Shown here one piece after another: positions 1-64,000 of a stretch of DNA of 64,000 nt. How positions within the stretch are numbered: position 1 is the first letter of the stretch; every line of letters starts with the position of its first letter. The DNA lies in NCBI RefSeq assembly GCF_004295345.1, contig NZ_CP036200.1, positions 1,860,001-1,924,000 of the forward strand. The letters are read 5' to 3'. This DNA comes from Shewanella maritima (lineage in GTDB: Bacteria; Pseudomonadota; Gammaproteobacteria; Enterobacterales; Shewanellaceae). The notes beneath the pieces were generated by a model. It was not told the origin of the DNA. It worked only from the letters and a program-made list of their open reading frames with translations, and did not search any database. The position numbers and the translations under genes were made by a program.

Positions 1-1679
1 GTCACATCAACCGGCACTCCTGGCGCGCTCGTATAATATGCATTAGCAACGGCTGATGTAGATTGGCCCACTGCAAGTGTGCTTTGCGCTAACACCACTT
101 CAACACGTGCCACCGAACCTGATAGCACTGACACGTTCGCCGTATCAAATTTACTGCTATCACTGTTAAGCGTGGCGGTCACTACCGCATCACCCGCACT
201 CGATACTGTCAGCTCACCATTGACTATGGTCGCGGTTGCATCGCCGCTCACAACCCAGCTCAAATCATGCGCTCCTAATTGCGCCGTTTGACCACTCGCA
301 TAATGCGCCGTTGCACTGAACACCTGGGTGTCATCCACGTTCATGGTCACCACTTTCGGACTAATGCTGATACGCTCTAACGCCACCACCATCACATTCA
401 CGTCCGCAAAGGCTTCCTGGCCACCAAAGCTCGCCTTAATGCGGGCATTCGACACACCCGCTTTACCGATAAGCACATTGCTCACCGTTGAGTCAAAGGC
501 TATCTCACTCGCGCCACCTTCAACCGTCAGTGTCGCTGCATTGCTCACATCGGCTGTGGTGTTATCTGACATCAAGGCCTCAACCTTAATTGCTTTACTG
601 CTGCCAAGCAGGAGGTTAATTGGATCAGGCGAAATACTTAGACTTGAGATACTCGCGCCCGATACCTTCACCGCCACCGACTGGCTGTCAAAATCAACGA
701 CTCCATCACCATCTGCATCATAATGAGCAAATAGCGTGGCATCACCTGCATCATTGGCTTTGATATTGGTATCATCCCAGCTTGCTGCATGCGCATTTGT
801 CGTGGTGTAAGTGATATTGCTGGCATCAAGCTCTAACACGCTGCCGTCAGTCATCAAACCGTACACGCGTGTCGCTAGCTCACCACCTTTTACTAGTGTT
901 AGCGTTGCTGGTAACGGTTGGTTCTCACCCGCATTCGATAGGATAATTTGATCTAACGTTGCCGCCGTGGTGTTAATCACCGCCGTCGCTGTCACCGATG
1001 TGTCCGCCGTTAATGTCGCCTGAACCGTGATTGCCTTACCCGATGCCGTCGCCGTCACCTTATGACCATCAATGGTGACGTCCTTGTCTTTCGAACTCCC
1101 TGCAATCGATAGCGGTGCAGCAGATGCATCCAAAATACTGGTCGTGTTGTCACTGTAAATCGCTGTCACTGTGTAATATTGACTAAAACCGTTCGCTATT
1201 GAGACTTCAGGTGGCGTCAACTGAAGACGTTCGATCTCTCTTTCTAAAATATTTAGCGTAAGGGGTTGAGAGGAGTAACTAGCCCCATTGCGGGTATACT
1301 TAGCCGTTAAAACTAAATCGCTTAACGGTGCAAGCGCTTTAATTCGAATATCGTCGCCACTTTGTAGTAACTCGATGAACGCTTGAGGGTCAATAGATTC
1401 ACCCTGAGGACGAGAAAAAGTGAGCTCGACCTCTGATGAAGGTGCAACCCCTATCGTTCCATCAGAGTAATAGACCTTGACTGTAACATTACGTTCTTCA
1501 CCAACAAAAAGACTAACCTCAGAGACTTCATCACCAAGCAGTAACTCAACAGCGTCAATCGTTGGGGCTGGATTACCATCAAGAAAGTTGCGATCACTAT
1601 CACTACAGCCAACTGACGCTATAGCTAACATGAACAGCAATAATAAAGTTTTTAATGAATACGACAATTGATCACACAT
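1..1679 (-). CDS. Ig-like (BIG2-type) repeat lipoprotein, 3' part outside window
   Basis: The reading frame is open from an ATG at 1679 to the left window edge, so about 560 residues are visible and the C-terminus is missing. The N-terminus is a lipoprotein signal: a hydrophobic stretch ending in the lipobox-like ASVGC at about residues 21-25, followed by SDSD. The rest is a string of beta-rich modules of about 90 residues of the bacterial Ig-like type, with recurring phrases such as VYYSDGT, YSDNTT and ATATVT-like strands. It is the last visible gene of a minus-strand run and starts 26 bp after the OmpA-like gene. A cell-surface adhesin or structural lipoprotein is inferred from architecture only. 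Confidence 0.8.
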   Translation of the reverse strand, partial: MCDQLSYSLKTLLLLFMLAIASVGCSDSDRNFLDGNPAPTIDAVELLLGDEVSEVSLFVGEERNVTVKVYYSDGTIGVAPSSEVELTFSRPQGESIDPQAFIELLQSGDDIRIKALAPLSDLVLTAKYTRNGASYSSQPLTLNILEREIERLQLTPPEVSIANGFSQYYTVTAIYSDNTTSILDASAAPLSIAGSSKDKDVTIDGHKVTATASGKAITVQATLTADTSVTATAVINTTAATLDQIILSNAGENQPLPATLTLVKGGELATRVYGLMTDGSVLELDASNITYTTTNAHAASWDDTNIKANDAGDATLFAHYDADGDGVVDFDSQSVAVKVSGASISSLSISPDPINLLLGSSKAIKVEALMSDNTTADVSNAATLTVEGGASEIAFDSTVSNVLIGKAGVSNARIKASFGGQEAFADVNVMVVALERISISPKVVTMNVDDTQVFSATAHYASGQTAQLGAHDLSWVVSGDATATIVNGELTVSSAGDAVVTATLNSDSSKFDTANVSVLSGSVARVEVVLAQSTLAVGQSTSAVANAYYTSAPGVPVDV

Positions 1680-1705
1680 AAAGTACACCCTTAATCTTTG
1701 TGCAA

Positions 1706-2749
1706 TTATTTACAACTAAACAACAATACATAGTCGACACGACGCTCATATGGGGCGACGTTACCTGGTAATAACGTTTGCTCTCTTTGCGCTCCAAGCG
1801 CTTTAACCTCTGCAGTTCCTAATTGCCCACCAAGCGCGCCCTTAATATAATCTTTCACTCGCCCAGCTCTTTTATTAGCAAGCCAAGCGTTATAGCCAGC
1901 CTCGCCAACGCCATCGGTATAGCCATAGACTTTAGTGCTGTCCAACTTACAATCGTTTTGGATATACTCTCTCGCCTTATTCAATGCAGCCATTGGATAA
2001 GTGATATGAAGTTGCGATGAGTTATTATCAAAATACCAGGAACCAAAAATTTCTCGCTGGACACTAGGGAGCGTTTTTTTTTGCTTTACAGCGTTAACGG
2101 CATCCACTTTCGATGTATGACGAGAAAGCTTTCGCACCCTTTTCACCTCTTGAGGCTCAGGGTAGATAACAGGCTTTGCGCTGCTAAAATGATCTTTGTT
2201 AGGCACCGAACAGCAAATAAATGAAAAGCTGAGCAAATGCGAATCGGCCTGCCCGACATTGTCTTTACCCAAATTCGGAAAATATTGGTACTCTAGACGC
2301 CCCGACCAATCCTCCGATATTGAAAACTGATATCCCGCGCCCAAAATAGGTGAAAAGCCAAAATCATAATTGGTTTCTTCTGTCGGAGTCGTCAAATAAC
2401 CCGCCCAAGGCGATAGCCCGGCTTTTACAAAAAAGCGATCGGAGTCATCATTATTGAAATTAAAGTGGTATAACGCTGATAACTCACCAACAAAAAAACC
2501 ACCTTTATTTCCATTTAACTCTTGCGCCTCACCCAAAGAGTACAAGCCAGCCTCAAGTGATATATCTTGATTAATGGGGGTATTAAAGAACAAACCATAA
2601 GCAAATGTACTAGGCGAAGTCAGATTATTTTCGTAGTGTTGATAAGCAAGCTTCAACCCCACTTCAATATCAGATTCAGAGGCGAAACAACAGGCAGATA
2701 TCATCCAGCTCAAAGCGATAATGCTCTGAAGTTTAAGAGTATATTTCAT
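1706..2749 (-). CDS. OmpA-family outer-membrane protein
   Basis: This 347-aa protein has a signal peptide (first ~23 residues, ending SACCFA), an N-terminal beta-barrel of about 180 residues with alternating aromatic strands, a linker rich in K/R/S, and a C-terminal OmpA-like peptidoglycan-binding domain from about residue 235. The domain contains YGYTDGVGEAGYNAWLANKR, the usual G-x-TD...N..LS..RA..V motif. The barrel should sit in the outer membrane and the C-terminal domain should hold it to peptidoglycan. It starts 8 bp after the EAL gene, whose last codons supply a GGG-containing ribosome-binding site, so the two are probably translationally linked. Confidence 0.87.
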   Translation of the reverse strand: MKYTLKLQSIIALSWMISACCFASESDIEVGLKLAYQHYENNLTSPSTFAYGLFFNTPINQDISLEAGLYSLGEAQELNGNKGGFFVGELSALYHFNFNNDDSDRFFVKAGLSPWAGYLTTPTEETNYDFGFSPILGAGYQFSISEDWSGRLEYQYFPNLGKDNVGQADSHLLSFSFICCSVPNKDHFSSAKPVIYPEPQEVKRVRKLSRHTSKVDAVNAVKQKKTLPSVQREIFGSWYFDNNSSQLHITYPMAALNKAREYIQNDCKLDSTKVYGYTDGVGEAGYNAWLANKRAGRVKDYIKGALGGQLGTAEVKALGAQREQTLLPGNVAPYERRVDYVLLFSCK

Positions 2750-2757
2750 AAGAGATA

Positions 2758-3498
2758 CTACCCTAATGGTGAAAGTTTGATGCGATTGCTTTCGAATAGA
2801 TATCCCTGATAATAGCTATGATCGATATTTAGAGATTTGAGGCTATGTAACTGATTTACCGTCTCAACACGTTCGAAAACGATGAAGTCAAACTTATTTG
2901 AAAAATCATTCCAATGTAGATTTTTAGAAAAGCTTTCTAAACAAATTTCATCTTTTGGAACTTGTAATTTCACGGAGTTAAATAACCTAAGTAAATCCCG
3001 GCTTCTATAGTCTCCTTGAGCCCAGTCATAATCATCTGCGCATAAATGAACTAAATGCTTTTTTAAAAACAATAATCCTTGTTCATAAACTCGGCATGGT
3101 GCGCATAAGTTTCTCTCAGTTATTTCACAGACAAGCTCCATTCCACGAACTTTTAATAATTCAGAAAATTCAACAATCTTCTTAAGTAATTTAGAATCGC
3201 AAAGCTCATAGACTTCAAAGTTTACAAATAAACTTTTCCCTTCCATATCATACTTATAAAAACAGGCGCTTTGCTCAATGAAATAGAACAGTCGGTCCAT
3301 CAATAGGCCAGCATTAAATAGTCTATCTTTAACACTACCGACGTTATCAATTAACACTTCATAACCAACAACACCATCTTGCCCGTAAATTTCTTCCAAC
3401 TTATAATCGACACTGGCGTTTAGAAGGTCTTGACCAAGGTGGAGTGCCTGGTTAGTAAAAATACCATTCAGGAGCTGACAATTATCAAACTTGCTCAT
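2758..3498 (-). CDS. Divergent EAL-domain protein (possible c-di-GMP phosphodiesterase or sensor)
   Basis: This 246-aa protein is essentially a single EAL domain without a recognisable sensory partner. The sequence has diverged, but the positions that bind metal and c-di-GMP in the family can be matched: E in GYEVL (for EAL), N in VNFEV, E in CEITE, the aspartate pair in ADDY, K in VKLQ, E in FERVET and Q in YYQGY. The loop after DD is unusual (YDWAQGD rather than FGTGYSS), so activity is uncertain and a binding-only role is possible. It overlaps the upstream winged-helix gene by 14 bp and precedes an OmpA-like gene, which suggests c-di-GMP-linked control of a surface structure. Confidence 0.8.
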   Translation of the reverse strand: MSKFDNCQLLNGIFTNQALHLGQDLLNASVDYKLEEIYGQDGVVGYEVLIDNVGSVKDRLFNAGLLMDRLFYFIEQSACFYKYDMEGKSLFVNFEVYELCDSKLLKKIVEFSELLKVRGMELVCEITERNLCAPCRVYEQGLLFLKKHLVHLCADDYDWAQGDYRSRDLLRLFNSVKLQVPKDEICLESFSKNLHWNDFSNKFDFIVFERVETVNQLHSLKSLNIDHSYYQGYLFESNRIKLSPLG

Positions 3499-3889
3499 CT
3501 TTACCCTCCAATATCATGTAACCTAAGCCTCGTGCAGTTACTACAACCCACGATGTATCTTTTAGGAGTATTCTTAGCTGATTAACAAGAACAGGAAGAC
3601 TTCCTCCTCCGACTGGGATCCGCCCCCATATTGCGGACTCAAGATCCGCTTTAGAAATAATCTTTCCTGCATGCTCTAATAGAATACATAAAAGTCGTAA
3701 TACTTTTACGCTACAAATCTGAGCTTCATCAGCTTCAGGTAAATAGAGTTGAACAGATTCGGAAAAGGCCAAACTACCGCTATTATTGAGCTTTACAGAA
3801 AATCCTGCTTGCCAAATTTTTCGGGTCGACTTATCACAATTAATACAATGCGGAGAAGAACAGATCGCTACGCAACTAGATTCAATCAT
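3485..3889 (-). CDS. OmpR/ToxR-type winged-helix protein with Cys-rich N-terminus
   Basis: The C-terminal two thirds match the winged-helix DNA-binding domain of the OmpR/CadC type, with ICSVKVLRLLCILLEHAG, the recognition-helix region LPVLVNQLRILLKD and the wing VVTARGLGYMIL. There is no receiver domain and no membrane segment. The N-terminus is cysteine-rich (CVAICSSPHCINC, residues ~6-18) and could bind metal. I chose the ATG at 3889 over one 36 bp upstream because AAGGG lies about 10 bases ahead of it. It overlaps the EAL gene by 14 bp and is probably the first gene of the operon, whose regulator it may be. Confidence 0.77.
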   Translation of the reverse strand: MIESSCVAICSSPHCINCDKSTRKIWQAGFSVKLNNSGSLAFSESVQLYLPEADEAQICSVKVLRLLCILLEHAGKIISKADLESAIWGRIPVGGGSLPVLVNQLRILLKDTSWVVVTARGLGYMILEGKDEQV

Positions 3890-4343
3890 TTTTGAAACAC
3901 CCTTAAATAAAATCCATAAAATCATAATAACTAATTAACAATCCATAAACTTATTTAGAATTATTAAACATTAAAATGCATCAATCATCGCTATACTACA
4001 TAAGCAATGGTTAAAGATGATTATCAGATGTAATTTTAATTAACACTAAAATGATAAGTACCAATACACTACAGCTATACCTCACAAAGAAACAAAGGTA
4101 GCTCACACTCGCCAAAACAAACCTTATCAAGCAAAACAACACGCAACCCCTACCCAATAATTAACAACAATTATAATTAGCAAGCCGTTGCTTGAACTTA
4201 TTTGCGACCCCATATTTACTTTAGTTTTATATTCACAAAAATGATGCGATTAGGCTTGTTTCAAAGACTGAGTTAACCCATAGAATTGTTTCTTTTATAA
4301 TCAACATAAATAGGCAATTCTCATATACCTATGCGGTAGGTTG
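3890..4343. other. AT-rich intergenic region
   Basis: This stretch lies ahead of the minus-strand winged-helix operon and before the insertion-sequence debris. It is strongly AT-rich and holds no convincing open frame. It must contain the operon's promoter, but I could not assign one with confidence. Confidence 0.5.
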
Positions 4344-4863
4344 CCTGAAGAAAGAGGAGAGACAGCATGCGGATGTCAAGCATCGGAAGATGAAGTATCT
4401 CAACAATGGTACCGACTCCGATCTCGCTCCGATTAAGAAACTGGTTGAGGTTACCGGTGGCTTCAAAAGGCGAAAACGTACTTGGTCAACGTTACAAGGA
4501 TTTGAGTCGCTGCGAAGCTATGATGAAAGGCTATAACTTACAGCAATTGCCCAAGGGTTTAGTCTTTCACTCAGATAGAGGCTCGCAATATACCAGCTAG
4601 CACTATCGTAAATTACTCACCAATTATTGTATCAGAGCTAGTATGGGAGACGTGGGTGCTTGTCGGTATAATGCCGTTGTTGAGCGGTTCTTCGGTAGCT
4701 TGAAGGGTGACTGGTTGTAGAAAGCACCACAACCAACTCGTGAGCAAATGAGAAACGATGTAAACGCGTATATGCGTTATTACAACTTAGACAGGCTTCA
4801 TACAGCTAATGATGACCTGTCGCCAATTGAGCATGAACTAAATTCCCTAATAACAGTGTCTTG
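4344..4863 (+). mobile_element. Chimeric insertion-sequence remnant: IS6-type tail joined to IS3-type DDE segment
   Basis: Two transposase fragments are joined near 4512. The first (about 4344-4530) reads ERQHADVKHRKM...TGGFKRRKRTWSTLQGFESLR, which resembles the C-terminus of IS6-family transposases. The second (about 4510-4863) reads GLVFHSDRGSQYTS, a stop, HYRKLLTNYC...NAVVERFFGSLKGDWL, another stop, then NAYMRYYNLDRLH. That is the end of an IS3-family OrfB, with the second D and the E separated by 35 positions. In-frame stops interrupt it, so it is dead. Terminal repeats were not found. It sits directly ahead of an orphan C-terminal fragment, as expected if insertions destroyed a host gene here. 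Confidence 0.8.
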
Positions 4864-4889
4864 AATTAGTTGCGCGGAACAGTAAAGAA

Positions 4890-5183
4890 GTGATTGAGGT
4901 ACTGAGCCTGCATATGAATAGCTTAACGGATAATGCCACTTATTTGGGTGATATCATGATTGGTGGCGCCACAATTGAACCTTTTGAGACCTGTACTTAT
5001 GAAGTTGAGAGTGTCAATGGATATGAAGGTGTGCTTGTACTGGATGATGAGCAGGTAATTAGCATTAACAAAGGAAAAGGTGATATTCACATCGAAGAGA
5101 CCGGTAGTGGTTCACTTGGCTTCTTATCACTGCTAGGCTTATTGGGGTTATCGCTAGCACTCAGAAACTCACTGATTAAGTAA
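4890..5183 (+). pseudogene. Orphan C-terminal fragment with GlyGly-CTERM sorting tail
   Basis: The frame opens near the end of the IS3 remnant and could be read from about 4860 (LELVARNSKEVIEVLSLH...). It ends with GSGSLGFLSLLGLLGLSL followed by a few polar residues with a final lysine. That Gly/Ser motif, hydrophobic helix and basic end are the GlyGly-CTERM signal processed by rhombosortase in Shewanella and Vibrio. Such tails belong to much larger secreted enzymes, so this is probably the 3' end of a gene cut by the adjacent insertion. The GTG at 4890 is only a nominal start. The preceding ~75 residues show no family I recognise. Confidence 0.65.
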
Positions 5184-5240
5184 CGATTTTAAGCGCTCCC
5201 TGACCGCGCTTTGGCCTGCTGATGCGTGTTGTTGGCTTTT

Positions 5241-5294
5241 TTATTCAGCTGAGTAATTAGATTAGTTAATCCCAAATAATCATCCATAACTGGA
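5241..5294 (+). promoter_or_regulatory. Putative promoter of RNA element A2
   Basis: The segment contains AGTTAAT, AATAATC and ATAACTGG in the same order as the region before element B1 (8791-8834), and similar AT-rich blocks precede the other copies. ATAACT is a plausible -10 box. No good -35 hexamer is visible, so an activator or another sigma factor may be involved. Confidence 0.35.
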
Positions 5295-5514
5295 GAAGCT
5301 CTCAGCAAAAGATGTAGATTGTGCTTGTTGTTTTCACTGTCTTGACTCCACTTAACTGTAAAGTAGCTTCATGCGCAGGGATAGTGAAAACAACAAACCT
5401 CAATATGTGACAACAACGTCACTACTTTAGCTTGATGGACATAGACGCTCGTCGACACTAAGGTGTGTTAGGCAAGCTCCTTCACCTGCTAGTTTCTAAC
5501 TAGCAGGTCTTTTT
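5295..5514 (+). ncRNA. Repeated structured RNA element, type 2 (copy A2)
   Basis: The core is a near-perfect stem: GTTGTTTTCACTGTC at 5327-5341 pairs with GATAGTGAAAACAAC at 5380-5394, with one G-U pair. It is followed by a CATAGACGC motif near 5439 and an intrinsic terminator at 5484-5514. Related copies lie at 9121-9319 and 10341-10551. In them both arms of the stem change together (GTTACTCTCAC/GTGAGAGTGAC and GTTGCTTTCAC/GTGAAAGCGAC), which supports a conserved RNA structure. The transcription start is inferred. I do not recognise a described RNA family. The downstream gene here is a TonB receptor. Confidence 0.6.
5484..5514 (+). terminator. Intrinsic terminator of RNA element A2
   Basis: A perfect 11-bp stem (ACCTGCTAGTT/AACTAGCAGGT) with a 3-base loop is followed by CTTTTT. 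Confidence 0.85.
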
Positions 5515-5873
5515 ACCTTTTTAGGGGTAAATTAAAACCAAACAACCACTCTTAAGCCCGCGTAAACTCGAGTCACAATAAGCTCTCTCTTGAGTTGTTA
5601 TCATTTGCCTTTTTATAGCTGAAGCCCCCTCCTTCTCAACACAATCACTAGGCAAATTTTATAAACACTCTTTTACGAATTTGATAAAGATGTAGAAAAC
5701 CTGCTTTGCTGGTCCAGCCTTAAGTTATGAGTTAATACCGATTTACATGCATTCAAGATTGCTTAATAAATTATTATGAATAATAAATCTTCTTTCTTTG
5801 TTGTCACCGTTATGTTGGTAGCGGATATCACACTTATCCAACTAATAATGAAAGCAACAATTAAGGGAAGATA
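5515..5873 (+). other. Spacer between RNA element A2 and TonB receptor gene, homologous to 9320-9709
   Basis: No gene is seen. The stretch shares several blocks with the spacer behind element B2, notably CTTCTCAACACAATC near 5632 (matched near 9463), and so belongs to the same repeated unit. The TonB receptor promoter should lie towards its right end. AAGGGAAG ahead of 5874 is the ribosome-binding site. Confidence 0.5.
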
Positions 5874-8698
5874 ATGATTCAAACTAAATTAGCGAAGTCA
5901 ATCGCATTGGCGTGTTGTGGCGTATTTTTTACGTCTTATGCTTACTCCAGTGAAGACACAATAGGGACATCGATCGAGCGAATTGAGGTGACAGGTTCAA
6001 AAATAAAAAGAATTGGCGAGTTGTCTCCAACACCAGTTACTGTGATATCAGGTGCTGACATGGCACAAATGGGAATAACAAATGTCGCTGACTTGTTAAA
6101 TAAATTACCTTCATCAACAGTGGGAATTTCTCCTGAAACCTCAAACGGATTTGTATTTGCAGCCGGACTAAACCAAACCAATTTGAGAGGGTTGGGTTCA
6201 GATCGTACGTTAGTGCTTGTTAATGGGCGGCGTTTTGTTGCTGGCTCAAATGGTGATTCCGCTGTCGATTTAAATACAATACCAACAGCAATGATCCAAC
6301 GAATTGAAGTTATAACTGGAGGCGCATCTGCAGTTTACGGCTCAGATGCAATCGCGGGTGTTGTCAATATTATTACTCGCACAAATGTGGATGGTATTGA
6401 ATTAGATGCAACCTATACTCAGCCACAGCAATCAGGAGGTGAGGAAACTCAATTCTCTTTAACTGCTGGAGGTGATTTTCTAGATGGTCAGCTAACTGCT
6501 GTATTCAATGCCACATTTGCTCAGCAAACACAGCTAACTAACTCTGGAAGAAGTTTTTTATCTAACCCTGTAGGCAGTATCTATAACCCAGACTACGACT
6601 CAAGCGATCCTAATAGTCCTGCAAAAGTACCATATGAAGGTAGAAAGCCACTATCATGGATTAACGAGGCTGGTACATTTTCGACTAATTCAGGGCAGTA
6701 TACTTTTGATAGTAATGGTGAGTTAAAGTTATTTGATTACGGCGAAGGCCTAATACCTGGGCCGGGTAATAATTCTAACTACTGTGGCCCCAGCTGTGAA
6801 GGGTATGATCCTATCAACTACGGCTTAGTTAGAACGCCGCTCGATAGAAAAGTATTCACTTTGAATACAAGCTACGATATTAATGATGATCATACAGTAT
6901 TTTCTGAAATAACGTATGTTGATTATCAAACTAATGGAGAGAGCTCTCCTGTATTCCATAGCTCTAATGCAATGTCTATTGATAATGCTTTTTTACCGGA
7001 AGATGCTAAAGACGTGTTAATCCAAGATGGATTAGATAGTTTTAATCTAGCGAGAATGGACACTGAGTTTGGCAATAGGTTATATGAGCAAAACCGTAAA
7101 ACATTTCGTTTTTTGGTCGGACTTGAAGGTGCGTTGACAGATAATTGGGACTACTCAATTCATGCGCAACGTGGTCAGCTAGATGAAACAACGATATGGC
7201 GTGGCGAAATATGGTCAGAACGCTACGATCAAGCAAAGGATGCCGTATGGCTAAATGGTGAAATAGCTTGTAGGAGTGCAACAGCAAGAGCAGCTGGTTG
7301 CGTTCCATTGAACTTATTTGGTGTAGATCAAGCAAGCCAAGAAGCAATTGACTGGGTAGGAACCCAAGCTGGTCAGACGGCAACGACAACTCAAACTTCG
7401 TTTGGAGCAGTATTGAGTGGTGCATTATGGGAGTTACCTGCTGGCTTTGTGTCAACAGCCTTTTCTTTGGATTATAGAAAAGAACAGTCTGAAACTAACC
7501 CTGATCAAGCATTGGTCGATGGAACTATTTTTGGCAATACCTCATTACCGATGTCAGGCGAATATGATGTCACTGAAATAGCTGCTGAAGTTAGTATTCC
7601 GATCCTAGAAGAACAATTCCTTGTAGATAGCTTAACTCTTGATTTAGCTTATCGCTGGATGGACTATAGTACTACGGGGCCAATGATGCATGGAAAGTCG
7701 GGTTAAACTGGTCTCCTACATCAGATCTGAAAGTGAGAGCTACACGTTCAAAGTCTGTTAGAGCGCCAAACATTGGTGAACTATTTGACCCTGGAGGGCA
7801 AACATTCACATCAATAACAGATGTTTGTGACTCAATCAATATTAACTTAGGTAGCAGCGCTCACAGAGCGGCTAATTGTAGGGCTGCTGGTTTATCAGAA
7901 GGATGGAACCCTACAGATGATTGGTATCAAGGGACGCGTCCAGGCATGATTACAGGCAATCCTGACTTAAAAGAAGAAACGTCAAATGACTATACAATAG
8001 GTTTAGTTTATACCCCTGATTACATTGAAGGATTCTCATTTACTTTGGATTATTGGGCATTTGCTATCGACGATGCAATTTCTTATATAGCAGTCAATAC
8101 AGCCGTGAAATATTGTTACGATTCAGAATCCTTGAGCAACATTTATTGCGACCTCTTTACCCGAGACGACAACACGGGGAATATCATTGATTATGTTAAT
8201 AAGCCTGTTAACTCTGCATCATATAATGTGAAAGGATTAGATATCGAATCTCGGTATTTCTATGAAACATCTGCACATGGTGATTTTAACTTTCGAGTTA
8301 TAGCAACATACTTGGAGCAATGGGAGTACAACCCAACAGGGTTTGCCAGTGATTTACAAAAAGATGTGGGGGAGTATACAGATCCTCGTTGGAAAGCCAT
8401 GTTCAGTTTGGGCTGGACCTATGATGATTTGACCCTTGAAGCTCGTGCAAACTACCGTCATTCAGCTGTTGCTAGCAATGATTGGGTGCCAAGTGACAAT
8501 AATTATAATGATATTCCGTCACATACCACTTGGGACTTTACGGGCAGTTATGTACTAACTGATGACTTAGATTTGCGTTTTGGTATAAAGAACGCCTTTG
8601 ATCTTGAGCCACCACGTAACCCATACGTTTACGATGGTGATGGCTATTATGATACTCAAGGGCGCGCATTTTTCTTAGGAGCTAACTACAGATTATAA
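5874..8698 (+). pseudogene. TonB-dependent receptor, frameshifted near 7678
   Basis: This is a complete receptor of about 940 residues apart from one frameshift. It has a signal peptide (ending YAYSS), a plug domain with IERIEVTGSKIKR, LRGLGSDRTLVLVNGRR and the IQRIEVITGGASAVYGSDAIAGVVNIIT block, then a 22-strand barrel ending in a C-terminal aromatic pattern (FFLGANYRL). The frame breaks at the G run 7676-7679. Adding one G joins YSTTG to ANDAWKVGLNWSP and restores the frame. It would import a substrate across the outer membrane using TonB energy, but the ligand cannot be read from the sequence. It lies between RNA elements A2 and B1, in the slot occupied elsewhere in the array by other genes. 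Confidence 0.88.
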
Positions 8699-8834
8699 GC
8701 ACGATCTAACCTCCTATCATTACCTATAGTGGTAGGAGGTTGGTCATTCAGTGTTAATCCTGGATATTCAGGCAACTCTTTTATTCAGCGGGGTTAATTA
8801 TGCTAGTTAATAAAAAATAATCTCTTATAACTGG

Positions 8835-9041
8835 ACGATTGCTCTACAAAAAACTAATTTGGTCTTGAGGTTGCTGCTGTGCATCACCCTAAGTAACGAT
8901 GGAACTGTCATGTCGCTCATGTTGTTCATATTACTATTTTGTGCAGTAGCGCTCTCATCATAGTAAAAGGCGCCATTTAATCCCTACCTAATGCGCCAAT
9001 AGCTCGTCCTTGCCGGTAGTCGACATTGTTACCGGCTTTTA
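8835..9041 (+). ncRNA. Repeated structured RNA element, type 1 (copy B1)
   Basis: The element begins after an AT-rich promoter-like block (8791-8834, with AGTTAAT and TATAACTGG) and ends in a terminator at 9012-9041 (GCCGGTA/TACCGGC plus TTTT). Just before the terminator is a hairpin GGCGC...GCGCC around 8977-9000. The same layout, with changed sequence, recurs at 10039-10258 and in decayed form at 10912-11100. The start site is inferred and no known family is recognised. Confidence 0.5.
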
Positions 9042-9120
9042 CTTCCTATCAGTATTAAACCTTTTGGGCCTACGGCCTGTGAAACCCATTTATCATAGTT
9101 AATCTTTTATAATTAGTAGC

Positions 9121-9319
9121 ATTGTGAGTAAAGGGGAGATTGATTTCGTTACTCTCACTGAGTTTACACCACTTATCTCTTAGGTTGCTTCACAGCTTGG
9201 ACTGTGAGAGTGACAAGGTTTATCTATACAATATACCTTGATAAACATAGACGCTTGTCTACATAAACCGTCTAGGTAAGGTCTTTCACCCGCTAGCTTC
9301 TGGTTAGCGGGTCTTTTTT
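9121..9319 (+). ncRNA. Repeated structured RNA element, type 2 (copy B2)
   Basis: It is preceded by TATCATAGTTAATC and TATAATTAGTAGC at 9091-9120, the latter holding a consensus TATAAT -10 box. GTTACTCTCAC (9148-9158) pairs with GTGAGAGTGAC (9204-9214). Relative to copy A2, pairs inside the stem have changed on both sides. CATAGACGC occurs near 9246. It ends in a strong terminator at 9288-9319 (ACCCGCTAGC/GTTAGCGGGT plus CTTTTTT). Confidence 0.6.
9288..9319 (+). terminator. Intrinsic terminator of RNA element B2
   Basis: A 10-bp stem with one G-U pair and a 5-base loop is followed by CTTTTTT. It differs in sequence from the A2 and C2 terminators but has the same geometry. Confidence 0.85.
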
Positions 9320-9709
9320 GGACAAAAGCTTTTTTAATTAATTCGACATACGTGATGCGTTATACCAAATAATCAAACTTAACCCCCACTAAAGCGTTTG
9401 TTGCGATAAGATATTAATTGAGCCGTTATCACGCTAGCCTGTTATTATTGCAGTTGAAACACCCTTCTCAACACAATCGCTTGGCAAGTTTTGGTAGCGG
9501 CTTTTTTAGTTGTGCACCTGCTTTTGTCAAACTCGGCCTTACCCTAAACATTTCACCTGATTAGCCAATATGTGAGTATCACGAGATATTTCTGATGAGC
9601 ACCCTGTTACGTTAGTGCTATCACGATTAAGTGATACGGTTTTCAGATAGGTGTGAGGGTGGGATGAAACACCTACGCTCATACCTCAACCTTACAAGAG
9701 TGCATTGTT
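9320..9709 (+). other. Spacer behind RNA element B2
   Basis: No gene is seen. Blocks here align with 5515-5700 (including CTTCTCAACACAATC near 9463) and in part with 10552-10690, so the spacer is part of the repeated unit. It leads into the 75-aa membrane protein gene. Confidence 0.45.
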
Positions 9710-9937
9710 ATGAAAATTCAAATTATTGTCGCGTTATTGTGTTTTGCTGTATTTGGTGCTTTATTGCCTGGCTCCCACTATGTCTATGCCACCTACTGTG
9801 ACACGATGGCAGGTTTTTATCTATCATTCGTGGTGGTAATGATTATGTGGATAAGCTTATTTGCAGGGTTTGCAAGTTTGTTTTTCCACAAATTAAAGGC
9901 CTTATACCAATCTGTGATTGATTACCAAGCAATGTGA
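9710..9937 (+). CDS. Small two-helix membrane protein within the RNA array
   Basis: The 75-aa product has two predicted membrane helices (about residues 4-22 and 35-57) separated by a short loop containing a cysteine, then a basic and amphipathic tail FHKLKALYQSVIDYQAM. No family is recognised. That it is a real gene is supported by a decayed copy at 10753-10830, whose translation (FHNFKELYQSVVDCQVA) aligns with its C-terminus in the correct frame. It follows RNA elements B1 and B2. A toxin, or a membrane partner of the RNAs, is possible but unproven. Confidence 0.6.
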   Translation: MKIQIIVALLCFAVFGALLPGSHYVYATYCDTMAGFYLSFVVVMIMWISLFAGFASLFFHKLKALYQSVIDYQAM

Positions 9938-10038
9938 ACCACAAGCGACCTCAGAAAGCCATTGTGGCCAGCAGGCCGTACATACTATTAGTCATGATTA
10001 ATTAAGCTAATTAAAGAATAATAACCTTCAATAATTAG

Positions 10039-10258
10039 CCATTTAAAGGCTGAGAAGGTAAGTTATTATTGAGCTTGTTACTGGGGTCATCTTTGTTGTC
10101 GAACAAGGTGTCGAACCTCTCATTCCGTCCACCTTATTCGCTTCATGGTAGCAGCTCACCAAAAATCATCATCAAAATAATAAGGCGCAACTCAATCCCT
10201 ATTGATGTGTCATTAGTTACGTTCCTTACCGGTAATCTACCCAATTACCGGTTTTTTT
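10039..10258 (+). ncRNA. Repeated structured RNA element, type 1 (copy C1)
   Basis: It follows an AT-rich block with AATAACC and AATAATTAG. Its 3' part shares GTGTCATTAGTTACGTTCC exactly with copy D1, ahead of a terminator at 10228-10258 (ACCGGTAAT/ATTACCGGT plus seven T). AGGCGC near 10178 and the CTCAAT/ATTGAT pairing match the hairpin seen in copy B1. The 5' end is inferred. Confidence 0.5.
10228..10258 (+). terminator. Intrinsic terminator of RNA element C1
   Basis: A perfect 9-bp stem (ACCGGTAAT/ATTACCGGT), a 7-base loop and seven T residues. Confidence 0.85.
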
Positions 10259-10340
10259 ATCCGCTCTAACATCAACACCTCATTCAAAATGAGCAAAACA
10301 AGCCCAAATTATCATAGTTAATTTTTTATAATTAATAGCT

Positions 10341-10551
10341 GGGGCCGAAAAGGTGTAAATTACACCCGTTGCTTTCACTATCTTGAAGACCTCCTTCCTT
10401 CGGTACCTTCAAACGCAGAGATAGTGAAAGCGACAAGACCCATCTGCATGATGGCGAAGCAAAACCTCAACGATATGGGCATACACACAGGCCAATACTT
10501 AGGTGTGATAAATTTGCCCACCTGCTCGCCCCTGGCGAGCAGGTCTTTTTT
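10341..10551 (+). ncRNA. Repeated structured RNA element, type 2 (copy C2)
   Basis: It is preceded by TATCATAGTTAATT and TATAATTAATAGC, nearly identical to the block before copy B2. GTTGCTTTCACTATCT (10368-10383) pairs over 16 bp with AGATAGTGAAAGCGAC (10419-10434). An inner TTGAAG/CTTCAA pairing extends the hairpin. The element ends in the terminator at 10520-10551. This is the best-paired of the three type 2 copies. Confidence 0.62.
10520..10551 (+). terminator. Intrinsic terminator of RNA element C2
   Basis: A perfect 11-bp stem (ACCTGCTCGCC/GGCGAGCAGGT) with a 3-base loop is followed by CTTTTTT. Confidence 0.88.
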
Positions 10552-10752
10552 ACCTCTTACCTGGCAAACGTTTCCGCAGCGAACACAGTCGTCAAATTGG
10601 CCGAAATCCCAATCCAGCCAAGGCATATTAAAACTAAATAATCATGTTTTACCCAACTTAAGCTTTTGGGACGATAAACTACAAACACACTATCTACCAC
10701 TTAGCTAACTGAACCGAACGACAAGGACTCCCTCCCAGCTTGATTATCCAAC

Positions 10753-10830
10753 TTATTAGCGCGATACAAGTTTATTTTCCATAATTTCAAGGAGCTATAC
10801 CAATCAGTAGTTGATTGCCAGGTAGCATAA
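10753..10830 (+). pseudogene. Relic of the 75-aa membrane protein gene
   Basis: Translation gives LLARYKFIFHNFKELYQSVVDCQVA then a stop. It aligns with the last 26 residues of the protein at 9710-9937 and ends at the matching stop. The N-terminal two thirds are missing. It sits after RNA elements C1 and C2 just as the intact gene sits after B1 and B2, which shows that the whole unit (two RNAs plus gene) was duplicated. Confidence 0.7.
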
Positions 10831-10911
10831 CGTCCGACTATAATAGAAAACATCACATTTTAAACAGTCAGCAATTAGACCAATTAAACAAGAATAACCA
10901 CCAATAATTAG

Positions 10912-11100
10912 TCAATTACAAGCTGAATAGGTAGATTACCAATGGGCTTGCTACAGGGTGCTAAACTAGTGTAGAACCTTTCATTCCGTCCTCTATGTTC
11001 GCTTACTGTTGCAGCCCATCAATCATCACTATAATAAGACATTATTCAACCCTAATTGATGTGTCATTAGTTACGTTCCTCACCGGTAATCTACCCAAAT
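10912..11100 (+). ncRNA. Repeated RNA element, type 1, decayed copy (D1)
   Basis: It shares with C1 the preceding ACCAATAATTAG block, the ACCTTTCATTCCGTCC block near 10977 and GTGTCATTAGTTACGTTCC near 11060. The left terminator arm ACCGGTAAT is intact, but the right arm and T tract have become AAATAAACTGGAGTTTT. The terminator is therefore lost and the segment supplies a TGGAG ribosome-binding site for the acetyltransferase gene starting at 11114. Confidence 0.45.
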
Positions 11101-11113
11101 AAACTGGAGTTTT

Positions 11114-11557
11114 ATGATTTTTTTGCGCCCAACTAAAGAACAAGAACTGAAGTTGCTTACCTCATTCGAGCAAGAAGACTGTATAAAGAACTTTATAACA
11201 CCTAACTCCCACATCGAGCATATAGATTTTTTTAGGAATGCAAACAACTTATACTTGTCTATTATTTTTCAAAATAAGGTTGTTGGCTTTTTCATTCTTA
11301 ATCAACAAGGCTGTTCAACTGAACTACGAAGATTTATCGTTACCACCAGGTATCAAGGGATAGGGATCGGGCGCATGGCTATGGAAAGGTTACACGAATA
11401 TTGCACGAACGAGCTTAAAGCAGCAAAAGTTTGGTTAGACGTTTTTGAGTTTAATGAAAAGGCAAAATACCTATACTCTCAATTAGGCTATCGTTATTTT
11501 GGTCAAGATTACCTAAATAAAAAATTGCTACTATTATTAGAAAAACATTTAGTTTAA
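11114..11557 (+). CDS. GNAT-family N-acetyltransferase
   Basis: This 147-aa protein has the GNAT fold pattern: a beta strand FILNQQG, then LRRFIVTTRYQGIGIGRMAMERL, containing the acetyl-CoA pyrophosphate-binding Q/R-x-x-G-x-G/A signature, then VWLDVFEFNEKAKYLYSQLGYR, the usual final strands and helix. It would transfer an acetyl group from acetyl-CoA to an amine, but the substrate cannot be told. TGGAG at 11105-11109 is a good ribosome-binding site and lies inside the decayed terminator of RNA element D1. Transcription may therefore begin at the D1 promoter. Confidence 0.85.
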   Translation: MIFLRPTKEQELKLLTSFEQEDCIKNFITPNSHIEHIDFFRNANNLYLSIIFQNKVVGFFILNQQGCSTELRRFIVTTRYQGIGIGRMAMERLHEYCTNELKAAKVWLDVFEFNEKAKYLYSQLGYRYFGQDYLNKKLLLLLEKHLV

Positions 11558-11673
11558 GTCAGCTAGCTAGAGTGTAGTACCGGATAGACTATCAATTTAT
11601 AACGTTTTTTTATAGTAAAAGAGCTCAATTAATGTTTTTCAATATACAATATAGTAACTAAGTTAACTCACAT

Positions 11674-12297
11674 TTATTCCCAAGCTTTTGAAAAAGTATG
11701 GTCTTTAAAGGCCTCTGCCAACCCAGTTGTTTGCTGCATTCTTAGCACCTCATCTTTATCCATACCCAGTTCACTGGCAATATCTTCATCTAACCAGTTC
11801 ATAGCTTTAAGCTTTACGATCAAATTAGCTGTCAAATCTACTTGGTGAACTCCTCTTGCAACATTATGCCTGACAGAAGAAGCCATTCGTTGATCTAAGG
11901 TGCTGTCTAGAATACTTACTGGGATCAGTCCGTTAAGGCTTTCGTTAATAATCGAATCGCTCTTTATCAACTTTGACCGATGATAACCATCTACAATATA
12001 GTAATTTTGGCTTTCTGCATCATGACCACCAACAACTACTGGCATAGTTAGTCCATCAGTTTTAATAGATTTAGATAATAATCGGTACTCTGGAGATGCC
12101 ACTTTATTAGGATTATAATCATTATCAATAACTCGTTCTTGCGGCACAAGTTTAACATTTAAAACTGGATGCGAGATTTGGATGAGTTCATACGCAGCAT
12201 CAGATAGAAGGTTATAGATAAAGCATCGCTCATGTAAGGTGAGTGCCCCTTGGTGTTGCTTCAAACAGTCAATGAGTTCAGCCAATTTTTTATACAT
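11674..12297 (-). CDS. ibrB: IbrB-like ParB-domain protein
   Basis: The 207-aa product has a ParB/sulfiredoxin-type N-domain at about residues 60-145, with SPEYRLLSKSIKTDGL, VVVGG and YIVDGYHRSKL, where the G-x-H-R motif is the nucleotide-binding box. A helical C-terminus with an HTH-like segment (DEDIASELGMDKDEVLRM) follows. Its ATG directly follows the stop codon of the ibrA-like gene, so the two are translationally coupled. In Escherichia coli, IbrA and IbrB together activate surface Ig-binding protein genes, and pairs of this type are common on mobile elements. The biochemical activity is not established. Confidence 0.8.
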   Translation of the reverse strand: MYKKLAELIDCLKQHQGALTLHERCFIYNLLSDAAYELIQISHPVLNVKLVPQERVIDNDYNPNKVASPEYRLLSKSIKTDGLTMPVVVGGHDAESQNYYIVDGYHRSKLIKSDSIINESLNGLIPVSILDSTLDQRMASSVRHNVARGVHQVDLTANLIVKLKAMNWLDEDIASELGMDKDEVLRMQQTTGLAEAFKDHTFSKAWE

Positions 12298-13527
12298 TTA
12301 CCTTCCCTTTAAATACTCTTGATAAACGGCTATATAATGATTAGTAAGCTTTTTAGTCTGAGAAAATGAAAGCCCTCTGCACCAATAATCATTTTTAATT
12401 AGTGTCTTACAGATCCTTCGCCAACTAGGGACCTTTTTTTTACTCTCAAGCTTTCTGTCTGCAGAATCAGGAATCATTGATACCCCAAAACGTTTTCCAT
12501 TATTCTTCCACCAAATCAAAAATTGAAATATCCGACTTCGATAATGTGCAGACAGATGAGGTGGCATACTATCAAGCAAAAACTTACTGTATGCCTTATA
12601 ACTGTAACCAGCGGGAAGTTTAAAGTTGTAGTAGCCTAATATATGCCCCTGTTTTTTTGAGTACCTTGCACCAAAGTTACAACCTTCGACTCTGACAACC
12701 AGTCTCTCCCATGTTTGTGGCTCAAGAATATGATACAACCACAGCCCTTTTTTTTGGTCATCACCGTAGGGTTGGCAAAGTCGTTGCTGATGTAAGCTGA
12801 CTCCTGCCTTATGCATCAAATCATAAACATGATTGTACGACCAACCAAATTTACCATAAGCAGCCCAAACATCCTCTACTTTCCAATCATAAATTGGGTA
12901 GGCTAAATAGAGGCTCTGAGTTACTTTTGTTGTCCATTGAAAGTGAGCGAGTTTTCCCTTATTACGGTTTTTAATTGTTCGATATCTATTTAAAGATTCA
13001 TCACTTCTTATCCCTACCAAAGCAGCCATTGTTTGCTGAGTTTGCTCAGCCAACCACAACCCGTATTCCTTTACAAATTCTTCGAACTCCATTGCGTAAT
13101 AATAAAAGGGGAAAAAATCCAAGGCTGTCACGATATGACATTGAGGATTGTCTATAACCGGTAATGCTCTGACCCAAACGTCTTCTCTTTCTGGATCCCA
13201 ACATACCCATTTAGGTTGGTATTGTGAGGAGGCGTTACGAAGACTTAAAGGTAAACAAACCCAATGCATAACAACATCGCGGCTTTCAGCAAACGTTTTG
13301 ATAAAGTCATGCGTGTGTTGATACTGTGCTTCCATGTCAACATAAAGAACATGTATTGGTAAGCACTGTCGTTTTCTTGCCTCCTCAATCACCAAATGAA
13401 GTAGCACACCCGAGTCTTTACCTCCAGAAAATGCAACATAAACAGAATCTAATGTGTCAAATAATTCGTTTATTCGTGCTCTAGCTTGGGTATTAACATC
13501 ATTGTTTAAGAATACTTTCCCTTTCAT
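12298..13527 (-). CDS. ibrA: IbrA-like PAPS-reductase-family protein (DUF3440)
   Basis: This 409-aa protein has the adenylyl-transfer PP-loop SGGKDSG at residues ~34-40, then HVLYVDMEAQY, the PAPS-reductase-like core and a long C-terminal DUF3440-type region. It lies upstream of and touches the ParB-domain gene. The family resembles DndC and CysH in its N-terminal half, so an ATP-dependent activation step (possibly involving sulfur or a nucleic acid) is plausible. That part is inference. The length fits IbrA. The pair lies downstream of the tnsABC module on the same strand and is the likely cargo. Confidence 0.85.
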   Translation of the reverse strand: MKGKVFLNNDVNTQARARINELFDTLDSVYVAFSGGKDSGVLLHLVIEEARKRQCLPIHVLYVDMEAQYQHTHDFIKTFAESRDVVMHWVCLPLSLRNASSQYQPKWVCWDPEREDVWVRALPVIDNPQCHIVTALDFFPFYYYAMEFEEFVKEYGLWLAEQTQQTMAALVGIRSDESLNRYRTIKNRNKGKLAHFQWTTKVTQSLYLAYPIYDWKVEDVWAAYGKFGWSYNHVYDLMHKAGVSLHQQRLCQPYGDDQKKGLWLYHILEPQTWERLVVRVEGCNFGARYSKKQGHILGYYNFKLPAGYSYKAYSKFLLDSMPPHLSAHYRSRIFQFLIWWKNNGKRFGVSMIPDSADRKLESKKKVPSWRRICKTLIKNDYWCRGLSFSQTKKLTNHYIAVYQEYLKGR

Positions 13528-13964
13528 TACCTACCTTAGTGTTTTGTTGTATTTCACGATCCGGTTTTAAGAGCACATAAGCTCACATTCCAACATTGTC
13601 GCAATGGCTTCACACACCGAGTTTGTATAAATGAGGATATTGACGGCACTAAAAATATGATAACCCACATCGACAACACGACCTTATTAAATACCATTAA
13701 ATAGGATTAGAACCTAAGAGGGGGGAGAGACAGAAAACTAATTCATATTGTTATATATAAGTAATCTAACAAAAAATTAGACCAAAACTTCAGCATAAAC
13801 TAATAGAAATGTAAGCGTAGAAATCATACTAATCTCCTATAATCACTTCAAACTAGTCGGTCTGATTTAAGATAAAACAATTTAGGATGCTTGGTGCCAA
13901 TTATCCTTGGGAAAAGCTCAGAATGTTAATATAAAACTTAATCTAAAAGTGAACCTCAATGGCA
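13528..13964. other. Gene-free stretch between ibrA-like and tnsC genes
   Basis: No convincing coding frame is present. A tniQ/tnsD gene would be expected behind tnsC in many Tn7-like elements, but none is found here. A single CATAAGCTCACATT near 13576 resembles the TnsB-type repeats at 17472-17549, but it stands alone and was not accepted as a transposon end. The ibrA promoter should be near 13530-13600. Confidence 0.45.
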
Positions 13965-14962
13965 TTACTTTACACTCAAAATGTCATTAAGATTCATAGG
14001 TTTTGTATGTTGTGTTCCTGTTGCAGCTTGGTCTAGGGTTTTCATATCCGAATTCGAGCATAAAGTGGTTTCAATCTCTATTAACTTCAGTTGCTCAAAA
14101 GGTAACTCAAACACATTTACGCCTTCTGAAACCAAAGAAGTATAAGCAGCACTAAGATGTGCTAACGACACGGTGTTGTTCTTCTCCTGCAATGCTAAAA
14201 TGAGTGCTTCTTGTAGCAACGTCTTAATGTAACGATTTTCCCCACGGGTTGCGGCAAACAAAGGAATAGCAAACGGAGGTGAAGCTAAGTCTGGTGGAAA
14301 CTCAACGGGCATACGACTTGCTAACCCTTTTAGATATGACAAGTAATAGCGCCTTTCATTAATGTCTTTGAAACAAAAGTGCTTCAACCTTCGCCTACGA
14401 ATAAGCCTAGAAGCCCATTGCGGATCCTCGCAAATTTGGGCAGCCAAAGGCGTACCTACAAAAGCTATTGGAACCTGGGCCTCCTCGCTTATGTATTTGA
14501 GCAAGTTGCCAATAGCTTGACGTTCTTGTTCACTTTTATATTCAAGAATTTTTTGAAACTCATTAATGATAATCAGCTCAGTCTTTGTGAGCTTTAAAGC
14601 ATCAACTAATTTCTGTTCTAAATTTGGGCCAAAACCCAAGCGTCGATATTGACTCGCCCCAAAAAGATCTAGATCATAAAGCATCTGAACCAAGGTATTA
14701 TCTAAGTCCCGCTTCGCTGATATACGCGTTACTAAAACAGGTCTTTGCGTGCTGGTAAACTCCTGAGCAAACGACTTTGCTTTATAATGGTCAATCAGTG
14801 CACTTTTTCCGGTCCCCGCCCTCCCGTGATTAAAATAGATTGCTGATCTTTTGAGAGTAGACGCCGAATGCGTAAGTTATCCAGATCATCAATTATCGTT
14901 TTGACATATGGGTGTTCTACATAGCACAAAGAAAACTGCTTCACTGTAGCTAGTATATCCAT
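13965..14962 (-). pseudogene. tnsC: TnsC/TniB-like AAA+ transposition ATPase, frameshifted in the P-loop
   Basis: The ATG at 14962 begins MDILATVKQFSLCYVEHP and reads to ILITGG. The Walker A motif then breaks. With one base restored near 14820 it becomes ITGGAGTGKSALIDHY and continues through the Walker B-like ELIIINEFQKIL, sensor-like VPIAFVGTP and the arginine-rich SRLIRRRRLKHF to a stop at 13965, about 332 residues in all. TnsC-type ATPases select target DNA and activate the TnsAB transposase. The lesion is in a G/C run (GGAGGGCGGGG) and may be a sequencing error. The start lies 44 bp after tnsB. Confidence 0.83.
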
Positions 14963-15005
14963 GTCTAAAACCCCTCAATGTCATCACTGTCCCAATCAAT
15001 GCTAC

Positions 15006-16807
15006 CTACTTTATTAATTTCTGCCCCTCTTCAAGTGCGAACCCTTTTGAAGTATTCGCAGTTAACACGCCATTCTCAACGTTACTACCGATACCTTTAT
15101 ACTTTGCTAACTTCTTCATCCCACTTTGCTTTTGTTTTTTGTTCATTAACGCTTGCTCAACCATTTGCTCAATCTCTAGCCGACTCTGAGCAAGCGAACT
15201 CGAATTCTGAGAATCGGTAACTTTTCGTCGTCGGTTTTTTATATTTACTTTGTGCTGAGTTAGTGTAAGTGCATTGGTATAACCGTCGGGATCTTTAGCC
15301 GGAACTTTGAGATAACGCTCATGGTGTTCTAGATACACATAGATGTGACTTAAATCGTGAGGATTAATTTTAATTTGAGCTTTCAAACTACGCCTAGAGG
15401 CTACTGGGGTGTATTTCCTATACTCTACCAACTCTGGTGTGTCGTACAGTAAATGTAAAAACTGGATGCCATCTTTTGAAATAGAGCGTGTATCTAAAAC
15501 TCCTAGTTTTACACGCAAAAGTTCATTATTTTCACCAGTATATTCAATCGGTGGATAAACAGACACGCCTTCATACCACTTTGCAATTGGTACTCGTGTT
15601 TTTCGCTCGTCAGCTTTTTGGTTATAAACCTCAATAACCCATTTATGTAATAGTTCATTAAATAAACTGAAGCTAATGGCTGCTTCTCTATCTGGTTGAT
15701 AATCACCTTTTTCATCAATATTTCTAAAGTTTTTCCCAGGTAGAGAATCTAAAAACTCCGAATTCAATGTTCTAAAGAACCGCTCAACTTTCGGCTTTTT
15801 CCAAGGTTTGCCAACAGGATTGTAACTCGTGTTAATACCTAATTCCCTACAAGCAGACTCTAATGAATCTCCCCAAAACTCAACGCCATTGTCAACAACC
15901 AATAGCTCAATTTTTCCATGGCAAGGCCAGTCTGCTTTGATGCTTGAAAAGCTAGAGATTACATCTTCTTTACTTAGCATCGCATTAACTAATGCAGCTC
16001 GAACAGATAAATAACTAGGCTCATTAAAACTGACATAAAATCCCACTACACAACTACTATAGCAATCCACAAGCGCCGTAATGGTTGGTCGACCAATCAC
16101 AGTCAGGTTATCTTCCATCAATACAGTAAAATCGAGCACAGTGTGATCAATCTCTACTCGTTCCATCACACAAGTAGGCTCTGCATATTTATCACCTAGC
16201 TTATACTTTTTTTGTACATAACTCCGACCAAAGCGTGCCAATTCGACTTCATAGGGCTTAAACGTTTGATACGTGCATTAAAGCCCGTATAGGAGAGAGG
16301 GACTATTGCTCCTGATACCAAACGCATGTTTTCGAGCTGAATTAGATCGCAATAGTAACGGTAGGCAGTCGCGACACTTGGACGTTCTTTACGTAAATAT
16401 TTATCTTCCAGGGCTTTATTAAAGTAAAAATCACCACTGTTATTTTTAAGAGTTCTATTACCTTTTTTGGCTAAGGAAGGAATAAGCGCTGTTATACAAA
16501 AATTAGATTTTCGATATTTACTATACCAAGAGGCTATTGCGCGCCACTTTGGTTTAGGGGAGTTATCATAAGGGGTTAACAGTGCTAGCAGTGGCTCGAT
16601 GTTCTTTTGTGTCCACCCACCATCTATGCGTTTTTGAATGAATCTAACATAATACAAGCGCTTTTTAGTCTCATATTGAATTGCTTCACTATGCATCTCA
16701 AGAGATTTACTAGCATGAATAGCGGTTTTAACATTATGATTTGCATCAAGTGATTCTGCACCTAGTTCATCAACTTCATCCTTAAATAGATCAACACTTT
16801 TATTCAT
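15006..16807 (-). pseudogene. tnsB: TnsB-like DDE transposase, frameshifted near 16255
   Basis: Two overlapping frames make one protein of about 600 residues. The first (from 16807) carries the helical DNA-binding N-domain and breaks at KRLSP. With one base restored in the run 16254-16256 it continues PYEVELARFGRSYVQKKY. The catalytic core follows: D in VEIDHTVLD, D in LVVDNGVEFWG and E in KPKVERFFRTLN. A C-terminal beta-barrel region comes next. TnsB cuts the 3' ends and joins them to the target. Its start overlaps the end of tnsA by 8 bp. The core is intact, so the element may be functional if the frameshift is an artefact. Confidence 0.85.
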
Positions 16808-17429
16808 AAGCGATAAAAAGCTCTGTACCTAAACCAAAAGGAATAGCGTCTAAATCAAACTGTATTAAACCTTGTGAAGCACCAATTAAAACTAGTTTAT
16901 TAAGTCGTCCGCAGGTTAACTTTGATTGCTCAAGTAAATCACGTACTGTCACGACACCAAACTCACGAATCAAGGACAATAGCCATTCAATTTGAGTATT
17001 GCACTTTGAATCTCCTGAATAACGATGTAACAACTTCAGGTTATTGAGGCGTGGTTCTTTATGAAGTTGTCGCTCAGTGAGCAACCTAAGCTCCATACCG
17101 AGTTCACTACACGATCGCTGCTTGCGCTTAAATCTATGCATAACCTCTGGGACACTAGCCTCGTTTGAGTACTTTATTTCATAGTAGATTTGCCTACCAA
17201 GAGTGCTTGATACTAAAAAATCAGGAGTATAAGGAAAGGACTTGCCATAATACTGGTAATGAAAACCAACAGGTTGTGCTTCAAAAAACTCTATCGACTT
17301 GCTAAATTCAAAATGAAAACAAGCATTAAACTCTAATGTAGACTCTAACGTTAATGTTGCGCGGTTCTTTATGCTAGCGAACTTATAAAGGTTCTTCACA
17401 CGAGAGTGCTTTATGCTTCTTTGATACAT
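16800..17429 (-). CDS. tnsA: TnsA-like endonuclease
   Basis: This 209-aa protein fits TnsA, which cuts the 5' ends of a Tn7-like element. It has the restriction-endonuclease-type acidic residues: E in LESTLEFNACFHFEF (about residues 28-42), D in YTPDFLV and the E-x-K of YYEIKYS. A C-terminal winged-helix-like region (TVRDLLEQSKLTCGRLNKLVLIGA) follows, where TnsC usually binds. It is the first gene of tnsABC, starting about 130 bp from the transposon end, and overlaps tnsB by 8 bp. Unlike tnsB and tnsC it is not frameshifted. Confidence 0.83.
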   Translation of the reverse strand: MYQRSIKHSRVKNLYKFASIKNRATLTLESTLEFNACFHFEFSKSIEFFEAQPVGFHYQYYGKSFPYTPDFLVSSTLGRQIYYEIKYSNEASVPEVMHRFKRKQRSCSELGMELRLLTERQLHKEPRLNNLKLLHRYSGDSKCNTQIEWLLSLIREFGVVTVRDLLEQSKLTCGRLNKLVLIGASQGLIQFDLDAIPFGLGTELFIAYE

Positions 17430-17471
17430 AGAAAACAGTCAAATGTTGTAAAATAACGATCAAATAGTATA

Positions 17472-17549
17472 CTATGTACGCTTATGGTTTAAATTATGCA
17501 CACTTATTTGTCACTATGTACGCTTATGTGTAATTTATGCAGACTTATG
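17472..17549. repeat. Four TnsB-type binding repeats at the transposon end
   Basis: Four related 15-bp units occur at 17472-17486, 17494-17508, 17514-17528 and 17535-17549: CTATGTACGCTTATG twice, TTATGCACACTTATT and TTATGCAGACTTATG. Spacing is 20-22 bp. All lie in the same orientation between the tnsA start and the inferred terminus, as TnsB sites do in Tn7-like elements. Confidence 0.75.
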
Positions 17550-17573
17550 CTTGCAACAACAATTAACAAAAGA

Positions 17574-18152
17574 CTACACATCTACATGTGATTTAAGCAG
17601 CTGCAGCACGAAGTCTAGCGTCTTGCGGCAGTTTGGTTGATCCGCCAACATAATCTTGTCGCGGTTATACATGGGTAACACCTCAAGCCAACGCTGACTG
17701 ACCCAAGACGCATCTTCTAAATGAATTGAGGAGTATAAATCTAGCAGCTCAGGGTTCACTTGGTAGAACTGTTCCAGCGCTGCGCTGATGATTTCAAACT
17801 CGCCGCTAATGGGTTCTTGTCGCCAGTTAGGGCATGCCAAAGTACGCGCTGTATAAGTGCCATTTCTATGCTGACCAACCGATAAGATTTTAATGCGCTG
17901 ATGCCCTTCGAGTACAACACAAAGCGAGCCAGATTCAGTCTGATTGAAGTCAATGATCCGACATTCAGTAGCCGTGATATAACAAGGAAGATCTGCATTC
18001 TTACGTTCTGCACCAAACGCTAGCGGAAAGTGCCCTTTCAACACACGAGCGATTTGCTTAAGTTCTCCGGGAGAGACAATTTCAATCTCTAACCGTCCGC
18101 TAGGCAGCAGAACAGCGTCTTGAACAATTAGTGCCATTTCTTGAGATTGCAT
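17574..18152 (-). CDS. Lon N-terminal (substrate-binding) domain protein
   Basis: The 192-aa product matches stand-alone LON-substrate-binding-domain proteins: a beta-rich N-half (LPSGRLEIEIVSPGELKQIARVLKG, DFNQTESGSLCVVLEGHQRIKI) and a helical C-half (DASWVSQRWLEVLPM). It lacks the ATPase and protease parts of Lon. AAGGAGG lies six bases ahead of the ATG at 18152, which fixes the start. Its function is unknown beyond probable peptide binding. The Tn7-like terminus lies just past its stop, making its 3' end the probable attachment site. Confidence 0.82.
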   Translation of the reverse strand: MQSQEMALIVQDAVLLPSGRLEIEIVSPGELKQIARVLKGHFPLAFGAERKNADLPCYITATECRIIDFNQTESGSLCVVLEGHQRIKILSVGQHRNGTYTARTLACPNWRQEPISGEFEIISAALEQFYQVNPELLDLYSSIHLEDASWVSQRWLEVLPMYNRDKIMLADQPNCRKTLDFVLQLLKSHVDV

Positions 18153-18621
18153 GGGAACCTCCTTACCAACATCAACTTACAATACGCTTCAAATACCTTA
18201 AAAGGTGCAGATGCAGGCAAATTATTGGTAACTCATTGGGCTAGCGATTTATGTCATTTACATTAGCCAGCATATTGATAAGTGTAGCAGCGAGAGCCAA
18301 TTCAACAACAATCTCAACTACGATCAGTGACAACTCAATGTTCAAGTGTCAGCTAACTAATTGTCTTAATTCCCTACCATCGCAACACTTACCTGCTATT
18401 GAATTAGACCGGAAAAAACACCCAAAAGTTGCACGCGAGTTCTACCTCCACATTTAGGGCACTGTCAGCGATAGGCAGCCTGCTGCAAACAGTCAGTGGT
18501 AAACCGCTAGCCCTAAACAGTCAGATTAGAGGATGCCAAAGAACCGCAAGAAGAACATAAGGGGGCACTAATTGAAATAAGATTTGCAGGGAGCTAGCCC
18601 AAAACAGTTCAAGAATATCTA
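18153..18621. other. Intergenic region without a supported gene
   Basis: A 68-codon plus-strand frame at 18251-18457 has no family features and no good ribosome-binding site, so I do not call it. The region contains the promoter of the Lon-N gene and two imperfect repeats with AACAGTCAG (near 18497 and 18517). Nothing else is recognised. Confidence 0.5.
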
Positions 18622-18894
18622 TTACAAAGCTTCAAAACGATCGTACTCGATCTGCTGTTTATCCAAAAGTTTGATCGCAAGCTTAAGTTGATCTGTAGCT
18701 AGCCTGACACAATAGCCGCAATCTGAAGATAAATGCCGCGGCACCGGGATAACCTTGCACTCAATTTGGTTGCGAGCTAATAGCTTTGATGTCCAAATCG
18801 CATAGTTATTTGAAAAGAACAGCGCCACACTGTAGCGACTAGCAGGCTCAACACTGCTATCACTAATTACTTGTTGCGTGCTTGCTGCAGTCAT
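18622..18894 (-). CDS. DUF3343 protein of the selenium-handling operon
   Basis: The 90-aa product resembles the DUF3343 family: YSVALFFSNNYAIWTSKLLARNQIECKVIPVPRHLSSDCGYCVRL, with the CGYC cysteines typical of that family (usually CG-x-C). It overlaps the end of the cysteine desulfurase gene by 32 bp. DUF3343 proteins are usually found next to YedF-type sulfurtransferases and related desulfurases, often in selenium-using bacteria. A role in handling persulfide or selenium is inferred from that association. Confidence 0.78.
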   Translation of the reverse strand: MTAASTQQVISDSSVEPASRYSVALFFSNNYAIWTSKLLARNQIECKVIPVPRHLSSDCGYCVRLATDQLKLAIKLLDKQQIEYDRFEAL

Positions 18895-20080
18895 TCGCGC
18901 TCTCCTTCATTGCTGCTATCTCGTTAAGTGCAACAACTAAACTTTCAACATCTTCGGTGGTGGAATACATACTAAATGAAACCCGCACCGTCCCTTGTGG
19001 ATACGTCCCTAATGCTTGATGTGCTAGCGGTGCGCAGTGCAGGCCAATACGCGTATCAATTTGATAGTTCTCAGCCAGCAAATAACCGACTTCTGATGAG
19101 CTAATACCGCGCAAATTAAACGAAATTGTGCCAGTGGCTACTTGGCTAGCGGCAAGGTAGGTCTCAATAACATCGTACTGGGCTGCCAGTTGATAAAAAT
19201 GCTCAACCAGAGCCTGTTTGTGCTTTGCTATGTTAACTATGCCTCGCTCTGATAATTCACCAAGCGCCGCATTCAATCCAGCAATTGCAGGCATATTGTG
19301 AGTACCGCTTTCATACTTATCGGGTAGAAAATCAGGCTGTAGAACCTTGTCCGATAAACTGCCGGTACCGCCAAACTTTAATGGCCGCATTTGCGATATA
19401 TCAAACTCATCGTTAATAACCAACGCGCCTAATCCCATTGGCCCATACAGGCCTTTATGGGCAGGAAAGGCAATCAAATCAATGCCTGTTGCAGATATAT
19501 CGATAGGCACAGTGCCGACTGACTGCGAAGCATCGCATATCGATAGTAAGTTATGTTTACTGGCAAATTGGGCAAAAGTTAGCAATGGCAGAAGATTACC
19601 AAACACGTTAGAGCTGTGATTAAACACCACAGCTCTGGTGTTTGGCTTAAGGCAAGCTTCAAGTGAAGCTAGGTTATAGTCAAACACTTTACCCGCAGCC
19701 GTTTTAACGGCCTTAGCAATGGTTAACTCAATAACCCCTTGTTGTTGCAACGCTTTCAAAGGGCGAATGGTACTATTGTGCTCAAACTCAGTGGTAATTA
19801 CATGGTCGCCCTGTTTGAGCGTTCCTAATATGGCTTGATTAAGCGCCTCAGTAGCTGAGCCCGTGAAAATTACCCTCATGGGGTTATTTACCCCAAGCAA
19901 ACTGGCTAGTTTTTCACGGGCATCAAACAATACAGACCCCGCAGCAATTGCCCCATCATGAGCTGCGCGCCCAGAGCTACAGCCGACTTGAGTCATAAAC
20001 TCAGTCACTGCCGTAACAACACTTTCCGGTTTTGGGAAAGTGGTTGCGGCATTATCAAGGTATATCCGTTTATGGCTCAT
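18863..20080 (-). CDS. Cysteine desulfurase / class V aminotransferase (EF2568 type)
   Basis: This 405-aa PLP enzyme opens with IYLDNAATTFPKPESV. It has the PLP-lysine motif AFPAHKGLYGP at about residue 205 and the active-site cysteine in RIGLHCAPLAH near residue 350. This arrangement matches the desulfurase subgroup that co-occurs with selenium genes rather than IscS or SufS. It would remove sulfur (or selenium from selenocysteine) and pass it to an acceptor such as the adjacent YedF-like protein. It is the third gene of the run yedE, yedF, desulfurase, DUF3343. Confidence 0.87.
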   Translation of the reverse strand: MSHKRIYLDNAATTFPKPESVVTAVTEFMTQVGCSSGRAAHDGAIAAGSVLFDAREKLASLLGVNNPMRVIFTGSATEALNQAILGTLKQGDHVITTEFEHNSTIRPLKALQQQGVIELTIAKAVKTAAGKVFDYNLASLEACLKPNTRAVVFNHSSNVFGNLLPLLTFAQFASKHNLLSICDASQSVGTVPIDISATGIDLIAFPAHKGLYGPMGLGALVINDEFDISQMRPLKFGGTGSLSDKVLQPDFLPDKYESGTHNMPAIAGLNAALGELSERGIVNIAKHKQALVEHFYQLAAQYDVIETYLAASQVATGTISFNLRGISSSEVGYLLAENYQIDTRIGLHCAPLAHQALGTYPQGTVRVSFSMYSTTEDVESLVVALNEIAAMKESANDCSKHATSN

Positions 20081-20143
20081 GACGTCACTTCTCGACTATT
20101 ACTAACTTATATTGCTAACTTAGCTTTGATTACTGAACTTTGA

Positions 20144-20347
20144 TTACTGAACATGGATGATGATGTCATCGCCCTCATTCTCGATGCTTGGCACAATATT
20201 GTGCTTGTCTTTCAGCATCCGAGTGATCCGCTCAAGTGCGACTGGGTTATCCACCAGCACTTTAAAATCTTGAGCAACTTCCAAAGCCTGCATGGTCAGC
20301 ACCACAGGTGTTGGGCAGCTTAGCCCTCTAGCATCAACTGTTTTCAT
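20144..20347 (-). CDS. yedF: TusA/YedF-like sulfurtransferase
   Basis: The 67-aa protein has the TusA-family motif DARGLSCPTPVVLTMQAL with the conserved CPxP cysteine at about residue 11, then the alpha/beta tail ending EGDDIIIHV. I use the ATG at 20347, which has GGGGGA six bases upstream, rather than an in-frame upstream ATG inside yedE. It lacks the C-terminal extension of longer YedF proteins, a part apparently supplied here by the separate DUF3343 gene. It probably carries persulfide or selenium between the YedE transporter and the desulfurase. Confidence 0.85.
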   Translation of the reverse strand: MKTVDARGLSCPTPVVLTMQALEVAQDFKVLVDNPVALERITRMLKDKHNIVPSIENEGDDIIIHVQ

Positions 20348-20357
20348 ATTAATCCCC

Positions 20358-21434
20358 CTAATCGAACTTGAACTTAGTACGCATAGCAAAGCCAATTGCC
20401 AACACAAATACCAAACCTATTACCACAGCATACGGCGCGTACGGGGTAATGCCCTTAGGCGAGCTTGCCAGCATAAAGTTGTGAGCAACACCTGCGCCCA
20501 TGATCATGCCCATTACAAATACCGCAGCGTCACTGTCACCTTCACCAGCCAATATGAGCTGACGACCAGGGCAACCACCAGCCATAACGAACGCCGCGCC
20601 AGCTAAAATCATCCCAAGGAAGTTCCACAAACTATTGGTATGGGCGATGGGCTGACCGTCAAAGCCCGGATTGAATTGACCCAATGCAAAGTTAGCGATA
20701 AAGGCAAAAATCAGCAGTGACACAACACCAGAGATTAAGTGAAAATCACGGGCAACAAACACGTCACGAATAGCACCCATAGTGCAAAAACGGCTACGCT
20801 GGGCGAGGCCACCAATCAGCAAACCTGCGCCGATACTGAGCCACATCGGGGCGTGCATAGCACCTGGGCCTTTAACGCTTTCAAAAATTGCATTGGCGCC
20901 AAACTTAGGGGTGAAGATGGCAAGCAACAGCAAAGCAAACATAAATGCTGGAAACACCCAACCACTGGCTTTATGCCCTTTATGAGCGCGCCCGAGCGAA
21001 AAACCATTTTTAATAAACTGACCACCAATCATGGTGCCGACGACTAACCCCAGAAAGCCGAAAATCGCGTTGCCGTCACCACCCGCTAGACGCAATAAAG
21101 TGCGCCAAGGGCAACCTAAAAACACTAACGCGCCAATCATGGCGAACATGCCTAAAAAGAAGCGAATAGTCGGCGCACTACCACCACGAGGTGAAAACTC
21201 TTTCGCCATGAGGGCAGCGACCATAGAGCCTAAAACAAAGCCCATAATTTCAGGACGTAAATACTGCACCACTGCTGCGCGGTGAAAACCTAATGCACCA
21301 GCGATATCACGTTCAAAACACGCCACACAAACGCCCATGTTTGGTGGATTACCCATAAATTGCAAAAAGGCTGCAATCAAGCCGATAACAGCGCCCACGA
21401 GGACGATACCCTTTTTAGAAGCAAAAAAGCCCAT
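20358..21434 (-). CDS. yedE: YedE-type (YeeE/YedE family) selenium/sulfur transporter
   Basis: The 358-aa integral membrane protein has about ten hydrophobic helices and the duplicated family motifs FLGCPWRTLLRLAGGDGNA and GGCPGRQLILAGEGDSDA, plus MGVCVACFERD near the N-terminus. These Cys motifs mark the YedE branch linked to selenium metabolism. Related YeeE proteins import thiosulfate. It is the first gene of the operon and ends 10 bp before yedF. Import of a selenium or sulfur species across the inner membrane is the probable role. The exact substrate is inferred from gene neighbours. Confidence 0.86.
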   Translation of the reverse strand: MGFFASKKGIVLVGAVIGLIAAFLQFMGNPPNMGVCVACFERDIAGALGFHRAAVVQYLRPEIMGFVLGSMVAALMAKEFSPRGGSAPTIRFFLGMFAMIGALVFLGCPWRTLLRLAGGDGNAIFGFLGLVVGTMIGGQFIKNGFSLGRAHKGHKASGWVFPAFMFALLLLAIFTPKFGANAIFESVKGPGAMHAPMWLSIGAGLLIGGLAQRSRFCTMGAIRDVFVARDFHLISGVVSLLIFAFIANFALGQFNPGFDGQPIAHTNSLWNFLGMILAGAAFVMAGGCPGRQLILAGEGDSDAAVFVMGMIMGAGVAHNFMLASSPKGITPYAPYAVVIGLVFVLAIGFAMRTKFKFD

Positions 21435-22048
21435 AGCTACTCCTTAAGCTGTTAGTAATACCAATTGGTATAAATAAGTGAGCAGAGATTACGCAGGAAA
21501 AACTGTTTATAACAAGGCAGGAATTGCAGCTAGCTAGTTGTTCTACCTACAAAATTTATAACGCCGTTATAGACGGTTTTAACCAGTAAGAATGATCACA
21601 TACTTGTGCTGATTGGTATTCAAATACTGAACTGAATTGAATAAAAGCCTGCCGAGATCGCACACGAGACCCGTGAGCTAAATCTGGCACTATGTGCAGT
21701 AAACTTGATTATTTCCCTATGCTATGAGGAAGGGTAGAAACTGAACGCTCAGTAGACCTACTGAGGGGAATAACAGACAGTGCATCTGTTACCTGTGGCT
21801 AAATCATTGAATATAAAAAGACAAAAGTGTGTGAGCTATTTCAAACTCTATTTGGTTCAGCAATTGGTGATATTTCAGGCTGTGACTCAGTTCAATAAAA
21901 TTGGTGAGATATTAAGCAACCACAAAATTATAGGTTACTTAATAAGTAAATACATCTGCACAGTTACATGGAGTGGCTAAGCAACAGCCAACTCCGTTGT
22001 GTTCTTAAAAATAATGTTTGCTATTAGGTGAGGAATAATTTTTCTGCT
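21435..22048. other. Intergenic region without a supported gene
   Basis: This 614-bp stretch lies between the yedE start and the patatin stop. A 66-codon plus-strand frame (21780-21980) shows no domain or convincing ribosome-binding site and is not called. An ACCAATTGGTAT palindrome lies at 21460-21471, in the yedE promoter region. Confidence 0.45.
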
Positions 22049-23104
22049 CTAAACACCCTGAATGCGCGACAATATCCGCCCTGATGCAATTAGCTCTTTA
22101 AGCTCATCCACTATTTGCTGACTTGCCTCAACGCTCTCTAGCCAGAACTTGATCCGCGTTTGCGTATCCAGTTTTGAGAAATCATCTCTATCAGGAATTT
22201 TCCTCTCTGATAACTTGCTCACGAACTCATCGGTCGGCGCCAGTATCACCGCATTATGCAGATTGGCTTTTGCTTTACGCCACTTTAGCGATTTATCAAA
22301 CCAGCCGGGGCTGATTGATGGGAAGAAATGCGGGAATAAACTTAAACCGGTTGAAGTCGGCATTGGCATATCAAAGTGATAATCGGTAATGCCGCCATCA
22401 TAGTATTTACCTTTGGGCAGCCCAGGAATGTCATCCACCGAGTTAAGCACCAACGGGATTGAGCCAGTAGCAGTGAGCACCTGCTTTAGATTCTCAGGAG
22501 CGAACTTAGCTTGCTGAGTAGGTAAATCGGTCAAACGCCCAAACGGTGAGGCATGGTCTTGATGACTGACAACCACGCGCTGATAGTGCATGTCTAAACT
22601 GCTGCGACTAATAGCGTTAGTTAGCGCAGTTAAACCTAAACCCAAAGCTAAGCCGACTTTGGCATTGATTTTATTTAGCCCGCGAGCACGGTTAACCACA
22701 AAGTGTGAGCGCACAATAGGGTTAGCGAGAATATCCGCGCCCTGCTGCTCACCCAATACCGCATTAAGAATGTTAATCACCTGCCCAGACACTTCCGCAC
22801 GCGACGGCGGCGCCTCATAGCTTTGATGCACGTAATGCTCAATTAAACGCTCATAGGCTGCATGCGGGTCTTGTTGCGCAAAACAGGCTAAGCGCCATGC
22901 GCCAGATGATGCGCCCATGGTGTAAATTGGGTCTTCGCGCTCCGCAAAAAACTCACTGAACAAGTACTGGTCTAAACGCGCCAGCGATAACCATTTTGGC
23001 CCACCTGATGCGGCAAACAGCTGAGTAAATAACGACTGCTGGAAACCATGTTGCTCTATTTGTTGTAGCGCTGTGGCACCAGCCAAAATTTGTAACGCAG
23101 GCAA
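22049..23104 (-). CDS. Patatin-like phospholipase
   Basis: The 351-aa protein begins with the patatin-type strand and loop (ALQQIEQHGF, FAASGGPKWL) and has the nucleophile elbow MGASSGAWR (G-x-S-x-G) near residue 65. The matching aspartate is probably in KYYDGGITDYHF near residue 240. These provide the Ser-Asp dyad of patatins. A lipid acyl hydrolase role is expected. There is no obvious signal peptide, so it should be cytoplasmic or membrane-associated. It is divergent from ppaC. Confidence 0.83.
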   Translation of the reverse strand: MPALQILAGATALQQIEQHGFQQSLFTQLFAASGGPKWLSLARLDQYLFSEFFAEREDPIYTMGASSGAWRLACFAQQDPHAAYERLIEHYVHQSYEAPPSRAEVSGQVINILNAVLGEQQGADILANPIVRSHFVVNRARGLNKINAKVGLALGLGLTALTNAISRSSLDMHYQRVVVSHQDHASPFGRLTDLPTQQAKFAPENLKQVLTATGSIPLVLNSVDDIPGLPKGKYYDGGITDYHFDMPMPTSTGLSLFPHFFPSISPGWFDKSLKWRKAKANLHNAVILAPTDEFVSKLSERKIPDRDDFSKLDTQTRIKFWLESVEASQQIVDELKELIASGRILSRIQGV

Positions 23105-23243
23105 ATGTACGTCCTTATAACACTATGAGTTAAAAACAGATTTATACACTATCAAATCTGCTCAATCTATCAATGCGATTAAAACATTGGTCGGATAACT
23201 ATTTCTTGTTAAAATCTGCCACAAATTTATAGGAGCGCAAAAA

Positions 23244-24164
23244 ATGCCAATGTATGTTGTGGGTCATAAGATCCCTGATTCTGATTCAATTTGTGGTGCT
23301 ATTGCACTGGCTTACCTAAAAAATCAAATTGATGAGCCAGCAGTAGCGACTCGTCTTGGTGATGTATCACCAGAGACTGCTTTTATTCTTGACCGTTTTG
23401 GCTTTGAAGCGCCAGCGCTTAAAGAAAGCTACGCCGGTGAAGAGGTTTACATTGTTGACCATTCAGAGCTAACTCAAGCTCCTGACGATATTAGCGACGC
23501 GACTATCGTAGGTATCGTTGACCACCACAAACTAGGTGACTTAACGACGTCTACGCCGCTTGAGTGCTGGATCCGCCCAGTTGGTTGTTCTAACACTGTG
23601 ATTAAAATGATGTACGATTTCTACCAAGTAGAAATCCCTGCAAACATTGCTGGCATCATGCTTTGTGCAATCTTAAGCGACACGGTTATCTTCAAGTCGC
23701 CAACTTGCACCACAGCTGATATTCGCTGCGTAGAAGCACTAGCTGAAATCGCTGGTATTGAAGACTTCAAAGCTCTGGGCATGGAAATGTTCAAAGTGAA
23801 GTCAGCCGTAGACGGCACACCCGCTCGCGATCTTGTTATGCGCGACTTTAAAGACTTCAACATGAACGACAACCTAGTCGGTATCGGTCAACTTGAAGTC
23901 ACTGACTTGTCAGTATTCGACAACATCAAAGCTGATCTTGAAGCTGACATCGCCAAACTAAAGGAAGAAGGTAACCGCCACAGCGTTATCTTACTGCTTA
24001 CCGACATCATGAAAGAAGGCAGCGAAATCCTAGTGGTTTCTGACGATGCGTCTATCATCGAAAAAGCCTACGGCAAGTCACTCACTGACGGCAAAGTATG
24101 GTTAGACGGCGTGCTAAGCCGTAAGAAGCAAGTAGTACCGCCACTACAAGACGCTTTCGCATAA
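23244..24164 (+). CDS. ppaC: Manganese-dependent inorganic pyrophosphatase (family II)
   Basis: The 306-aa enzyme has the DHH-superfamily metal motifs in order: GHKIPDSDSI (residues ~7-16), VDHSE near residue 73 and VDHHKLGD near residue 93. The C-terminal substrate domain contains SRKKQVVPPL near the end, the SRKKQ signature of family II pyrophosphatases. It hydrolyses PPi to phosphate in the cytoplasm. AGGAG about 8 bases before the ATG supports the start. A strong terminator follows. Confidence 0.95.
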   Translation: MPMYVVGHKIPDSDSICGAIALAYLKNQIDEPAVATRLGDVSPETAFILDRFGFEAPALKESYAGEEVYIVDHSELTQAPDDISDATIVGIVDHHKLGDLTTSTPLECWIRPVGCSNTVIKMMYDFYQVEIPANIAGIMLCAILSDTVIFKSPTCTTADIRCVEALAEIAGIEDFKALGMEMFKVKSAVDGTPARDLVMRDFKDFNMNDNLVGIGQLEVTDLSVFDNIKADLEADIAKLKEEGNRHSVILLLTDIMKEGSEILVVSDDASIIEKAYGKSLTDGKVWLDGVLSRKKQVVPPLQDAFA

Positions 24165-24190
24165 GCCAAGCTTTGGCTGACTAAGCAAAA

Positions 24191-24215
24191 AGCAGAGCCT
24201 AGGCTCTGCTTTTTT
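24191..24215 (+). terminator. Terminator of ppaC, probably bidirectional
   Basis: A perfect palindrome AGCAGAGCCTAGGCTCTGCT is flanked by AAAA on the left and TTTTT on the right, so it can serve ppaC and the convergent LysR gene. Confidence 0.85.
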
Positions 24216-24256
24216 GTTGTCACTTTCTTTTCCCGAGCTCAGGTTACTTGAACGGG

Positions 24257-25132
24257 CTATCCTGCAGCTTGTCTTAAACGCTCTATCAGCCATTGCCCTG
24301 CCACGCCTAGTGATTTGCGCCAAATAATATCGATTGGCCAAGTGACGTCTTCATTACCAAAATCAAAATCTAATTCTACAAGCTTATTGTCGCTAATAGC
24401 TTGTTTTGCAAGTGCTTCAGGGTATAGGGCAAAACCTACGCCTTGAAATAACAACTGATTGAATTGATAAAAGCGGTCTACGGCGATGGTATTGCTGCTG
24501 TAGCGCATGGCTTCTTGATAATCTTTAGAGGTGAAAAAGCCTTGGGGCAGCATGATTTGCCGGTATTGCTCAAGATCGTTGAGCTCAATCTCGCCGTGTA
24601 ATTTGGCAAGCGCAAAATGAGGCGCGCACACTAGCTTCCAATTGATGGTATCTAGGTTTTCAAGATTAAGCCCGCGAGGTGTAACTAACCTGGTTGGAGC
24701 GATCAGAATATCAAAGTCATCGTCGTAACTTTTTAACTCCTCACCCTCAATTATATTGAGTTCAATATGCGGGTAACGCTGCAACAACTCACTAAAGGCC
24801 TCGGCATAAACAGGATAAAAGCTGTAACAATGCACGCATATGGTTAGCTTACTCTCAACCCCTTCGCTAAGCATTTGTGCATCATGCTCCATGGCAATCA
24901 ACTTGGGTAATACATCTAGTGCTTGAAAATACAAACGCTTACCTTCATTGGTCAGGGTAGGTTTTTTACCACTATGGCGCTCAAATAAGGTGATCTCAAG
25001 ATCAAACTCTAAATGCTGAATAGACTTATTTACCGCCGCAACACTTACTCCAAGCGCATCTGCCGCAGCAGAAAAACTGCCCTTATTGGCGACTTCTACT
25101 AGGTACTGCAATCGCTCGGTAGTTAAGATCAT
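24257..25132 (-). CDS. LysR-family transcriptional regulator
   Basis: The 291-aa protein has the N-terminal LysR helix-turn-helix (LQYLVEVANKGSFSAAADALGVSVAAVNKSIQHLE) and a substrate-binding domain (KLTICVHCYSFYPVYAEAFSELLQRYPHIELNIIEGE). It is convergent with ppaC and divergent from a small phosphatase gene, which may be its target. The effector cannot be told. Confidence 0.9.
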   Translation of the reverse strand: MILTTERLQYLVEVANKGSFSAAADALGVSVAAVNKSIQHLEFDLEITLFERHSGKKPTLTNEGKRLYFQALDVLPKLIAMEHDAQMLSEGVESKLTICVHCYSFYPVYAEAFSELLQRYPHIELNIIEGEELKSYDDDFDILIAPTRLVTPRGLNLENLDTINWKLVCAPHFALAKLHGEIELNDLEQYRQIMLPQGFFTSKDYQEAMRYSSNTIAVDRFYQFNQLLFQGVGFALYPEALAKQAISDNKLVELDFDFGNEDVTWPIDIIWRKSLGVAGQWLIERLRQAAG

Positions 25133-25334
25133 AAATGCCCCTGGTTGTTATATCGTGCTGCGACTACCATGCCGCCATAAGATCGGCTAACACTTTCGCA
25201 CTAATTCGCTAAGCTATGCTTGTAACAATATGACTATACAGGCTAATTTAATCAACCAATGCTTAACGGCTAAAACGATTTATTAAGCGGCTCAATAGCA
25301 AACAATCATCCCCCTAGTAACAAAGGAGCTTGAA

Positions 25335-25873
25335 ATGCAACTAGGTAAGTACATCGCAGCAACTGCCGCCCTATTAACACTGCACTCTAGCTTAGCCTTT
25401 GCAAACATAAACCCAGATAAACTCCCCCAGTAAAAGCCCTTAAAGTGAATAATCAGCAAGTGATCACTTCCGGGCTGCCGACTAAAGATCAGTTTGCCAA
25501 GCTTAAAGCGGCGGGAGTCGAAGTGGTGATAAACCTGATCCCCAAGAACAACCCAAACTACTTAAAACAAGAAGCTAGTTTGGTAGTCGATGCCGGTATG
25601 GTTTACGAGAACATTGAGGTTGATTGGCAACACCCTTTGCAATCAGATGTTAAGCAGTTTTCTAAGCTAATGGATAAGTATCAAGGCAAGTCAGTGCTAG
25701 TACACTGCGCCGCCAACTATCGTGCCAGTGCCTTTTATTATCTATACCAACTTAGCCAAGGGCTTGATAAAAGTGATGCGCAAATGAAGCAATCACTGTC
25801 ACCTTGGGGCGATTTACAGCAAAGCTTTGACAAATATCCACAGTGGCAACAGCTGATAGAGCAAGCTAGATAA
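25335..25873 (+). pseudogene. Secreted protein tyrosine/dual-specificity phosphatase-like protein, frameshifted near 25426
   Basis: The ATG at 25335 (AAAGGAG ahead) encodes a signal peptide ending SLAFA, then NINPDKLP. The frame breaks in the C run 25424-25428. With one C added it continues PVKALKVNNQQVITSGLPTKDQFAKLKAAGVEVVINLIP. The phosphatase loop VHCAANYRASAFYYL (C-x5-R) is present near residue 130 of the joined protein. The family (beta-lactamase-hydrolase-like or DSP-type) usually acts on small phosphorylated or sulfur compounds in the periplasm, so the substrate is unknown. Total length would be about 179 residues. Confidence 0.77.
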
Positions 25874-26213
25874 CCTAAGCTCGAGATGGCTAGTTTTAAA
25901 TCGAGACAAAAAGAAAGTGGCCACTTACTTGTTCAAGGTAAGTGGCCATATAGGCTTTGGGCAACTGAAATGATGAGGAACGATTGCCCAAAACCCATAT
26001 TAGGTTTGTGATAACGGCTAAAAACAGAGGTGTCTAAATACAGCTAAAACTGTTCAATTTTTCCATTCCGCTACCACCGAATTAGGCGGTGTTGTTGACC
26101 GTGCACGCTTAGTTTTGGAGCTTAGGCAATGACAATCAACAACACCTATTTAGCGTTTAACTACTCACACTCATACTAGAGCGCTATTACTAGCGCTAAA
26201 GCTAAAGAGCGAA
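25874..26213. other. Intergenic region with two hairpins
   Basis: A perfect 11-bp stem (TGGCCACTTAC 25918-25928 with GTAAGTGGCCA 25938-25948) is followed on the minus strand by CTTTCTTTTTG and looks like a terminator for leftward transcription. A second 11-bp stem pairs 26088-26098 (GGTGTTGTTGA) with 26136-26146 and lies close to the TonB receptor stop. No gene is seen. Confidence 0.65.
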
Positions 26214-28889
26214 CTAGTACTTGTAGCTAAACTGCAGCGAGAACTCTTGACCTGGGTCTTTGGCGTAAACCAGCGTATCTTGCTGATCGTATTCCGTTTT
26301 CGCATTTAGCAGGTTCTTCGCTTTAAACTTGAGCGATACGCTTTCAGTTGGGAAGAAGCTGTAAGTGAAGTCTAGGCTGTGGAATGGCTTTTCATACACA
26401 TCGTCTAGACCACCGCGACCACCGTAAGCAATGCGCTCGCCGAATACGTTATATACCAAGGTTGCCGCGTGCATTTCGTTATCTGCGTCATAACTTAGCT
26501 GAAAGTTTGCTACCCACTTTGAGTGGCCAGTCATGCGGCGTGTTTCATTAGTCGGGTCAATCTCACCATTAGGCTTAATTTCAATTTCTGAGTCACCTAG
26601 GGTTAAGTTACCTACGATAAAGAACTCATTCCAAAAGCTGTCTTCGCCACCGATGAAATCGAGCTTTTGCAGGAATTCTGTTTCCATACCGTAAACAAAA
26701 CCCGACTCAGCGTTGTAGAACTTAAGCTGACGACCCGCTTCTGAAATTCGTTGAATCGGCTCAATTGGCGCGGCAACGTCTTTATAGAAGGCACCGATAG
26801 AGAAGTTGTTCCCTTCGTCAGAGTAGTATTCCCAACGGGCATCAAAGTTATTGATAGCCGAGCTTTCAAGCTCTGGGTTACCAAAGAAGTCAAAGCCGGT
26901 AACTGGGTCCTGGAAACGTACTGGAGATACTTCACGTAAGTCAGGGCGAACGATGGTTTTACTGGCACCAAAGCGCCACTGAGTAGTGTCGGTTTGCTTC
27001 CAAGTCACTGTCATCGACGGGAACCAATCATCTTCAGCAATCACATAGTCGGTTAACTCGTAACGACCGCCTTCATCTGAAATCTCACCTTCTGGTGTGA
27101 TAGGTAAAGTGGTACGGCGGAAATCTTCATAACGTACGCCAGCATACACACGCCATACGTCATCAAAGTCAGCATCAATCATGAGGAATGCTGCATCGTT
27201 TTTCTCTGCAGCGACATAGTCTTCAGTATCAGTTGAGGCATCTTTTAGCTCGATGTCTAAGGTGTCGTCATCGATGTTTTTATCCGAGAAAATCTTGTCG
27301 AAATCTTCTGATAAAATTGCGCCATTTGGATCGGTCGGGCTTAAGCCAACGTCAAAAGCTAAACGTGTAGCATTGCTTTCACGGGTGCGCTCATAGTACT
27401 CATAACCTGCGGTGAACTTAACGATTGCGCTGTCGAACTCAACTGGCAGTGTGTAGTCCCACTTGTAGTTAGTGCTGTCATCTTCAAGGCGGCTATAAAC
27501 ATATTTAGGCGCATCTTGAGTATTCAACGCACGTGATAATTGTTGGTTGCTATCATCAAGCACGACGTTGTAGGTGTAGCTTAACTCGTTAGGCGCATAA
27601 CGCTCTGATCGAGCATCGGAGAACATCCAGTTAAACTCTGAATCCCATAAGAATTCGAAGAAGTGCTGACCTTCGATTTGGTTGCTGATAAGCGTGCGTT
27701 CTTCATAGTCGATGCTATAAACTTGCAGCGCATTTGGCTCACCAATGGTGTCGATGGTTTCTTCAATTGCTACCGATACATCATCAGAAGTATCGCGAAG
27801 GTAAGTGGTGTAAGTTTTGATTTTATGGTCGTAACCTAGCTCTAAACCTAGGTTAAGCATGCCCGACATTTGCACGATAGAGTCAGTGCCAACAATGTCT
27901 TTGGCGTTTTCAACCTGCATTGAGTTAGCATCACCGTCTAGCTCAATATCGGTCTTGGTGTAGTTGTCGCTTTGTCTTTTATACGACACAGCTGAAAGCG
28001 CGCCGAAAATCACATCTTCAGTGATATCCCAGCGATCACCAATGGCGATATTACCGCTGTATCCTGGGGTTGTATCTTCAGTTTTGATCGCCATATCGCG
28101 ATTCATTTCAAGAGCTAGATCGCGGTTCATCTTTTGCGCTGTGGCAAAATCAATTGCGCCGCCTGAGCCTGTGACTATATCAACCGGGCTAATACCGCCA
28201 AACTGGCTAACAGTGTTACCAATGCTGTTTGGCATGGCGCGAGTGCCGTCATCCTTACCCATCCAGTCGTCACCGCCACCGTTATAGGTGTAAGTATCGT
28301 TAGAATCATTGGTGTTATAACGACCGCTAATAGAAGCGTTAAAGAAAAAGTCAGCTGGAATCGCTTTTGTGCGAATATCGACATGTCCGCCACCAAATGC
28401 TGCTGGCTTAGAAGCCGATGCAGATTTTTGCACAGCTAGCGACTCAATGATTGACGCAGGGAACATGTCTAATGGCACTACGTTACGGGTTGGGTCTGGC
28501 GACGGCACTTTAGCGCCATTTAAAGAAGTCGAAGAATAACGCTCGCCTAAACCACGTACATAGATGAATTTGCCATCTTTAAGGGTTAGACCTGTAACAC
28601 GACGTAGCGCTGCGGCTGCGTCACTGTCACCGGTACGAGAAATTTGTTCAGAGCCCATAATGTCAGCAACGTTTATTTGCTCACGGCGCTCTTCAGTTGC
28701 GGCCGATGCTGATGTACGCAGACGCCCGGTGATTTTAATGACTTCGATGTCTTCAATAGGGAAATCTTCACCTGGATCGACATCTTCATTTGCAAAAACG
28801 GGCTGCGCGGTAAAGATAGTCGCTGCCGAAATTGCCGAAATCACGGCAAGGTGTAGCTTGTTAGCAGTAAAGCTCGGCTTGGTTTTCAT
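26214..28889 (-). CDS. TonB-dependent outer-membrane receptor
   Basis: This 891-aa receptor has a signal peptide (ending QPVFA), the IEVIKITGRLR segment typical just before the plug, a plug with EQISRTGDSDAAAALRRVTGL and FIYVRGLGERYSSTSLNG, and a long barrel ending with a C-terminal aromatic (LQFSYKY). The plug pattern (RVTGL, IYVRGLGERY) is that of the receptor group often paired with surface lipoproteins. A putative beta-helix lipoprotein gene lies directly upstream on the same strand, 137 bp away, so the two are likely co-expressed. The ligand is unknown. Confidence 0.9.
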   Translation of the reverse strand: MKTKPSFTANKLHLAVISAISAATIFTAQPVFANEDVDPGEDFPIEDIEVIKITGRLRTSASAATEERREQINVADIMGSEQISRTGDSDAAAALRRVTGLTLKDGKFIYVRGLGERYSSTSLNGAKVPSPDPTRNVVPLDMFPASIIESLAVQKSASASKPAAFGGGHVDIRTKAIPADFFFNASISGRYNTNDSNDTYTYNGGGDDWMGKDDGTRAMPNSIGNTVSQFGGISPVDIVTGSGGAIDFATAQKMNRDLALEMNRDMAIKTEDTTPGYSGNIAIGDRWDITEDVIFGALSAVSYKRQSDNYTKTDIELDGDANSMQVENAKDIVGTDSIVQMSGMLNLGLELGYDHKIKTYTTYLRDTSDDVSVAIEETIDTIGEPNALQVYSIDYEERTLISNQIEGQHFFEFLWDSEFNWMFSDARSERYAPNELSYTYNVVLDDSNQQLSRALNTQDAPKYVYSRLEDDSTNYKWDYTLPVEFDSAIVKFTAGYEYYERTRESNATRLAFDVGLSPTDPNGAILSEDFDKIFSDKNIDDDTLDIELKDASTDTEDYVAAEKNDAAFLMIDADFDDVWRVYAGVRYEDFRRTTLPITPEGEISDEGGRYELTDYVIAEDDWFPSMTVTWKQTDTTQWRFGASKTIVRPDLREVSPVRFQDPVTGFDFFGNPELESSAINNFDARWEYYSDEGNNFSIGAFYKDVAAPIEPIQRISEAGRQLKFYNAESGFVYGMETEFLQKLDFIGGEDSFWNEFFIVGNLTLGDSEIEIKPNGEIDPTNETRRMTGHSKWVANFQLSYDADNEMHAATLVYNVFGERIAYGGRGGLDDVYEKPFHSLDFTYSFFPTESVSLKFKAKNLLNAKTEYDQQDTLVYAKDPGQEFSLQFSYKY

Positions 28890-29026
28890 TGCTTTTACAA
28901 TCCTGTGTAAGGTTTGAGGTAGCTGCTTTTAAGCCTTATGGGAAGTGGGTTGCTTAAAAGCAGCTATAAACTTGAATAAGTTCGCGAGTTGCCCAAAGCT
29001 AATATTGCAAGCTTTGGGCGACACGA

Positions 29027-31862
29027 TTACTGTGCAGGAGCGTAGGTCCAGCCTTCACGCCAGTCAGTTGTACCGTCGAATGCACCGATGTAGTCAGTTG
29101 CTTCGAAGAAGCTATCTTCAGTGCTTAGGTCTTTACCATTGCCAAGAAGTACAGTGTCAGTAGCTGCAGGCATACCGTTAGTTAGCATAACCTCAGCAGT
29201 CGAGTTACCATCTTGACCTAGGAACCAAGTTTCAACGTCAACCGTTAGGTTGTTAGCTGGGTCTGAAGCATTGCTATACTTGAATGGCTCGTTACAGTCG
29301 ATGATTGAGTTCATGATAGACAGTGAACCGTCGTTAACATTGTCAACTAGGCCAGAGTAGGTGCCGTCTAGCTCTAAACATTCACCTGACTCAGTCTCGC
29401 CAGTTGCGCCTTTACGACCGTGTACTAGCACGTTGTATAACTTAGCTGCAGTCGCAACGCGCAGTAGGATACCCTCACCTTTGTCACCGCTAGCGTTTTC
29501 AATATCAACACCTGGCTCGATAGTGAAGTTAGCAATCATTGGCATAGAGGTTGGAGTGTCACCCGCGCTCTTATGACTGTCACCTTCGATACCACGGTTT
29601 GCAGCGCCATCTTCATGAGTGATGTGAACAAACTGTGCTTTACCCGTCCAACCGTTAGTCCAGTCGAGTGAGTCATCGAAGTTTTCAGTTAGGTAAACGT
29701 ACTTGATGTTGACTGCACCGCCCAGAACTCAACGCCGTCGTCGCCGTTAGCGTGAACTTGAATGTGGTCAACTTGCGTTCCGCTACCCACAGCTGCAAAC
29801 GAGATACCGTTCATTTCTTGAGTGTCGTTAACTTTGAAGCCTGCGTACTTAACCACAACATGGCTGATTTGACCGCTGCTTTCAGTGTTGTCGTTACCGC
29901 CGTAGTTATGGCTACCCACTTCAAATGCGACGTCACACGCATCTTTATCTGGGCACTTGTTAGTTAGGCCGTTACCTAGGATAACTAAACCGCCCCACTG
30001 ACCACGCTCACCCGTTGCACCTGCTAGTACATCTTCTTCTGAGGTCATCACAATTGGGTGTTCTTTAGTACCTTGCGCCATGATTTTCGAGCCACGGCTG
30101 ACGGCAATGTAGCTGTCTGAAGTAGAGAAGATGTTCACACCAGCTTGGATACCTAGTGTTGCTGGAGTAGTGTTGTCGCCACCGACTACCACAGCGCCGC
30201 CATCTAGCTTGTACATCACGTTTTGACCAGCAAGCAGTGTGGTGTTGCTTAGAACATTACCTTGCAATGAACAAACTAAAGTCACTGAAGAGTCTTTATA
30301 AAGACCGGCTACTACTGGCTCAGACGTGGTACCCACAGGGCAAGAAGTCAGAGTAGGTAGCGCAACAGGAACTGTGCTTTCACCGTGGATGTCAGTTGTC
30401 CAGCCCATTGTCCAGTCGTTAGTACCGTCAAATGCACCAATGTACTGGGCATCATCTAAACGGTCGTCCATGTTGGCTAAATCTGCTTTACCACCAGTTA
30501 ACGCGACCGAAGAGCTGTTTGGCATGTAACCATTTAGGTCAGATGCACCTTCAAGGTTACCGTCTTGACCTTTGAACCATGCTTCAACATCTAGTGCTAA
30601 TGTGCGGCCTTCTTCAGCATCAGGCTTGGCATCTTTAAATGGCTCAACACAGTCAATTAAGCTATTTTCAACCACTAGCATGTCGCTGTTAGCGTTGTTT
30701 ACTGTGTTGTCGTCGTTCACTTCTAAACATTCGCCAGAGTCAACGTCGCCTTTAACCAATAGGTTGTATGCGTTTACGGCAGTACCTTTGCGGAAAAGGA
30801 TACCTTCAGCATCGTCACCACCACTGTTTTCACCATTAGCAACTTGAATAGTGAAGTTAGCTAGCGTTGGGTTAGACATAGGTGTCGCTTGAGCGTCACT
30901 GTTGCTGTCGGCTTCGATACCACGGTTTGAACCATTGTCAGCTTGGCGGATATAAACGTGCTGCGCACTACCTTGCCAGCCGTTGGTCCAGTCTAATGAA
31001 TCGTCAAAGTTGTTAGTTAGCACAACGTGAGAGATAGAAACGTTACCACCCCAGAATTCAACGCCATCGTCGTTGTTTTCGTGTACCTGGATGTATTCAA
31101 CTTCAGTGCCACTACCCACACCTGCAAAGCTGATACCGTTCATTTCTTGGGTATCGTTGATTTTGAAACCACCAAACTCAACGCGAACGAATTTAAGTGA
31201 ACCTGAGCTGTCAGTTTCGTCGTTACCGCCATAGTTGTGGCTACCGACTTCAAACGCTGCGTCACAAGCACTTAAGTCTGGGCAAGTGTTTACTGGTGCA
31301 TTACCAAGTAATACTAACCCCCCCATTGACCCGCTTCACCTTCTTGACCAAGCGCAGTTACAGATGAGGTGAATACGATTGGCTCATCTTTAGTACCTTC
31401 TGCCATGATTTGCGAACCACGGCTAACCACTAGATAAGAGTCGCTACCGCCAAGTACTTTAGTGCCTGGTTGGATTTCCAACTCAACTGAATCGGCATTG
31501 TCGCCACCAGCGATAACCGCACCATCTAGCATCCAAACAACATCGTTACCAAGTACGATTTTGTTGCCGTCTTGACCACCGGCGCTGCCGATAGTTGAAG
31601 CTGCTGAAGAAGGCGCTAACGTGCCTTTTAATTCCCAAACTTCTTTACCGTCAACACTTACGAATGTAGTGCTTTTAGTTGCGAAGCCTTCGTAGGCTTT
31701 CTCTTGGTCTGATTTGTCTGGGTCAGGAGTAGGCGTCGGTGTTGGGTCAACAGTCTCGTTACCAGTATTAATGTTGATGTCACCACCACAACCAGATAGA
31801 CCGATTGTTGCAGAAAGGGCCATAGCAACAGCGCCTAATTTAAACAGATTTTTCAGTTCCAT
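29027..31862 (-). pseudogene. Large duplicated beta-helix lipoprotein, frameshifted at two G/C runs
   Basis: The ATG at 31862 (GGAG six bases ahead) starts a lipoprotein signal ending in LSGC, then a T/P/D-rich linker. The body has two copies of a domain of about 400 residues, each with GGLVLLGN or GGLVILGN, FEVGSHNYGGND, DTQEMNGISFA, GVEFWGG-like and DDSLDWTNGW blocks, which suggests repeated right-handed beta-helix coils. Frames break at the C runs 31318-31324 and 29721-29723. One extra base at each restores QWGGLVLLG and VEFWGGAVNIKYVYL. It was probably exported to the outer membrane. It precedes the TonB receptor and could capture that receptor's ligand. Confidence 0.8.
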
Positions 31863-32210
31863 TGTCATCTCCGAGGACGGAATAAAAGTAAGGGTACATA
31901 CAAGAATTCGTTTTCTGGGCGACAAACATAGAGATCAAAAATGACAAAAAGACTGCGCAAACGTGACGTTAAAATTTCGTTAACGTTACACAAATGTTTA
32001 AATTCAGTAAAAGCAAGGTATACAGCGCAATGGTAATAAAGAATAAATTTAACAAAATAGTTTCACATGTAAGACCGAGATAATAATTTCAGTTAGAGAA
32101 TAAAATTTTGCCTTTGACCTAGCGAGATGAGCCTCTTGGCTGTAAAGTATTGCTCCATTGCATCGGCATTCGCGATTTCTACCAATTGGTATTAGTACAA
32201 GGACTTATCT

Positions 32211-32741
32211 ATGGCTCGCACGGCGCTTTCTCACAAACACACAGGCTTTACACTCATTGAATTAGTGGTGGTGATTATCATCTTAGGTATTCTTGCAGTG
32301 GTAGCCGCACCTAAGTTCATTAACCTCAGTCGCGATGCCAAAATCTCAGCCCTTGAAGGCGTAAAAGCGGCGATGAATAGCACAGCAACATTCGCTTATG
32401 CGCGCTCATCAATTGAAGGTACTGAAAAGGATGACCGCAGTCAGGTGATGATGAATGATCAGCTAGTTGAGATGAAACTTGGCTATCCAGAGTCCTATGG
32501 TGAAAATGGTGGAGTGGGGATGAATGAATTGATGCAAATCGATTCTGAATTAGATTTTTGCTTAGCTAGTAGCTGTGACGCTGGTGATGTTAATGTAATC
32601 CAAGGCTCTTCAACCTATAGTGTTGGTTATAACGTACTATTTGGTGAAGCTGAAAGCTGCTATGTTCGTTATATTGAGCCTACGGGTACGGGCGGACAAG
32701 CCGATACCTTTACCATTACCGAAGATTACACCGGCTGCTAA
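32211..32741 (+). CDS. Type IV pilin-like protein (MSHA-type prepilin)
   Basis: The 176-aa protein has a short basic leader, then the prepilin peptidase site and hydrophobic helix GFTLIELVVVIIILGILAVVAAPKF (cleavage after G12, E at +5). A globular C-domain has cysteines in FCLASSCDAG and near the C-terminus (SCYVRYI, TGC). This is typical of a major or minor MSHA-like pilin. It stands alone, without assembly genes nearby. It ends 26 bp before an oxygenase-like gene that may be co-transcribed. Confidence 0.87.
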   Translation: MARTALSHKHTGFTLIELVVVIIILGILAVVAAPKFINLSRDAKISALEGVKAAMNSTATFAYARSSIEGTEKDDRSQVMMNDQLVEMKLGYPESYGENGGVGMNELMQIDSELDFCLASSCDAGDVNVIQGSSTYSVGYNVLFGEAESCYVRYIEPTGTGGQADTFTITEDYTGC

Positions 32742-32766
32742 TACCTTTTCAGAAAAAGCTGTTGTG

Positions 32767-33132
32767 ATGAAAACGTCTGCATCAATGTTCAACAAGCTGT
32801 TTCGTTGGCAGCGCGGCAGACAAAAAACCGGTTACGACAAAATGCTGCTATGCGGCGCACTGTGGCCGGTTAAGTTTGACACCTACTTGCTTAAATTCCC
32901 TCAAGGCAGTGAAGTGCCTCCGCACACAGACAAGGTAAAAACAGGTAAACATTACCGGTTGAACATTGTGCTCAAGCAAGCCGAAGTCGGCGGTGAGTTT
33001 ATTTGCGCTAATCCCATTTATAACAGCAAACGCATCAAGTTATTTCGCCCAGATATATGCGAGCATCAAGTTTCCAAAGTCATTAAAGGCAATCGCTATC
33101 TATTGAGTATTGGTTGGGTTCGCAACAGCTAA
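32767..33132 (+). CDS. 2OG-Fe(II) oxygenase-like protein
   Basis: The 121-aa product has a cupin/jelly-roll core with VPPHTDKV, where H-x-D are two iron ligands, HYRLNIVLK, a GGEF strand, and EHQVSKV, which can supply the distal histidine. Arg in VRNS-type position follows the last strand. It resembles the small bacterial 2OG-Fe(II)-dependent oxygenase family. I chose the ATG at 32767, because earlier in-frame starts run back into the pilin gene. Its substrate is unknown. It could act on the pilin, but only proximity points to this. Confidence 0.68.
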   Translation: MKTSASMFNKLFRWQRGRQKTGYDKMLLCGALWPVKFDTYLLKFPQGSEVPPHTDKVKTGKHYRLNIVLKQAEVGGEFICANPIYNSKRIKLFRPDICEHQVSKVIKGNRYLLSIGWVRNS

Positions 33133-33276
33133 AATGCACTTGCAGCACTTTTGTATTAGCCAGCGTTTTTGCATTTAGCAGCTTAATATCAGTATTAAAC
33201 AGATTAAATAAATCGGTAACAGGCTTAGTTGATCAGGCTAAACCTAGTGTATCAATTGCAATTAGCTCAATTTGAA

Positions 33277-34596
33277 CTAGTGCGCTTGATATACCTCAAT
33301 ACGCTCTACAGAGGCATCTGGTTGATGCATGACAAAGTCAATTTGCACTTGCGCGCCCTTTTGCCCTTTAGCTGAGGTTTCATATTGCCATTGCCGCAGC
33401 GCTTCCACAGCTGATGCATCAAACATACCTTGCGATGATGACTTAATGACTGCCACGTTGGTCACCATACCAGCAGGGGTAATATCAAACGACATTTGTA
33501 CAAAGCCGTTGATCCCCTCTTTTGCAGCTTGAGCTGGATACTTAGGCTCAATGCGCATTTTCGGGTACACACTGCCTGCTTTTGGCCCAGCGACATGCGA
33601 CTTATTATCGCCACCTGCTACCACAGTCGGATTAATTAGCATCGCAGATAAACCTAGCACTGCCGTTAAGCCAAGTAACATTCCGGTGCGTTTTCCATGT
33701 TGTTGTTTCATCTGTAAGATCCTCTCTTTTAAGATGGTTTTGTCTCCATAGTGAGTTTGTAACATGCTCATTGGCGCATGTTGTGAATATGCGAGTAGCG
33801 CGCGGCTATACGCAATCTTGGACTCGGCTGACATATCGGCGGTTACTTGTGCATCACAAGATAGCTCTTGATCGTCACGAAAGCGTTTATATGCCATCCA
33901 AGTAATCGGGTTAAACCAAAGCAAACTCGCGAGCAAATAGGCGAGACCATTGCACAGCGGATCTTTGCGTTTAAAGTGAAATAACTCATGCTCAAGCACA
34001 GCTTGTTGTTGCGCTTTACTTAACTGATAAAAAGATGTCGGTAATACTATGACTGGCTTTACCTGCCCCATGAGCATGGGAGTAGTAACCTGCTCACTGA
34101 CCAACACTGTAATTGCGTTGTTTGCATTAGCCAGCATCGAATGGACAGCCGTTGTGTCAATAATGGCAGCACTAGTAGCTGAATTAGCAGTCGAATCAGT
34201 AGCCCGCTGTAATAAAGCACTTTGTTTGCCTTGCTGGTAAACCAATTTGCTCACTTGCCAAGCAACACCCACGACATAAATGCAGGTTAACACCCAAACC
34301 AGTGGCTCAAGAGAGCCTAACTGCGAAGTTAAACCGTTACTAGCAACAACGGTAAAACGCTGCATTGGCTCAGCTAAGGTATCTGGCAATATCGAAGCGT
34401 AAAGCTGTGGCATCAATAGCTGAGCCAATTCAACCGCAAACAACAAAGGCACAATAAGCCATAACAAGTAGGTGTAATGCGCGCCAAGACGTTTAAGTAA
34501 CTTGCTGTGCATTAGCAAGATTGCACAGCACACTATGGTCACGATCAACATTAGCTCAACAGCAGATGCGAGCCAGGTGTCCAAGGCCGCCATCAT
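33277..34596 (-). CDS. BlaR1/MecR1-like M56 metallopeptidase with TonB C-terminal domain
   Basis: This 439-aa membrane protein has four or so N-terminal hydrophobic helices, the zinc protease motif HELFH in LEHELFHFKRKDP (about residue 203), then a further helix near residue 310. At the end is a TonB C-terminal-like domain (RIEPKYPAQAAKEGINGFVQMSFDITPAG...VEALRQWQYE). There is no penicillin-binding sensor domain, so this is not a beta-lactam receptor. It overlaps the BlaI gene by 4 bp. The pair should form a signal-proteolysis switch in which the peptidase inactivates the repressor. The TonB-like tail suggests sensing or force transfer at the envelope. Confidence 0.85.
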   Translation of the reverse strand: MMAALDTWLASAVELMLIVTIVCCAILLMHSKLLKRLGAHYTYLLWLIVPLLFAVELAQLLMPQLYASILPDTLAEPMQRFTVVASNGLTSQLGSLEPLVWVLTCIYVVGVAWQVSKLVYQQGKQSALLQRATDSTANSATSAAIIDTTAVHSMLANANNAITVLVSEQVTTPMLMGQVKPVIVLPTSFYQLSKAQQQAVLEHELFHFKRKDPLCNGLAYLLASLLWFNPITWMAYKRFRDDQELSCDAQVTADMSAESKIAYSRALLAYSQHAPMSMLQTHYGDKTILKERILQMKQQHGKRTGMLLGLTAVLGLSAMLINPTVVAGGDNKSHVAGPKAGSVYPKMRIEPKYPAQAAKEGINGFVQMSFDITPAGMVTNVAVIKSSSQGMFDASAVEALRQWQYETSAKGQKGAQVQIDFVMHQPDASVERIEVYQAH

Positions 34597-34994
34597 GACT
34601 TTTGCTCCTTGTGCCAGTCATCAATGAGCGCCTGCAGCTCAGTCACATCTTCGGCTGATAACTCATTGCGCTTGGCAAAACCTGCAACGAGCGGCGACAA
34701 CTTGCCTGAGAACATACGCTCGACAAATGACTTAGATGCATTGGCGGTGTAATCCTGCTCAACCAGTAACGGGCTGTATAAGTAGGTTCGGCCTTGCTTG
34801 TCAAAGCTAATGGCTTGCTTCTTTACCAAACGATTAAGCAAAGTCTTAACGGTTTTTTCGTGCATCTGGTGCTGCGCTTCTAAGGTGTTCGCCAGCTCAC
34901 CGGAAGTTTGCGGCGCACTTTGCCACAACTGCTGCAATACCAATAATTCACTGTTACTAATGTCGATACTCACAAGATGACTCCTAAAGCCCAA
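34593..34994 (-). CDS. BlaI/MecI/CopY-family repressor
   Basis: The 133-aa protein is a Penicillinase_R-type winged helix: ISNSELLVLQQLWQSAPQTSGELANTLEAQ, VKTLLNRLVKKQAISFDKQGRTYLYSPLV, then a dimerisation tail. It overlaps the M56 peptidase by 4 bp. Two TACA-N2-TGTA palindromes upstream at 35131-35169 match the operators of this family, which implies autoregulation. Confidence 0.9.
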   Translation of the reverse strand: MGFRSHLVSIDISNSELLVLQQLWQSAPQTSGELANTLEAQHQMHEKTVKTLLNRLVKKQAISFDKQGRTYLYSPLLVEQDYTANASKSFVERMFSGKLSPLVAGFAKRNELSAEDVTELQALIDDWHKEQKS

Positions 34995-35654
34995 TCAATG
35001 GTTGGGGCGATTTACTAATGCGGCCTTTCCTTACTCAGAGGACGGTACTTTTTTCAGAGCGCGGCGCTTCTTTATCGGGGGCGCAGCGCTTGACTGACAA
35101 AACCAGCACTAGGGATAACAAAACAAATGATTACAAATGTAATCCTTAGGTTTAAATTACAACTGTAATTCTAAATTGGCAAGCATTAATTTGGATGTAA
35201 TTTAATCAACGTCTAAAAATTACGGGAAAGAAAGCGACATAAAACCGATACGACACCCTGCCACAAGGCATATAGAGCGACACCAGAGCACTAAATAAGA
35301 GATATAAAAGACGAAAAAAAGCTCGAACAAGGTCCGAGCTACAAAAATTAGGGAGTTTTTGTTTAATTTGAAACAACAGCACTGCAGTTTAGCGTCTACT
35401 CACGACTAGCAGGGCGCTAACACATAAAATAGACAAACAACTGCAGCAAAACACCGGCAGGCAAGGCGATAAAAGAAAACATCTTGTTAGGGCAAGTTGC
35501 TACCCTTTACCATGCCTTGCATACACAGTGTCGATACAACCAACAAAACCATACTATGATACAACATATCATTTCTCAAGTGGTTTTTTGAAGTAGCCCC
35601 ATAGAAGAACATGAGGCTATGAGTGCACTTTATTAACACGATCAACTTAAACAG
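34995..35654. other. Regulatory and gene-free region between BlaI gene and outer-membrane barrel gene
   Basis: Apart from the two operators there is a hairpin at about 35320-35340 (AGCTCG/CGAGCT) flanked by an A tract on the left. It could terminate leftward transcription of the barrel gene's neighbourhood. No coding frame is supported. Confidence 0.45.
35131..35169. promoter_or_regulatory. Two BlaI-type operators
   Basis: TTACAAATGTAA (35131-35142) and ATTACAACTGTAAT (35156-35169) each contain TACA-N2-TGTA, the core recognised by BlaI/MecI/CopY repressors. They lie about 140-175 bp before the repressor start with 25 bp between centres. Confidence 0.75.
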
Positions 35655-36191
35655 CTAGAATTGATACCCTACTGTCCATGAAATCGTATCGTAGTCATTG
35701 TTGTTATAGTGAGACAGGTCAAAACGAAAATCCGAGTATAAATGCTCGTTGATATCGACCCTTAGTCCGGCACCTGCGACAAAACCCATCTCATTGAAAC
35801 TATAATCGGTATTGTTCGAGGAGATTGTTTCAGATTGCCTAGCTACCCCAATACTTCCATAAGGCTTGAGTGCAACACCATTTACATAAAATTTGTAGCC
35901 AATATCTGAATCTAACTTAATGTTGTAGCCATCGATATCGGTAGTGTAGTCATTGCTGAAAATCGTATCGCTGTTTTTTGAGTAGGAAAGGTTAATTCCA
36001 AATATTTCATTTAGTTCATAGCCGTATTCCAGTCTAATACCATCTCCCCATTTATCAGACTTAGTCAACCATTCTGATGTACTGGTACTGCTATAACCTA
36101 AACCGACCCTTTGTTTGGGCTTGAAACCCTCACCAAATACAACTGGAGATATCATGGAGCCGACAATCAGCACTGTGATATAGTTTTTCAT
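35655..36191 (-). CDS. Small outer-membrane beta-barrel protein
   Basis: The 178-aa protein has a signal peptide (MKNYITVLIVGSMISPVVFG) and alternating aromatic strands to a C-terminal F (ISWTVGYQF), which is the outer-membrane insertion signal. Length and strand count fit an eight-stranded OmpX/OmpW-like porin-family barrel. It is divergently transcribed from a broken LysR gene, its likely regulator. Function unknown. Confidence 0.8.
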   Translation of the reverse strand: MKNYITVLIVGSMISPVVFGEGFKPKQRVGLGYSSTSTSEWLTKSDKWGDGIRLEYGYELNEIFGINLSYSKNSDTIFSNDYTTDIDGYNIKLDSDIGYKFYVNGVALKPYGSIGVARQSETISSNNTDYSFNEMGFVAGAGLRVDINEHLYSDFRFDLSHYNNNDYDTISWTVGYQF

Positions 36192-36406
36192 ATTTATTAG
36201 ACCTTAACTCATAGATGATTTCCTGCTAGGTAAGTGCTCCATGCGATTCAGGTATTGTGTGGTTTTTCGATATGTTGAGCTAATCAGAAGATCTAATAGC
36301 TGTAATAATTGTCACTTATGAGCCATAAAGGTGTCACAGCTTAACATCCTGTTTTTAGGCACAATTCATATTATCTAAATGAGTTAAATTGCAATTTTGA
36401 GGGTTT

Positions 36407-37331
36407 ATGCAGAAGGATCGGTTTAGTTCTCTAGATTTGAATTTACTTAGAACATTTTTGGTTTTAAGCCAGGAATTAAATATGCGTAAGGCGACAGAGC
36501 GTCTAAATGTATCTCAGCCTGCAATCAGTCAAGCATTACAAAAGTTAAGATTTCACTTTCAAGACGACCTGTTTGTCAAAGTACCTCAGGGGTTATCTTC
36601 CACCCCTTTCGCCGACCAATTAGCTCAGGATATTGCGCCGCATTTGGACGGTTTGGCAACAATACTGAACGAGAAAAATACATTTGAGCCTAGTCAATAT
36701 ACAGGGGGCTGAAAATAGCTGTTGCTCCTATTGTTCTAACGTCTCTATCTGGCGCTTTGTTTCAACACCTTAGAGATATTGCTCCACATGCAACTGTTGA
36801 GCTTGTTGGATGGAATAGAGAAACCTTGCTAGATATTCGCAACGGCGACGTATTAATTGGTATCAGTATGCAGCACGATCTGATTTCAGGGGTAAAGTCT
36901 CGACAAGTTGTTGATTTAAAATCTCGGGTATTTGTTAGAAGCGGACACCCACTTACTGGCCCTAACGTCACTCCTCAGCAGCTAGAGCCTTACCCGATCG
37001 CATCGATTGTCACCCCAAGGTGGAATGACAATCGCGTGTTAGTAGCAGAAATAATGAAGCAACAAGGGCTTGATCCAAAAGTTGGCTTCCGGTCAGAATT
37101 TGTTATGGCCGTTGTTGATGTTATTGAACATACTGAGCTCTTCATGGCTCACTCAGATTTATTTCCCTCCATCGCTTTCCAAATATAAAAGCCTTAGTGC
37201 CACTTATCGATGGAAAAGAGACTAACCTAACGGTCTGCTCTTACTTTCACGCCAAACACACTAAGTCTCCAGTGGTTTCCTGGCTAGAGAGACAAATTCA
37301 ACATGTTATAAATAAGGAAAGGATGCAGTAA
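36407..37331 (+). pseudogene. LysR-family regulator with two frameshifts
   Basis: The N-terminus has a clear LysR helix-turn-helix (LDLNLLRTFLVLSQELNMRKATERLNVSQPAISQALQKL). The frame breaks at the G run 36704-36708. With one G added it runs on as RLKIAVAPIVLTSLSGALFQHL. A second break near 37180 separates the last part (KALVPLIDGKE...WLERQIQHVI). Together they give about 308 residues, normal for LysR. It lies divergent from the small barrel gene. The first lesion fits the run-length pattern seen elsewhere. The second cannot be placed exactly. Confidence 0.82.
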
Positions 37332-37526
37332 TAGAGGGTTTAGCACAAGCTTGTAAAAATGGTGTTTCTAGGACGACTCAATAACTACCGCAGCTATAAT
37401 TAACCTCTATGTATCAAGGGCTGGCGGCCTAAAGTTAGTCCAATGGTGTGAAGTGTCACCATAACGCATATTCACACTTTGACGCCATGAGTCTAGAACA
37501 CACTCTAATGGATGTAATGACTTAAC

Positions 37527-37982
37527 CTAAGCACAATCCTTACAAAGACATTGCAGCTCAATTTGGGTGTTTACCAATTGAAACTCAGCTTGCTCAATAC
37601 TGGCATTTAGCGCATCAATCACGCTAGCTTGAATACCAATTTCGGCAACCTTGCCGCAGGATTTACAGATTAGAAACTGAGGAACTTGATGCTCATGATC
37701 ACAAGTGATGTGGGCACAAGCGAGGTACTTATTTTCTGAGGACAACTTGTGTACCAGCGACTGCTCGCTTAATACGTCAAGCATGCGATACACCGACATT
37801 GGCGCCAGCGTTTCTTTGTAGGTGTCACGATATAAGTCGACAATTTCATAAGCCGAAAGCGGCTTATTGGCATCCAAAAGCACGCTAAGTACATTCTTCC
37901 TTTTCACCGTAAGCTTGGCACCATTTTCACGGCACATTTGCTCGGCTTTGGTCAGGATAGCGGCTTTATTGCTGGCGGACAT
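37527..37982 (-). CDS. zur: Fur-family regulator, probably Zur
   Basis: The 151-aa protein has the Fur-type winged helix (LTVKRKNVLSVLLDANKPLSAYEIVDLYRD, MSVYRMLDVLSEQSLVHKL) and the structural zinc cysteines in CKSCGKVAEI and CLCKDC. The region LACAHITCDHEHQ carries the Zur-type cysteine/histidine ligands instead of the HHDH of Fur. A zinc-responsive repressor is therefore preferred. It stands alone. Confidence 0.83.
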   Translation of the reverse strand: MSASNKAAILTKAEQMCRENGAKLTVKRKNVLSVLLDANKPLSAYEIVDLYRDTYKETLAPMSVYRMLDVLSEQSLVHKLSSENKYLACAHITCDHEHQVPQFLICKSCGKVAEIGIQASVIDALNASIEQAEFQLVNTQIELQCLCKDCA

Positions 37983-38173
37983 AATTTAACTCTGTCGAAT
38001 ATGTGAATGTGTCATTATTATTTCTGCTAAGCCTGACATTGTAAATGACAATTTCGCAAGCAGATGATTTCGCTCACCAATCAACGACAAACTTAGACGT
38101 AACAGCCAAACAAGGTCAGCAACAAATTGAGGCTATCGTTAGCGCATTGCACCTAAGTTTAGTGCACCTAAGC

Positions 38174-38797
38174 TCAGTGCAGTGAGCCTTCATGCTCTAA
38201 GTTAAACGAAGGTAAGCGCCACTTAAACCTGACTGCCGCCATACGCATCAAGTAGCCAACAATTAGAGTAACCACGGTCGCGGTCACACCATCAATGGCG
38301 AATTCTAATAAGAGTAGATATAAAGCTGAGGCAACTAGCGCGACAGACGCATACAGCTCTTGGTGTAAAACCAGTGGCGTTTGTCTGCAAATCAGGTCTC
38401 GCAGCAAGCCACCAAACACACCAGTTAGCAATGCTGATACCATACAAATACTTGGATGCAGCCCCATATCTAGCGCAACTTTAGTACCGATAATGCTAAA
38501 CGCAACTAACCCAAGTGCATCGAGTCGAATAAACAAGCCTTTAAGCTTGATCACCCATTTAGCCAGCCCTGTGGTAAGCACACCAGCCAGGCAAGTAATA
38601 CCCAAAAATTGCGGATTCTCAATCCAGGTTAGCGGGTAATGTCCAAGTACAATATCGCGCACCGTGCCACCACCAATGGCGGCTGCGCTCGCCACTAACA
38701 TGACCCCAAACCAATCCATTTTACGACGCCCAGCACTCAAGGCACCTGTCATCGCCTCGGCGGTGATCCCAATGATGTATAACACGCTTAGTAACAT
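38174..38797 (-). CDS. TRIC-family (UPF0126) cation channel protein
   Basis: The 207-aa membrane protein has about seven helices with two glycine-rich repeats, AAIGGGTVRDIVLG and GVFGGLLRDLICR, where the GG-R-D pairs mark the UPF0126/TRIC family. Homologues act as trimeric potassium-permeable channels, but the physiological role in bacteria is unclear. Confidence 0.87.
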   Translation of the reverse strand: MLLSVLYIIGITAEAMTGALSAGRRKMDWFGVMLVASAAAIGGGTVRDIVLGHYPLTWIENPQFLGITCLAGVLTTGLAKWVIKLKGLFIRLDALGLVAFSIIGTKVALDMGLHPSICMVSALLTGVFGGLLRDLICRQTPLVLHQELYASVALVASALYLLLLEFAIDGVTATVVTLIVGYLMRMAAVRFKWRLPSFNLEHEGSLH

Positions 38798-39002
38798 GAT
38801 TGACTCAAATAAGAGAAGAACAAAAATAAGCGCCGATTTTAGTCAAAGCGTCAACAGAGACCAAAGAAAATATGTGGGTAGACTGGTTATGAAACGAGTT
38901 ATTAAAGCTAGCTTAACAAGGCGTACACAGCCCGAACTACAAGTAACATCATACATAAGTAAGAGTTGTGCATTGCCTAAGCGTTTAGACGACTACATCC
39001 AT

Positions 39003-39482
39003 TTATAAGCTCGACTGGCGTAACACAGAATGATGAACGGCCTCGCTAAATCTTTCGATTGCGATAGGTTCAAAGCAATTAGCCAACATAAAGTGAATAT
39101 CTTCAGCAGTAACACCATACATGGCTATCACTTTTGAGTGCTGGACGATCTCCGCTATATTGTAACCCGAACGACCATTTGGGTTAGCTACAAAGTAAAC
39201 ACTAAAAAGTGCTAATTGGTTCTCAAAACTATCTATAAGCTCTGTATCATCATTATCATAGTTATGCGATTCACTACTTACATTTACGATTGAAAAATTT
39301 GTATTTGTTAAACGAGTGTATGTTAAATCACTTAATAACTCACTATTACTGGCTGGTGCCCATTCATATTCATTAGTTAGCTTGATACTACACTCGTTAA
39401 ATTTAATCTCGTGAGCTTGCAGTGTTGACGATATAATCGACACAAACACAAAGAAACAGGTATAGATAGCCTTCAAAATCAT
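39003..39482 (-). CDS. Secreted protein of unknown function
   Basis: The 159-aa product has a signal peptide (residues 1-23, ending LQAHE) and two cysteines (CSIKL and ANCFEPI). No family is recognised. It appears to be a small periplasmic protein. Composition resembles its neighbours. Confidence 0.6.
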   Translation of the reverse strand: MILKAIYTCFFVFVSIISSTLQAHEIKFNECSIKLTNEYEWAPASNSELLSDLTYTRLTNTNFSIVNVSSESHNYDNDDTELIDSFENQLALFSVYFVANPNGRSGYNIAEIVQHSKVIAMYGVTAEDIHFMLANCFEPIAIERFSEAVHHSVLRQSSL

Positions 39483-39545
39483 AGATACTTTTCACATTAC
39501 TGTATTAACTAGAACAAATAACATCGAACATACGCAAATTAAGTT

Positions 39546-39823
39546 TTAGTTAAAGTGATCGTGAACCCACAACCCTAACAACACAGTAAAATAAACGCTA
39601 AAAAACTGATCAAATCTAATATTAATATAGAAAAACCTGTTTAATTGAGAGTCTTTCTTTTTAGTAAGCACTTTATTAATCATATGCGAATCAGACGAGA
39701 ACGCCGCAGCCTGACTTCTTGATTTAGCTAGCCCTTCCCTCAATATCAGATCTTCAATTTTTTTGTAAAAATAAAGTTTAAAAGGCCCATAAACGCAAAT
39801 TATAGGTAAAACAAGTTCCCCAT
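39546..39823 (-). pseudogene. Small membrane protein, frameshifted at its start (G run)
   Basis: A 65-codon frame (39546-39743) can be extended upstream without stops to about 39817: GELVLPIICVYGPFKLYFYKKIEDLILREGLAK. An ATG at 39823 lies exactly one base out of frame across the C run 39818-39821 (GGGG on the coding strand). One added G gives a 92-residue protein with a hydrophobic segment at each end. No family is recognised, and the case for a real gene rests on the clean frame extension. Confidence 0.45.
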
Positions 39824-40078
39824 AAATCTAGTTAACTCGCTAATAAAGAAATCAATTTCCAATGTGTGTCCTCTGCGCACTCTGTATTTTAATAAGTGTG
39901 TCACTTTCGCATAGAAAGATAAGTAATACGCGTCACAGAAAAGCATTGGTGAGCCAAATTTCAATATGGATATAGGCAAATATAATCATGGCTAGATGTT
40001 TCAAACGAGTCAGTTAATGCAAGCTATCAGCCCATACTTAACTAGTGAAAAAAACGGCGCCCTAAGGCGCCATTTCAT

Positions 40079-43000
40079 CTACATATTAAAGTTAATATTA
40101 TCTATCCAAACAGCATCTTCTCCACTAGAAACACTACCGTCTTTTGAATAAACAAACTTAATAGTATTGTCACCTTCAGGTAAATTTATCTGCTGGTGAC
40201 TCCATTCCGAGGTCGTGACTGTCAGTAGATTTACATCGTTGACATATACCGATAGCTTATCGCAGCATGATTCAGAATCCAGCAACGCATCAAAGCTCAG
40301 CGTGCCAGGAGCATTGACCAACTCAAAGCTCATACTGCTTTCCTGCGAATCATCAATGTCACCTGAACGCAAACTATAGTTACCATCGGATGCTTGGGTA
40401 TCGTCTCGAAGCCAAGATGCGTCAGAATCAACAGGTGTCGACCAAACCAACTCTGACGGCTCACTTTCAAACGACTCAAATAGTGTTGTAAGTAAATCAG
40501 GCACGGAGTCTACATCAAGTGGGTCTGTCATATAGCGATTGACCTCATCACCATCACTGAATCCATCGCCATCAGTATCAACGACATTCGGATCGGTAAG
40601 CCATTCGATCAACTCAACGTTATCCGCCAACCCGTCTTGATCAGAGTCAATCAATGCCGGGTTTGTGCCATGAACATGAACTTCATCGCCATCAGACAGT
40701 GTATCTGAATCTGAGTCCACTAACGTTGGGTTAGCATTATGTTGATATTCTTCAAGATTAGTTAGGCCATCTAAGTCTAAGTCGCCTGAAACATCTGAAT
40801 TATCATTGATATCTAACCCAAAAGCAGACTCCCACCAGTCTGGCATGCCGTCCTGGTCAGTATCCCCACCAACATTAATGGCGATGAGCTTGTCAGCATT
40901 GATAATGTATAGTGCACCTTGGTTACTTAGCGCTAATTGCCCGCCAACTGGATAACTCCATACTTGTTGATGAGTAGTAAGATCTAACGCATAGGTCATT
41001 TCAGCACTGGCAACAAACAACACGTTATTTGCCACTATGATATTGCTATCCAGTTGTTCAGGCTCTGCTGACTCCCACTGCCACAGCTGACTTCCTGTTC
41101 GAGTATCTATGGCAACTATAGAATCGTGCCTAATCGCATACAACTCGCCAATGCCAACCGCTAACTGGTAGCGGTCAAAACCAGATTCTTGCTGCCATTT
41201 TACCTCGTTAGTTCGTAGATCAATGGCATTGAGCTTGTCATAGTCGTAGACAAAAACATCACCCTCGAATCCAACCACAGGCGTTTTTAGCGAATTATAG
41301 GACTCTGAATCGACAACAATATTGTAGTGTTCTCCAGTTGAAAGCTCGGTGACAACTAAATCTTGATGTTCAGAGTAAAAGGCCTGCTGCTTGTTGATTG
41401 CGAAGCCTCGCATCGCTCCTTGACTCGCTGTTGGAATCGATTGTTTATCACCATTTTGTAGATCAAACCTTTCAATAGCGTTGCCGTTGCTTGAACCAAG
41501 ATAAACGCCGTCTGCAGTGACATTCAGTGACTCCTGATTAAGACTATAAAGGCTATGTTCAACCTTGTAGACTAGCTGCCCCGAACTGCCTGAAATAGCC
41601 CGTAAAAAGTTTCCTGAACTCGCTCGGGATAGCGCATATAGCTTGTCACCATAGTAGGCGATAGATAGGTCCCAAACATTTTCGTAGTTATTACTCCACA
41701 ACTCAACACCAGAAAGCGCATCTAGTGAAAGTAGACGACGCTCATCATCGCGAGTGAACAATGCGATAACTTTGCCATCTGCAGCAAGCAGTTGCGGCTT
41801 TGTGTACTGAGTGCCATCTAGCGACACTTCCCAGCGAACATCCATTGCATCAAGATCAATATCACTTGCCACAAACCCTCTATGAGCAGCGGTTCCTTGA
41901 TACCCGTACCATGAAGTCACGATAGGTACATTTTGCCCATCAAGTGGATCTGACTCTAATAAAAACTCTGTTAAGTTACTGAAACTATCACTATCAGCAT
42001 CGAGTTGCGCATCATGGTTTGAGTTAGGGTCAAACTGATGTTGAACCTCCCATCCATCACTCATTCGATCTTGATCCGAATCGTAAGCTACAGGTGAAGT
42101 TCCATGAGCATGTACCTCATCACCATCCATGAGTCCGTCTGCATCAGTGTCAGCAACATTTGGATCAGTCTGGTAAGTTAACTCCTCAAGGTTAGTCAAG
42201 CCATCTGAGTCAGTGTCTTGCTGGCTAGAGTCCATATTAGGATCTAGCTGGTTATCAACTTCCCATTTGTCTGGTAGTCCATCGGCATCAGAGTCAGTAT
42301 TTAGCGGATTAGTTTGATATTGATTAATCTCATCAAAATCAGTTAAGCCGTCAGCGTCTGAGTCAGAATTTAACGGATCTGTTCCATAGGTATTAACCTC
42401 TTCCCCATCGGTTAAACCATCAGCATCTGAGTCCAAGTTGAGTGGGTCAGTTTTATATACGTCTACCTCATCACCATCACTGATACCATCTGAATCCGTA
42501 TCTGCTACTTGTGGATTTAGGCGTAGATTAAACTCTCTTAAATTTGTCAGTCCATCATTATCAGAATCTAAAGCAGCATCGCTAGCATCAGCATCACTTA
42601 AACCATACTGCTGCTCCCACCATGCAGGTAAACCATCTAGATCATGATCGGCAATAGCTTGATGCGTGAAGCTCGTTCTCCCAGCTAATTGAGTTATGAC
42701 TGTAATATCTTGGCCATTTTTAGCCAGCGCTAAAGGTTCACCGCTAAATGTAGTACTACCAAGCAAACCATAATCATCTGTCGACCAAAACTGCAGCTTG
42801 CCTGAGTGGCTATCGCCTAACTGAGTCTGAGTTACAATGGTATCTTTTAGCCACAGTATATCTGTCGCTTCAACATCTAAATCCCCTAATAAGGTCAAGT
42901 CATCGGCATCGTATATCTGCCCTGAACCCAATATGACTTTCGATTTATCAAACGACAACTTAATTGGGTGACGTATGCCATCACTGCTGTGGTACGGAGT

Positions 43001-45238
43001 TTCGCCTTCTGCAACAATTTCCCCCGTCAATTGATCAATTTCCTCAAAGTGAAGATCATTTGGCGAGGTGCCATCACGTAAAAAGTAAACCCTATTGTTT
43101 GAGCTATTCCACTCATATCCTCGAGAATAACGGTTCCAATCTTCGCTTGCGGTTACCTGCCCTTGAGCATTGAATATAGTATGAGTTGCCCAAGCACCAG
43201 AGTAATCTTGAGCAAGTACAAAGTTACCTACACTTTCTAGGCCTCCGATGCCCATGGACATAGACGCAAACTCGTGAATTTGTGCACTATCATTTAAATC
43301 AACATAATGAATAGCACCAGACTCATCTCCAAGGTATAAACGCTCATGAGCCGCTGAGTATGCCATTTGGGTCGGCGTCATAAGCTCTTCAGTCATGGGC
43401 TGACGTAAATGGATTGGGTTAGTAAAGCCATTAACACTAGCTGACCAAGGATAAATTGTGCTTCCGGCCAACATGTAAATAGTCCCTTCACCATCATCGA
43501 CAATTTGCGTTGCGACAAAATTGGGAATTTGCTGCTCAATATTACATACACCGCCACTACCATGCTCTGCGAGCCAACAAGCTGAATCTTGAGGAAATGC
43601 ATCTAGCATTAAGCCGGTAACACTTGAAGATTGATCGTAACCGTCATGCCACTGATCTGGATACCCATCATTGTCTGAATCGACTGATGCTGCAGGATCA
43701 TTTGGAAACGCATCCTGTAAGTTGCTAGAGCCATCTCCGTCGGTATCATCACTTGGAGTGTAACTATTAATCTTAATTCCAGTTTCAGTACTAGTAATAA
43801 TCAAATTCTCATTACTACTAAACAATGACTGCAGGTAGCCACCTTCAAACGTTCTATATTCATCCTTGGTAAAGCTGGTATTACGATGATAAACACGGGT
43901 TTGACCTTCTTTCACTTCTAGCGTGATTAAACCACCTTGAACGGTCCAAAATCCGTCCTCAGGTTCCTCTGACACACTACCTGAATACGTTAACGTGGAT
44001 GCGGTATAGATATCACCGCTACCTAACATCACGCGAGCACCGTCTTCAGACAGAATAATTGGGCCGTAAATATTATAGTCACCATGATGTGGGGAATCTT
44101 GAGAGTCGCCAAATGAGCCCGAGGCAGGGTCTAGCTCTGTGTACATGATATCGTTTGGAGAGATACCGTCTCTAAAATGATAAAGCCGTTGAGATTGGCT
44201 ATTCCAAGTAACATTCTCACCACGACTAAAGTAGTTGTGCTCAGGAGCCTCGGCCAACACAGTGCCACTTTGTGTCAACAGTACCGATTGCTTTTGATAA
44301 TTAGCACCATAGTTAACAAGCAAACGAGAGTCCGTTTCCACCAAATGGAATGCAGGCTCTGCTAGCGTTGTATATTCATTTAACGTTGAGTCTTCAACGT
44401 ATTTGAGGGAGGTGTTTTCAAATGCGAGATATAAACGTTCATGCTTTGGCGCATAAACCATTGCAGTGACAGGGCTATCACCTAGCTCAATCACACCTGT
44501 AAAATGCTTCGTTTGCGTGTCGTACTCAAACAACTGGCTCCGACTAGGATCCGCGAAATAAATTACACCATCAGCAACACCATCGATATAAGAATTGGGC
44601 TGCTGAGCCAACCAAGTAAGGTAACATTGCTGACCATTGCCATCATTCTCGGCATAACACGAGGCGTCAGTAACATAGAAGTCAGAATTATCTCCAACGC
44701 CATCACCGTCTGTATCGATACTCTCATTAGCATCTAATGGGAAGGCATCATCTTCATCGTTAATACCATCGCCATCATCATCGTCATCTGCATTATTGCC
44801 AATACCGTCGCCGTCAGTATCAAGCGTTTCGGTTGCATCTAACGGAAAAGCATCCTCATCATCATTTGCACCGTCACCATCATCGTCATCATCTGCGTTG
44901 TTACCAATACCGTCGCCATCTGTATCCAGCGTTTCAGTTGCATCTAGCGGGAACGCATCCTCGACGTCATTTACGCCATCCCCATCATCATCTGGATCTG
45001 CATTATTGCCGACACCATCTTTGTCGAAATCCGCTGACTCGTCCTTATCTAATGGGAAGGCATCGTCTACATCAAGCACACCGTCATTATCATCATCAGT
45101 GTCTTGAGTATCAGCAATACCATCTCCATCGGTATCGACAGCGGCTGGCTTATTATCATTGGAGCTTTCACCTCCGCCTGAGCCACCACAACCGACCATG
45201 AGTAAAGCACAAAGAAACAGATAGCTTTTATTAGTCAT
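40079..45238 (-). CDS. Giant lipoprotein with calcium-binding TSP3 repeats and beta-propeller domains
   Basis: This 1719-aa protein has a lipoprotein signal (LLMVGC, lipid Cys at 17) and a glycine linker. Four blocks of thrombospondin type 3-like repeats (DTDGDGIGNNADDDDD, DSDADGLTDGEE and similar) lie at about 35-185, 500-545, 880-1110 and 1470-1620. Between them lie two paralogous propeller-like blocks (each with VYFLRDGTSPNDL or YHFRDGISPNDI, and SGQIYDA or SGDIYTA), then a PQQ-type propeller (about 1140-1450, with LDALSGVELWSNN and IDTRTGSQLWQWES). A C-terminal domain (SFESEPSELVW...WIDNINFNM) resembles carbohydrate-binding or MAM-like jelly rolls. It is expected on the cell surface, calcium-stiffened. 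Its binding partner is unknown. Confidence 0.88.
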   Translation of the reverse strand: MTNKSYLFLCALLMVGCGGSGGGESSNDNKPAAVDTDGDGIADTQDTDDDNDGVLDVDDAFPLDKDESADFDKDGVGNNADPDDDGDGVNDVEDAFPLDATETLDTDGDGIGNNADDDDDGDGANDDEDAFPLDATETLDTDGDGIGNNADDDDDGDGINDEDDAFPLDANESIDTDGDGVGDNSDFYVTDASCYAENDGNGQQCYLTWLAQQPNSYIDGVADGVIYFADPSRSQLFEYDTQTKHFTGVIELGDSPVTAMVYAPKHERLYLAFENTSLKYVEDSTLNEYTTLAEPAFHLVETDSRLLVNYGANYQKQSVLLTQSGTVLAEAPEHNYFSRGENVTWNSQSQRLYHFRDGISPNDIMYTELDPASGSFGDSQDSPHHGDYNIYGPIILSEDGARVMLGSGDIYTASTLTYSGSVSEEPEDGFWTVQGGLITLEVKEGQTRVYHRNTSFTKDEYRTFEGGYLQSLFSSNENLIITSTETGIKINSYTPSDDTDGDGSSNLQDAFPNDPAASVDSDNDGYPDQWHDGYDQSSSVTGLMLDAFPQDSACWLAEHGSGGVCNIEQQIPNFVATQIVDDGEGTIYMLAGSTIYPWSASVNGFTNPIHLRQPMTEELMTPTQMAYSAAHERLYLGDESGAIHYVDLNDSAQIHEFASMSMGIGGLESVGNFVLAQDYSGAWATHTIFNAQGQVTASEDWNRYSRGYEWNSSNNRVYFLRDGTSPNDLHFEEIDQLTGEIVAEGETPYHSSDGIRHPIKLSFDKSKVILGSGQIYDADDLTLLGDLDVEATDILWLKDTIVTQTQLGDSHSGKLQFWSTDDYGLLGSTTFSGEPLALAKNGQDITVITQLAGRTSFTHQAIADHDLDGLPAWWEQQYGLSDADASDAALDSDNDGLTNLREFNLRLNPQVADTDSDGISDGDEVDVYKTDPLNLDSDADGLTDGEEVNTYGTDPLNSDSDADGLTDFDEINQYQTNPLNTDSDADGLPDKWEVDNQLDPNMDSSQQDTDSDGLTNLEELTYQTDPNVADTDADGLMDGDEVHAHGTSPVAYDSDQDRMSDGWEVQHQFDPNSNHDAQLDADSDSFSNLTEFLLESDPLDGQNVPIVTSWYGYQGTAAHRGFVASDIDLDAMDVRWEVSLDGTQYTKPQLLAADGKVIALFTRDDERRLLSLDALSGVELWSNNYENVWDLSIAYYGDKLYALSRASSGNFLRAISGSSGQLVYKVEHSLYSLNQESLNVTADGVYLGSSNGNAIERFDLQNGDKQSIPTASQGAMRGFAINKQQAFYSEHQDLVVTELSTGEHYNIVVDSESYNSLKTPVVGFEGDVFVYDYDKLNAIDLRTNEVKWQQESGFDRYQLAVGIGELYAIRHDSIVAIDTRTGSQLWQWESAEPEQLDSNIIVANNVLFVASAEMTYALDLTTHQQVWSYPVGGQLALSNQGALYIINADKLIAINVGGDTDQDGMPDWWESAFGLDINDNSDVSGDLDLDGLTNLEEYQHNANPTLVDSDSDTLSDGDEVHVHGTNPALIDSDQDGLADNVELIEWLTDPNVVDTDGDGFSDGDEVNRYMTDPLDVDSVPDLLTTLFESFESEPSELVWSTPVDSDASWLRDDTQASDGNYSLRSGDIDDSQESSMSFELVNAPGTLSFDALLDSESCCDKLSVYVNDVNLLTVTTSEWSHQQINLPEGDNTIKFVYSKDGSVSSGEDAVWIDNINFNM

Positions 45239-45489
45239 ACAAAGTCCTTTTGAAAATAGTTAATCCAACAGCCATAGGAATAACCAAGAAACGCTCATAC
45301 AGAGCGTCATTCTTATTATTTTTACTTCAAGGAATGCATAGCTATCTAGCTATAAAAAAGGGAGGGGTGGGTGAATCCTTTACTAATAATCTGATCGCAT
45401 CCTTGACGTTGGCAACAAAGTTACAACCATTTAACAAAAAGTTCAAGTAAACCACTAACTTAGAATTAGCTAATCAACCAATAGATTAT

Positions 45490-45900
45490 CTATATCGACC
45501 ACTCACTGTGTAGCGGCTCTAACATGCCTGCATCAGCTAGCCATTGGTAAGCTTCGGGTAAGTCTTTGCAGAATTTGGTTTCAACATTAGTCAGCACTTC
45601 ATGGCTTTGCACCATGAGGCTTTTTTGTAAGGCAAGGCTACAAACAACAGCTTCAAACTTTTGATTATGCTTATTACCCCAGTCGTTGAGCTTATCTATC
45701 TCAGCCCACATTTCAGGCGTAGCTAAAACCCACTCAGTCATGTCGACTAAGCATGCCCAAGGTTGATCACAGATGGTTGCTGCCAGCTGTTTATACTCTC
45801 GGCACATACGTATGACGGTTTCAATATTCCAGCTATCAACACACTTAACGATTAAGGTTTGATCTCTGACTTCCATTTCAAATGAGCCGTGCTCTCTCAC
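45490..45900 (-). CDS. STAS/SpoIIAA-like domain protein of unknown function
   Basis: The 136-aa protein has an alternating strand-helix pattern with MEVRDQTLIVKCVDSWNIETVIRMC and PWACLVDMTEWVLATPE, similar to SpoIIAA-like STAS proteins of environmental gammaproteobacteria. No signal peptide is present. Function unknown. Confidence 0.65.
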   Translation of the reverse strand: MREHGSFEMEVRDQTLIVKCVDSWNIETVIRMCREYKQLAATICDQPWACLVDMTEWVLATPEMWAEIDKLNDWGNKHNQKFEAVVCSLALQKSLMVQSHEVLTNVETKFCKDLPEAYQWLADAGMLEPLHSEWSI

Positions 45901-46092
45901 TGTGCTCTCCTACTATCAAAGTACCTTGATACACAAGATGCGCTATTTTGCCTGTCCCTGCAACAGCAAGTGTGACTATGCAATACAGGGACAATACTGA
46001 CTGACTCACATACTCGTTATAAAAGTAGTTTGCCGTTAGTCGCTTACGCTTAGCATTAGTAACTTATCGTTAGCCGCATACAGATGCACGCG

Positions 46093-46545
46093 TTAGCTTT
46101 TACCAATTTTCTTGAAGTAGGTTTTTGCATGCTCTACTTCTTCAGGGCTTGGTCGGTAAATCATCCAGTTATCTTGCTCGTTTTTCTTGTATTTAACTTC
46201 ACCTTGAGCAAAGTCAAACTCATAAAACGGGTAAAATTCCCGTAAATTGAAGAACATAGCCGGCGCAAAAAATAGAATGTCTGCCGCTAAATAGCCGCCA
46301 TTAAATTTAAGCGGAATCAAACCATACATAGGTTCGCCGCCTGCTTCTGGCTTAGCTTTAAACTTATATTGTCCAAAACTTGTGGTGTTGTACTCCTTCT
46401 CAACTGCCGAGTCTTTTGTCAGTGTAAGCGCACTATCGGCATTAATTTCAACCTGAACAGCCTGATCGACACTTTTCATCGATGCCACTGAGCTACAACC
46501 ACTAATTAGTGCTGCTGCAGCCACAGCTATTAACTTGTTAGTCAT
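46093..46545 (-). CDS. Lipoprotein of unknown function
   Basis: The 150-aa product carries a lipoprotein signal (AALISGCSS, lipid Cys at 16). A region with a hydrophobic segment follows (GGYLAADILFFAPAMFFNLREFYPFYEFDF). This resembles a group of small lipoproteins with a short C-terminal hydrophobic anchor. It lies 49 bp after a DUF3012 lipoprotein gene on the same strand. Confidence 0.68.
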   Translation of the reverse strand: MTNKLIAVAAAALISGCSSVASMKSVDQAVQVEINADSALTLTKDSAVEKEYNTTSFGQYKFKAKPEAGGEPMYGLIPLKFNGGYLAADILFFAPAMFFNLREFYPFYEFDFAQGEVKYKKNEQDNWMIYRPSPEEVEHAKTYFKKIGKS

Positions 46546-46594
46546 TTTTATCCTTAATTTTATTTTTATTCCATATACTCATGTAAGCTTTGAT

Positions 46595-46768
46595 TTAAAA
46601 CACACAGTGCTTAGCAAAATCTGCCGCTTCGTTTGCAGTCCAGTCACCTTTTGGCTTTTCTTTCATGTCTTTACACCAGGCTTCGCTGCCCACTTCTGGT
46701 GCGCAAGCTGCAAGGCCAAAAATAAGCGCAATTGCCGCTGTCGCTTTAGCGATGTGTTTGATTAACAT
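46595..46768 (-). CDS. DUF3012-family small lipoprotein
   Basis: A 57-aa frame begins at an ATG with AGGATAT ahead. It encodes a lipoprotein signal (LIFGLAAC, lipid Cys at 22), then APEVGSEAWCKDMKEKPKGDWTANEAADFAKHCVF. The W-C-x-D-M-x-x-K-P-K-G-D-W pattern is characteristic of DUF3012. Two further cysteines may form a disulfide. Its role is unknown. It lies upstream of the 150-aa lipoprotein gene on the same strand. Confidence 0.82.
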   Translation of the reverse strand: MLIKHIAKATAAIALIFGLAACAPEVGSEAWCKDMKEKPKGDWTANEAADFAKHCVF

Positions 46769-46849
46769 AGCGTTATATCCTTTTTATTTTTAGTTGTTCT
46801 TGTATGAACAGGTATTCTGAAATATTAAATATTTAAGCGGATTGCTCAC

Positions 46850-47206
46850 CTAAATCTCAGCAATCCACTGCTGAGCTTGTTGCTTTTGCTCCAATGGGAA
46901 CCAGGCAACCTCGCCTTGCATAAAGGGGGCAAGCAGATTGACAGCATTGCCAACCCAATCTGGGCCGCCAACAAATACCAGAGCATCGAATGCCGGAAAC
47001 TGCACTTTGTCGCCACCAGTGAGCGAGCTGACATCCCAACCTTCTAGCAGCACGTCAGCTTCCATATACAGCTTCACTTTGCCGCTATCTTGGTAGGATT
47101 TTTCGAGTAAGGGTTGTAGCTTATTTAGGTAATCTTGCGTTGATAATCGGCCACTTACAAACAGGCTGATTACATCTGGGGCGATATCATTGATTTGATA
47201 CAGCAT
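46850..47206 (-). CDS. SpoIIAA-like (STAS) protein
   Basis: The 118-aa protein matches the SpoIIAA-like family: ISLFVSGRLSTQDYLNKLQPLLEKSYQDSGKVKLYMEAD, FPAFDALVFVGG and an EVAWFPLEQKQQAQQWI end. I use the ATG at 47206 with GGAG in front, rather than one 84 bp upstream. Members are cytoplasmic and of uncertain role, some with lipid-like ligands. Confidence 0.8.
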   Translation of the reverse strand: MLYQINDIAPDVISLFVSGRLSTQDYLNKLQPLLEKSYQDSGKVKLYMEADVLLEGWDVSSLTGGDKVQFPAFDALVFVGGPDWVGNAVNLLAPFMQGEVAWFPLEQKQQAQQWIAEI

Positions 47207-47489
47207 AGGTTGCTCCGTGCAAATATTCGCAAATAGATTTTGCGGCTGCGATGGCGAAATACTAGCAGACTGTTGACTTGAGGCAAGCACTGCAACTCGG
47301 CAATATCGATAGATTACCGTTTCTGTGAACTAATTTGCTAAACTGGCCTTTGGTTTCATCGTCCGTAGGCAGTATCTTCAATACACACAAGTGCTTAAGT
47401 ATTAGCTCATAGGCGAGCTTTTGATAGCGGTAAGCCTTGAAAGCAGTGAGCGGTGAAAGTGGCGAGTTTTTAATAACAGTAGCAAGGCA

Positions 47490-47906
47490 ATGATTCAGAT
47501 AACCAATCGTGTAGCGATTAACGACAACGAACTAGAGTGGCAGTTTATCCGCTCTAGCGGTGCTGGCGGGCAGCACATTAATAAGGTGTCGACCGCTGCG
47601 CAGATCATCTTCGATATTAACCAATCTAGCCTACCTGAGTTTTACAAACAAAAATTATTGGCTAAAGCTGATCATCGCATTACCAAAAGCGGCAAAATCA
47701 TCATTAAATGTCAGCAAAGTCGCAGTCAGGATTTTAATCGACAGCTTGCACTTGAACAGTTTGTGTCACTAGTGAAAAGCATCACTATTGTTCCTAAAGC
47801 CAGAATTGCTACCAAGGCAACTAAAGCCAGTCAGCGCCGCCGAGTCGATGCTAAAAAACAGCGCGGCGCAACTAAAGCCCTCAGACAAAAACGAGTTGAT
47901 TACTAA
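47490..47906 (+). CDS. arfB: Alternative ribosome-rescue factor / peptidyl-tRNA hydrolase
   Basis: The 138-aa protein has the release-factor GGQ loop in SSGAGGQHINKVSTA (about residues 23-37) and the long basic C-terminal tail (ATKASQRRRVDAKKQRGATKALRQKRV) that enters the empty mRNA channel. ArfB (YaeJ) frees stalled ribosomes by hydrolysing peptidyl-tRNA. It lacks the other release-factor domains, as expected. Confidence 0.92.
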   Translation: MIQITNRVAINDNELEWQFIRSSGAGGQHINKVSTAAQIIFDINQSSLPEFYKQKLLAKADHRITKSGKIIIKCQQSRSQDFNRQLALEQFVSLVKSITIVPKARIATKATKASQRRRVDAKKQRGATKALRQKRVDY

Positions 47907-48053
47907 CTCCCCCTTCAAACTTTTTCTCGATAGCTGCACAAGTTGAAAATTTCTGAGCATAGGCATAGTTTTACAACTATTTCTAAGTACCAACCGAATT
48001 TACGTGATAAATTATTATTAGTTCAAAATCGACAACGAATTAAGGATTTACCT

Positions 48054-48512
48054 ATGACCACCCAAGCAAAAATACTGCTAGTTAACGGCCCTAATCTTAA
48101 TCTACTAGGTCGCCGTGAACCGGGTTTGTATGGTAACGATACCCTTAATGATGTCGTCGAGCGTGCTGAACAACAAGCCAGCAATGCTGATGTCGAGTTT
48201 GAACATATTCAGTCAAATGCTGAGCATGAGCTGATTAACGCTATTCATGCAACTGATGCGCAATTCATCGTGATTAACCCTGCCGCTTTTACCCATACAA
48301 GTGTCGCCCTGCGTGATGCTCTAGTTGGGGTAAATATTCCATTTATCGAACTGCATATTACAAATGTTCATGCCCGTGAACCATTTCGCCATCACTCTTA
48401 TCTATCAGATAAAGCTGTAGGGGTGATTTGCGGGCTCGGCACTAAGGGTTATGAGTTTGCTATGCAAGCAGCCATCGAGCATGTAACTAAATTACCAAAG
48501 CTCAGTGACTAA
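48054..48512 (+). CDS. aroQ: Type II 3-dehydroquinate dehydratase
   Basis: The 152-aa enzyme has [19 protein letters not shown], with the catalytic Tyr and Arg, [30 protein letters not shown] with the catalytic His, and [17 protein letters not shown]. It performs the third step of the shikimate pathway. I chose the ATG at 48054 with AAGGA ahead; the earlier in-frame ATG lacks family similarity. Confidence 0.95.
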
Positions 48513-48526
48513 CCAAGCTAATACAA

Positions 48527-48934
48527 ATGAGTAAGTTAAAAGCGGATGTACAAATCATCCAGGCGGGTATTTTCAGCCAATGGGACTCACAAAGCACTGA
48601 ACTACCGAGGTTCTTGAAAGCAACGGTACATGTGCCAGCTGAAATCGACATCGAATTCGGTTTTGTGACTAGGATTAAAAAAGCCAAAAACCAAAAGCTC
48701 AGATACTGTATTTATCATCCAGATATTCCAGACGCTGACGGCAACATTCGTGCCCCCTTTGATGGTGAGATGTACATAAAGGAAAACGATTGGCGCTTTT
48801 ACCTAGGCGATACAATTTGGGCGCCAATTAACAATAAAACTGGTAACTGGCGCATGACGCTAGAGCTAAATGGCAAAGTCGTTGCTGACAAAACCTTTAA
48901 AGTGCACCTACCAAGCGAGTTGCCAGCGGGCTGA
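48527..48934 (+). CDS. DUF3859-family protein
   Basis: The 135-aa product is beta-rich with QIIQAGIFSQWD, PAEIDIEFGFVTRIKKAKN, APFDGEMYIKENDWRFYLGDTIW and GNWRMTLELNGKVVADKTFKV, the layout of DUF3859 proteins. No signal peptide. It follows aroQ by 14 bp and may be co-transcribed. Function unknown. Confidence 0.8.
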   Translation: MSKLKADVQIIQAGIFSQWDSQSTELPRFLKATVHVPAEIDIEFGFVTRIKKAKNQKLRYCIYHPDIPDADGNIRAPFDGEMYIKENDWRFYLGDTIWAPINNKTGNWRMTLELNGKVVADKTFKVHLPSELPAG

Positions 48935-48983
48935 TGGATGTTGGCTTACAGGCCTTAACCTAGCAGCAGTTAATCGTTACCAG

Positions 48984-51164
48984 CTATCTCTTTGCTACAT
49001 CCTCAGCAGTTATCTCGGCAACAACAGCACAATTACGCCCTTGCTCTTTAGCTTGATACAAGGCTTCATCTGCCGTGACTTTAAGCTGATGCCAATCACG
49101 CACGCACTGCTCACGGCTAACAGGCTCGGTCGCGCCAATTGATATTGTCATATCAAGCGATACGCCTTCTGCTTCGATTGGGGTGTCGGCAATCACCTTG
49201 TTAATTCGGTTCAAAATATCTTTAGGTAAATTGCTCGACTCCAATGCCAACAGCAAAATAAACTCTTCACCACCCCAACGCGCCAAAATATCTTTATCTC
49301 TGAAATGCGCAGACAAACGATTTGCCATGGTCTTGAGCACAATATCACCTGCGGCATGGCCATAAGTGTCGTTAACGCGTTTAAAGAAATCAGCATCTAA
49401 AATCACCACACTATAAAATGGTGCCTTGCTGTCAGGGAGTCTAGTCGCGACCCAATCTTCAATGTAGCGGCGGTTATATAACCCCGTGAGCGCATCCTGG
49501 TTAGACTGATGAAACAAATCCTTATTGGTCGAACTTAGCTTACTAATATGACGAGTGTTGGAGCGATAACGTTGCAGCAACCAGGCCACTGCCATACTGA
49601 TAATGACAGTTACCAGAATCCAAAACTTTTCGTTTAACTGTTTGCGCTCCAAATCAGCCTGTTTCAAGCTGTTTTCTGCTGTTAGCAGGGCAATCTGCTC
49701 TTCTTTTAGCTCATTTTCAAACTGCTCTTGTAGTTCAAGCATGCGCGCTTCACGGTTTTCAAACAGTACCTGCTGCGTGCCTTCATAAAAGTGCTTTAAA
49801 TGCACAATGGCTAACGGATATTGCTCTGCGGCTTGATAGACTTCACTCAATAACTGATGAGTTTCCAGTACAAGCTCAGTGGTTTTTACCTGCTCAAATA
49901 CCTTGAGTGCGGCTTTAGCATTGGTGATAGCGGAATCGTATTCAGCAAAGGCAAACTCAATCTTACTTATCTCAAGTAAGCAGCGATTGTAGTAAGTGGG
50001 GTCGTAAAAATCTTCAGATAACTCAAGGCACTGCTCAATAAGTGGTCTCGCTTCACCATAGCGCTCCTGCCTAAGCAGAATGCTTGCCTGCGCCCACAAA
50101 CCATGGGTAAGCAAAGACGCACTGTCAGCTTTTCGGGCAACAGCAACGCTTTTTTCGCTGTAATTGAGCGCCTTAGTCAAATCATCAACCTCAAGGTAAA
50201 GCTGGCTACCATTGGTGTACAGCACCACCAGGTGTTCATTGGTAATATGCTCACCTTGTAGGTAAATACCAATAGCGCGCTCGTTATATTTAATCGCTTC
50301 TTGCCATTCTTTAATCCGCGAATAAATCACCGAGATATTGGAATAAAGCTTGCTCAAATAAGCTAGGTTCTTGCCCGGCTCTATGTATGAAATCGCGCGC
50401 TGGTAATCGGTTATCGATTCTTCATAATTCAATCGACGTGAATAGAGCACACCACGAGCATTTAGTGCACGCGATAGCAGTCTGTGGTAATGCAGTTCTT
50501 CAGCAAGCGGGATAGCGATATTGATCTTGTCAAACGCGGCTTCGCCTTGACCACTTCTGGCAAGCAAAATGGCATTTAAGGTCATTGCTTCAGCAATAAT
50601 CCACCGTTCATTGTGTTTATTACCCAGAGCAAGCATTTTGTCAGCACATTGTTGAGCCTGCTCAAGATCTGACTTAATCACATAAATGTCATGCAAAGTG
50701 CGATGGTATAGCGCCATGAAAAGCAGGTTTTGCTCAAACTGCCATTGATTGCGTAGCTGCTGCATGCGCTCAAGCACAAAATCGGGCTCTTGTTCCATGC
50801 GGTAAAACAGCTTAACTAACTGCATCCCTTGTGGAGTTTCTCTGAGCATGGTGAGCGGATCAAATATGTTGTCATCGCTGCTAGATTTACCACTCTGGGA
50901 GTATGAGTTTGCATTAGAGGGATTTACATTAGCAGGATTTGCAGCTGAGGTGTTTACAACTGATAGCGACGTAGCTAGTGCTGCTGAACTAGTGGTAAGC
51001 GAGAATAACGAGAAGAGGACAAGTATTAAAGACAAAGCCAACAACCGCACAAAAGGCGCGCCAGTGCGATGAGCGATCTGCCCGCATGTCATCACTGGGT
51101 TTGAGCAACGACAACTAATCATATTGGCAACTAACGTTTGGCAGAACTTCACTCTCAACCTCAC
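48984..51164 (-). CDS. TPR-containing diguanylate cyclase
   Basis: This 726-aa protein has an N-terminal hydrophobic segment (about residues 40-60), TPR-like helices from about 100 to 450, a coiled coil, a membrane helix near 520 (FWILVTVIISMAVAWLL) and a C-terminal GGDEF domain. The active site reads WGGEEF. The inhibitory I-site RxxD (RDKD) lies five residues before it, so product inhibition by c-di-GMP is expected. The TPR sensor is probably periplasmic. The start is uncertain, with later ATGs at residues 15 and 24. Confidence 0.9.
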   Translation of the reverse strand: MRLRVKFCQTLVANMISCRCSNPVMTCGQIAHRTGAPFVRLLALSLILVLFSLFSLTTSSAALATSLSVVNTSAANPANVNPSNANSYSQSGKSSSDDNIFDPLTMLRETPQGMQLVKLFYRMEQEPDFVLERMQQLRNQWQFEQNLLFMALYHRTLHDIYVIKSDLEQAQQCADKMLALGNKHNERWIIAEAMTLNAILLARSGQGEAAFDKINIAIPLAEELHYHRLLSRALNARGVLYSRRLNYEESITDYQRAISYIEPGKNLAYLSKLYSNISVIYSRIKEWQEAIKYNERAIGIYLQGEHITNEHLVVLYTNGSQLYLEVDDLTKALNYSEKSVAVARKADSASLLTHGLWAQASILLRQERYGEARPLIEQCLELSEDFYDPTYYNRCLLEISKIEFAFAEYDSAITNAKAALKVFEQVKTTELVLETHQLLSEVYQAAEQYPLAIVHLKHFYEGTQQVLFENREARMLELQEQFENELKEEQIALLTAENSLKQADLERKQLNEKFWILVTVIISMAVAWLLQRYRSNTRHISKLSSTNKDLFHQSNQDALTGLYNRRYIEDWVATRLPDSKAPFYSVVILDADFFKRVNDTYGHAAGDIVLKTMANRLSAHFRDKDILARWGGEEFILLLALESSNLPKDILNRINKVIADTPIEAEGVSLDMTISIGATEPVSREQCVRDWHQLKVTADEALYQAKEQGRNCAVVAEITAEDVAKR

Positions 51165-51357
51165 AATTATAGGGTTAATAAACCGGGGTAAACCAATCCC
51201 TCAAAAGACGATTCACTATCGCAGACTCTTCACGCGTCCTTTTGCATTTCGAGTATCTAATAAAGCATAGAATGCGAAAATAAAAACACGTTACTCAGTG
51301 CCGACAGCGCCCTTGCGGCTTGTTATAATTGTTGTTTAATTTAGCTGAGTTCCCATC

Positions 51358-52365
51358 ATGTCGCTCTTATCATCACTTACTAATGCTATCACCTCACGCC
51401 AACAGTTTCTGTTATCTGCGGAACAAAGCAACACCAGTTGCTACCGACTTTTTCATGGCACAGTTGAGGGAAAACAAGGACTTAATATAGATAGGTATGG
51501 TGACGCCTGGTTAATTCAAACTTTTCATCAATCGCTAGAGCAAGACGAACTTGAGCTGATCACTCAAGAACTTAACAAGCTGATTGAGTTACCTGTGGTG
51601 TATAACGATCGCTCAAAGAGTAACTCGCGCGTACAAAATCAGCTTGTTGAAGACGATAATGATATAGCAACAACACAAACTGTGATGCATGAAAATGGCA
51701 TCGCCTTTACCACTAAGTTGCGCCATGAAGGGCAAGACCCACTGTTATTTTTAGATATGCGAATTGGCCGCGAGTATGTGCGAGACAACAGCCAGGGCAA
51801 AACCGTGCTAAATCTGTTCTCCTACACCTGTGGAATCGGTACAGCTGCGGCTGTTGGCGGCGCTTGCAAGGTTACTAACGTGGATTTTTCATCATTTGCA
51901 TTGGCAGCAGGTAAACTCAACGCTGAGCTCAATAATGTCAGCGAGCGGTGTGAGTTTATTCAAAGTGACGTGTTCCCAGCTATAAGACAGCTTGCTGGGC
52001 TTAATGTTGGCGGGCGCCGCAATCAACGCTTACCTAAATATCCAAAACTAACAGCTCAGCAATTCGATCTAGTGTTTCTAGACCCACCACGATATGCCAA
52101 AAGCCCATTTGGTATCGTGGACTTAATTAATGATTACCAAGGCTTATTTAAACCTGCACTGCTTGCAACCAACTCGGGCGGCACCATTGTTTGCTGTAAC
52201 AATGTCGCTAAGGTCGACAAAGACACCTGGTTTAATCAACTGGTACGCTGCGTTGAAAAGCAAGGGCGACAAGTCACCAAAGCACAATGGTTAGATTGCC
52301 ATCAAGACTTTCCATCGTTTGACGGCAATCACCCACTTAAGATAGTAGCGCTAACGTTAAGCTAG
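51358..52365 (+). CDS. SAM-dependent methyltransferase, RlmI/RlmK-like
   Basis: The 335-aa protein has FLDMRIGREYVRDNSQGKTVLNLFSYTCGIGTAA, with SAM motif I, the acidic loop NVDFSSFAL and the target-base motif FDLVFLDPPRYAKS. This is the class I fold of 5-methylcytosine-type 23S rRNA methyltransferases. The N-terminal half (YRLFHGTVEGKQGLNIDRYGDAWL) is PUA/EEHEE-like as in RlmI. Exact target unassigned. Confidence 0.85.
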   Translation: MSLLSSLTNAITSRQQFLLSAEQSNTSCYRLFHGTVEGKQGLNIDRYGDAWLIQTFHQSLEQDELELITQELNKLIELPVVYNDRSKSNSRVQNQLVEDDNDIATTQTVMHENGIAFTTKLRHEGQDPLLFLDMRIGREYVRDNSQGKTVLNLFSYTCGIGTAAAVGGACKVTNVDFSSFALAAGKLNAELNNVSERCEFIQSDVFPAIRQLAGLNVGGRRNQRLPKYPKLTAQQFDLVFLDPPRYAKSPFGIVDLINDYQGLFKPALLATNSGGTIVCCNNVAKVDKDTWFNQLVRCVEKQGRQVTKAQWLDCHQDFPSFDGNHPLKIVALTLS

Positions 52366-52375
52366 CAAAGCCGCG

Positions 52376-52410
52376 GCTAAGCGCTAAGCGTTAAGCGTTA
52401 AGCGTTAAGC
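52376..52410. repeat. Five 7-bp tandem repeats
   Basis: Units GCTAAGC, GCTAAGC, GTTAAGC, GTTAAGC, GTTAAGC follow each other directly behind the methyltransferase stop. Confidence 0.9.
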
Positions 52411-52813
52411 ACCACTCATTCTCGCTCTTACAAATTGAGGTTTGTAAGAGCTAGCGTTCACACAAGTCAACTAGGCTTGTGTGATGTCCGTGCAATACTT
52501 TAGCGTATTCTTCCTAGCAGACGCCCCTACAAGACAACCCTAGAACACGACTCATCTATACTGTAAGTCCATTGAGGCAAATTTAGCTCGAGAGAAAGAT
52601 TTGGCCTGAGCGCAAGGTAATCATATACAAATCAACCTACACAATAATCGACCTAATATCCCTATTTATATACCTAATTTCATACCTTCTCCTTCGGTAT
52701 TAAGCCAGCCAAACCACACAGCTTTAAGCCACTTTAGCCTTTAATCATTAATAAAAAGCTAAACAAAGAATTGATCACAAATTTGATCTTCACCAGCTAA
52801 CCAATACACCACA

Positions 52814-52829
52814 GTTGAGCTACATCACA
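52814..52829. promoter_or_regulatory. Possible CRP site upstream of apbE1
   Basis: GTTGA-N6-TCACA matches the TGTGA-N6-TCACA consensus perfectly on one side and weakly on the other. It lies about 80 bp ahead of apbE1. Confidence 0.35.
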
Positions 52830-52907
52830 CACTTAATACCTATAAATGGTTACATTCAGCCACAACAAAAAACACATGTATAGATACTCGCATAGCGTAC
52901 GCTTTAA

Positions 52908-53912
52908 ATGAAATCAGTCATTATCAGTAGCCTCACCTTTTCGCTAATTGTCTCGCCGTTAACACTGGCGCAAGACCTGCCGCGCTTAAAAGGCAGAACT
53001 ATGGGTAATGACTATCTCGTGACTTGGGATGATGAGCACCATAGCCCGAAAAAGATGATTTCCTTATACCAACAAATTGAGCAGCGTTTATCGAATATCA
53101 GCAGTGCAATGTCGACCTGGGATAAGCAGTCAGAATTAAGCCAAATCAACCAATCCATCGCGACGACTAATATCACCATGTCGCCTGAGTTAACACACGT
53201 TGTGGTTGAAGCTAAAAGATTGGCTGAGCTTACTCAGGGATCGCTTGATGTCACCGTCACCCCATTAATACAACTTTGGGGATTCGGCGAAGACTCAAAA
53301 GCACGTACTCAACCATCAGATGCAGCAATTGCCCATGCCATGACACAAGTCGGCATAGACAAAATCAGCATTAATGGTAACCAGTTAACCCGCGAACATG
53401 ATGAGGTTCGCATCAATTTGTCGGCCATCGCTAAGGGATACGGGGTCGACGCCATCGCCGAGGTGCTAAAGGAAAACGGTATCAACAACTTCCTGGTTGA
53501 TATCGGCGGCGAAGTAAAAGTAAGTGGCACTAAACAGGATGAACCTTGGGTGGTTGGCATTGAAAAGCCTGCGGCTTATGCAGCTAACCCGATGACAGCA
53601 ATAGCGTTAACCAATAAAGCAGTGGCGACGTCAGGAGACTACCGCAACTACTTTAAACAAGATGGCAAACACTATTCGCACATCATCAACCCAAAAACCG
53701 GCAAACCCGTACCACATCAAGTGGTATCAACCACTGTTATTCATGACTCATGCATGACAGCGGACGGATTAGCCACCGCTTTGATGATTATGCCGATCAA
53801 GGACTCGTTAGCATTAGCTGAAAAAATGGCGCTGCCAGTGATGATTATTGAAAACCAGGTTGATGAGCTGGTTATTCATGAGTCATCCGCATTTAAGCAG
53901 TACCAACCCTAA
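52908..53912 (+). CDS. apbE: FAD:protein FMN transferase ApbE (copy 1)
   Basis: The 334-aa protein has a cleavable signal peptide (ending LTLA) without a lipobox, so it is periplasmic. Family blocks follow: MGNDYLVTW, MSTWDKQSELSQIN, INLSAIAKGYGVDAIAEVL, NFLVDIGGEVKVSG, TSGDYRNYFKQDGKHYSHIINPKTGKP and SCMTADGLATALMIM. ApbE moves FMN from FAD onto a Ser or Thr of a target protein using Mg2+. The next gene, 70 bp on, encodes a dihaem lipoprotein with a DxxTGAS motif, the likely acceptor. It is closely similar to the copy at 55802, with near-identical DNA over about 140 bp in the middle. Confidence 0.93.
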   Translation: MKSVIISSLTFSLIVSPLTLAQDLPRLKGRTMGNDYLVTWDDEHHSPKKMISLYQQIEQRLSNISSAMSTWDKQSELSQINQSIATTNITMSPELTHVVVEAKRLAELTQGSLDVTVTPLIQLWGFGEDSKARTQPSDAAIAHAMTQVGIDKISINGNQLTREHDEVRINLSAIAKGYGVDAIAEVLKENGINNFLVDIGGEVKVSGTKQDEPWVVGIEKPAAYAANPMTAIALTNKAVATSGDYRNYFKQDGKHYSHIINPKTGKPVPHQVVSTTVIHDSCMTADGLATALMIMPIKDSLALAEKMALPVMIIENQVDELVIHESSAFKQYQP

Positions 53913-53982
53913 TTGGTTGATTAGATGCAACCTCTAGGGTGATTACAACTAGACGCATAGCACATATGCTAGCAGGGGAAAT

Positions 53983-55218
53983 ATGATGAAAAACACCTTT
54001 AAACTAAGCTTAGTTTGCGCTTCTATTTTTGCGTTAAGCGCCTGTGGTAGTGATGACACAGACACGACTTACCTAGAAGAGCAGATCCAAACGCTTGAGC
54101 AACAAAACGCTAAGTTAGAAAAAGAAAAAGCTGCAGTACAAGAAGAGTCAGATAAGTACCGCGACGAGAACGCTGAACTAGTAGCTTCTAACAACCAGCT
54201 ACAAGACAAAGCTGTTGGCTATATTAGCAACTTCCAGGATCAGTGTGCTGAAGCTGGCGTAAGCTTTGATTACGAAAATCCAAATCCAGACAACCCTTAC
54301 GTCAACAATGGCAACACGCCTGAGATGATGGTTGCCAGCTCTTCGCTAGTCGGCGTGTTTGGCGCACCTGAAATCCCGGTCGATCACAATGTAGGTAAAG
54401 ACTGCACAACATGTCACAGTGACGGCCACGACCAAGGTATGGCTTGCGACAGTTGCCACAATCACGCCAGTACTGTTCCTGATCCAGAGCCGGATCCAGA
54501 TCCATCTGTTCCAGGTGAGCCAGGCAAACCAACTCACCCTGCAGACGGTAACTGGGATGGTTTAACCGGTGCTTCAGGTCCAAACACCTTCTACTACAAT
54601 GCAGACGGCGCTTCGTTTGTTAATGCTGAGTTCCTAGAGTCTCGCCTAGGTAAGATGAACACCTTCTACGAGTGGAAAGAGTCTGCAGACGGTGTAAGCG
54701 ATATTAAACAAGCGTGTGGTCTACCAAATCGCGAGCACATTACTCACAAGTTCCCAACTGATGGTAAGAGCTACAAGCTAGCTGAATACTCAAACTTCAA
54801 GGGCGCAGCCACTTTCATCACCCAACGTGAAGAAAACGGTGAGTCAATTGCAAGTGCAGCAACGTTTGGCCCAGGCATGCACAAAGGTGAAGACGGTGAG
54901 TACTACGTCACGCTAAGTATTGGTAAAAACAATACTTGTGTGAACCTAGTGAACAACAATGCAGGTGAAATCCACTATTACGAGTTCGACACTCGCTCAA
55001 GTGTGAAAAAAGGTTCACCAGATATGGGCGCTCGTAACGCTGGTGCACGTATTCAAGTATCAACTGATTACCACGAAACTGTCCTGAAAGGTCCGGATTG
55101 GTCTACGCCAGTTTATGGTGCAGACGGCCAACCATTCGCACCTGCAGATGTTGACTGGAATACCGTTGGTGCATGTTCATTAACGCTTAAAGTAGAAACT
55201 ATCTACCCTCTAGGTTAA
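53983..55218 (+). CDS. Coiled-coil dihaem cytochrome lipoprotein with putative flavinylation motif (copy 1)
   Basis: The 411-aa protein has a lipoprotein signal (ALSACGS), a coiled-coil stalk (about residues 28-75, LEEQIQTLEQQNAKLEKEK), two haem c motifs CTTCH (C141) and CDSCH (C155), a P/D/E linker, then DGLTGAS (residues 192-198), which matches the D-x-x-S/T-G-A-S/T motif modified by ApbE. A conserved domain of about 210 residues with no family I know completes it. GGGG is 6 bases before the ATG. It follows apbE1 and is paralogous to the protein at 56881. An outer-membrane or surface electron carrier with two haems and one FMN on Ser198 is inferred. Confidence 0.82.
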   Translation: MMKNTFKLSLVCASIFALSACGSDDTDTTYLEEQIQTLEQQNAKLEKEKAAVQEESDKYRDENAELVASNNQLQDKAVGYISNFQDQCAEAGVSFDYENPNPDNPYVNNGNTPEMMVASSSLVGVFGAPEIPVDHNVGKDCTTCHSDGHDQGMACDSCHNHASTVPDPEPDPDPSVPGEPGKPTHPADGNWDGLTGASGPNTFYYNADGASFVNAEFLESRLGKMNTFYEWKESADGVSDIKQACGLPNREHITHKFPTDGKSYKLAEYSNFKGAATFITQREENGESIASAATFGPGMHKGEDGEYYVTLSIGKNNTCVNLVNNNAGEIHYYEFDTRSSVKKGSPDMGARNAGARIQVSTDYHETVLKGPDWSTPVYGADGQPFAPADVDWNTVGACSLTLKVETIYPLG

Positions 55219-55266
55219 TGCCTACTCTAGGTTAATAGTTACCTTTGGCTGCTCCCAAGCCAACCC

Positions 55267-55294
55267 AAGGCCCTCGTTATGAGGGCCTTTTTTT
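55267..55294 (+). terminator. Terminator behind cytochrome copy 1
   Basis: A 9-bp stem AAGGCCCTC/GAGGGCCTT with a 5-base loop is followed by a T tract. Confidence 0.88.
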
Positions 55295-55640
55295 ATCTAC
55301 AATTTATCAACTTAAGTTATTTACTTAAGCAGTTCAGATAAATTGGTCAGCTCCTCTCTTGCTGCAAGCTTAGATCTTTCATCCAAGTAAAGCGTGCACT
55401 CACACAAGAGTATACTCTGCCCTCAATTAGCTGATGAAATCATTTCAGCAATACTTAAGTGAACCCAAAAGTAAAATGCCCAAAATACCAATAAAGAGGT
55501 ATTTTACTTTGCTTAAATAATCAACAACCGCTTATCCAGTAAACCGCACGCCTACCCTAAAACTGTTCATAAATAAAGCATCTGGTCAGTTACGTTAGGA
55601 ACATTTAATTAATAAAGCACTAATTCTTTTACATGTTTTC

Positions 55641-55654
55641 GTGATGCGCATCAC
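55641..55654. promoter_or_regulatory. CRP-like site upstream of apbE2
   Basis: The perfect palindrome GTGATGCGCATCAC carries GTGA-N6-TCAC, the CRP core. It lies about 150 bp ahead of apbE2. In Shewanella, CRP controls anaerobic respiration genes, which fits a redox role for the pair. Confidence 0.55.
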
Positions 55655-55801
55655 TACTAGTCAATTTCAAGATCACATTTCTGTCGCAAGTTTCTAGAAC
55701 ATTCATTTACTCATGAACTTCATCACAAAATAGTTACCCCTAAGTGAGTACATTTTGCCAAAGCTAAGTAGATGTAAACCCAGTTATGGTTTTTGTTAAT
55801 T

Positions 55802-56815
55802 AAGGTAAAAATGAAGCGAATTTTTCTCATTGTCAGTGCTATTGGTTTGTTGCTATCTCCGCAATCTTACGCAGAGCATTTGCCACGCTTAAAAGGCAAG
55901 ACCATGGGTAACACCTACCGTGTCACTTGGGTTGGTGACTACAAAGACGTGGAGCACATGATTGATATTCGCAATCAAATCGAAGTGCGTCTCGCCGAGA
56001 TTAACAAATCTATGTCGACCTGGGATAAACAGTCTGAACTAAGCCTAATTAACCATTCCGCGCAAACACAAAATATTAAGCTGTCGAGCGCCCTAGCCAA
56101 AGTCGTGACTGAAGCTAAGCGCCTAGGCGAACTAACTAACGGTGCATTAGATGTCACTATAGATCCGCTTATTCAGCTATGGGGATTTGGCGCTGACTCA
56201 CAAGCGCCGACTAAGCCAAGCCTTGATGAAGTACACCAAGCCATGACCAAGGTGGGTATCGGCAAAATTACCATCAATGGCAATCAACTATCACGCGAAC
56301 ATGATGGTGTTCGCATCAATTTATCGGCCATCGCTAAGGGATACGGGGTCGATGCCATCGCCGAGGTGCTAAAGGAGAACCATATCAACAACTTCCTGGT
56401 TGATATCGGCGGCGAAGTAAAAGTTAGCGGCACCAGAGGAAACCAACCTTGGGTTGTGGGCGTTGAAAAGCCAGCAGCTTATGCAGCAAGCCCTATGGTG
56501 GCAGTTGGGTTAACCGATAAAGCCGTTGCGACATCAGGAGATTATCGCAACTACTTTAAACAAGACGGTCAACACTTCTCGCACATCATAGACCCAAAAA
56601 CTGGCCAACCTACACCACATCAAGTGGTATCGACCACAGTTATTCATGACTCATGCATGACTGCGGACGGGTTGGCCACCGCTTTGATGATTATGCCGAT
56701 CAAGGATTCGTTAGCATTAGCAGAAAAAATGGCACTGCCGGTGATGATTATTGAAAACCGCTCAAATGAGCTGGTGATCCATGAATCATCTGCCTTCAAG
56801 CAGTACCTGCCTTAA
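55802..56815 (+). CDS. apbE: FAD:protein FMN transferase ApbE (copy 2)
   Basis: The 337-aa protein (counted from MKMKR-type starts near 55802-55808) has a signal peptide ending SYA and the same blocks as copy 1: MGNTYRVTW, INLSAIAKGYGVDAIAEVL, TSGDYRNYFKQDGQHFSHIIDPKTG and SCMTADGLATAL. I prefer a start near 55802-55811 because it has TTAAGG in front, while the earlier frame opening lacks a clear site. It precedes cytochrome copy 2 by 65 bp and should load FMN onto it. Its own promoter region (55295-55792) implies separate control from copy 1. Confidence 0.92.
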   Translation, partial: KVKMKRIFLIVSAIGLLLSPQSYAEHLPRLKGKTMGNTYRVTWVGDYKDVEHMIDIRNQIEVRLAEINKSMSTWDKQSELSLINHSAQTQNIKLSSALAKVVTEAKRLGELTNGALDVTIDPLIQLWGFGADSQAPTKPSLDEVHQAMTKVGIGKITINGNQLSREHDGVRINLSAIAKGYGVDAIAEVLKENHINNFLVDIGGEVKVSGTRGNQPWVVGVEKPAAYAASPMVAVGLTDKAVATSGDYRNYFKQDGQHFSHIIDPKTGQPTPHQVVSTTVIHDSCMTADGLATALMIMPIKDSLALAEKMALPVMIIENRSNELVIHESSAFKQYLP

Positions 56816-56880
56816 CTGGTAAAAACCAGCAACGGGTGAATAAAAACTAATTGCATAGCAAGTATGCTAGCAGGGGAAAT

Positions 56881-58143
56881 ATGATGAAAAACACGTTTAA
56901 ACTAAGCCTTGTATGTGCTTCTATTTTCGCGTTAACCGCGTGTGGTAGTGATGATACCGACACAACGTATCTAGAAGAACAAATTCAAACACTTGAAGCT
57001 CAAAACGAAAAGTTAGCTAAAGAAAAAGCAAGTGTTCAGGCCGAGTCAGATCAATATCGCGACCAAGCAGCTGAACTAGCTGCGACTAACGACCAACTGC
57101 AAGAAAAAGCGGTTGGTTATATCAGCAACTTCCAAGAGCAATGTGCTGAAGTGGGTGTAAGTTTTGATTACGAAAATCCAAACCCGGATAACCCATATAT
57201 CAACAATGGTAAGACACCAGATATGCTACGTGCTTTATCTGCATTACCAGCAGCTGCAATGCCAAGCCAGCCAGCAGACCACGAAGGTCGTGACAACAAC
57301 ACTTGTACGGGTTGTCACTCAGCTCAAGCTCCTGATCAACACTTTGGTGAAAACTGCACAAGTTGCCACACTGTTGCAGAGCCAGGCCCAGACCCTGAGC
57401 CAGAACCAGAGCCAGATCCAGGTGCACCAGGTGTTGCAACCCACCCTGAAGGCGCAACAGATGGCGACGGATGGGCAGCATTTGATGCATACACTGGCGC
57501 AAGTGCGGGCACCTTCTACTACGCTAAAGACAATGCATCTTTCCTAAATGCCGAGTACCTAAATACTCGCTTTGGTAAGATGAATACTTTCTATGAGTGG
57601 AAGGAATCAAGCAACGGCACAAGCGATGTTAAGACCGCCTGTGGTATGCCAAATCGCGAGCACATCACTACAATGTTCCCTGATGACGGCAAGTCATACG
57701 AGCTATCTGAGTACAGTAACTTCAAGGGTGCAGCTACCTTTATCACTCAACGTGAAGAAAATGGCGAATCAATTGCAAGTGCTGCAACATTTGGCCCAGG
57801 TATGCACAAGGGTGAAGATGGTGAGTTCTACGTGACTATGCTAATTACCAAGAACAATACTTGTAAGAACTTGGTAAATAATAATAAAGGTGAAATCCAC
57901 TACTACGAGTTTGACACTCGCTCTAATGTGAAGCTTGGTTCGCCAGATCTAGGTGCCCGTAACGCTGGTGCGCGTATTCAAGTTTCTACTGACTATGCAG
58001 AATCAGAGCTAAGAAGCTTTGACTGGTTCACTCCAGTTTACGGCGGCAATGGCCAAACATTTGACCCAACAACTGTTGATTGGAACACTGTTGGTGCATG
58101 TAGCCTAAGCTTAAAAGTTGAAGTTATTTACCCACTAGGTTAA
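56881..58143 (+). CDS. Coiled-coil dihaem cytochrome lipoprotein with putative flavinylation motif (copy 2)
   Basis: The 420-aa protein has lipobox ALTACGS, a coiled-coil stalk (LEEQIQTLEAQNEKLAKEK), haem motifs CTGCH (C142) and CTSCH (C159), a PEPEPEPDP linker, then DAYTGAS (residues 202-208). The C-terminal domain is highly similar to copy 1 (NTFYEWKES, AATFITQREENGESIASAATFGPG). The haem spacer differs in length and sequence (SAQAPDQHFGEN versus SDGHDQGMA), while the stalk and the C-domain are conserved. I use the ATG at 56881 with AGGGGAAAT ahead, the same 5' context as copy 1. Confidence 0.82.
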   Translation: MMKNTFKLSLVCASIFALTACGSDDTDTTYLEEQIQTLEAQNEKLAKEKASVQAESDQYRDQAAELAATNDQLQEKAVGYISNFQEQCAEVGVSFDYENPNPDNPYINNGKTPDMLRALSALPAAAMPSQPADHEGRDNNTCTGCHSAQAPDQHFGENCTSCHTVAEPGPDPEPEPEPDPGAPGVATHPEGATDGDGWAAFDAYTGASAGTFYYAKDNASFLNAEYLNTRFGKMNTFYEWKESSNGTSDVKTACGMPNREHITTMFPDDGKSYELSEYSNFKGAATFITQREENGESIASAATFGPGMHKGEDGEFYVTMLITKNNTCKNLVNNNKGEIHYYEFDTRSNVKLGSPDLGARNAGARIQVSTDYAESELRSFDWFTPVYGGNGQTFDPTTVDWNTVGACSLSLKVEVIYPLG

Positions 58144-58170
58144 TCCTCAGCTTCAGTTTCTCCCATACTA

Positions 58171-58196
58171 GAAAGGCCCTCATTTGAGGGCCTTTC
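58171..58196. terminator. Bidirectional terminator between cytochrome copy 2 and phoD
   Basis: The palindrome with arms GAAAGGCCCTC and GAGGGCCTTTC can end transcription of both convergent genes. Confidence 0.8.
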
Positions 58197-58213
58197 CACA
58201 TCCTATATAAGGG

Positions 58214-59986
58214 TTATGGCTTCACCAATGTAGCATCACCTGCTTTCATCATTAGTGAGTGAGCGCGCTCAGTTTGCTCTGTCGTACTGAGTGATTTTAT
58301 TGTATCAACATAAACCCAATCACTGCGCACTTGCGCTGCAGTGAAAGTTAGCACCATATAACCTCGGTCACGTAAGTTGGTGTATTTTAAGTCATCAACT
58401 AATCCTACAATCGCCGCCTCAGTTTGGGGCATATCGGCATCAGCAATACCAAGATAATATTCCATACCAGGAGACGAGACTGAGCTAGTGGCAAACTCTA
58501 CACCCACTTTTTCACCGCTTGCATCCGTTAAGTGGTTTGCCCATGCATTATGAGTATCTCCAGCCACCACAACCAGGTTCTTTTGCTGAGACTTAGCCGT
58601 AGCTAAAATCACCTCACGCTCATATGCATATCCGTCCCAAGCATCCAGATTATAAGGAATTGAAGGTAGTTGCAGCATGGCGACTACCTCTGGCGTTAAT
58701 CTAGCCTGATTTACTTGTAAGTATGCCAGCTCATCAACTGTGAGTGTTGGATCTCCGGCTGCCGCTCTTGCTGCTAACTGTGCCAAACCTGCAAGTTCAG
58801 CAAACTCGCCTATCTCCATTTGCTGGGTCGCAATGGCGGCTGGCAAGGTCATTTTGCCCATTAATACTTGCTGACCTAACACTTGCCATTTTGCAGTCGA
58901 CTCTAACATCGACTGTTGTAACCACTGCAATTGCTCCTGACCCAGCAAGGTGCGTTCAACATTTGTCACATCAGCCATAAAGCTGTCACTATTAAATGCA
59001 CCCGATGTTGGGTCTATATAGTTGGCATAGTTAAGCTGTTCATCACGTGCGATAACGCGAGTGTCTAACATGTGTAAATCAACAAGTTCACCAAACTTAA
59101 AGCTACGGTAAATCTCTTCATGGTTGCCCTCGCTCCAAGGGCGGATCGGTAACCACTCAAAGTAGGCCTGTAGGGCAGCTTGTTTACGAACATCAAAGTC
59201 ACCTTCGCCGTCATTGTGATTCTCTGCGCCATCTTTCCAGGTATCATTGGTGACCTCATGGTCGTCCCAAACATTGATAAACGCGACGTTTTGATGCAGC
59301 TTTTGCAAACTTGCATCACTGCGATATTGCCCATAGCGGGTACGATAATCACTTAGAGACAGTAATTCACCTTCTGGGAAAACTTGACGATTCATTGCCT
59401 CAGCATTGTCACTGGCGTATTCACCTCGCCCATATTCATACAAGTAGTCACCAAGGTGTAGCACCGCATCGAGATCAGTCCGCCGAGCTGCCATTTCATA
59501 AACATTAAAATAACCAGCCGGAAAGTTCGAACACGACATGACAGCAAACTTAACTTGATCAACATCTCCTTGAGGCAAGGTCTTAGTCTTGCCAATAACC
59601 GAGGTGTTATCTCCAGATTTAAAGCGATAATAGTAACTAGTGCCCGGCTCTAACCCCACAGCATCAATTTTAACTGTGTAATCTCGGTCACTATTGGTTG
59701 TGGTAGAACCATTGGTGACTAGCTGGCTAAAGTCCTCATCGGTGGCAACCTCCCAAGCTAGACTAACTTCACCCTCTATTTCTGGCGTTACCCTTGTCCA
59801 TAAAATCACTGCATCTTGAGCTGGGTCACCACTAGCAATACCGTGATTAAACTTGCCATATAGGGCATTATCATCACTATCGCAACCCATTAAACCATAT
59901 GAAATCACAACTGTACCAAGGCCTTTGGCCGACATGGCTAAAAAGTCACGACGCGTGATACTGCTTTTAGTATTTGCCCCTAACAT
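58214..59986 (-). CDS. phoD: PhoD-type alkaline phosphatase, Tat-exported
   Basis: The 590-aa protein has a Tat signal with the twin-arginine motif TRRDFLAMSAKG, a hydrophobic core and a possible lipobox (GLMGCDSD). An N-terminal PhoD domain follows (FNHGIASGDPAQDAVILWTRVTPE), then the metal-binding core: HLGDYLYEYG, FINVWDDHEVTND, VVAGDTHNAWAN. It hydrolyses phosphate mono- and diesters outside the cytoplasm using Ca/Fe. I chose the ATG at 59986 because AGAGGG lies six bases ahead; a frame opening exists 42 bp further up. Confidence 0.92.
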   Translation of the reverse strand: MLGANTKSSITRRDFLAMSAKGLGTVVISYGLMGCDSDDNALYGKFNHGIASGDPAQDAVILWTRVTPEIEGEVSLAWEVATDEDFSQLVTNGSTTTNSDRDYTVKIDAVGLEPGTSYYYRFKSGDNTSVIGKTKTLPQGDVDQVKFAVMSCSNFPAGYFNVYEMAARRTDLDAVLHLGDYLYEYGRGEYASDNAEAMNRQVFPEGELLSLSDYRTRYGQYRSDASLQKLHQNVAFINVWDDHEVTNDTWKDGAENHNDGEGDFDVRKQAALQAYFEWLPIRPWSEGNHEEIYRSFKFGELVDLHMLDTRVIARDEQLNYANYIDPTSGAFNSDSFMADVTNVERTLLGQEQLQWLQQSMLESTAKWQVLGQQVLMGKMTLPAAIATQQMEIGEFAELAGLAQLAARAAAGDPTLTVDELAYLQVNQARLTPEVVAMLQLPSIPYNLDAWDGYAYEREVILATAKSQQKNLVVVAGDTHNAWANHLTDASGEKVGVEFATSSVSSPGMEYYLGIADADMPQTEAAIVGLVDDLKYTNLRDRGYMVLTFTAAQVRSDWVYVDTIKSLSTTEQTERAHSLMMKAGDATLVKP

Positions 59987-60210
59987 ACTCATCCCTCTTG
60001 TTATTATTTCTGCCGCATCATTCGGCATAGACTCACCTGCTCACAGGTCTGATGAGTGGCTAAGCTAACGAGCAAAAATGACGCACAAGTGACAGTGAGA
60101 TGACATTCTCATCTCATCATTAAGGAATTGCTTAGTTTGAGTATGCTTTTAGGCTGGGTACTACACCGGATTTTGAGTGAATACCAACTAAAGCGATGAG
60201 AGAACAAAAA

Positions 60211-60235
60211 CGCCGCTTAACTCGCGGCGCTTTAT
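60211..60235 (-). terminator. Terminator downstream of DUF3087 gene
   Basis: On the minus strand a stem with arms CGCCGC and GCGGCG is followed by TTTTTG, 40 bp past the stop of the DUF3087 gene. Confidence 0.75.
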
Positions 60236-60274
60236 ATATTTTTGAATGGTGAATAACTAAAACAGTAAACTGAT

Positions 60275-60796
60275 TTAAAACTTACCCAACAATGACTCAT
60301 CAAAGTCATCTGCTGTAATACCTAAATTCAAGCTGTCTATCTGGTTTTGTACCTGCTCAAGCTCAGCATTCACTTTCGACATGGTTAACGTGTTGTCATC
60401 TAGCTCATACACCATAGCTAGGCTTTGGTAGTAAAACAGCAATATGATCAATGCATCTTGATTATCGTCTTTTGCCGCTGATTGAATTGCAGCGAGTTTT
60501 TTAAAGATTTTGTTTTGCAGTTGCTTAACCTGCCAAACATAGTAAACCTCGAAAAATAGCGGCTTGTTGCGGTTAACACGCACCAGCACAGTACACACCA
60601 TTACCGCTAAAATGACACCCAGCAGGTTTAAATTAAAATTGCCGGTACTGCCATCAGGCATAGCCTCTGCGCCCCAAAAGGCAATTAGCACTTGGCCAAA
60701 CACCACTGATAAAATTGCCAATATAGCCACCAGCCCTAACTGGACCCGGTTATTCATCATCCGATACTGCTTTTTATTGATGACTGCTAACTTCAT
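60275..60796 (-). CDS. DUF3087-family membrane protein
   Basis: The 173-aa product has two membrane helices (about residues 21-42 and 57-75: LGLVAILAILSVVFGQVLIAFWG and LNLLGVILAVMVCTVLV) and a helical cytoplasmic part with VYYVWQVKQLQNKIFKKL. This matches DUF3087, a family of Shewanella and Vibrio. Function unknown. Confidence 0.85.
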   Translation of the reverse strand: MKLAVINKKQYRMMNNRVQLGLVAILAILSVVFGQVLIAFWGAEAMPDGSTGNFNLNLLGVILAVMVCTVLVRVNRNKPLFFEVYYVWQVKQLQNKIFKKLAAIQSAAKDDNQDALIILLFYYQSLAMVYELDDNTLTMSKVNAELEQVQNQIDSLNLGITADDFDESLLGKF

Positions 60797-60874
60797 TATT
60801 CCTCTTCTTATTAACCGTTTACTTTGGTTACATTTATGTCTAATCGCCTACAAGCTATAGCATACTTGGTTACT

Positions 60875-61141
60875 TAGGGCCTGTTGATCTTTCAAGATTA
60901 TTTTTGCAGCTGCTTGTTGGAAATTTATACAAGACAACGACTTTGATGTGTGGTTGTTCCACATGATAAGTCGTTAACGCAGTAGAAATGACAACAAGCG
61001 CTGCCTGAAAGGTTCGTTTAAAAGCACTTTACTCTTTGTTGCGAGCGAATTTGTTTAGGTGACTAGACGTCATCGCTCGCGTCGCGATTAAAGTGCTTTT
61101 AATTCGAACAAATTCTAATCAGCAAAGGTCAGCAGGCCCTA
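60875..61141. mobile_element. MITE-like inverted-repeat element
   Basis: Terminal inverted repeats TAGGGCCTGTTGATCTTT (60875-60892) and AAAGGTCAGCAGGCCCTA (61124-61141) differ at two positions and bound 267 bp without a gene. Inside are further palindromes (AAAAGCACTTTA with TAAAGTGCTTTT, and GCGAGCGA with TCGCTCGC). This is the form of a non-autonomous miniature element or a folded genomic repeat. No target-site duplication could be fixed. Confidence 0.7.
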
Positions 61142-61486
61142 GTGTTTCTCGACCACCAAAAAACCAACATCTGCACCAACACACAAAAACATCAGCTCAA
61201 CAGCGATAACACCTACAGCCAACATTTGCTGAAAAAGCATACACACCAGACCAGTCGACTGTATTTTTACGTAGGCTGTACTTAAAATTGCTTGCTTGGT
61301 TTCGGCGGACAGACTTTAACCGCCACACAGTTTTAACCGCAAAGTCTTATATATTACTTAAGCCGATTTAAAACTTAAGACTTTATCTTTCACCAGCGGT
61401 TTTTGACTCACCTATACTTCAAATACACCTGTGCTCATTATATGGAGCACTGCATTATTTTCACGCGCAAATGAATAAGGAGTTCC

Positions 61487-62710
61487 ATGCAGTTAGTTTA
61501 CTCTCTTGGTGAACTGGAATCTTTTCTGATCGCGATTCTAGTTTTATTTATTGGTCATAATGTTAATCGCCACGTACCGTTTTTACGTCGCTACAATATT
61601 CCAGAACCAATTGTTGGCGGCTTGATAGTCGCAGCAGTGATCACTATTTTACACTTCAACAATATCGTGTTGGAGTTCAGTCTCTCCATGCAAAACACCC
61701 TCATGTTGATGTTTTTCAGTACCGTTGGTCTCGCGGCTAACTATAAGCTGTTAATGAAAGGCGGCGCTAAGGTATTTTGGTTTTTAGGCATCGCCTCCTT
61801 GTACATCATCATCCAAAATGGTGTGGGTGTTGCTTTAGCATCATCGCTAGGGCTAGAGCCCTTGATGGGGCTGATTGCAGGCTCGATCACCTTGTCTGGC
61901 GGTCATGGTACAGGCGCTGCTTGGGCGCAAACCTTTTACGACCAATACGGCATTCAAACCTTAGAGTTTGCTATGGCGGCAGCCACCTTCGGCTTAGTCA
62001 TGGGCGGGATTATTGGCGGCCCGGTTGCTCAGCGTTTGATTAACAAAAATGACCTTGAGTCGGCGTACGGTGTCGGTGGAAATCATCATAAGGATCATCC
62101 AGATCTGGTCACATACGATCAGTTGGAAGAAGACAGGGTGACAGCCAAGAGCATTTTAGAAGTACTGTTTATCCTGCTACTTTGTGTTGCTGGCGCGCAG
62201 TGGATTGGCAACTTGGTAGCCGAGCATAATATTGGCTTTTTAAAAATGCCAAACTTCGTCTATGCCCTATTTTTAGGCGTAGTGATCACCAATATCACTG
62301 AAGTATCTAGTGGCTATAAGATTAACAGTGAGTGCGTGGATATTCTGGGTACAGTATCACTATCATTATTCTTGTCGATGGCGTTGATGAACTTAAAGCT
62401 TTGGGAAATCTTCGATCTGGCTTTACCGCTACTGGTCATTCTGATGGCTCAAACCGCCATTTTGGCAATGTTTGCTTACTTTGTTACCTTCCGTCTTATG
62501 GGGAGTAACTATGACTCAGCGGTTATCGCTGGCGGTCACTGCGGCTTTGGCATGGGCGCAACCCCAACAGCTGTAATGAACATGGGCGCACTAGTATCAC
62601 GCACTGGCCCATCACCACAAGCATTTATGATTGTGCCGATTGTCGGCGCATTTTTCATTGATATTGTTAACGCCATTATCTTGCAGGGTTATTTGAGCTT
62701 TATTGGGTAA
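61487..62710 (+). CDS. gltS: Sodium/glutamate symporter
   Basis: The 407-aa inner-membrane protein has about ten helices in two homologous halves with the family blocks GSITLSGGHGTGAAWAQTF (reentrant loop 1), FGLVMGGIIGGPVAQRLI and GGHCGFGMGATPTAVMNM (reentrant loop 2). It imports glutamate with Na+. AAGGAG six bases ahead of the ATG supports the start. A stem-loop follows at 62792. Confidence 0.95.
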   Translation: MQLVYSLGELESFLIAILVLFIGHNVNRHVPFLRRYNIPEPIVGGLIVAAVITILHFNNIVLEFSLSMQNTLMLMFFSTVGLAANYKLLMKGGAKVFWFLGIASLYIIIQNGVGVALASSLGLEPLMGLIAGSITLSGGHGTGAAWAQTFYDQYGIQTLEFAMAAATFGLVMGGIIGGPVAQRLINKNDLESAYGVGGNHHKDHPDLVTYDQLEEDRVTAKSILEVLFILLLCVAGAQWIGNLVAEHNIGFLKMPNFVYALFLGVVITNITEVSSGYKINSECVDILGTVSLSLFLSMALMNLKLWEIFDLALPLLVILMAQTAILAMFAYFVTFRLMGSNYDSAVIAGGHCGFGMGATPTAVMNMGALVSRTGPSPQAFMIVPIVGAFFIDIVNAIILQGYLSFIG

Positions 62711-62791
62711 AGCGCTGCTAGATTTGTAACGTACTAGTTTGTAGCGCTCTATTTGGCTGAGATAAGCATACTTAACAGCAAAATAAAGAGC

Positions 62792-62811
62792 CCACCTTCT
62801 GAAGAAGGTGG
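62792..62811 (+). terminator. Stem-loop downstream of gltS
   Basis: The palindrome with arms CCACCTTC and GAAGGTGG is followed by CTTTATG. A related stem CCACCTATTGAAGTAGGTGG lies near 63030. Confidence 0.55.
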
Positions 62812-62877
62812 CTTTATGTTAGCAGTCGAGAAGGGAGCATAGCCTAAACAGCTAAACTTAAAGCATAGTTGCGATGA

Positions 62878-62949
62878 CATTTAAAGCCGTTGAAAACATG
62901 GATGTTTTCGTCGAGTCCACACGGAAGTGTTCACGACGTGCTTTAAATG
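62878..62949. repeat. Palindromic repeat able to form a cruciform
   Basis: Outer arms CATTTAAAGC (62878-62887) and GCTTTAAATG (62940-62949) are perfect. Inside are GAAAACATGGATGTTTTC and a second stem with arms CACGG/GTGTTCACGAC-like pairing. It has no gene, and its compact folded form suggests a dispersed chromosomal repeat. Confidence 0.6.
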
Positions 62950-63068
62950 CCATTGTAACGTGAGCTAATTGATAAAGTTACCTGATCTGAAGAACACTAG
63001 AAATTACAGGTAAAGCCTAATTGATGATAACCACCTATTGAAGTAGGTGGTTTAGCGCTGAAAACAAA

Positions 63069-63100
63069 AATGCCAGTCAGATTAACCTGACTGGCATTTT
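63069..63100. terminator. Terminator between gltS region and yecH
   Basis: Arms AATGCCAGTCAG and CTGACTGGCATT are perfect and flanked by A and T runs on both sides, so it may act in both directions. Confidence 0.82.
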
Positions 63101-63146
63101 TATTATGAACCTTATGTCGAGGCACTATTGCGCTCTCGGGCAAGCA

Positions 63147-63401
63147 TTAATCGTGGCTATGTCCGTGACCACCACAACCGCACTGATGAATTGCGTAACC
63201 TTCGCCTTCGTCAGTAATGCGGCCATTGCCAGCGAACAGATCAAACAACTGCTCAGCACTCATATCTTGTGCCTGACAAGTAAAGTAAGTTGCATCGCCG
63301 CCAAATTCAGATGCCATTAACGCTAACCACTGCTCACGCGGCTTTGGTTTGTGCTGCTGCATTAACTGAATGACATTACGACCATGAATTGATTTTGACA
63401 T
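63147..63401 (-). CDS. yecH: YecH-family metal-binding protein (DUF2492)
   Basis: The 84-aa protein has IHGRNVIQLM, GGDATYFTCQAQDMSAEQLFDLF and a C-terminal cluster CGCGGHGHSHD with cysteines and histidines able to hold a metal. This is the usual layout of YecH. Function unknown. Confidence 0.87.
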   Translation of the reverse strand: MSKSIHGRNVIQLMQQHKPKPREQWLALMASEFGGDATYFTCQAQDMSAEQLFDLFAGNGRITDEGEGYAIHQCGCGGHGHSHD

Positions 63402-63528
63402 TAGCGACTCCTACATCTTTAAAGACTAATTATACTGCTTGGGTTGTACTCAGGTACGTGCGTTAGCTCATGTTTTACTCACGCTGCACCCGTGACGGCT
63501 TATATTGAATATTTGGGTTTTACTAGCA

Positions 63529-64000
63529 CTACAACGCCAAACTGGCATCTGAAGTTAGCTTGCTAGAACACGCCAGTACATATCCTTCAGCCACTTCTTG
63601 TGGTGTCAGCCCTGCGCTGCTTTTGCTATTAACTTCACCCTTGGTGACTTTACATTTACATGAGCCGCATACACCGCTTCGACACGCCGCCACAATAGGT
63701 AGCCCTGCCGACTCTATGCCTTCAAGTAAAGACTGCGCACCAGTAAGTTCAATGGATGTGGCTGATTGCCCTGCTGCAGACACCTCAAGCATAAAGCGCG
63801 CAGATGCATCACCACCTGCTGAACTAGCATCAAGTTCAGTTGGCGCACTACCAAAGCTCTCTTGGTGAAAGTTCGCCATGTTAAACCCAGCTTGCTCTAG
63901 CATTTGCTTAACCGCTTGCATGTATGGGTCTGGCCCGCAGATAAACACGGTACGGCTTTGATAATCTGGCACCAGCTTAGCAAGCTTATCAATGTCTAAA
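63529..64000 (-). CDS. hcr: Hybrid-cluster protein reductase Hcr-like, 5' part outside window
   Basis: The frame is open to the right edge, so only the last 157 residues are visible. They include the end of the NAD-binding domain (VFICGPDPYMQAVKQML) and the C-terminal plant-type ferredoxin domain with CRSGVCGSCKC and the last ligand in LACSSK, the four cysteines of a [2Fe-2S] cluster. A ferredoxin domain at the C-terminus of an FAD/NAD reductase is the layout of Hcr, which reduces the hybrid-cluster protein during nitrosative stress. The hcp gene should lie beyond the window. Confidence 0.85.
   Translation of the reverse strand, partial: LDIDKLAKLVPDYQSRTVFICGPDPYMQAVKQMLEQAGFNMANFHQESFGSAPTELDASSAGGDASARFMLEVSAAGQSATSIELTGAQSLLEGIESAGLPIVAACRSGVCGSCKCKVTKGEVNSKSSAGLTPQEVAEGYVLACSSKLTSDASLAL

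Follow-up and report, generated by a model that had tools for sequence, protein, structure and literature searches.

A type I-F3 CRISPR-associated transposon of Shewanella maritima with a candidate family of paralogous, terminator-ended small-RNA genes as cargo

A 64,000-nt stretch of Shewanella maritima DNA (contig NZ_CP036200.1, positions 1,860,001 to 1,924,000; the window) carries an array of six related intergenic elements. We give about even chances to the reading that these belong to a new family of paralogous structured, terminator-ended small-RNA genes of two types, accompanied by a related mRNA leader and multiplied by duplication. Judged from its ends and gene content, the 53.2-kb unit that carries the array as cargo is a type I-F3 CRISPR-associated Tn7-like transposon. 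Features are listed in Table 1, and positions are those of the window unless contig positions are given.

Table 1. Features of the array and of the adjoining transposon end, in window coordinates
Feature	Position	Strand	Basis or remarks
Element A	5250-5516	+	5' block and ~90 nt of type 1 fused to type-2 body
Leader/spacer A3 (third related part), CTTCTCAACACAATC at 5632	5530-5664	+	profile match; profile built from A3
TonB-dependent receptor, two ORFs (5874-7706, 7733-8698) in differing frames	5874-8698	+	Pfam Plug domain in first ORF (only ORF scanned)
Element B1 (type 1): block, long stem, second stem, terminator 9012-9036	8788-9038	+	alignment, terminator scan, profile, covariation
Element B2 (type 2), terminator 9288-9312	9085-9319	+	alignment, model R1, terminator scan, profile, covariation
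Leader/spacer B3, block AATAATCAAACTTAACC, CTTCTCAACACAATC at 9464	9356-9496	+	profile, shuffle alignments
Gene for a 75-aa membrane protein, related to a chromosomal gene found in this genus	9710-9937	+	ORF, family-genome search
Element C1 (type 1), terminator 10228-10252	9993-10254	+	alignment, terminator scan, profile, covariation
Element C2 (type 2), terminator 10520-10544	10304-10550	+	alignment, model R1, terminator scan, profile, covariation
Leader/spacer C3	10625-10759	+	profile, shuffle alignments
Relic of 75-aa gene	10771-10830	+	repeat family shared with intact gene, translation
Element D1 (type 1), without terminator, runs into GNAT gene	10867-11107	+	alignment to C1, absent from terminator scan
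GNAT acetyltransferase gene	11114-11557	+	Pfam PF00583
TniB/TnsC-like ORF, presumably incomplete	13965-14693	-	family match
TnsB-like transposase, two ORFs	15006-16807	-	Mu-type transposase domain in 15006-16241
tnsA	16800-17429	-	family match
Transposon left end: repeats CATAAGCGTACATAGT and similar, tip TGTTGTTGCAAGCATAAG	17471-17561	-	repeat and end comparison
CRISPR spacer 3 match, 23/32, inside LON-domain gene 17574-18152	17610-17641	-	spacer comparison

Results

Direct repeats and alignments assign B1, C1, and D1 to type 1 and A, B2, and C2 to type 2, and bear out the order A2, B1-B2, C1-C2, D1 proposed for them in an earlier note on this DNA. All elements of the array lie in one orientation. 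A fourth type-2 copy, E, is found beyond the window, 16.5 kb upstream (contig positions 1848538-1848768). The genome thus has four type-2 and three type-1 copies, which at the level of sequence are paralogous candidate RNA genes. Identity among copies is 37-70% overall, and by this measure the array copies are old; D1 and C1 are 73% identical over 248 columns. Relatedness within type 2 is mosaic: C2 is nearest E (67%), the first 60 columns of B2 are nearest C2 (73%), and the 3' part of B2 and the B2 leader are nearest A (77% over 87 nt, and 55%). By profile matching, element A is a type-1/type-2 fusion. The type-1 profile matches it at 5250-5339 (E = 1.4e-5) and the type-2 profile at 5263-5514, and its body comprises the long hairpin, a middle stem, and a terminator (5484-5508). 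With the type-2 covariance model R1, A scores 172.4 bits, A being among the model's own sequences. A decayed type-1 partner may tentatively be placed upstream of E (L017, ~8417-8478), where the alignment to C1 was equalled in 6/300 shuffles, that to D1 in 30/300, and that to B1 in 133/300; the site had no profile match.

A pattern scan of positions 5180-11150 revealed 11 terminator-like sites, against a shuffled mean of 4.4. The five sites with the highest pair counts close A, B1, B2, C1, and C2 on the + strand, and the scan found none at D1, in agreement with the claim that strong intrinsic terminators close every element except D1. E is terminator-ended by alignment. The AT-rich promoter-like block said to precede each element stood up as a partly shared 5' block, but not as a sigma-70 consensus site. 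Blocks of differing types were alike at ≤1/200 single-base shuffles in 8 of 40 comparisons, the other 32, those with A3 among them, falling short of this level. Promoter-like matches in the array numbered 15, against 16.6 in shuffles, and those on the + strand do not coincide with any block; a single - strand match overlaps the C1 block, and the best + strand match (10815-10844, 11/12) lies ~30 nt ahead of the D1 block. The spacers behind the terminators are homologous, as the earlier note had it: CTTCTCAACACAATC occurs at 5632 and 9464 (given there as 9463), with 0.01 recurrences expected when ≤1 mismatch is allowed. Alignment scores were reached in 0/300 shuffles for A3-B3, 5/300 for A3-C3, and 79/300 for A3-E3. 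In every module, the spacer downstream of type 2 forms a third related part. Because in B and E this leader starts with the same 5' block, the module can be written as RNA1, RNA2, leader, gene.

Folds were evaluated on four type-2 and three type-1 sequences, all from one genome, with structures derived from the same sequences. In type 2, both-side changes were observed in 11 of 39 pairs, compared to a shuffled mean of 5.1 (0/500 shuffles reached 11) and to 0-5 in slid controls. The corresponding values for type 1 were 7 of 31 pairs, a shuffled mean of 3.3 (2/500 reached 7), and 0-1. The long hairpin of type 2 pairs in 92% of cells and the terminator in 100%; helix 2 is partly supported (74%) and helix 3 is unsupported (50% of cells paired). 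The earlier note had named a lack of covariation as a ground for rejection; what we found are compensatory changes that back both folds (four and three copies, one genome). Since the type-2 copies have drifted to 50-67% identity, and yet the long hairpin and terminator are still paired, the shared folds were probably kept by selection, at least during this divergence. Indels between copies include some in multiples of three, and several of 1, 2, 4, and 7 nt, which argue against a coding role.

The TonB receptor reported behind A is recognizable by its Plug domain, but it is not one intact gene, since its two ORFs lie in differing frames. In the relic after C1-C2, the final 19 codons of the 75-aa gene are still in frame, and the gene after D1 encodes a GNAT acetyltransferase by its Pfam PF00583 match. 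Relatives of the GNAT protein were found in 8 of 152 family genomes (own included, E 1e-15) and those of the 75-aa protein in 19 of 152 (own included); the latter had no match in Pfam or NCBIfam. No known type III toxin family was detected among the array neighbours (TonB, GNAT, and the 75-aa and 231-aa proteins), and the 75-aa and 231-aa proteins are without a family match. Differing genes do occur downstream of the units; however, not every unit has a different one, the same 75-aa gene being common to B (intact) and C (relic). Because both have it, this gene probably moved along with the module, and the genes behind the other units (TonB, GNAT, and the one behind E) seem to be different or later neighbours. 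The copied unit of two RNAs plus a gene, as originally described, is duplicated and covarying, while its third part (the spacer), the fusion in A, and the location in transposon cargo had gone unnoticed.

The type I-F3 CAST gene set is present: TnsA, a Mu-type transposase, TniB, TniQ (one of two ORFs), Csy3/cas7, and Csy4/cas6, with a Csy2 domain in a 701-aa ORF; several CAST genes are split. ORF 16196-16807 is without a family match and was assigned to TnsB by position, and the TnsC-like ORF, judged by its size, appears to be incomplete. The transposon ends, CRISPR array, and probable target are readable from the sequence. Inverted tips, 15/18 alike, are located at contig positions 1824368 and 1877561, and TTAAC is present at both ends (17563-17567 at the left, with one additional base there). 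End repeats, a short flanking duplication, and a spacer matching a flanking gene, by which type I-F3 CASTs are recognized, were all found, and the LON-domain gene matched by spacer 3 is the probable homing target. One other genome (G022) contains an 82% match to the tns region, at which its contig stops.

Relatives of the elements were sought in several collections. For copies that differ as much as the known ones differ from one another, the sensitivity of all these searches is limited; genome counts include the own genome. Model searches used the type-2 model R1, and type 1 was covered by a profile, not by a covariance model. A search of 152 family genomes with the type-2 model (≤16 candidates scored per genome), of the kind proposed in the earlier note, recovered the four building copies and one antisense match, all in the own genome; matches in five other family genomes had E values of 0.07-0.48. 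Three others among 394 order genomes (6 candidates per genome; E 0.0012-0.041) were rejected, as they involve mainly the terminator and generic stems and are near the chance rate for 394 genomes. A blastn search of 97 genus genomes with C2 returned the own genome and a single match of 20 nt in G086 (E = 0.008), which we regard as a chance hit, and B-C DNA matched the own genome alone in 369 class genomes (≤2 candidates per genome). Sequence patterns were found 0 times in genome contigs. In viral contigs most element patterns gave 0 and one gave 11 loci, the best R1 match there having an E value of 3.9; phages (E excepted) and plasmids had no match to the elements. Of the 24 other genomes with a cas8/5 relative, 20 were searched in the neighbourhood of that gene (weak or partial relatives in G033, G037, G105, and G114 were left out), over ≤40 kb on the expected cargo side, five being shortened by contig ends and transposon status not being confirmed for each. 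Beside these relatives, the best R1 match had an E value of 1.3, no match at E 1 came from the type-1, type-2, or leader profiles, and a sensitive blastn search with the modules produced two matches only (E 0.012 and 0.031). Rfam had 0 matches in the window, the array and the E region scoring solely below curated thresholds. As for dispersed MITE/REP-like copies, the type-2 model found copies only inside the transposon cargo (best 16 of 838 candidates, own genome). As far as the family, order, and class searches reach, then, there are no further copies outside this strain, an outcome that the earlier note had listed as counting against its proposal. Because no relatives were found elsewhere, function cannot be inferred from conservation. 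The open-licence literature searched contained no description of small RNAs in CRISPR-associated transposons or of repeated intergenic RNAs in Shewanella.

A weak lead on function is that the RNAs might pair in antisense with the TonB mRNA next to them. Among 99 start regions (ORFs ≥120 aa) ranked by local helix, the TonB start was 4th for A, 3rd for B2, and 8th for C2, and 46th, 96th, 68th, and 36th for B1, C1, D1, and E2, respectively; ranked by duplex energy, it was 55th, 7th, and 84th for A, B2, and C2. When seven RNAs were compared with ten gene starts, the lowest Z values were those of A and B2 on TonB (-3.1 and -3.4), which is not convincing after 70 duplex tests and agrees only in part with the ranking. 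Within the TonB leader, a stretch of 16 nt (5845-5860) matches the hairpins of A and C2, in their 3' arm, at 14/16 positions. Elements apart, no other site in 124 kb matches either hairpin arm as well, an observation made after the fact, and the pairing score of the stretch was reached in 5/60 shuffles.

Discussion

In the reading that we prefer, a module [RNA1 - RNA2 - leader - 75-aa gene], carried as type I-F3 transposon cargo, would have undergone tandem duplication; later insertions and deletions, whose order we infer, would have placed TonB, GNAT, and other genes beside the modules. Each RNA would start near its block as a separate transcript and may act in trans as a regulator, our best guess being that the long hairpin base-pairs with mRNA starts, such as that of the adjacent TonB. 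The D1 RNA may now form the 5' leader of the GNAT mRNA. If expressed, the elements would constitute a structured bacterial RNA family absent from Rfam and housed in CRISPR-associated transposon cargo, which the available portions of two papers on such transposons describe as genes. They would also offer a test case for regulatory RNAs carried by such transposons for their own or host genes, and for cargo acquisition, a question left open in the available part of a review (PMC11406308).

Each type-2 element is followed on the same strand by a related leader and then by a gene or relic, and D1, without a terminator, runs into GNAT, so that the RNAs might be cis-acting, attenuator- or riboswitch-like leaders, with read-through of the terminators controlling the downstream gene. 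This appears unlikely to us: strong terminators intervene (a single one ahead of TonB and a tandem pair ahead of the 75-aa gene), 359 nt (5515 to 5874) and 391 nt (9319 to 9710) lie between element end and start codon, the B and E leaders open with their own block copy, no Rfam family reached threshold, and related RNAs precede unrelated genes. Similarly low is the probability that the repeats are remnants of a dead mobile or viral element without present function. The split TonB, tnsB, and tniQ, the apparently incomplete tnsC, the 75-aa relic, and the absence of a terminator from D1 and of a clear type-1 partner from E would fit such remnants, but the type-2 copies diverged to 50-67% with the long hairpin and terminator still paired, which points to probable selection during that time.

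The modules could instead act as sites in the DNA, used by the transposon as recombination pads or as cassettes for swapping cargo, with hairpins that matter as DNA or are incidental. Related modules do lie beside differing genes, their relatedness is mosaic while the 75-aa gene is common to B and C, and a review, in the part available, deems undiscovered cargo-capture mechanisms likely (PMC11406308). No integrase adjoins the array, however (the best integron integrase match in the genome, below the cut-off, lies 2.27 Mb away at contig positions 4145550-4146753, in two pieces, one with stops); the copies, at 37-70% identity, are old and their folds kept, all have the same orientation, and nothing similar was found beside the cas8/5 relatives of 20 other genomes, which makes DNA sites quite unlikely. 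Very unlikely, in our estimate, is a type I or III toxin-antitoxin-like unit in which the RNAs would serve as antitoxins to a toxic 75-aa membrane protein. Such a unit would account for the gene of a small membrane protein that follows two RNAs in B and is left as a relic in C, and for the 15 nt over which D1 is complementary, with G-U pairs allowed, to the leader of that gene, a length that 0/60 shuffles reach. Yet this complementarity is below the best of 28 comparisons (17 nt elsewhere), two more of 70 pairs reach 0/60 (C2-cas8, and D1-GNAT, which overlaps D1 itself), and at 19 loci of 75-aa relatives (18 genomes and the own second copy) the elements gave one 15-nt match only; the 75-aa family, moreover, is chromosomal in its 19 of 152 genomes, own included, and the protein is without a family match. 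We see only a slim chance that the modules form a transposon cargo-exchange platform, in which transcribed structured RNA genes would double as homology pads, and host genes would be captured behind block and leader and controlled by the module RNAs.

In integron gene cassettes, structured repeats that are related and share one orientation lie between the genes, and type III toxin-antitoxin loci (ToxIN) consist of a repeated RNA, a terminator, and then a gene. The array genes are likewise split by related structured repeats in one orientation, but there is no adjoining integrase, and the elements are ~250 nt long and have terminators. Repeated RNA, terminator, and gene also follow one another in the array, but, unlike in ToxIN, no toxin family was found and each RNA is one long structured unit. 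Qrr, PrrF, and LhrC are examples of sibling small RNAs. As in the sibling systems covered by the available part of PMC4211561, there are several paralogous terminator-ended small-RNA genes per genome, some in tandem; unlike these, the array repeats two RNA types and a related leader as a module with a protein gene, has copies of no more than 46-70% identity, lies in a transposon, and is known from sequence alone.

With type I-F3 CASTs the host transposon shares tnsABC, tniQ, fused cas8/5, cas7, cas6, a CRISPR array, and large variable cargo; its probable homing target is a LON-domain gene. The main text of the CAST paper does not contain the words "sRNA" or "noncoding", and the available part treats cargo as genes. 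Decay affects much of what surrounds the array: TonB, tnsB, and tniQ are split, the 75-aa gene has left a relic, and D1 lacks a terminator.

Elements and predicted structures

The array region (5250-11107 of the window, contig positions 1860001-1924000 of the 4.72 Mb genome) holds three type 1 and three type 2 elements, two related kinds of structured intergenic sequence regarded as candidate RNA genes, every one on the + strand. In a simple scan of 5180-11150, 11 terminator-like sites were found versus 4.4 in shuffles, and the five with the most pairs were the ends of A, B1, B2, C1, and C2. D1 continues into the GNAT gene (start codon 11114) with no terminator between. The first 90 nt of A match a type 1 profile built without A (E=1.4e-5); judged from its sequence, A is a fusion of the two types. 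A type 1 partner upstream of E is possible, with weak support.

Positions of the type 1 and type 2 elements (E in contig numbering)
Element	Position	Strand	Type
A	5250-5516	+	type 2 body, type 1 start
B1	8788-9038	+	type 1
B2	9085-9319	+	type 2
C1	9993-10254	+	type 1
C2	10304-10550	+	type 2
D1	10867-11107	+	type 1, without terminator
E	1848538-1848768		fourth type 2 copy, outside the window

When scored on the same sequences that had been used to derive it, the type 2 structure (39 pairs, four sequences) had 85.9% paired cells, dropping to 42% after a one-column slide, and both sides were changed in 11 pairs (shuffled mean 5.1; 0/500 reached 11). The type 1 structure (31 pairs, three sequences), scored in the same way, had 90.3% paired cells and both sides changed in seven pairs (shuffled mean 3.3; 2/500). 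Type 2 support comes from the long hairpin and the terminator; helix 2 is supported in part, and helix 3 received no support in the four-sequence pairing and covariation test. Rfam gave no match at threshold in the window, the array and the E region matching only below thresholds.

A third related part and the proposed history of the copies

The leader, the stretch 3′ of each type 2 terminator, is also related between modules. Alignments of the leaders of modules A and B (A3-B3), C and E (C3-E3), and B and C (B3-C3) were each equaled in 0/300 single-base shuffles; weaker pairs were B3-E3 (1/300), A3-C3 (5/300), and A3-E3 (79/300). B3 and E3 start with a block like those of types 1 or 2 (0/200 shuffles for B3 against A, B3 against D1, and E3 against B1). 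The likeness was weaker for C3 (best 4/200) and not significant for A3 in the shuffle comparison; eight of 40 cross-type block comparisons reached ≤1/200. A block-derived motif, AATAA[TC]C-N4/5-TAA[CT], has nine occurrences on the two strands of 124 kb, all of them on the + strand and six of them at block sites. Because a related leader lies behind each type 2 element, the predicted module is RNA1, RNA2, leader, gene.

The duplications look old: with gaps included, type 1 copies are only 46-70% identical overall, and type 2 copies 50-67%. The copies are related in a mosaic fashion: C2 is nearest to E (67%), while B2, with overall identities of 59% (to A) and 56% (to C2), is 77% identical to A over 87 nt at its 3′ end and 73% identical to C2 over its first 60 columns. 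Module B has an intact gene for a 75-aa membrane protein (9710-9937), of which module C retains a 19-codon relic (10771-10830). We infer that the family would have grown through tandem duplication of a module including this gene, the array later being broken up through insertions and deletions.

Possible nature and target of the RNAs

Since their anatomy is that of a 5′ block, a long hairpin, a terminator, and diverged copies that keep their structure, we read the array as a putative family of paralogous small-RNA genes. An integron was not supported, the integrase-like gene being below cut-off, in two pieces, and distant from the array; this gene lies at contig 4145550-4146753, and one piece contains stops. 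A dispersed repeat was not supported either: with 16 of 838 first-look genome candidates scored, the type 2 model had copies only in the transposon cargo. At limited sensitivity, no relatives of the elements were found in samples of 152 family, 394 order, and 369 class genomes (own included), beside cas8/5 relatives in 20 other genomes, or in phages or plasmids. The 75-aa protein belongs to a chromosomal family present in 19/152 family genomes, own included, and blastn of the elements at 19 such loci outside the array gave a single 15-nt match only. Among known systems, the nearest to these putative paralogous small-RNA genes are sibling small RNAs (PMC4211561).

The adjacent TonB start is, as a lead only, the best candidate target. 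Among 99 start regions, it ranked 4th for A, 3rd for B2, and 8th for C2 by local helix, and 55th, 7th, and 84th, respectively, by duplex energy. A 16-nt stretch of its leader shortly before the start codon (5845-5860, ATAATGAAAGCAACAA) agrees at 14/16 positions with the 3′ arm of the hairpins in A and C2.

The host transposon

Elements A to E all lie within the cargo of a transposon bounded by inverted tips, TGTTGCTACAAACATAAG at contig 1824368 and TGTTGTTGCAAGCATAAG at contig 1877561, which delimit 53,194 bp from position 4368 of the upstream stretch L016 to 17561 of the window. TTAAC stands outside both tips, with one extra base at the left. On the − strand at 13965-17429, Pfam identified TnsA, TniB, and a Mu-type transposase. 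Cas6/Csy4 lies on the far side, as does a 701-aa ORF, read by us as a fused cas8/5, in which Pfam identified a Csy2 domain. TniQ and Csy3/cas7 were also found on the far side, and a CRISPR array lies at about L016:10914-11154. Spacer 3 and the flanking gene, which has a LON-substrate domain, agree at 23/32 positions; in the reading frame of this gene, seven of the nine mismatches fall at third codon positions by hand count. Spacer 4 resembles spacer 3 (23/32). The element's genes, ends, and spacer match are characteristic of a type I-F3 CRISPR-associated transposon. Both tnsB (in the 13965-16807 region) and tniQ (L016:15093-16327) are split between two ORFs, and tnsC, within 13965-16807, appears incomplete, so the element is probably inactive on its own.

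The accessible parts of PMC11406308 and PMC12452197 name rsmJ, cobO, guaC, yciA, ffs, parE, and ParM/StbA genes as target sites of such transposons, from which the probable LON-domain target differs; hypothetical-protein genes are listed there as well, so this target may not be new. In the accessible text, “sRNA” and “noncoding” have a count of 0 in the Shewanella transposon paper (PMC12452197), as do “small RNA” and “noncoding RNA” in the review (PMC11406308), which regards it as likely that cargo is also captured through mechanisms still to be discovered.

Past the CRISPR array, at L016:4833-9467, the cargo carries genes for a patatin-like protein, an E2/ThiF/JAB fusion, and a protein of 411 aa with no family match, which together resemble a defence cluster. 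On the − strand at 11674-13527, a ParB-N-like gene adjoins a PAPS-reductase/DUF3440 gene, a pair that we take to resemble ibrB-ibrA. In the second upstream stretch, L017, the cargo contains a sortase gene followed by a possible sortase-substrate gene, judged by eye (5314-6549), and a 2891-aa ORF with repeated stretches lies on the − strand at 11291-19966.
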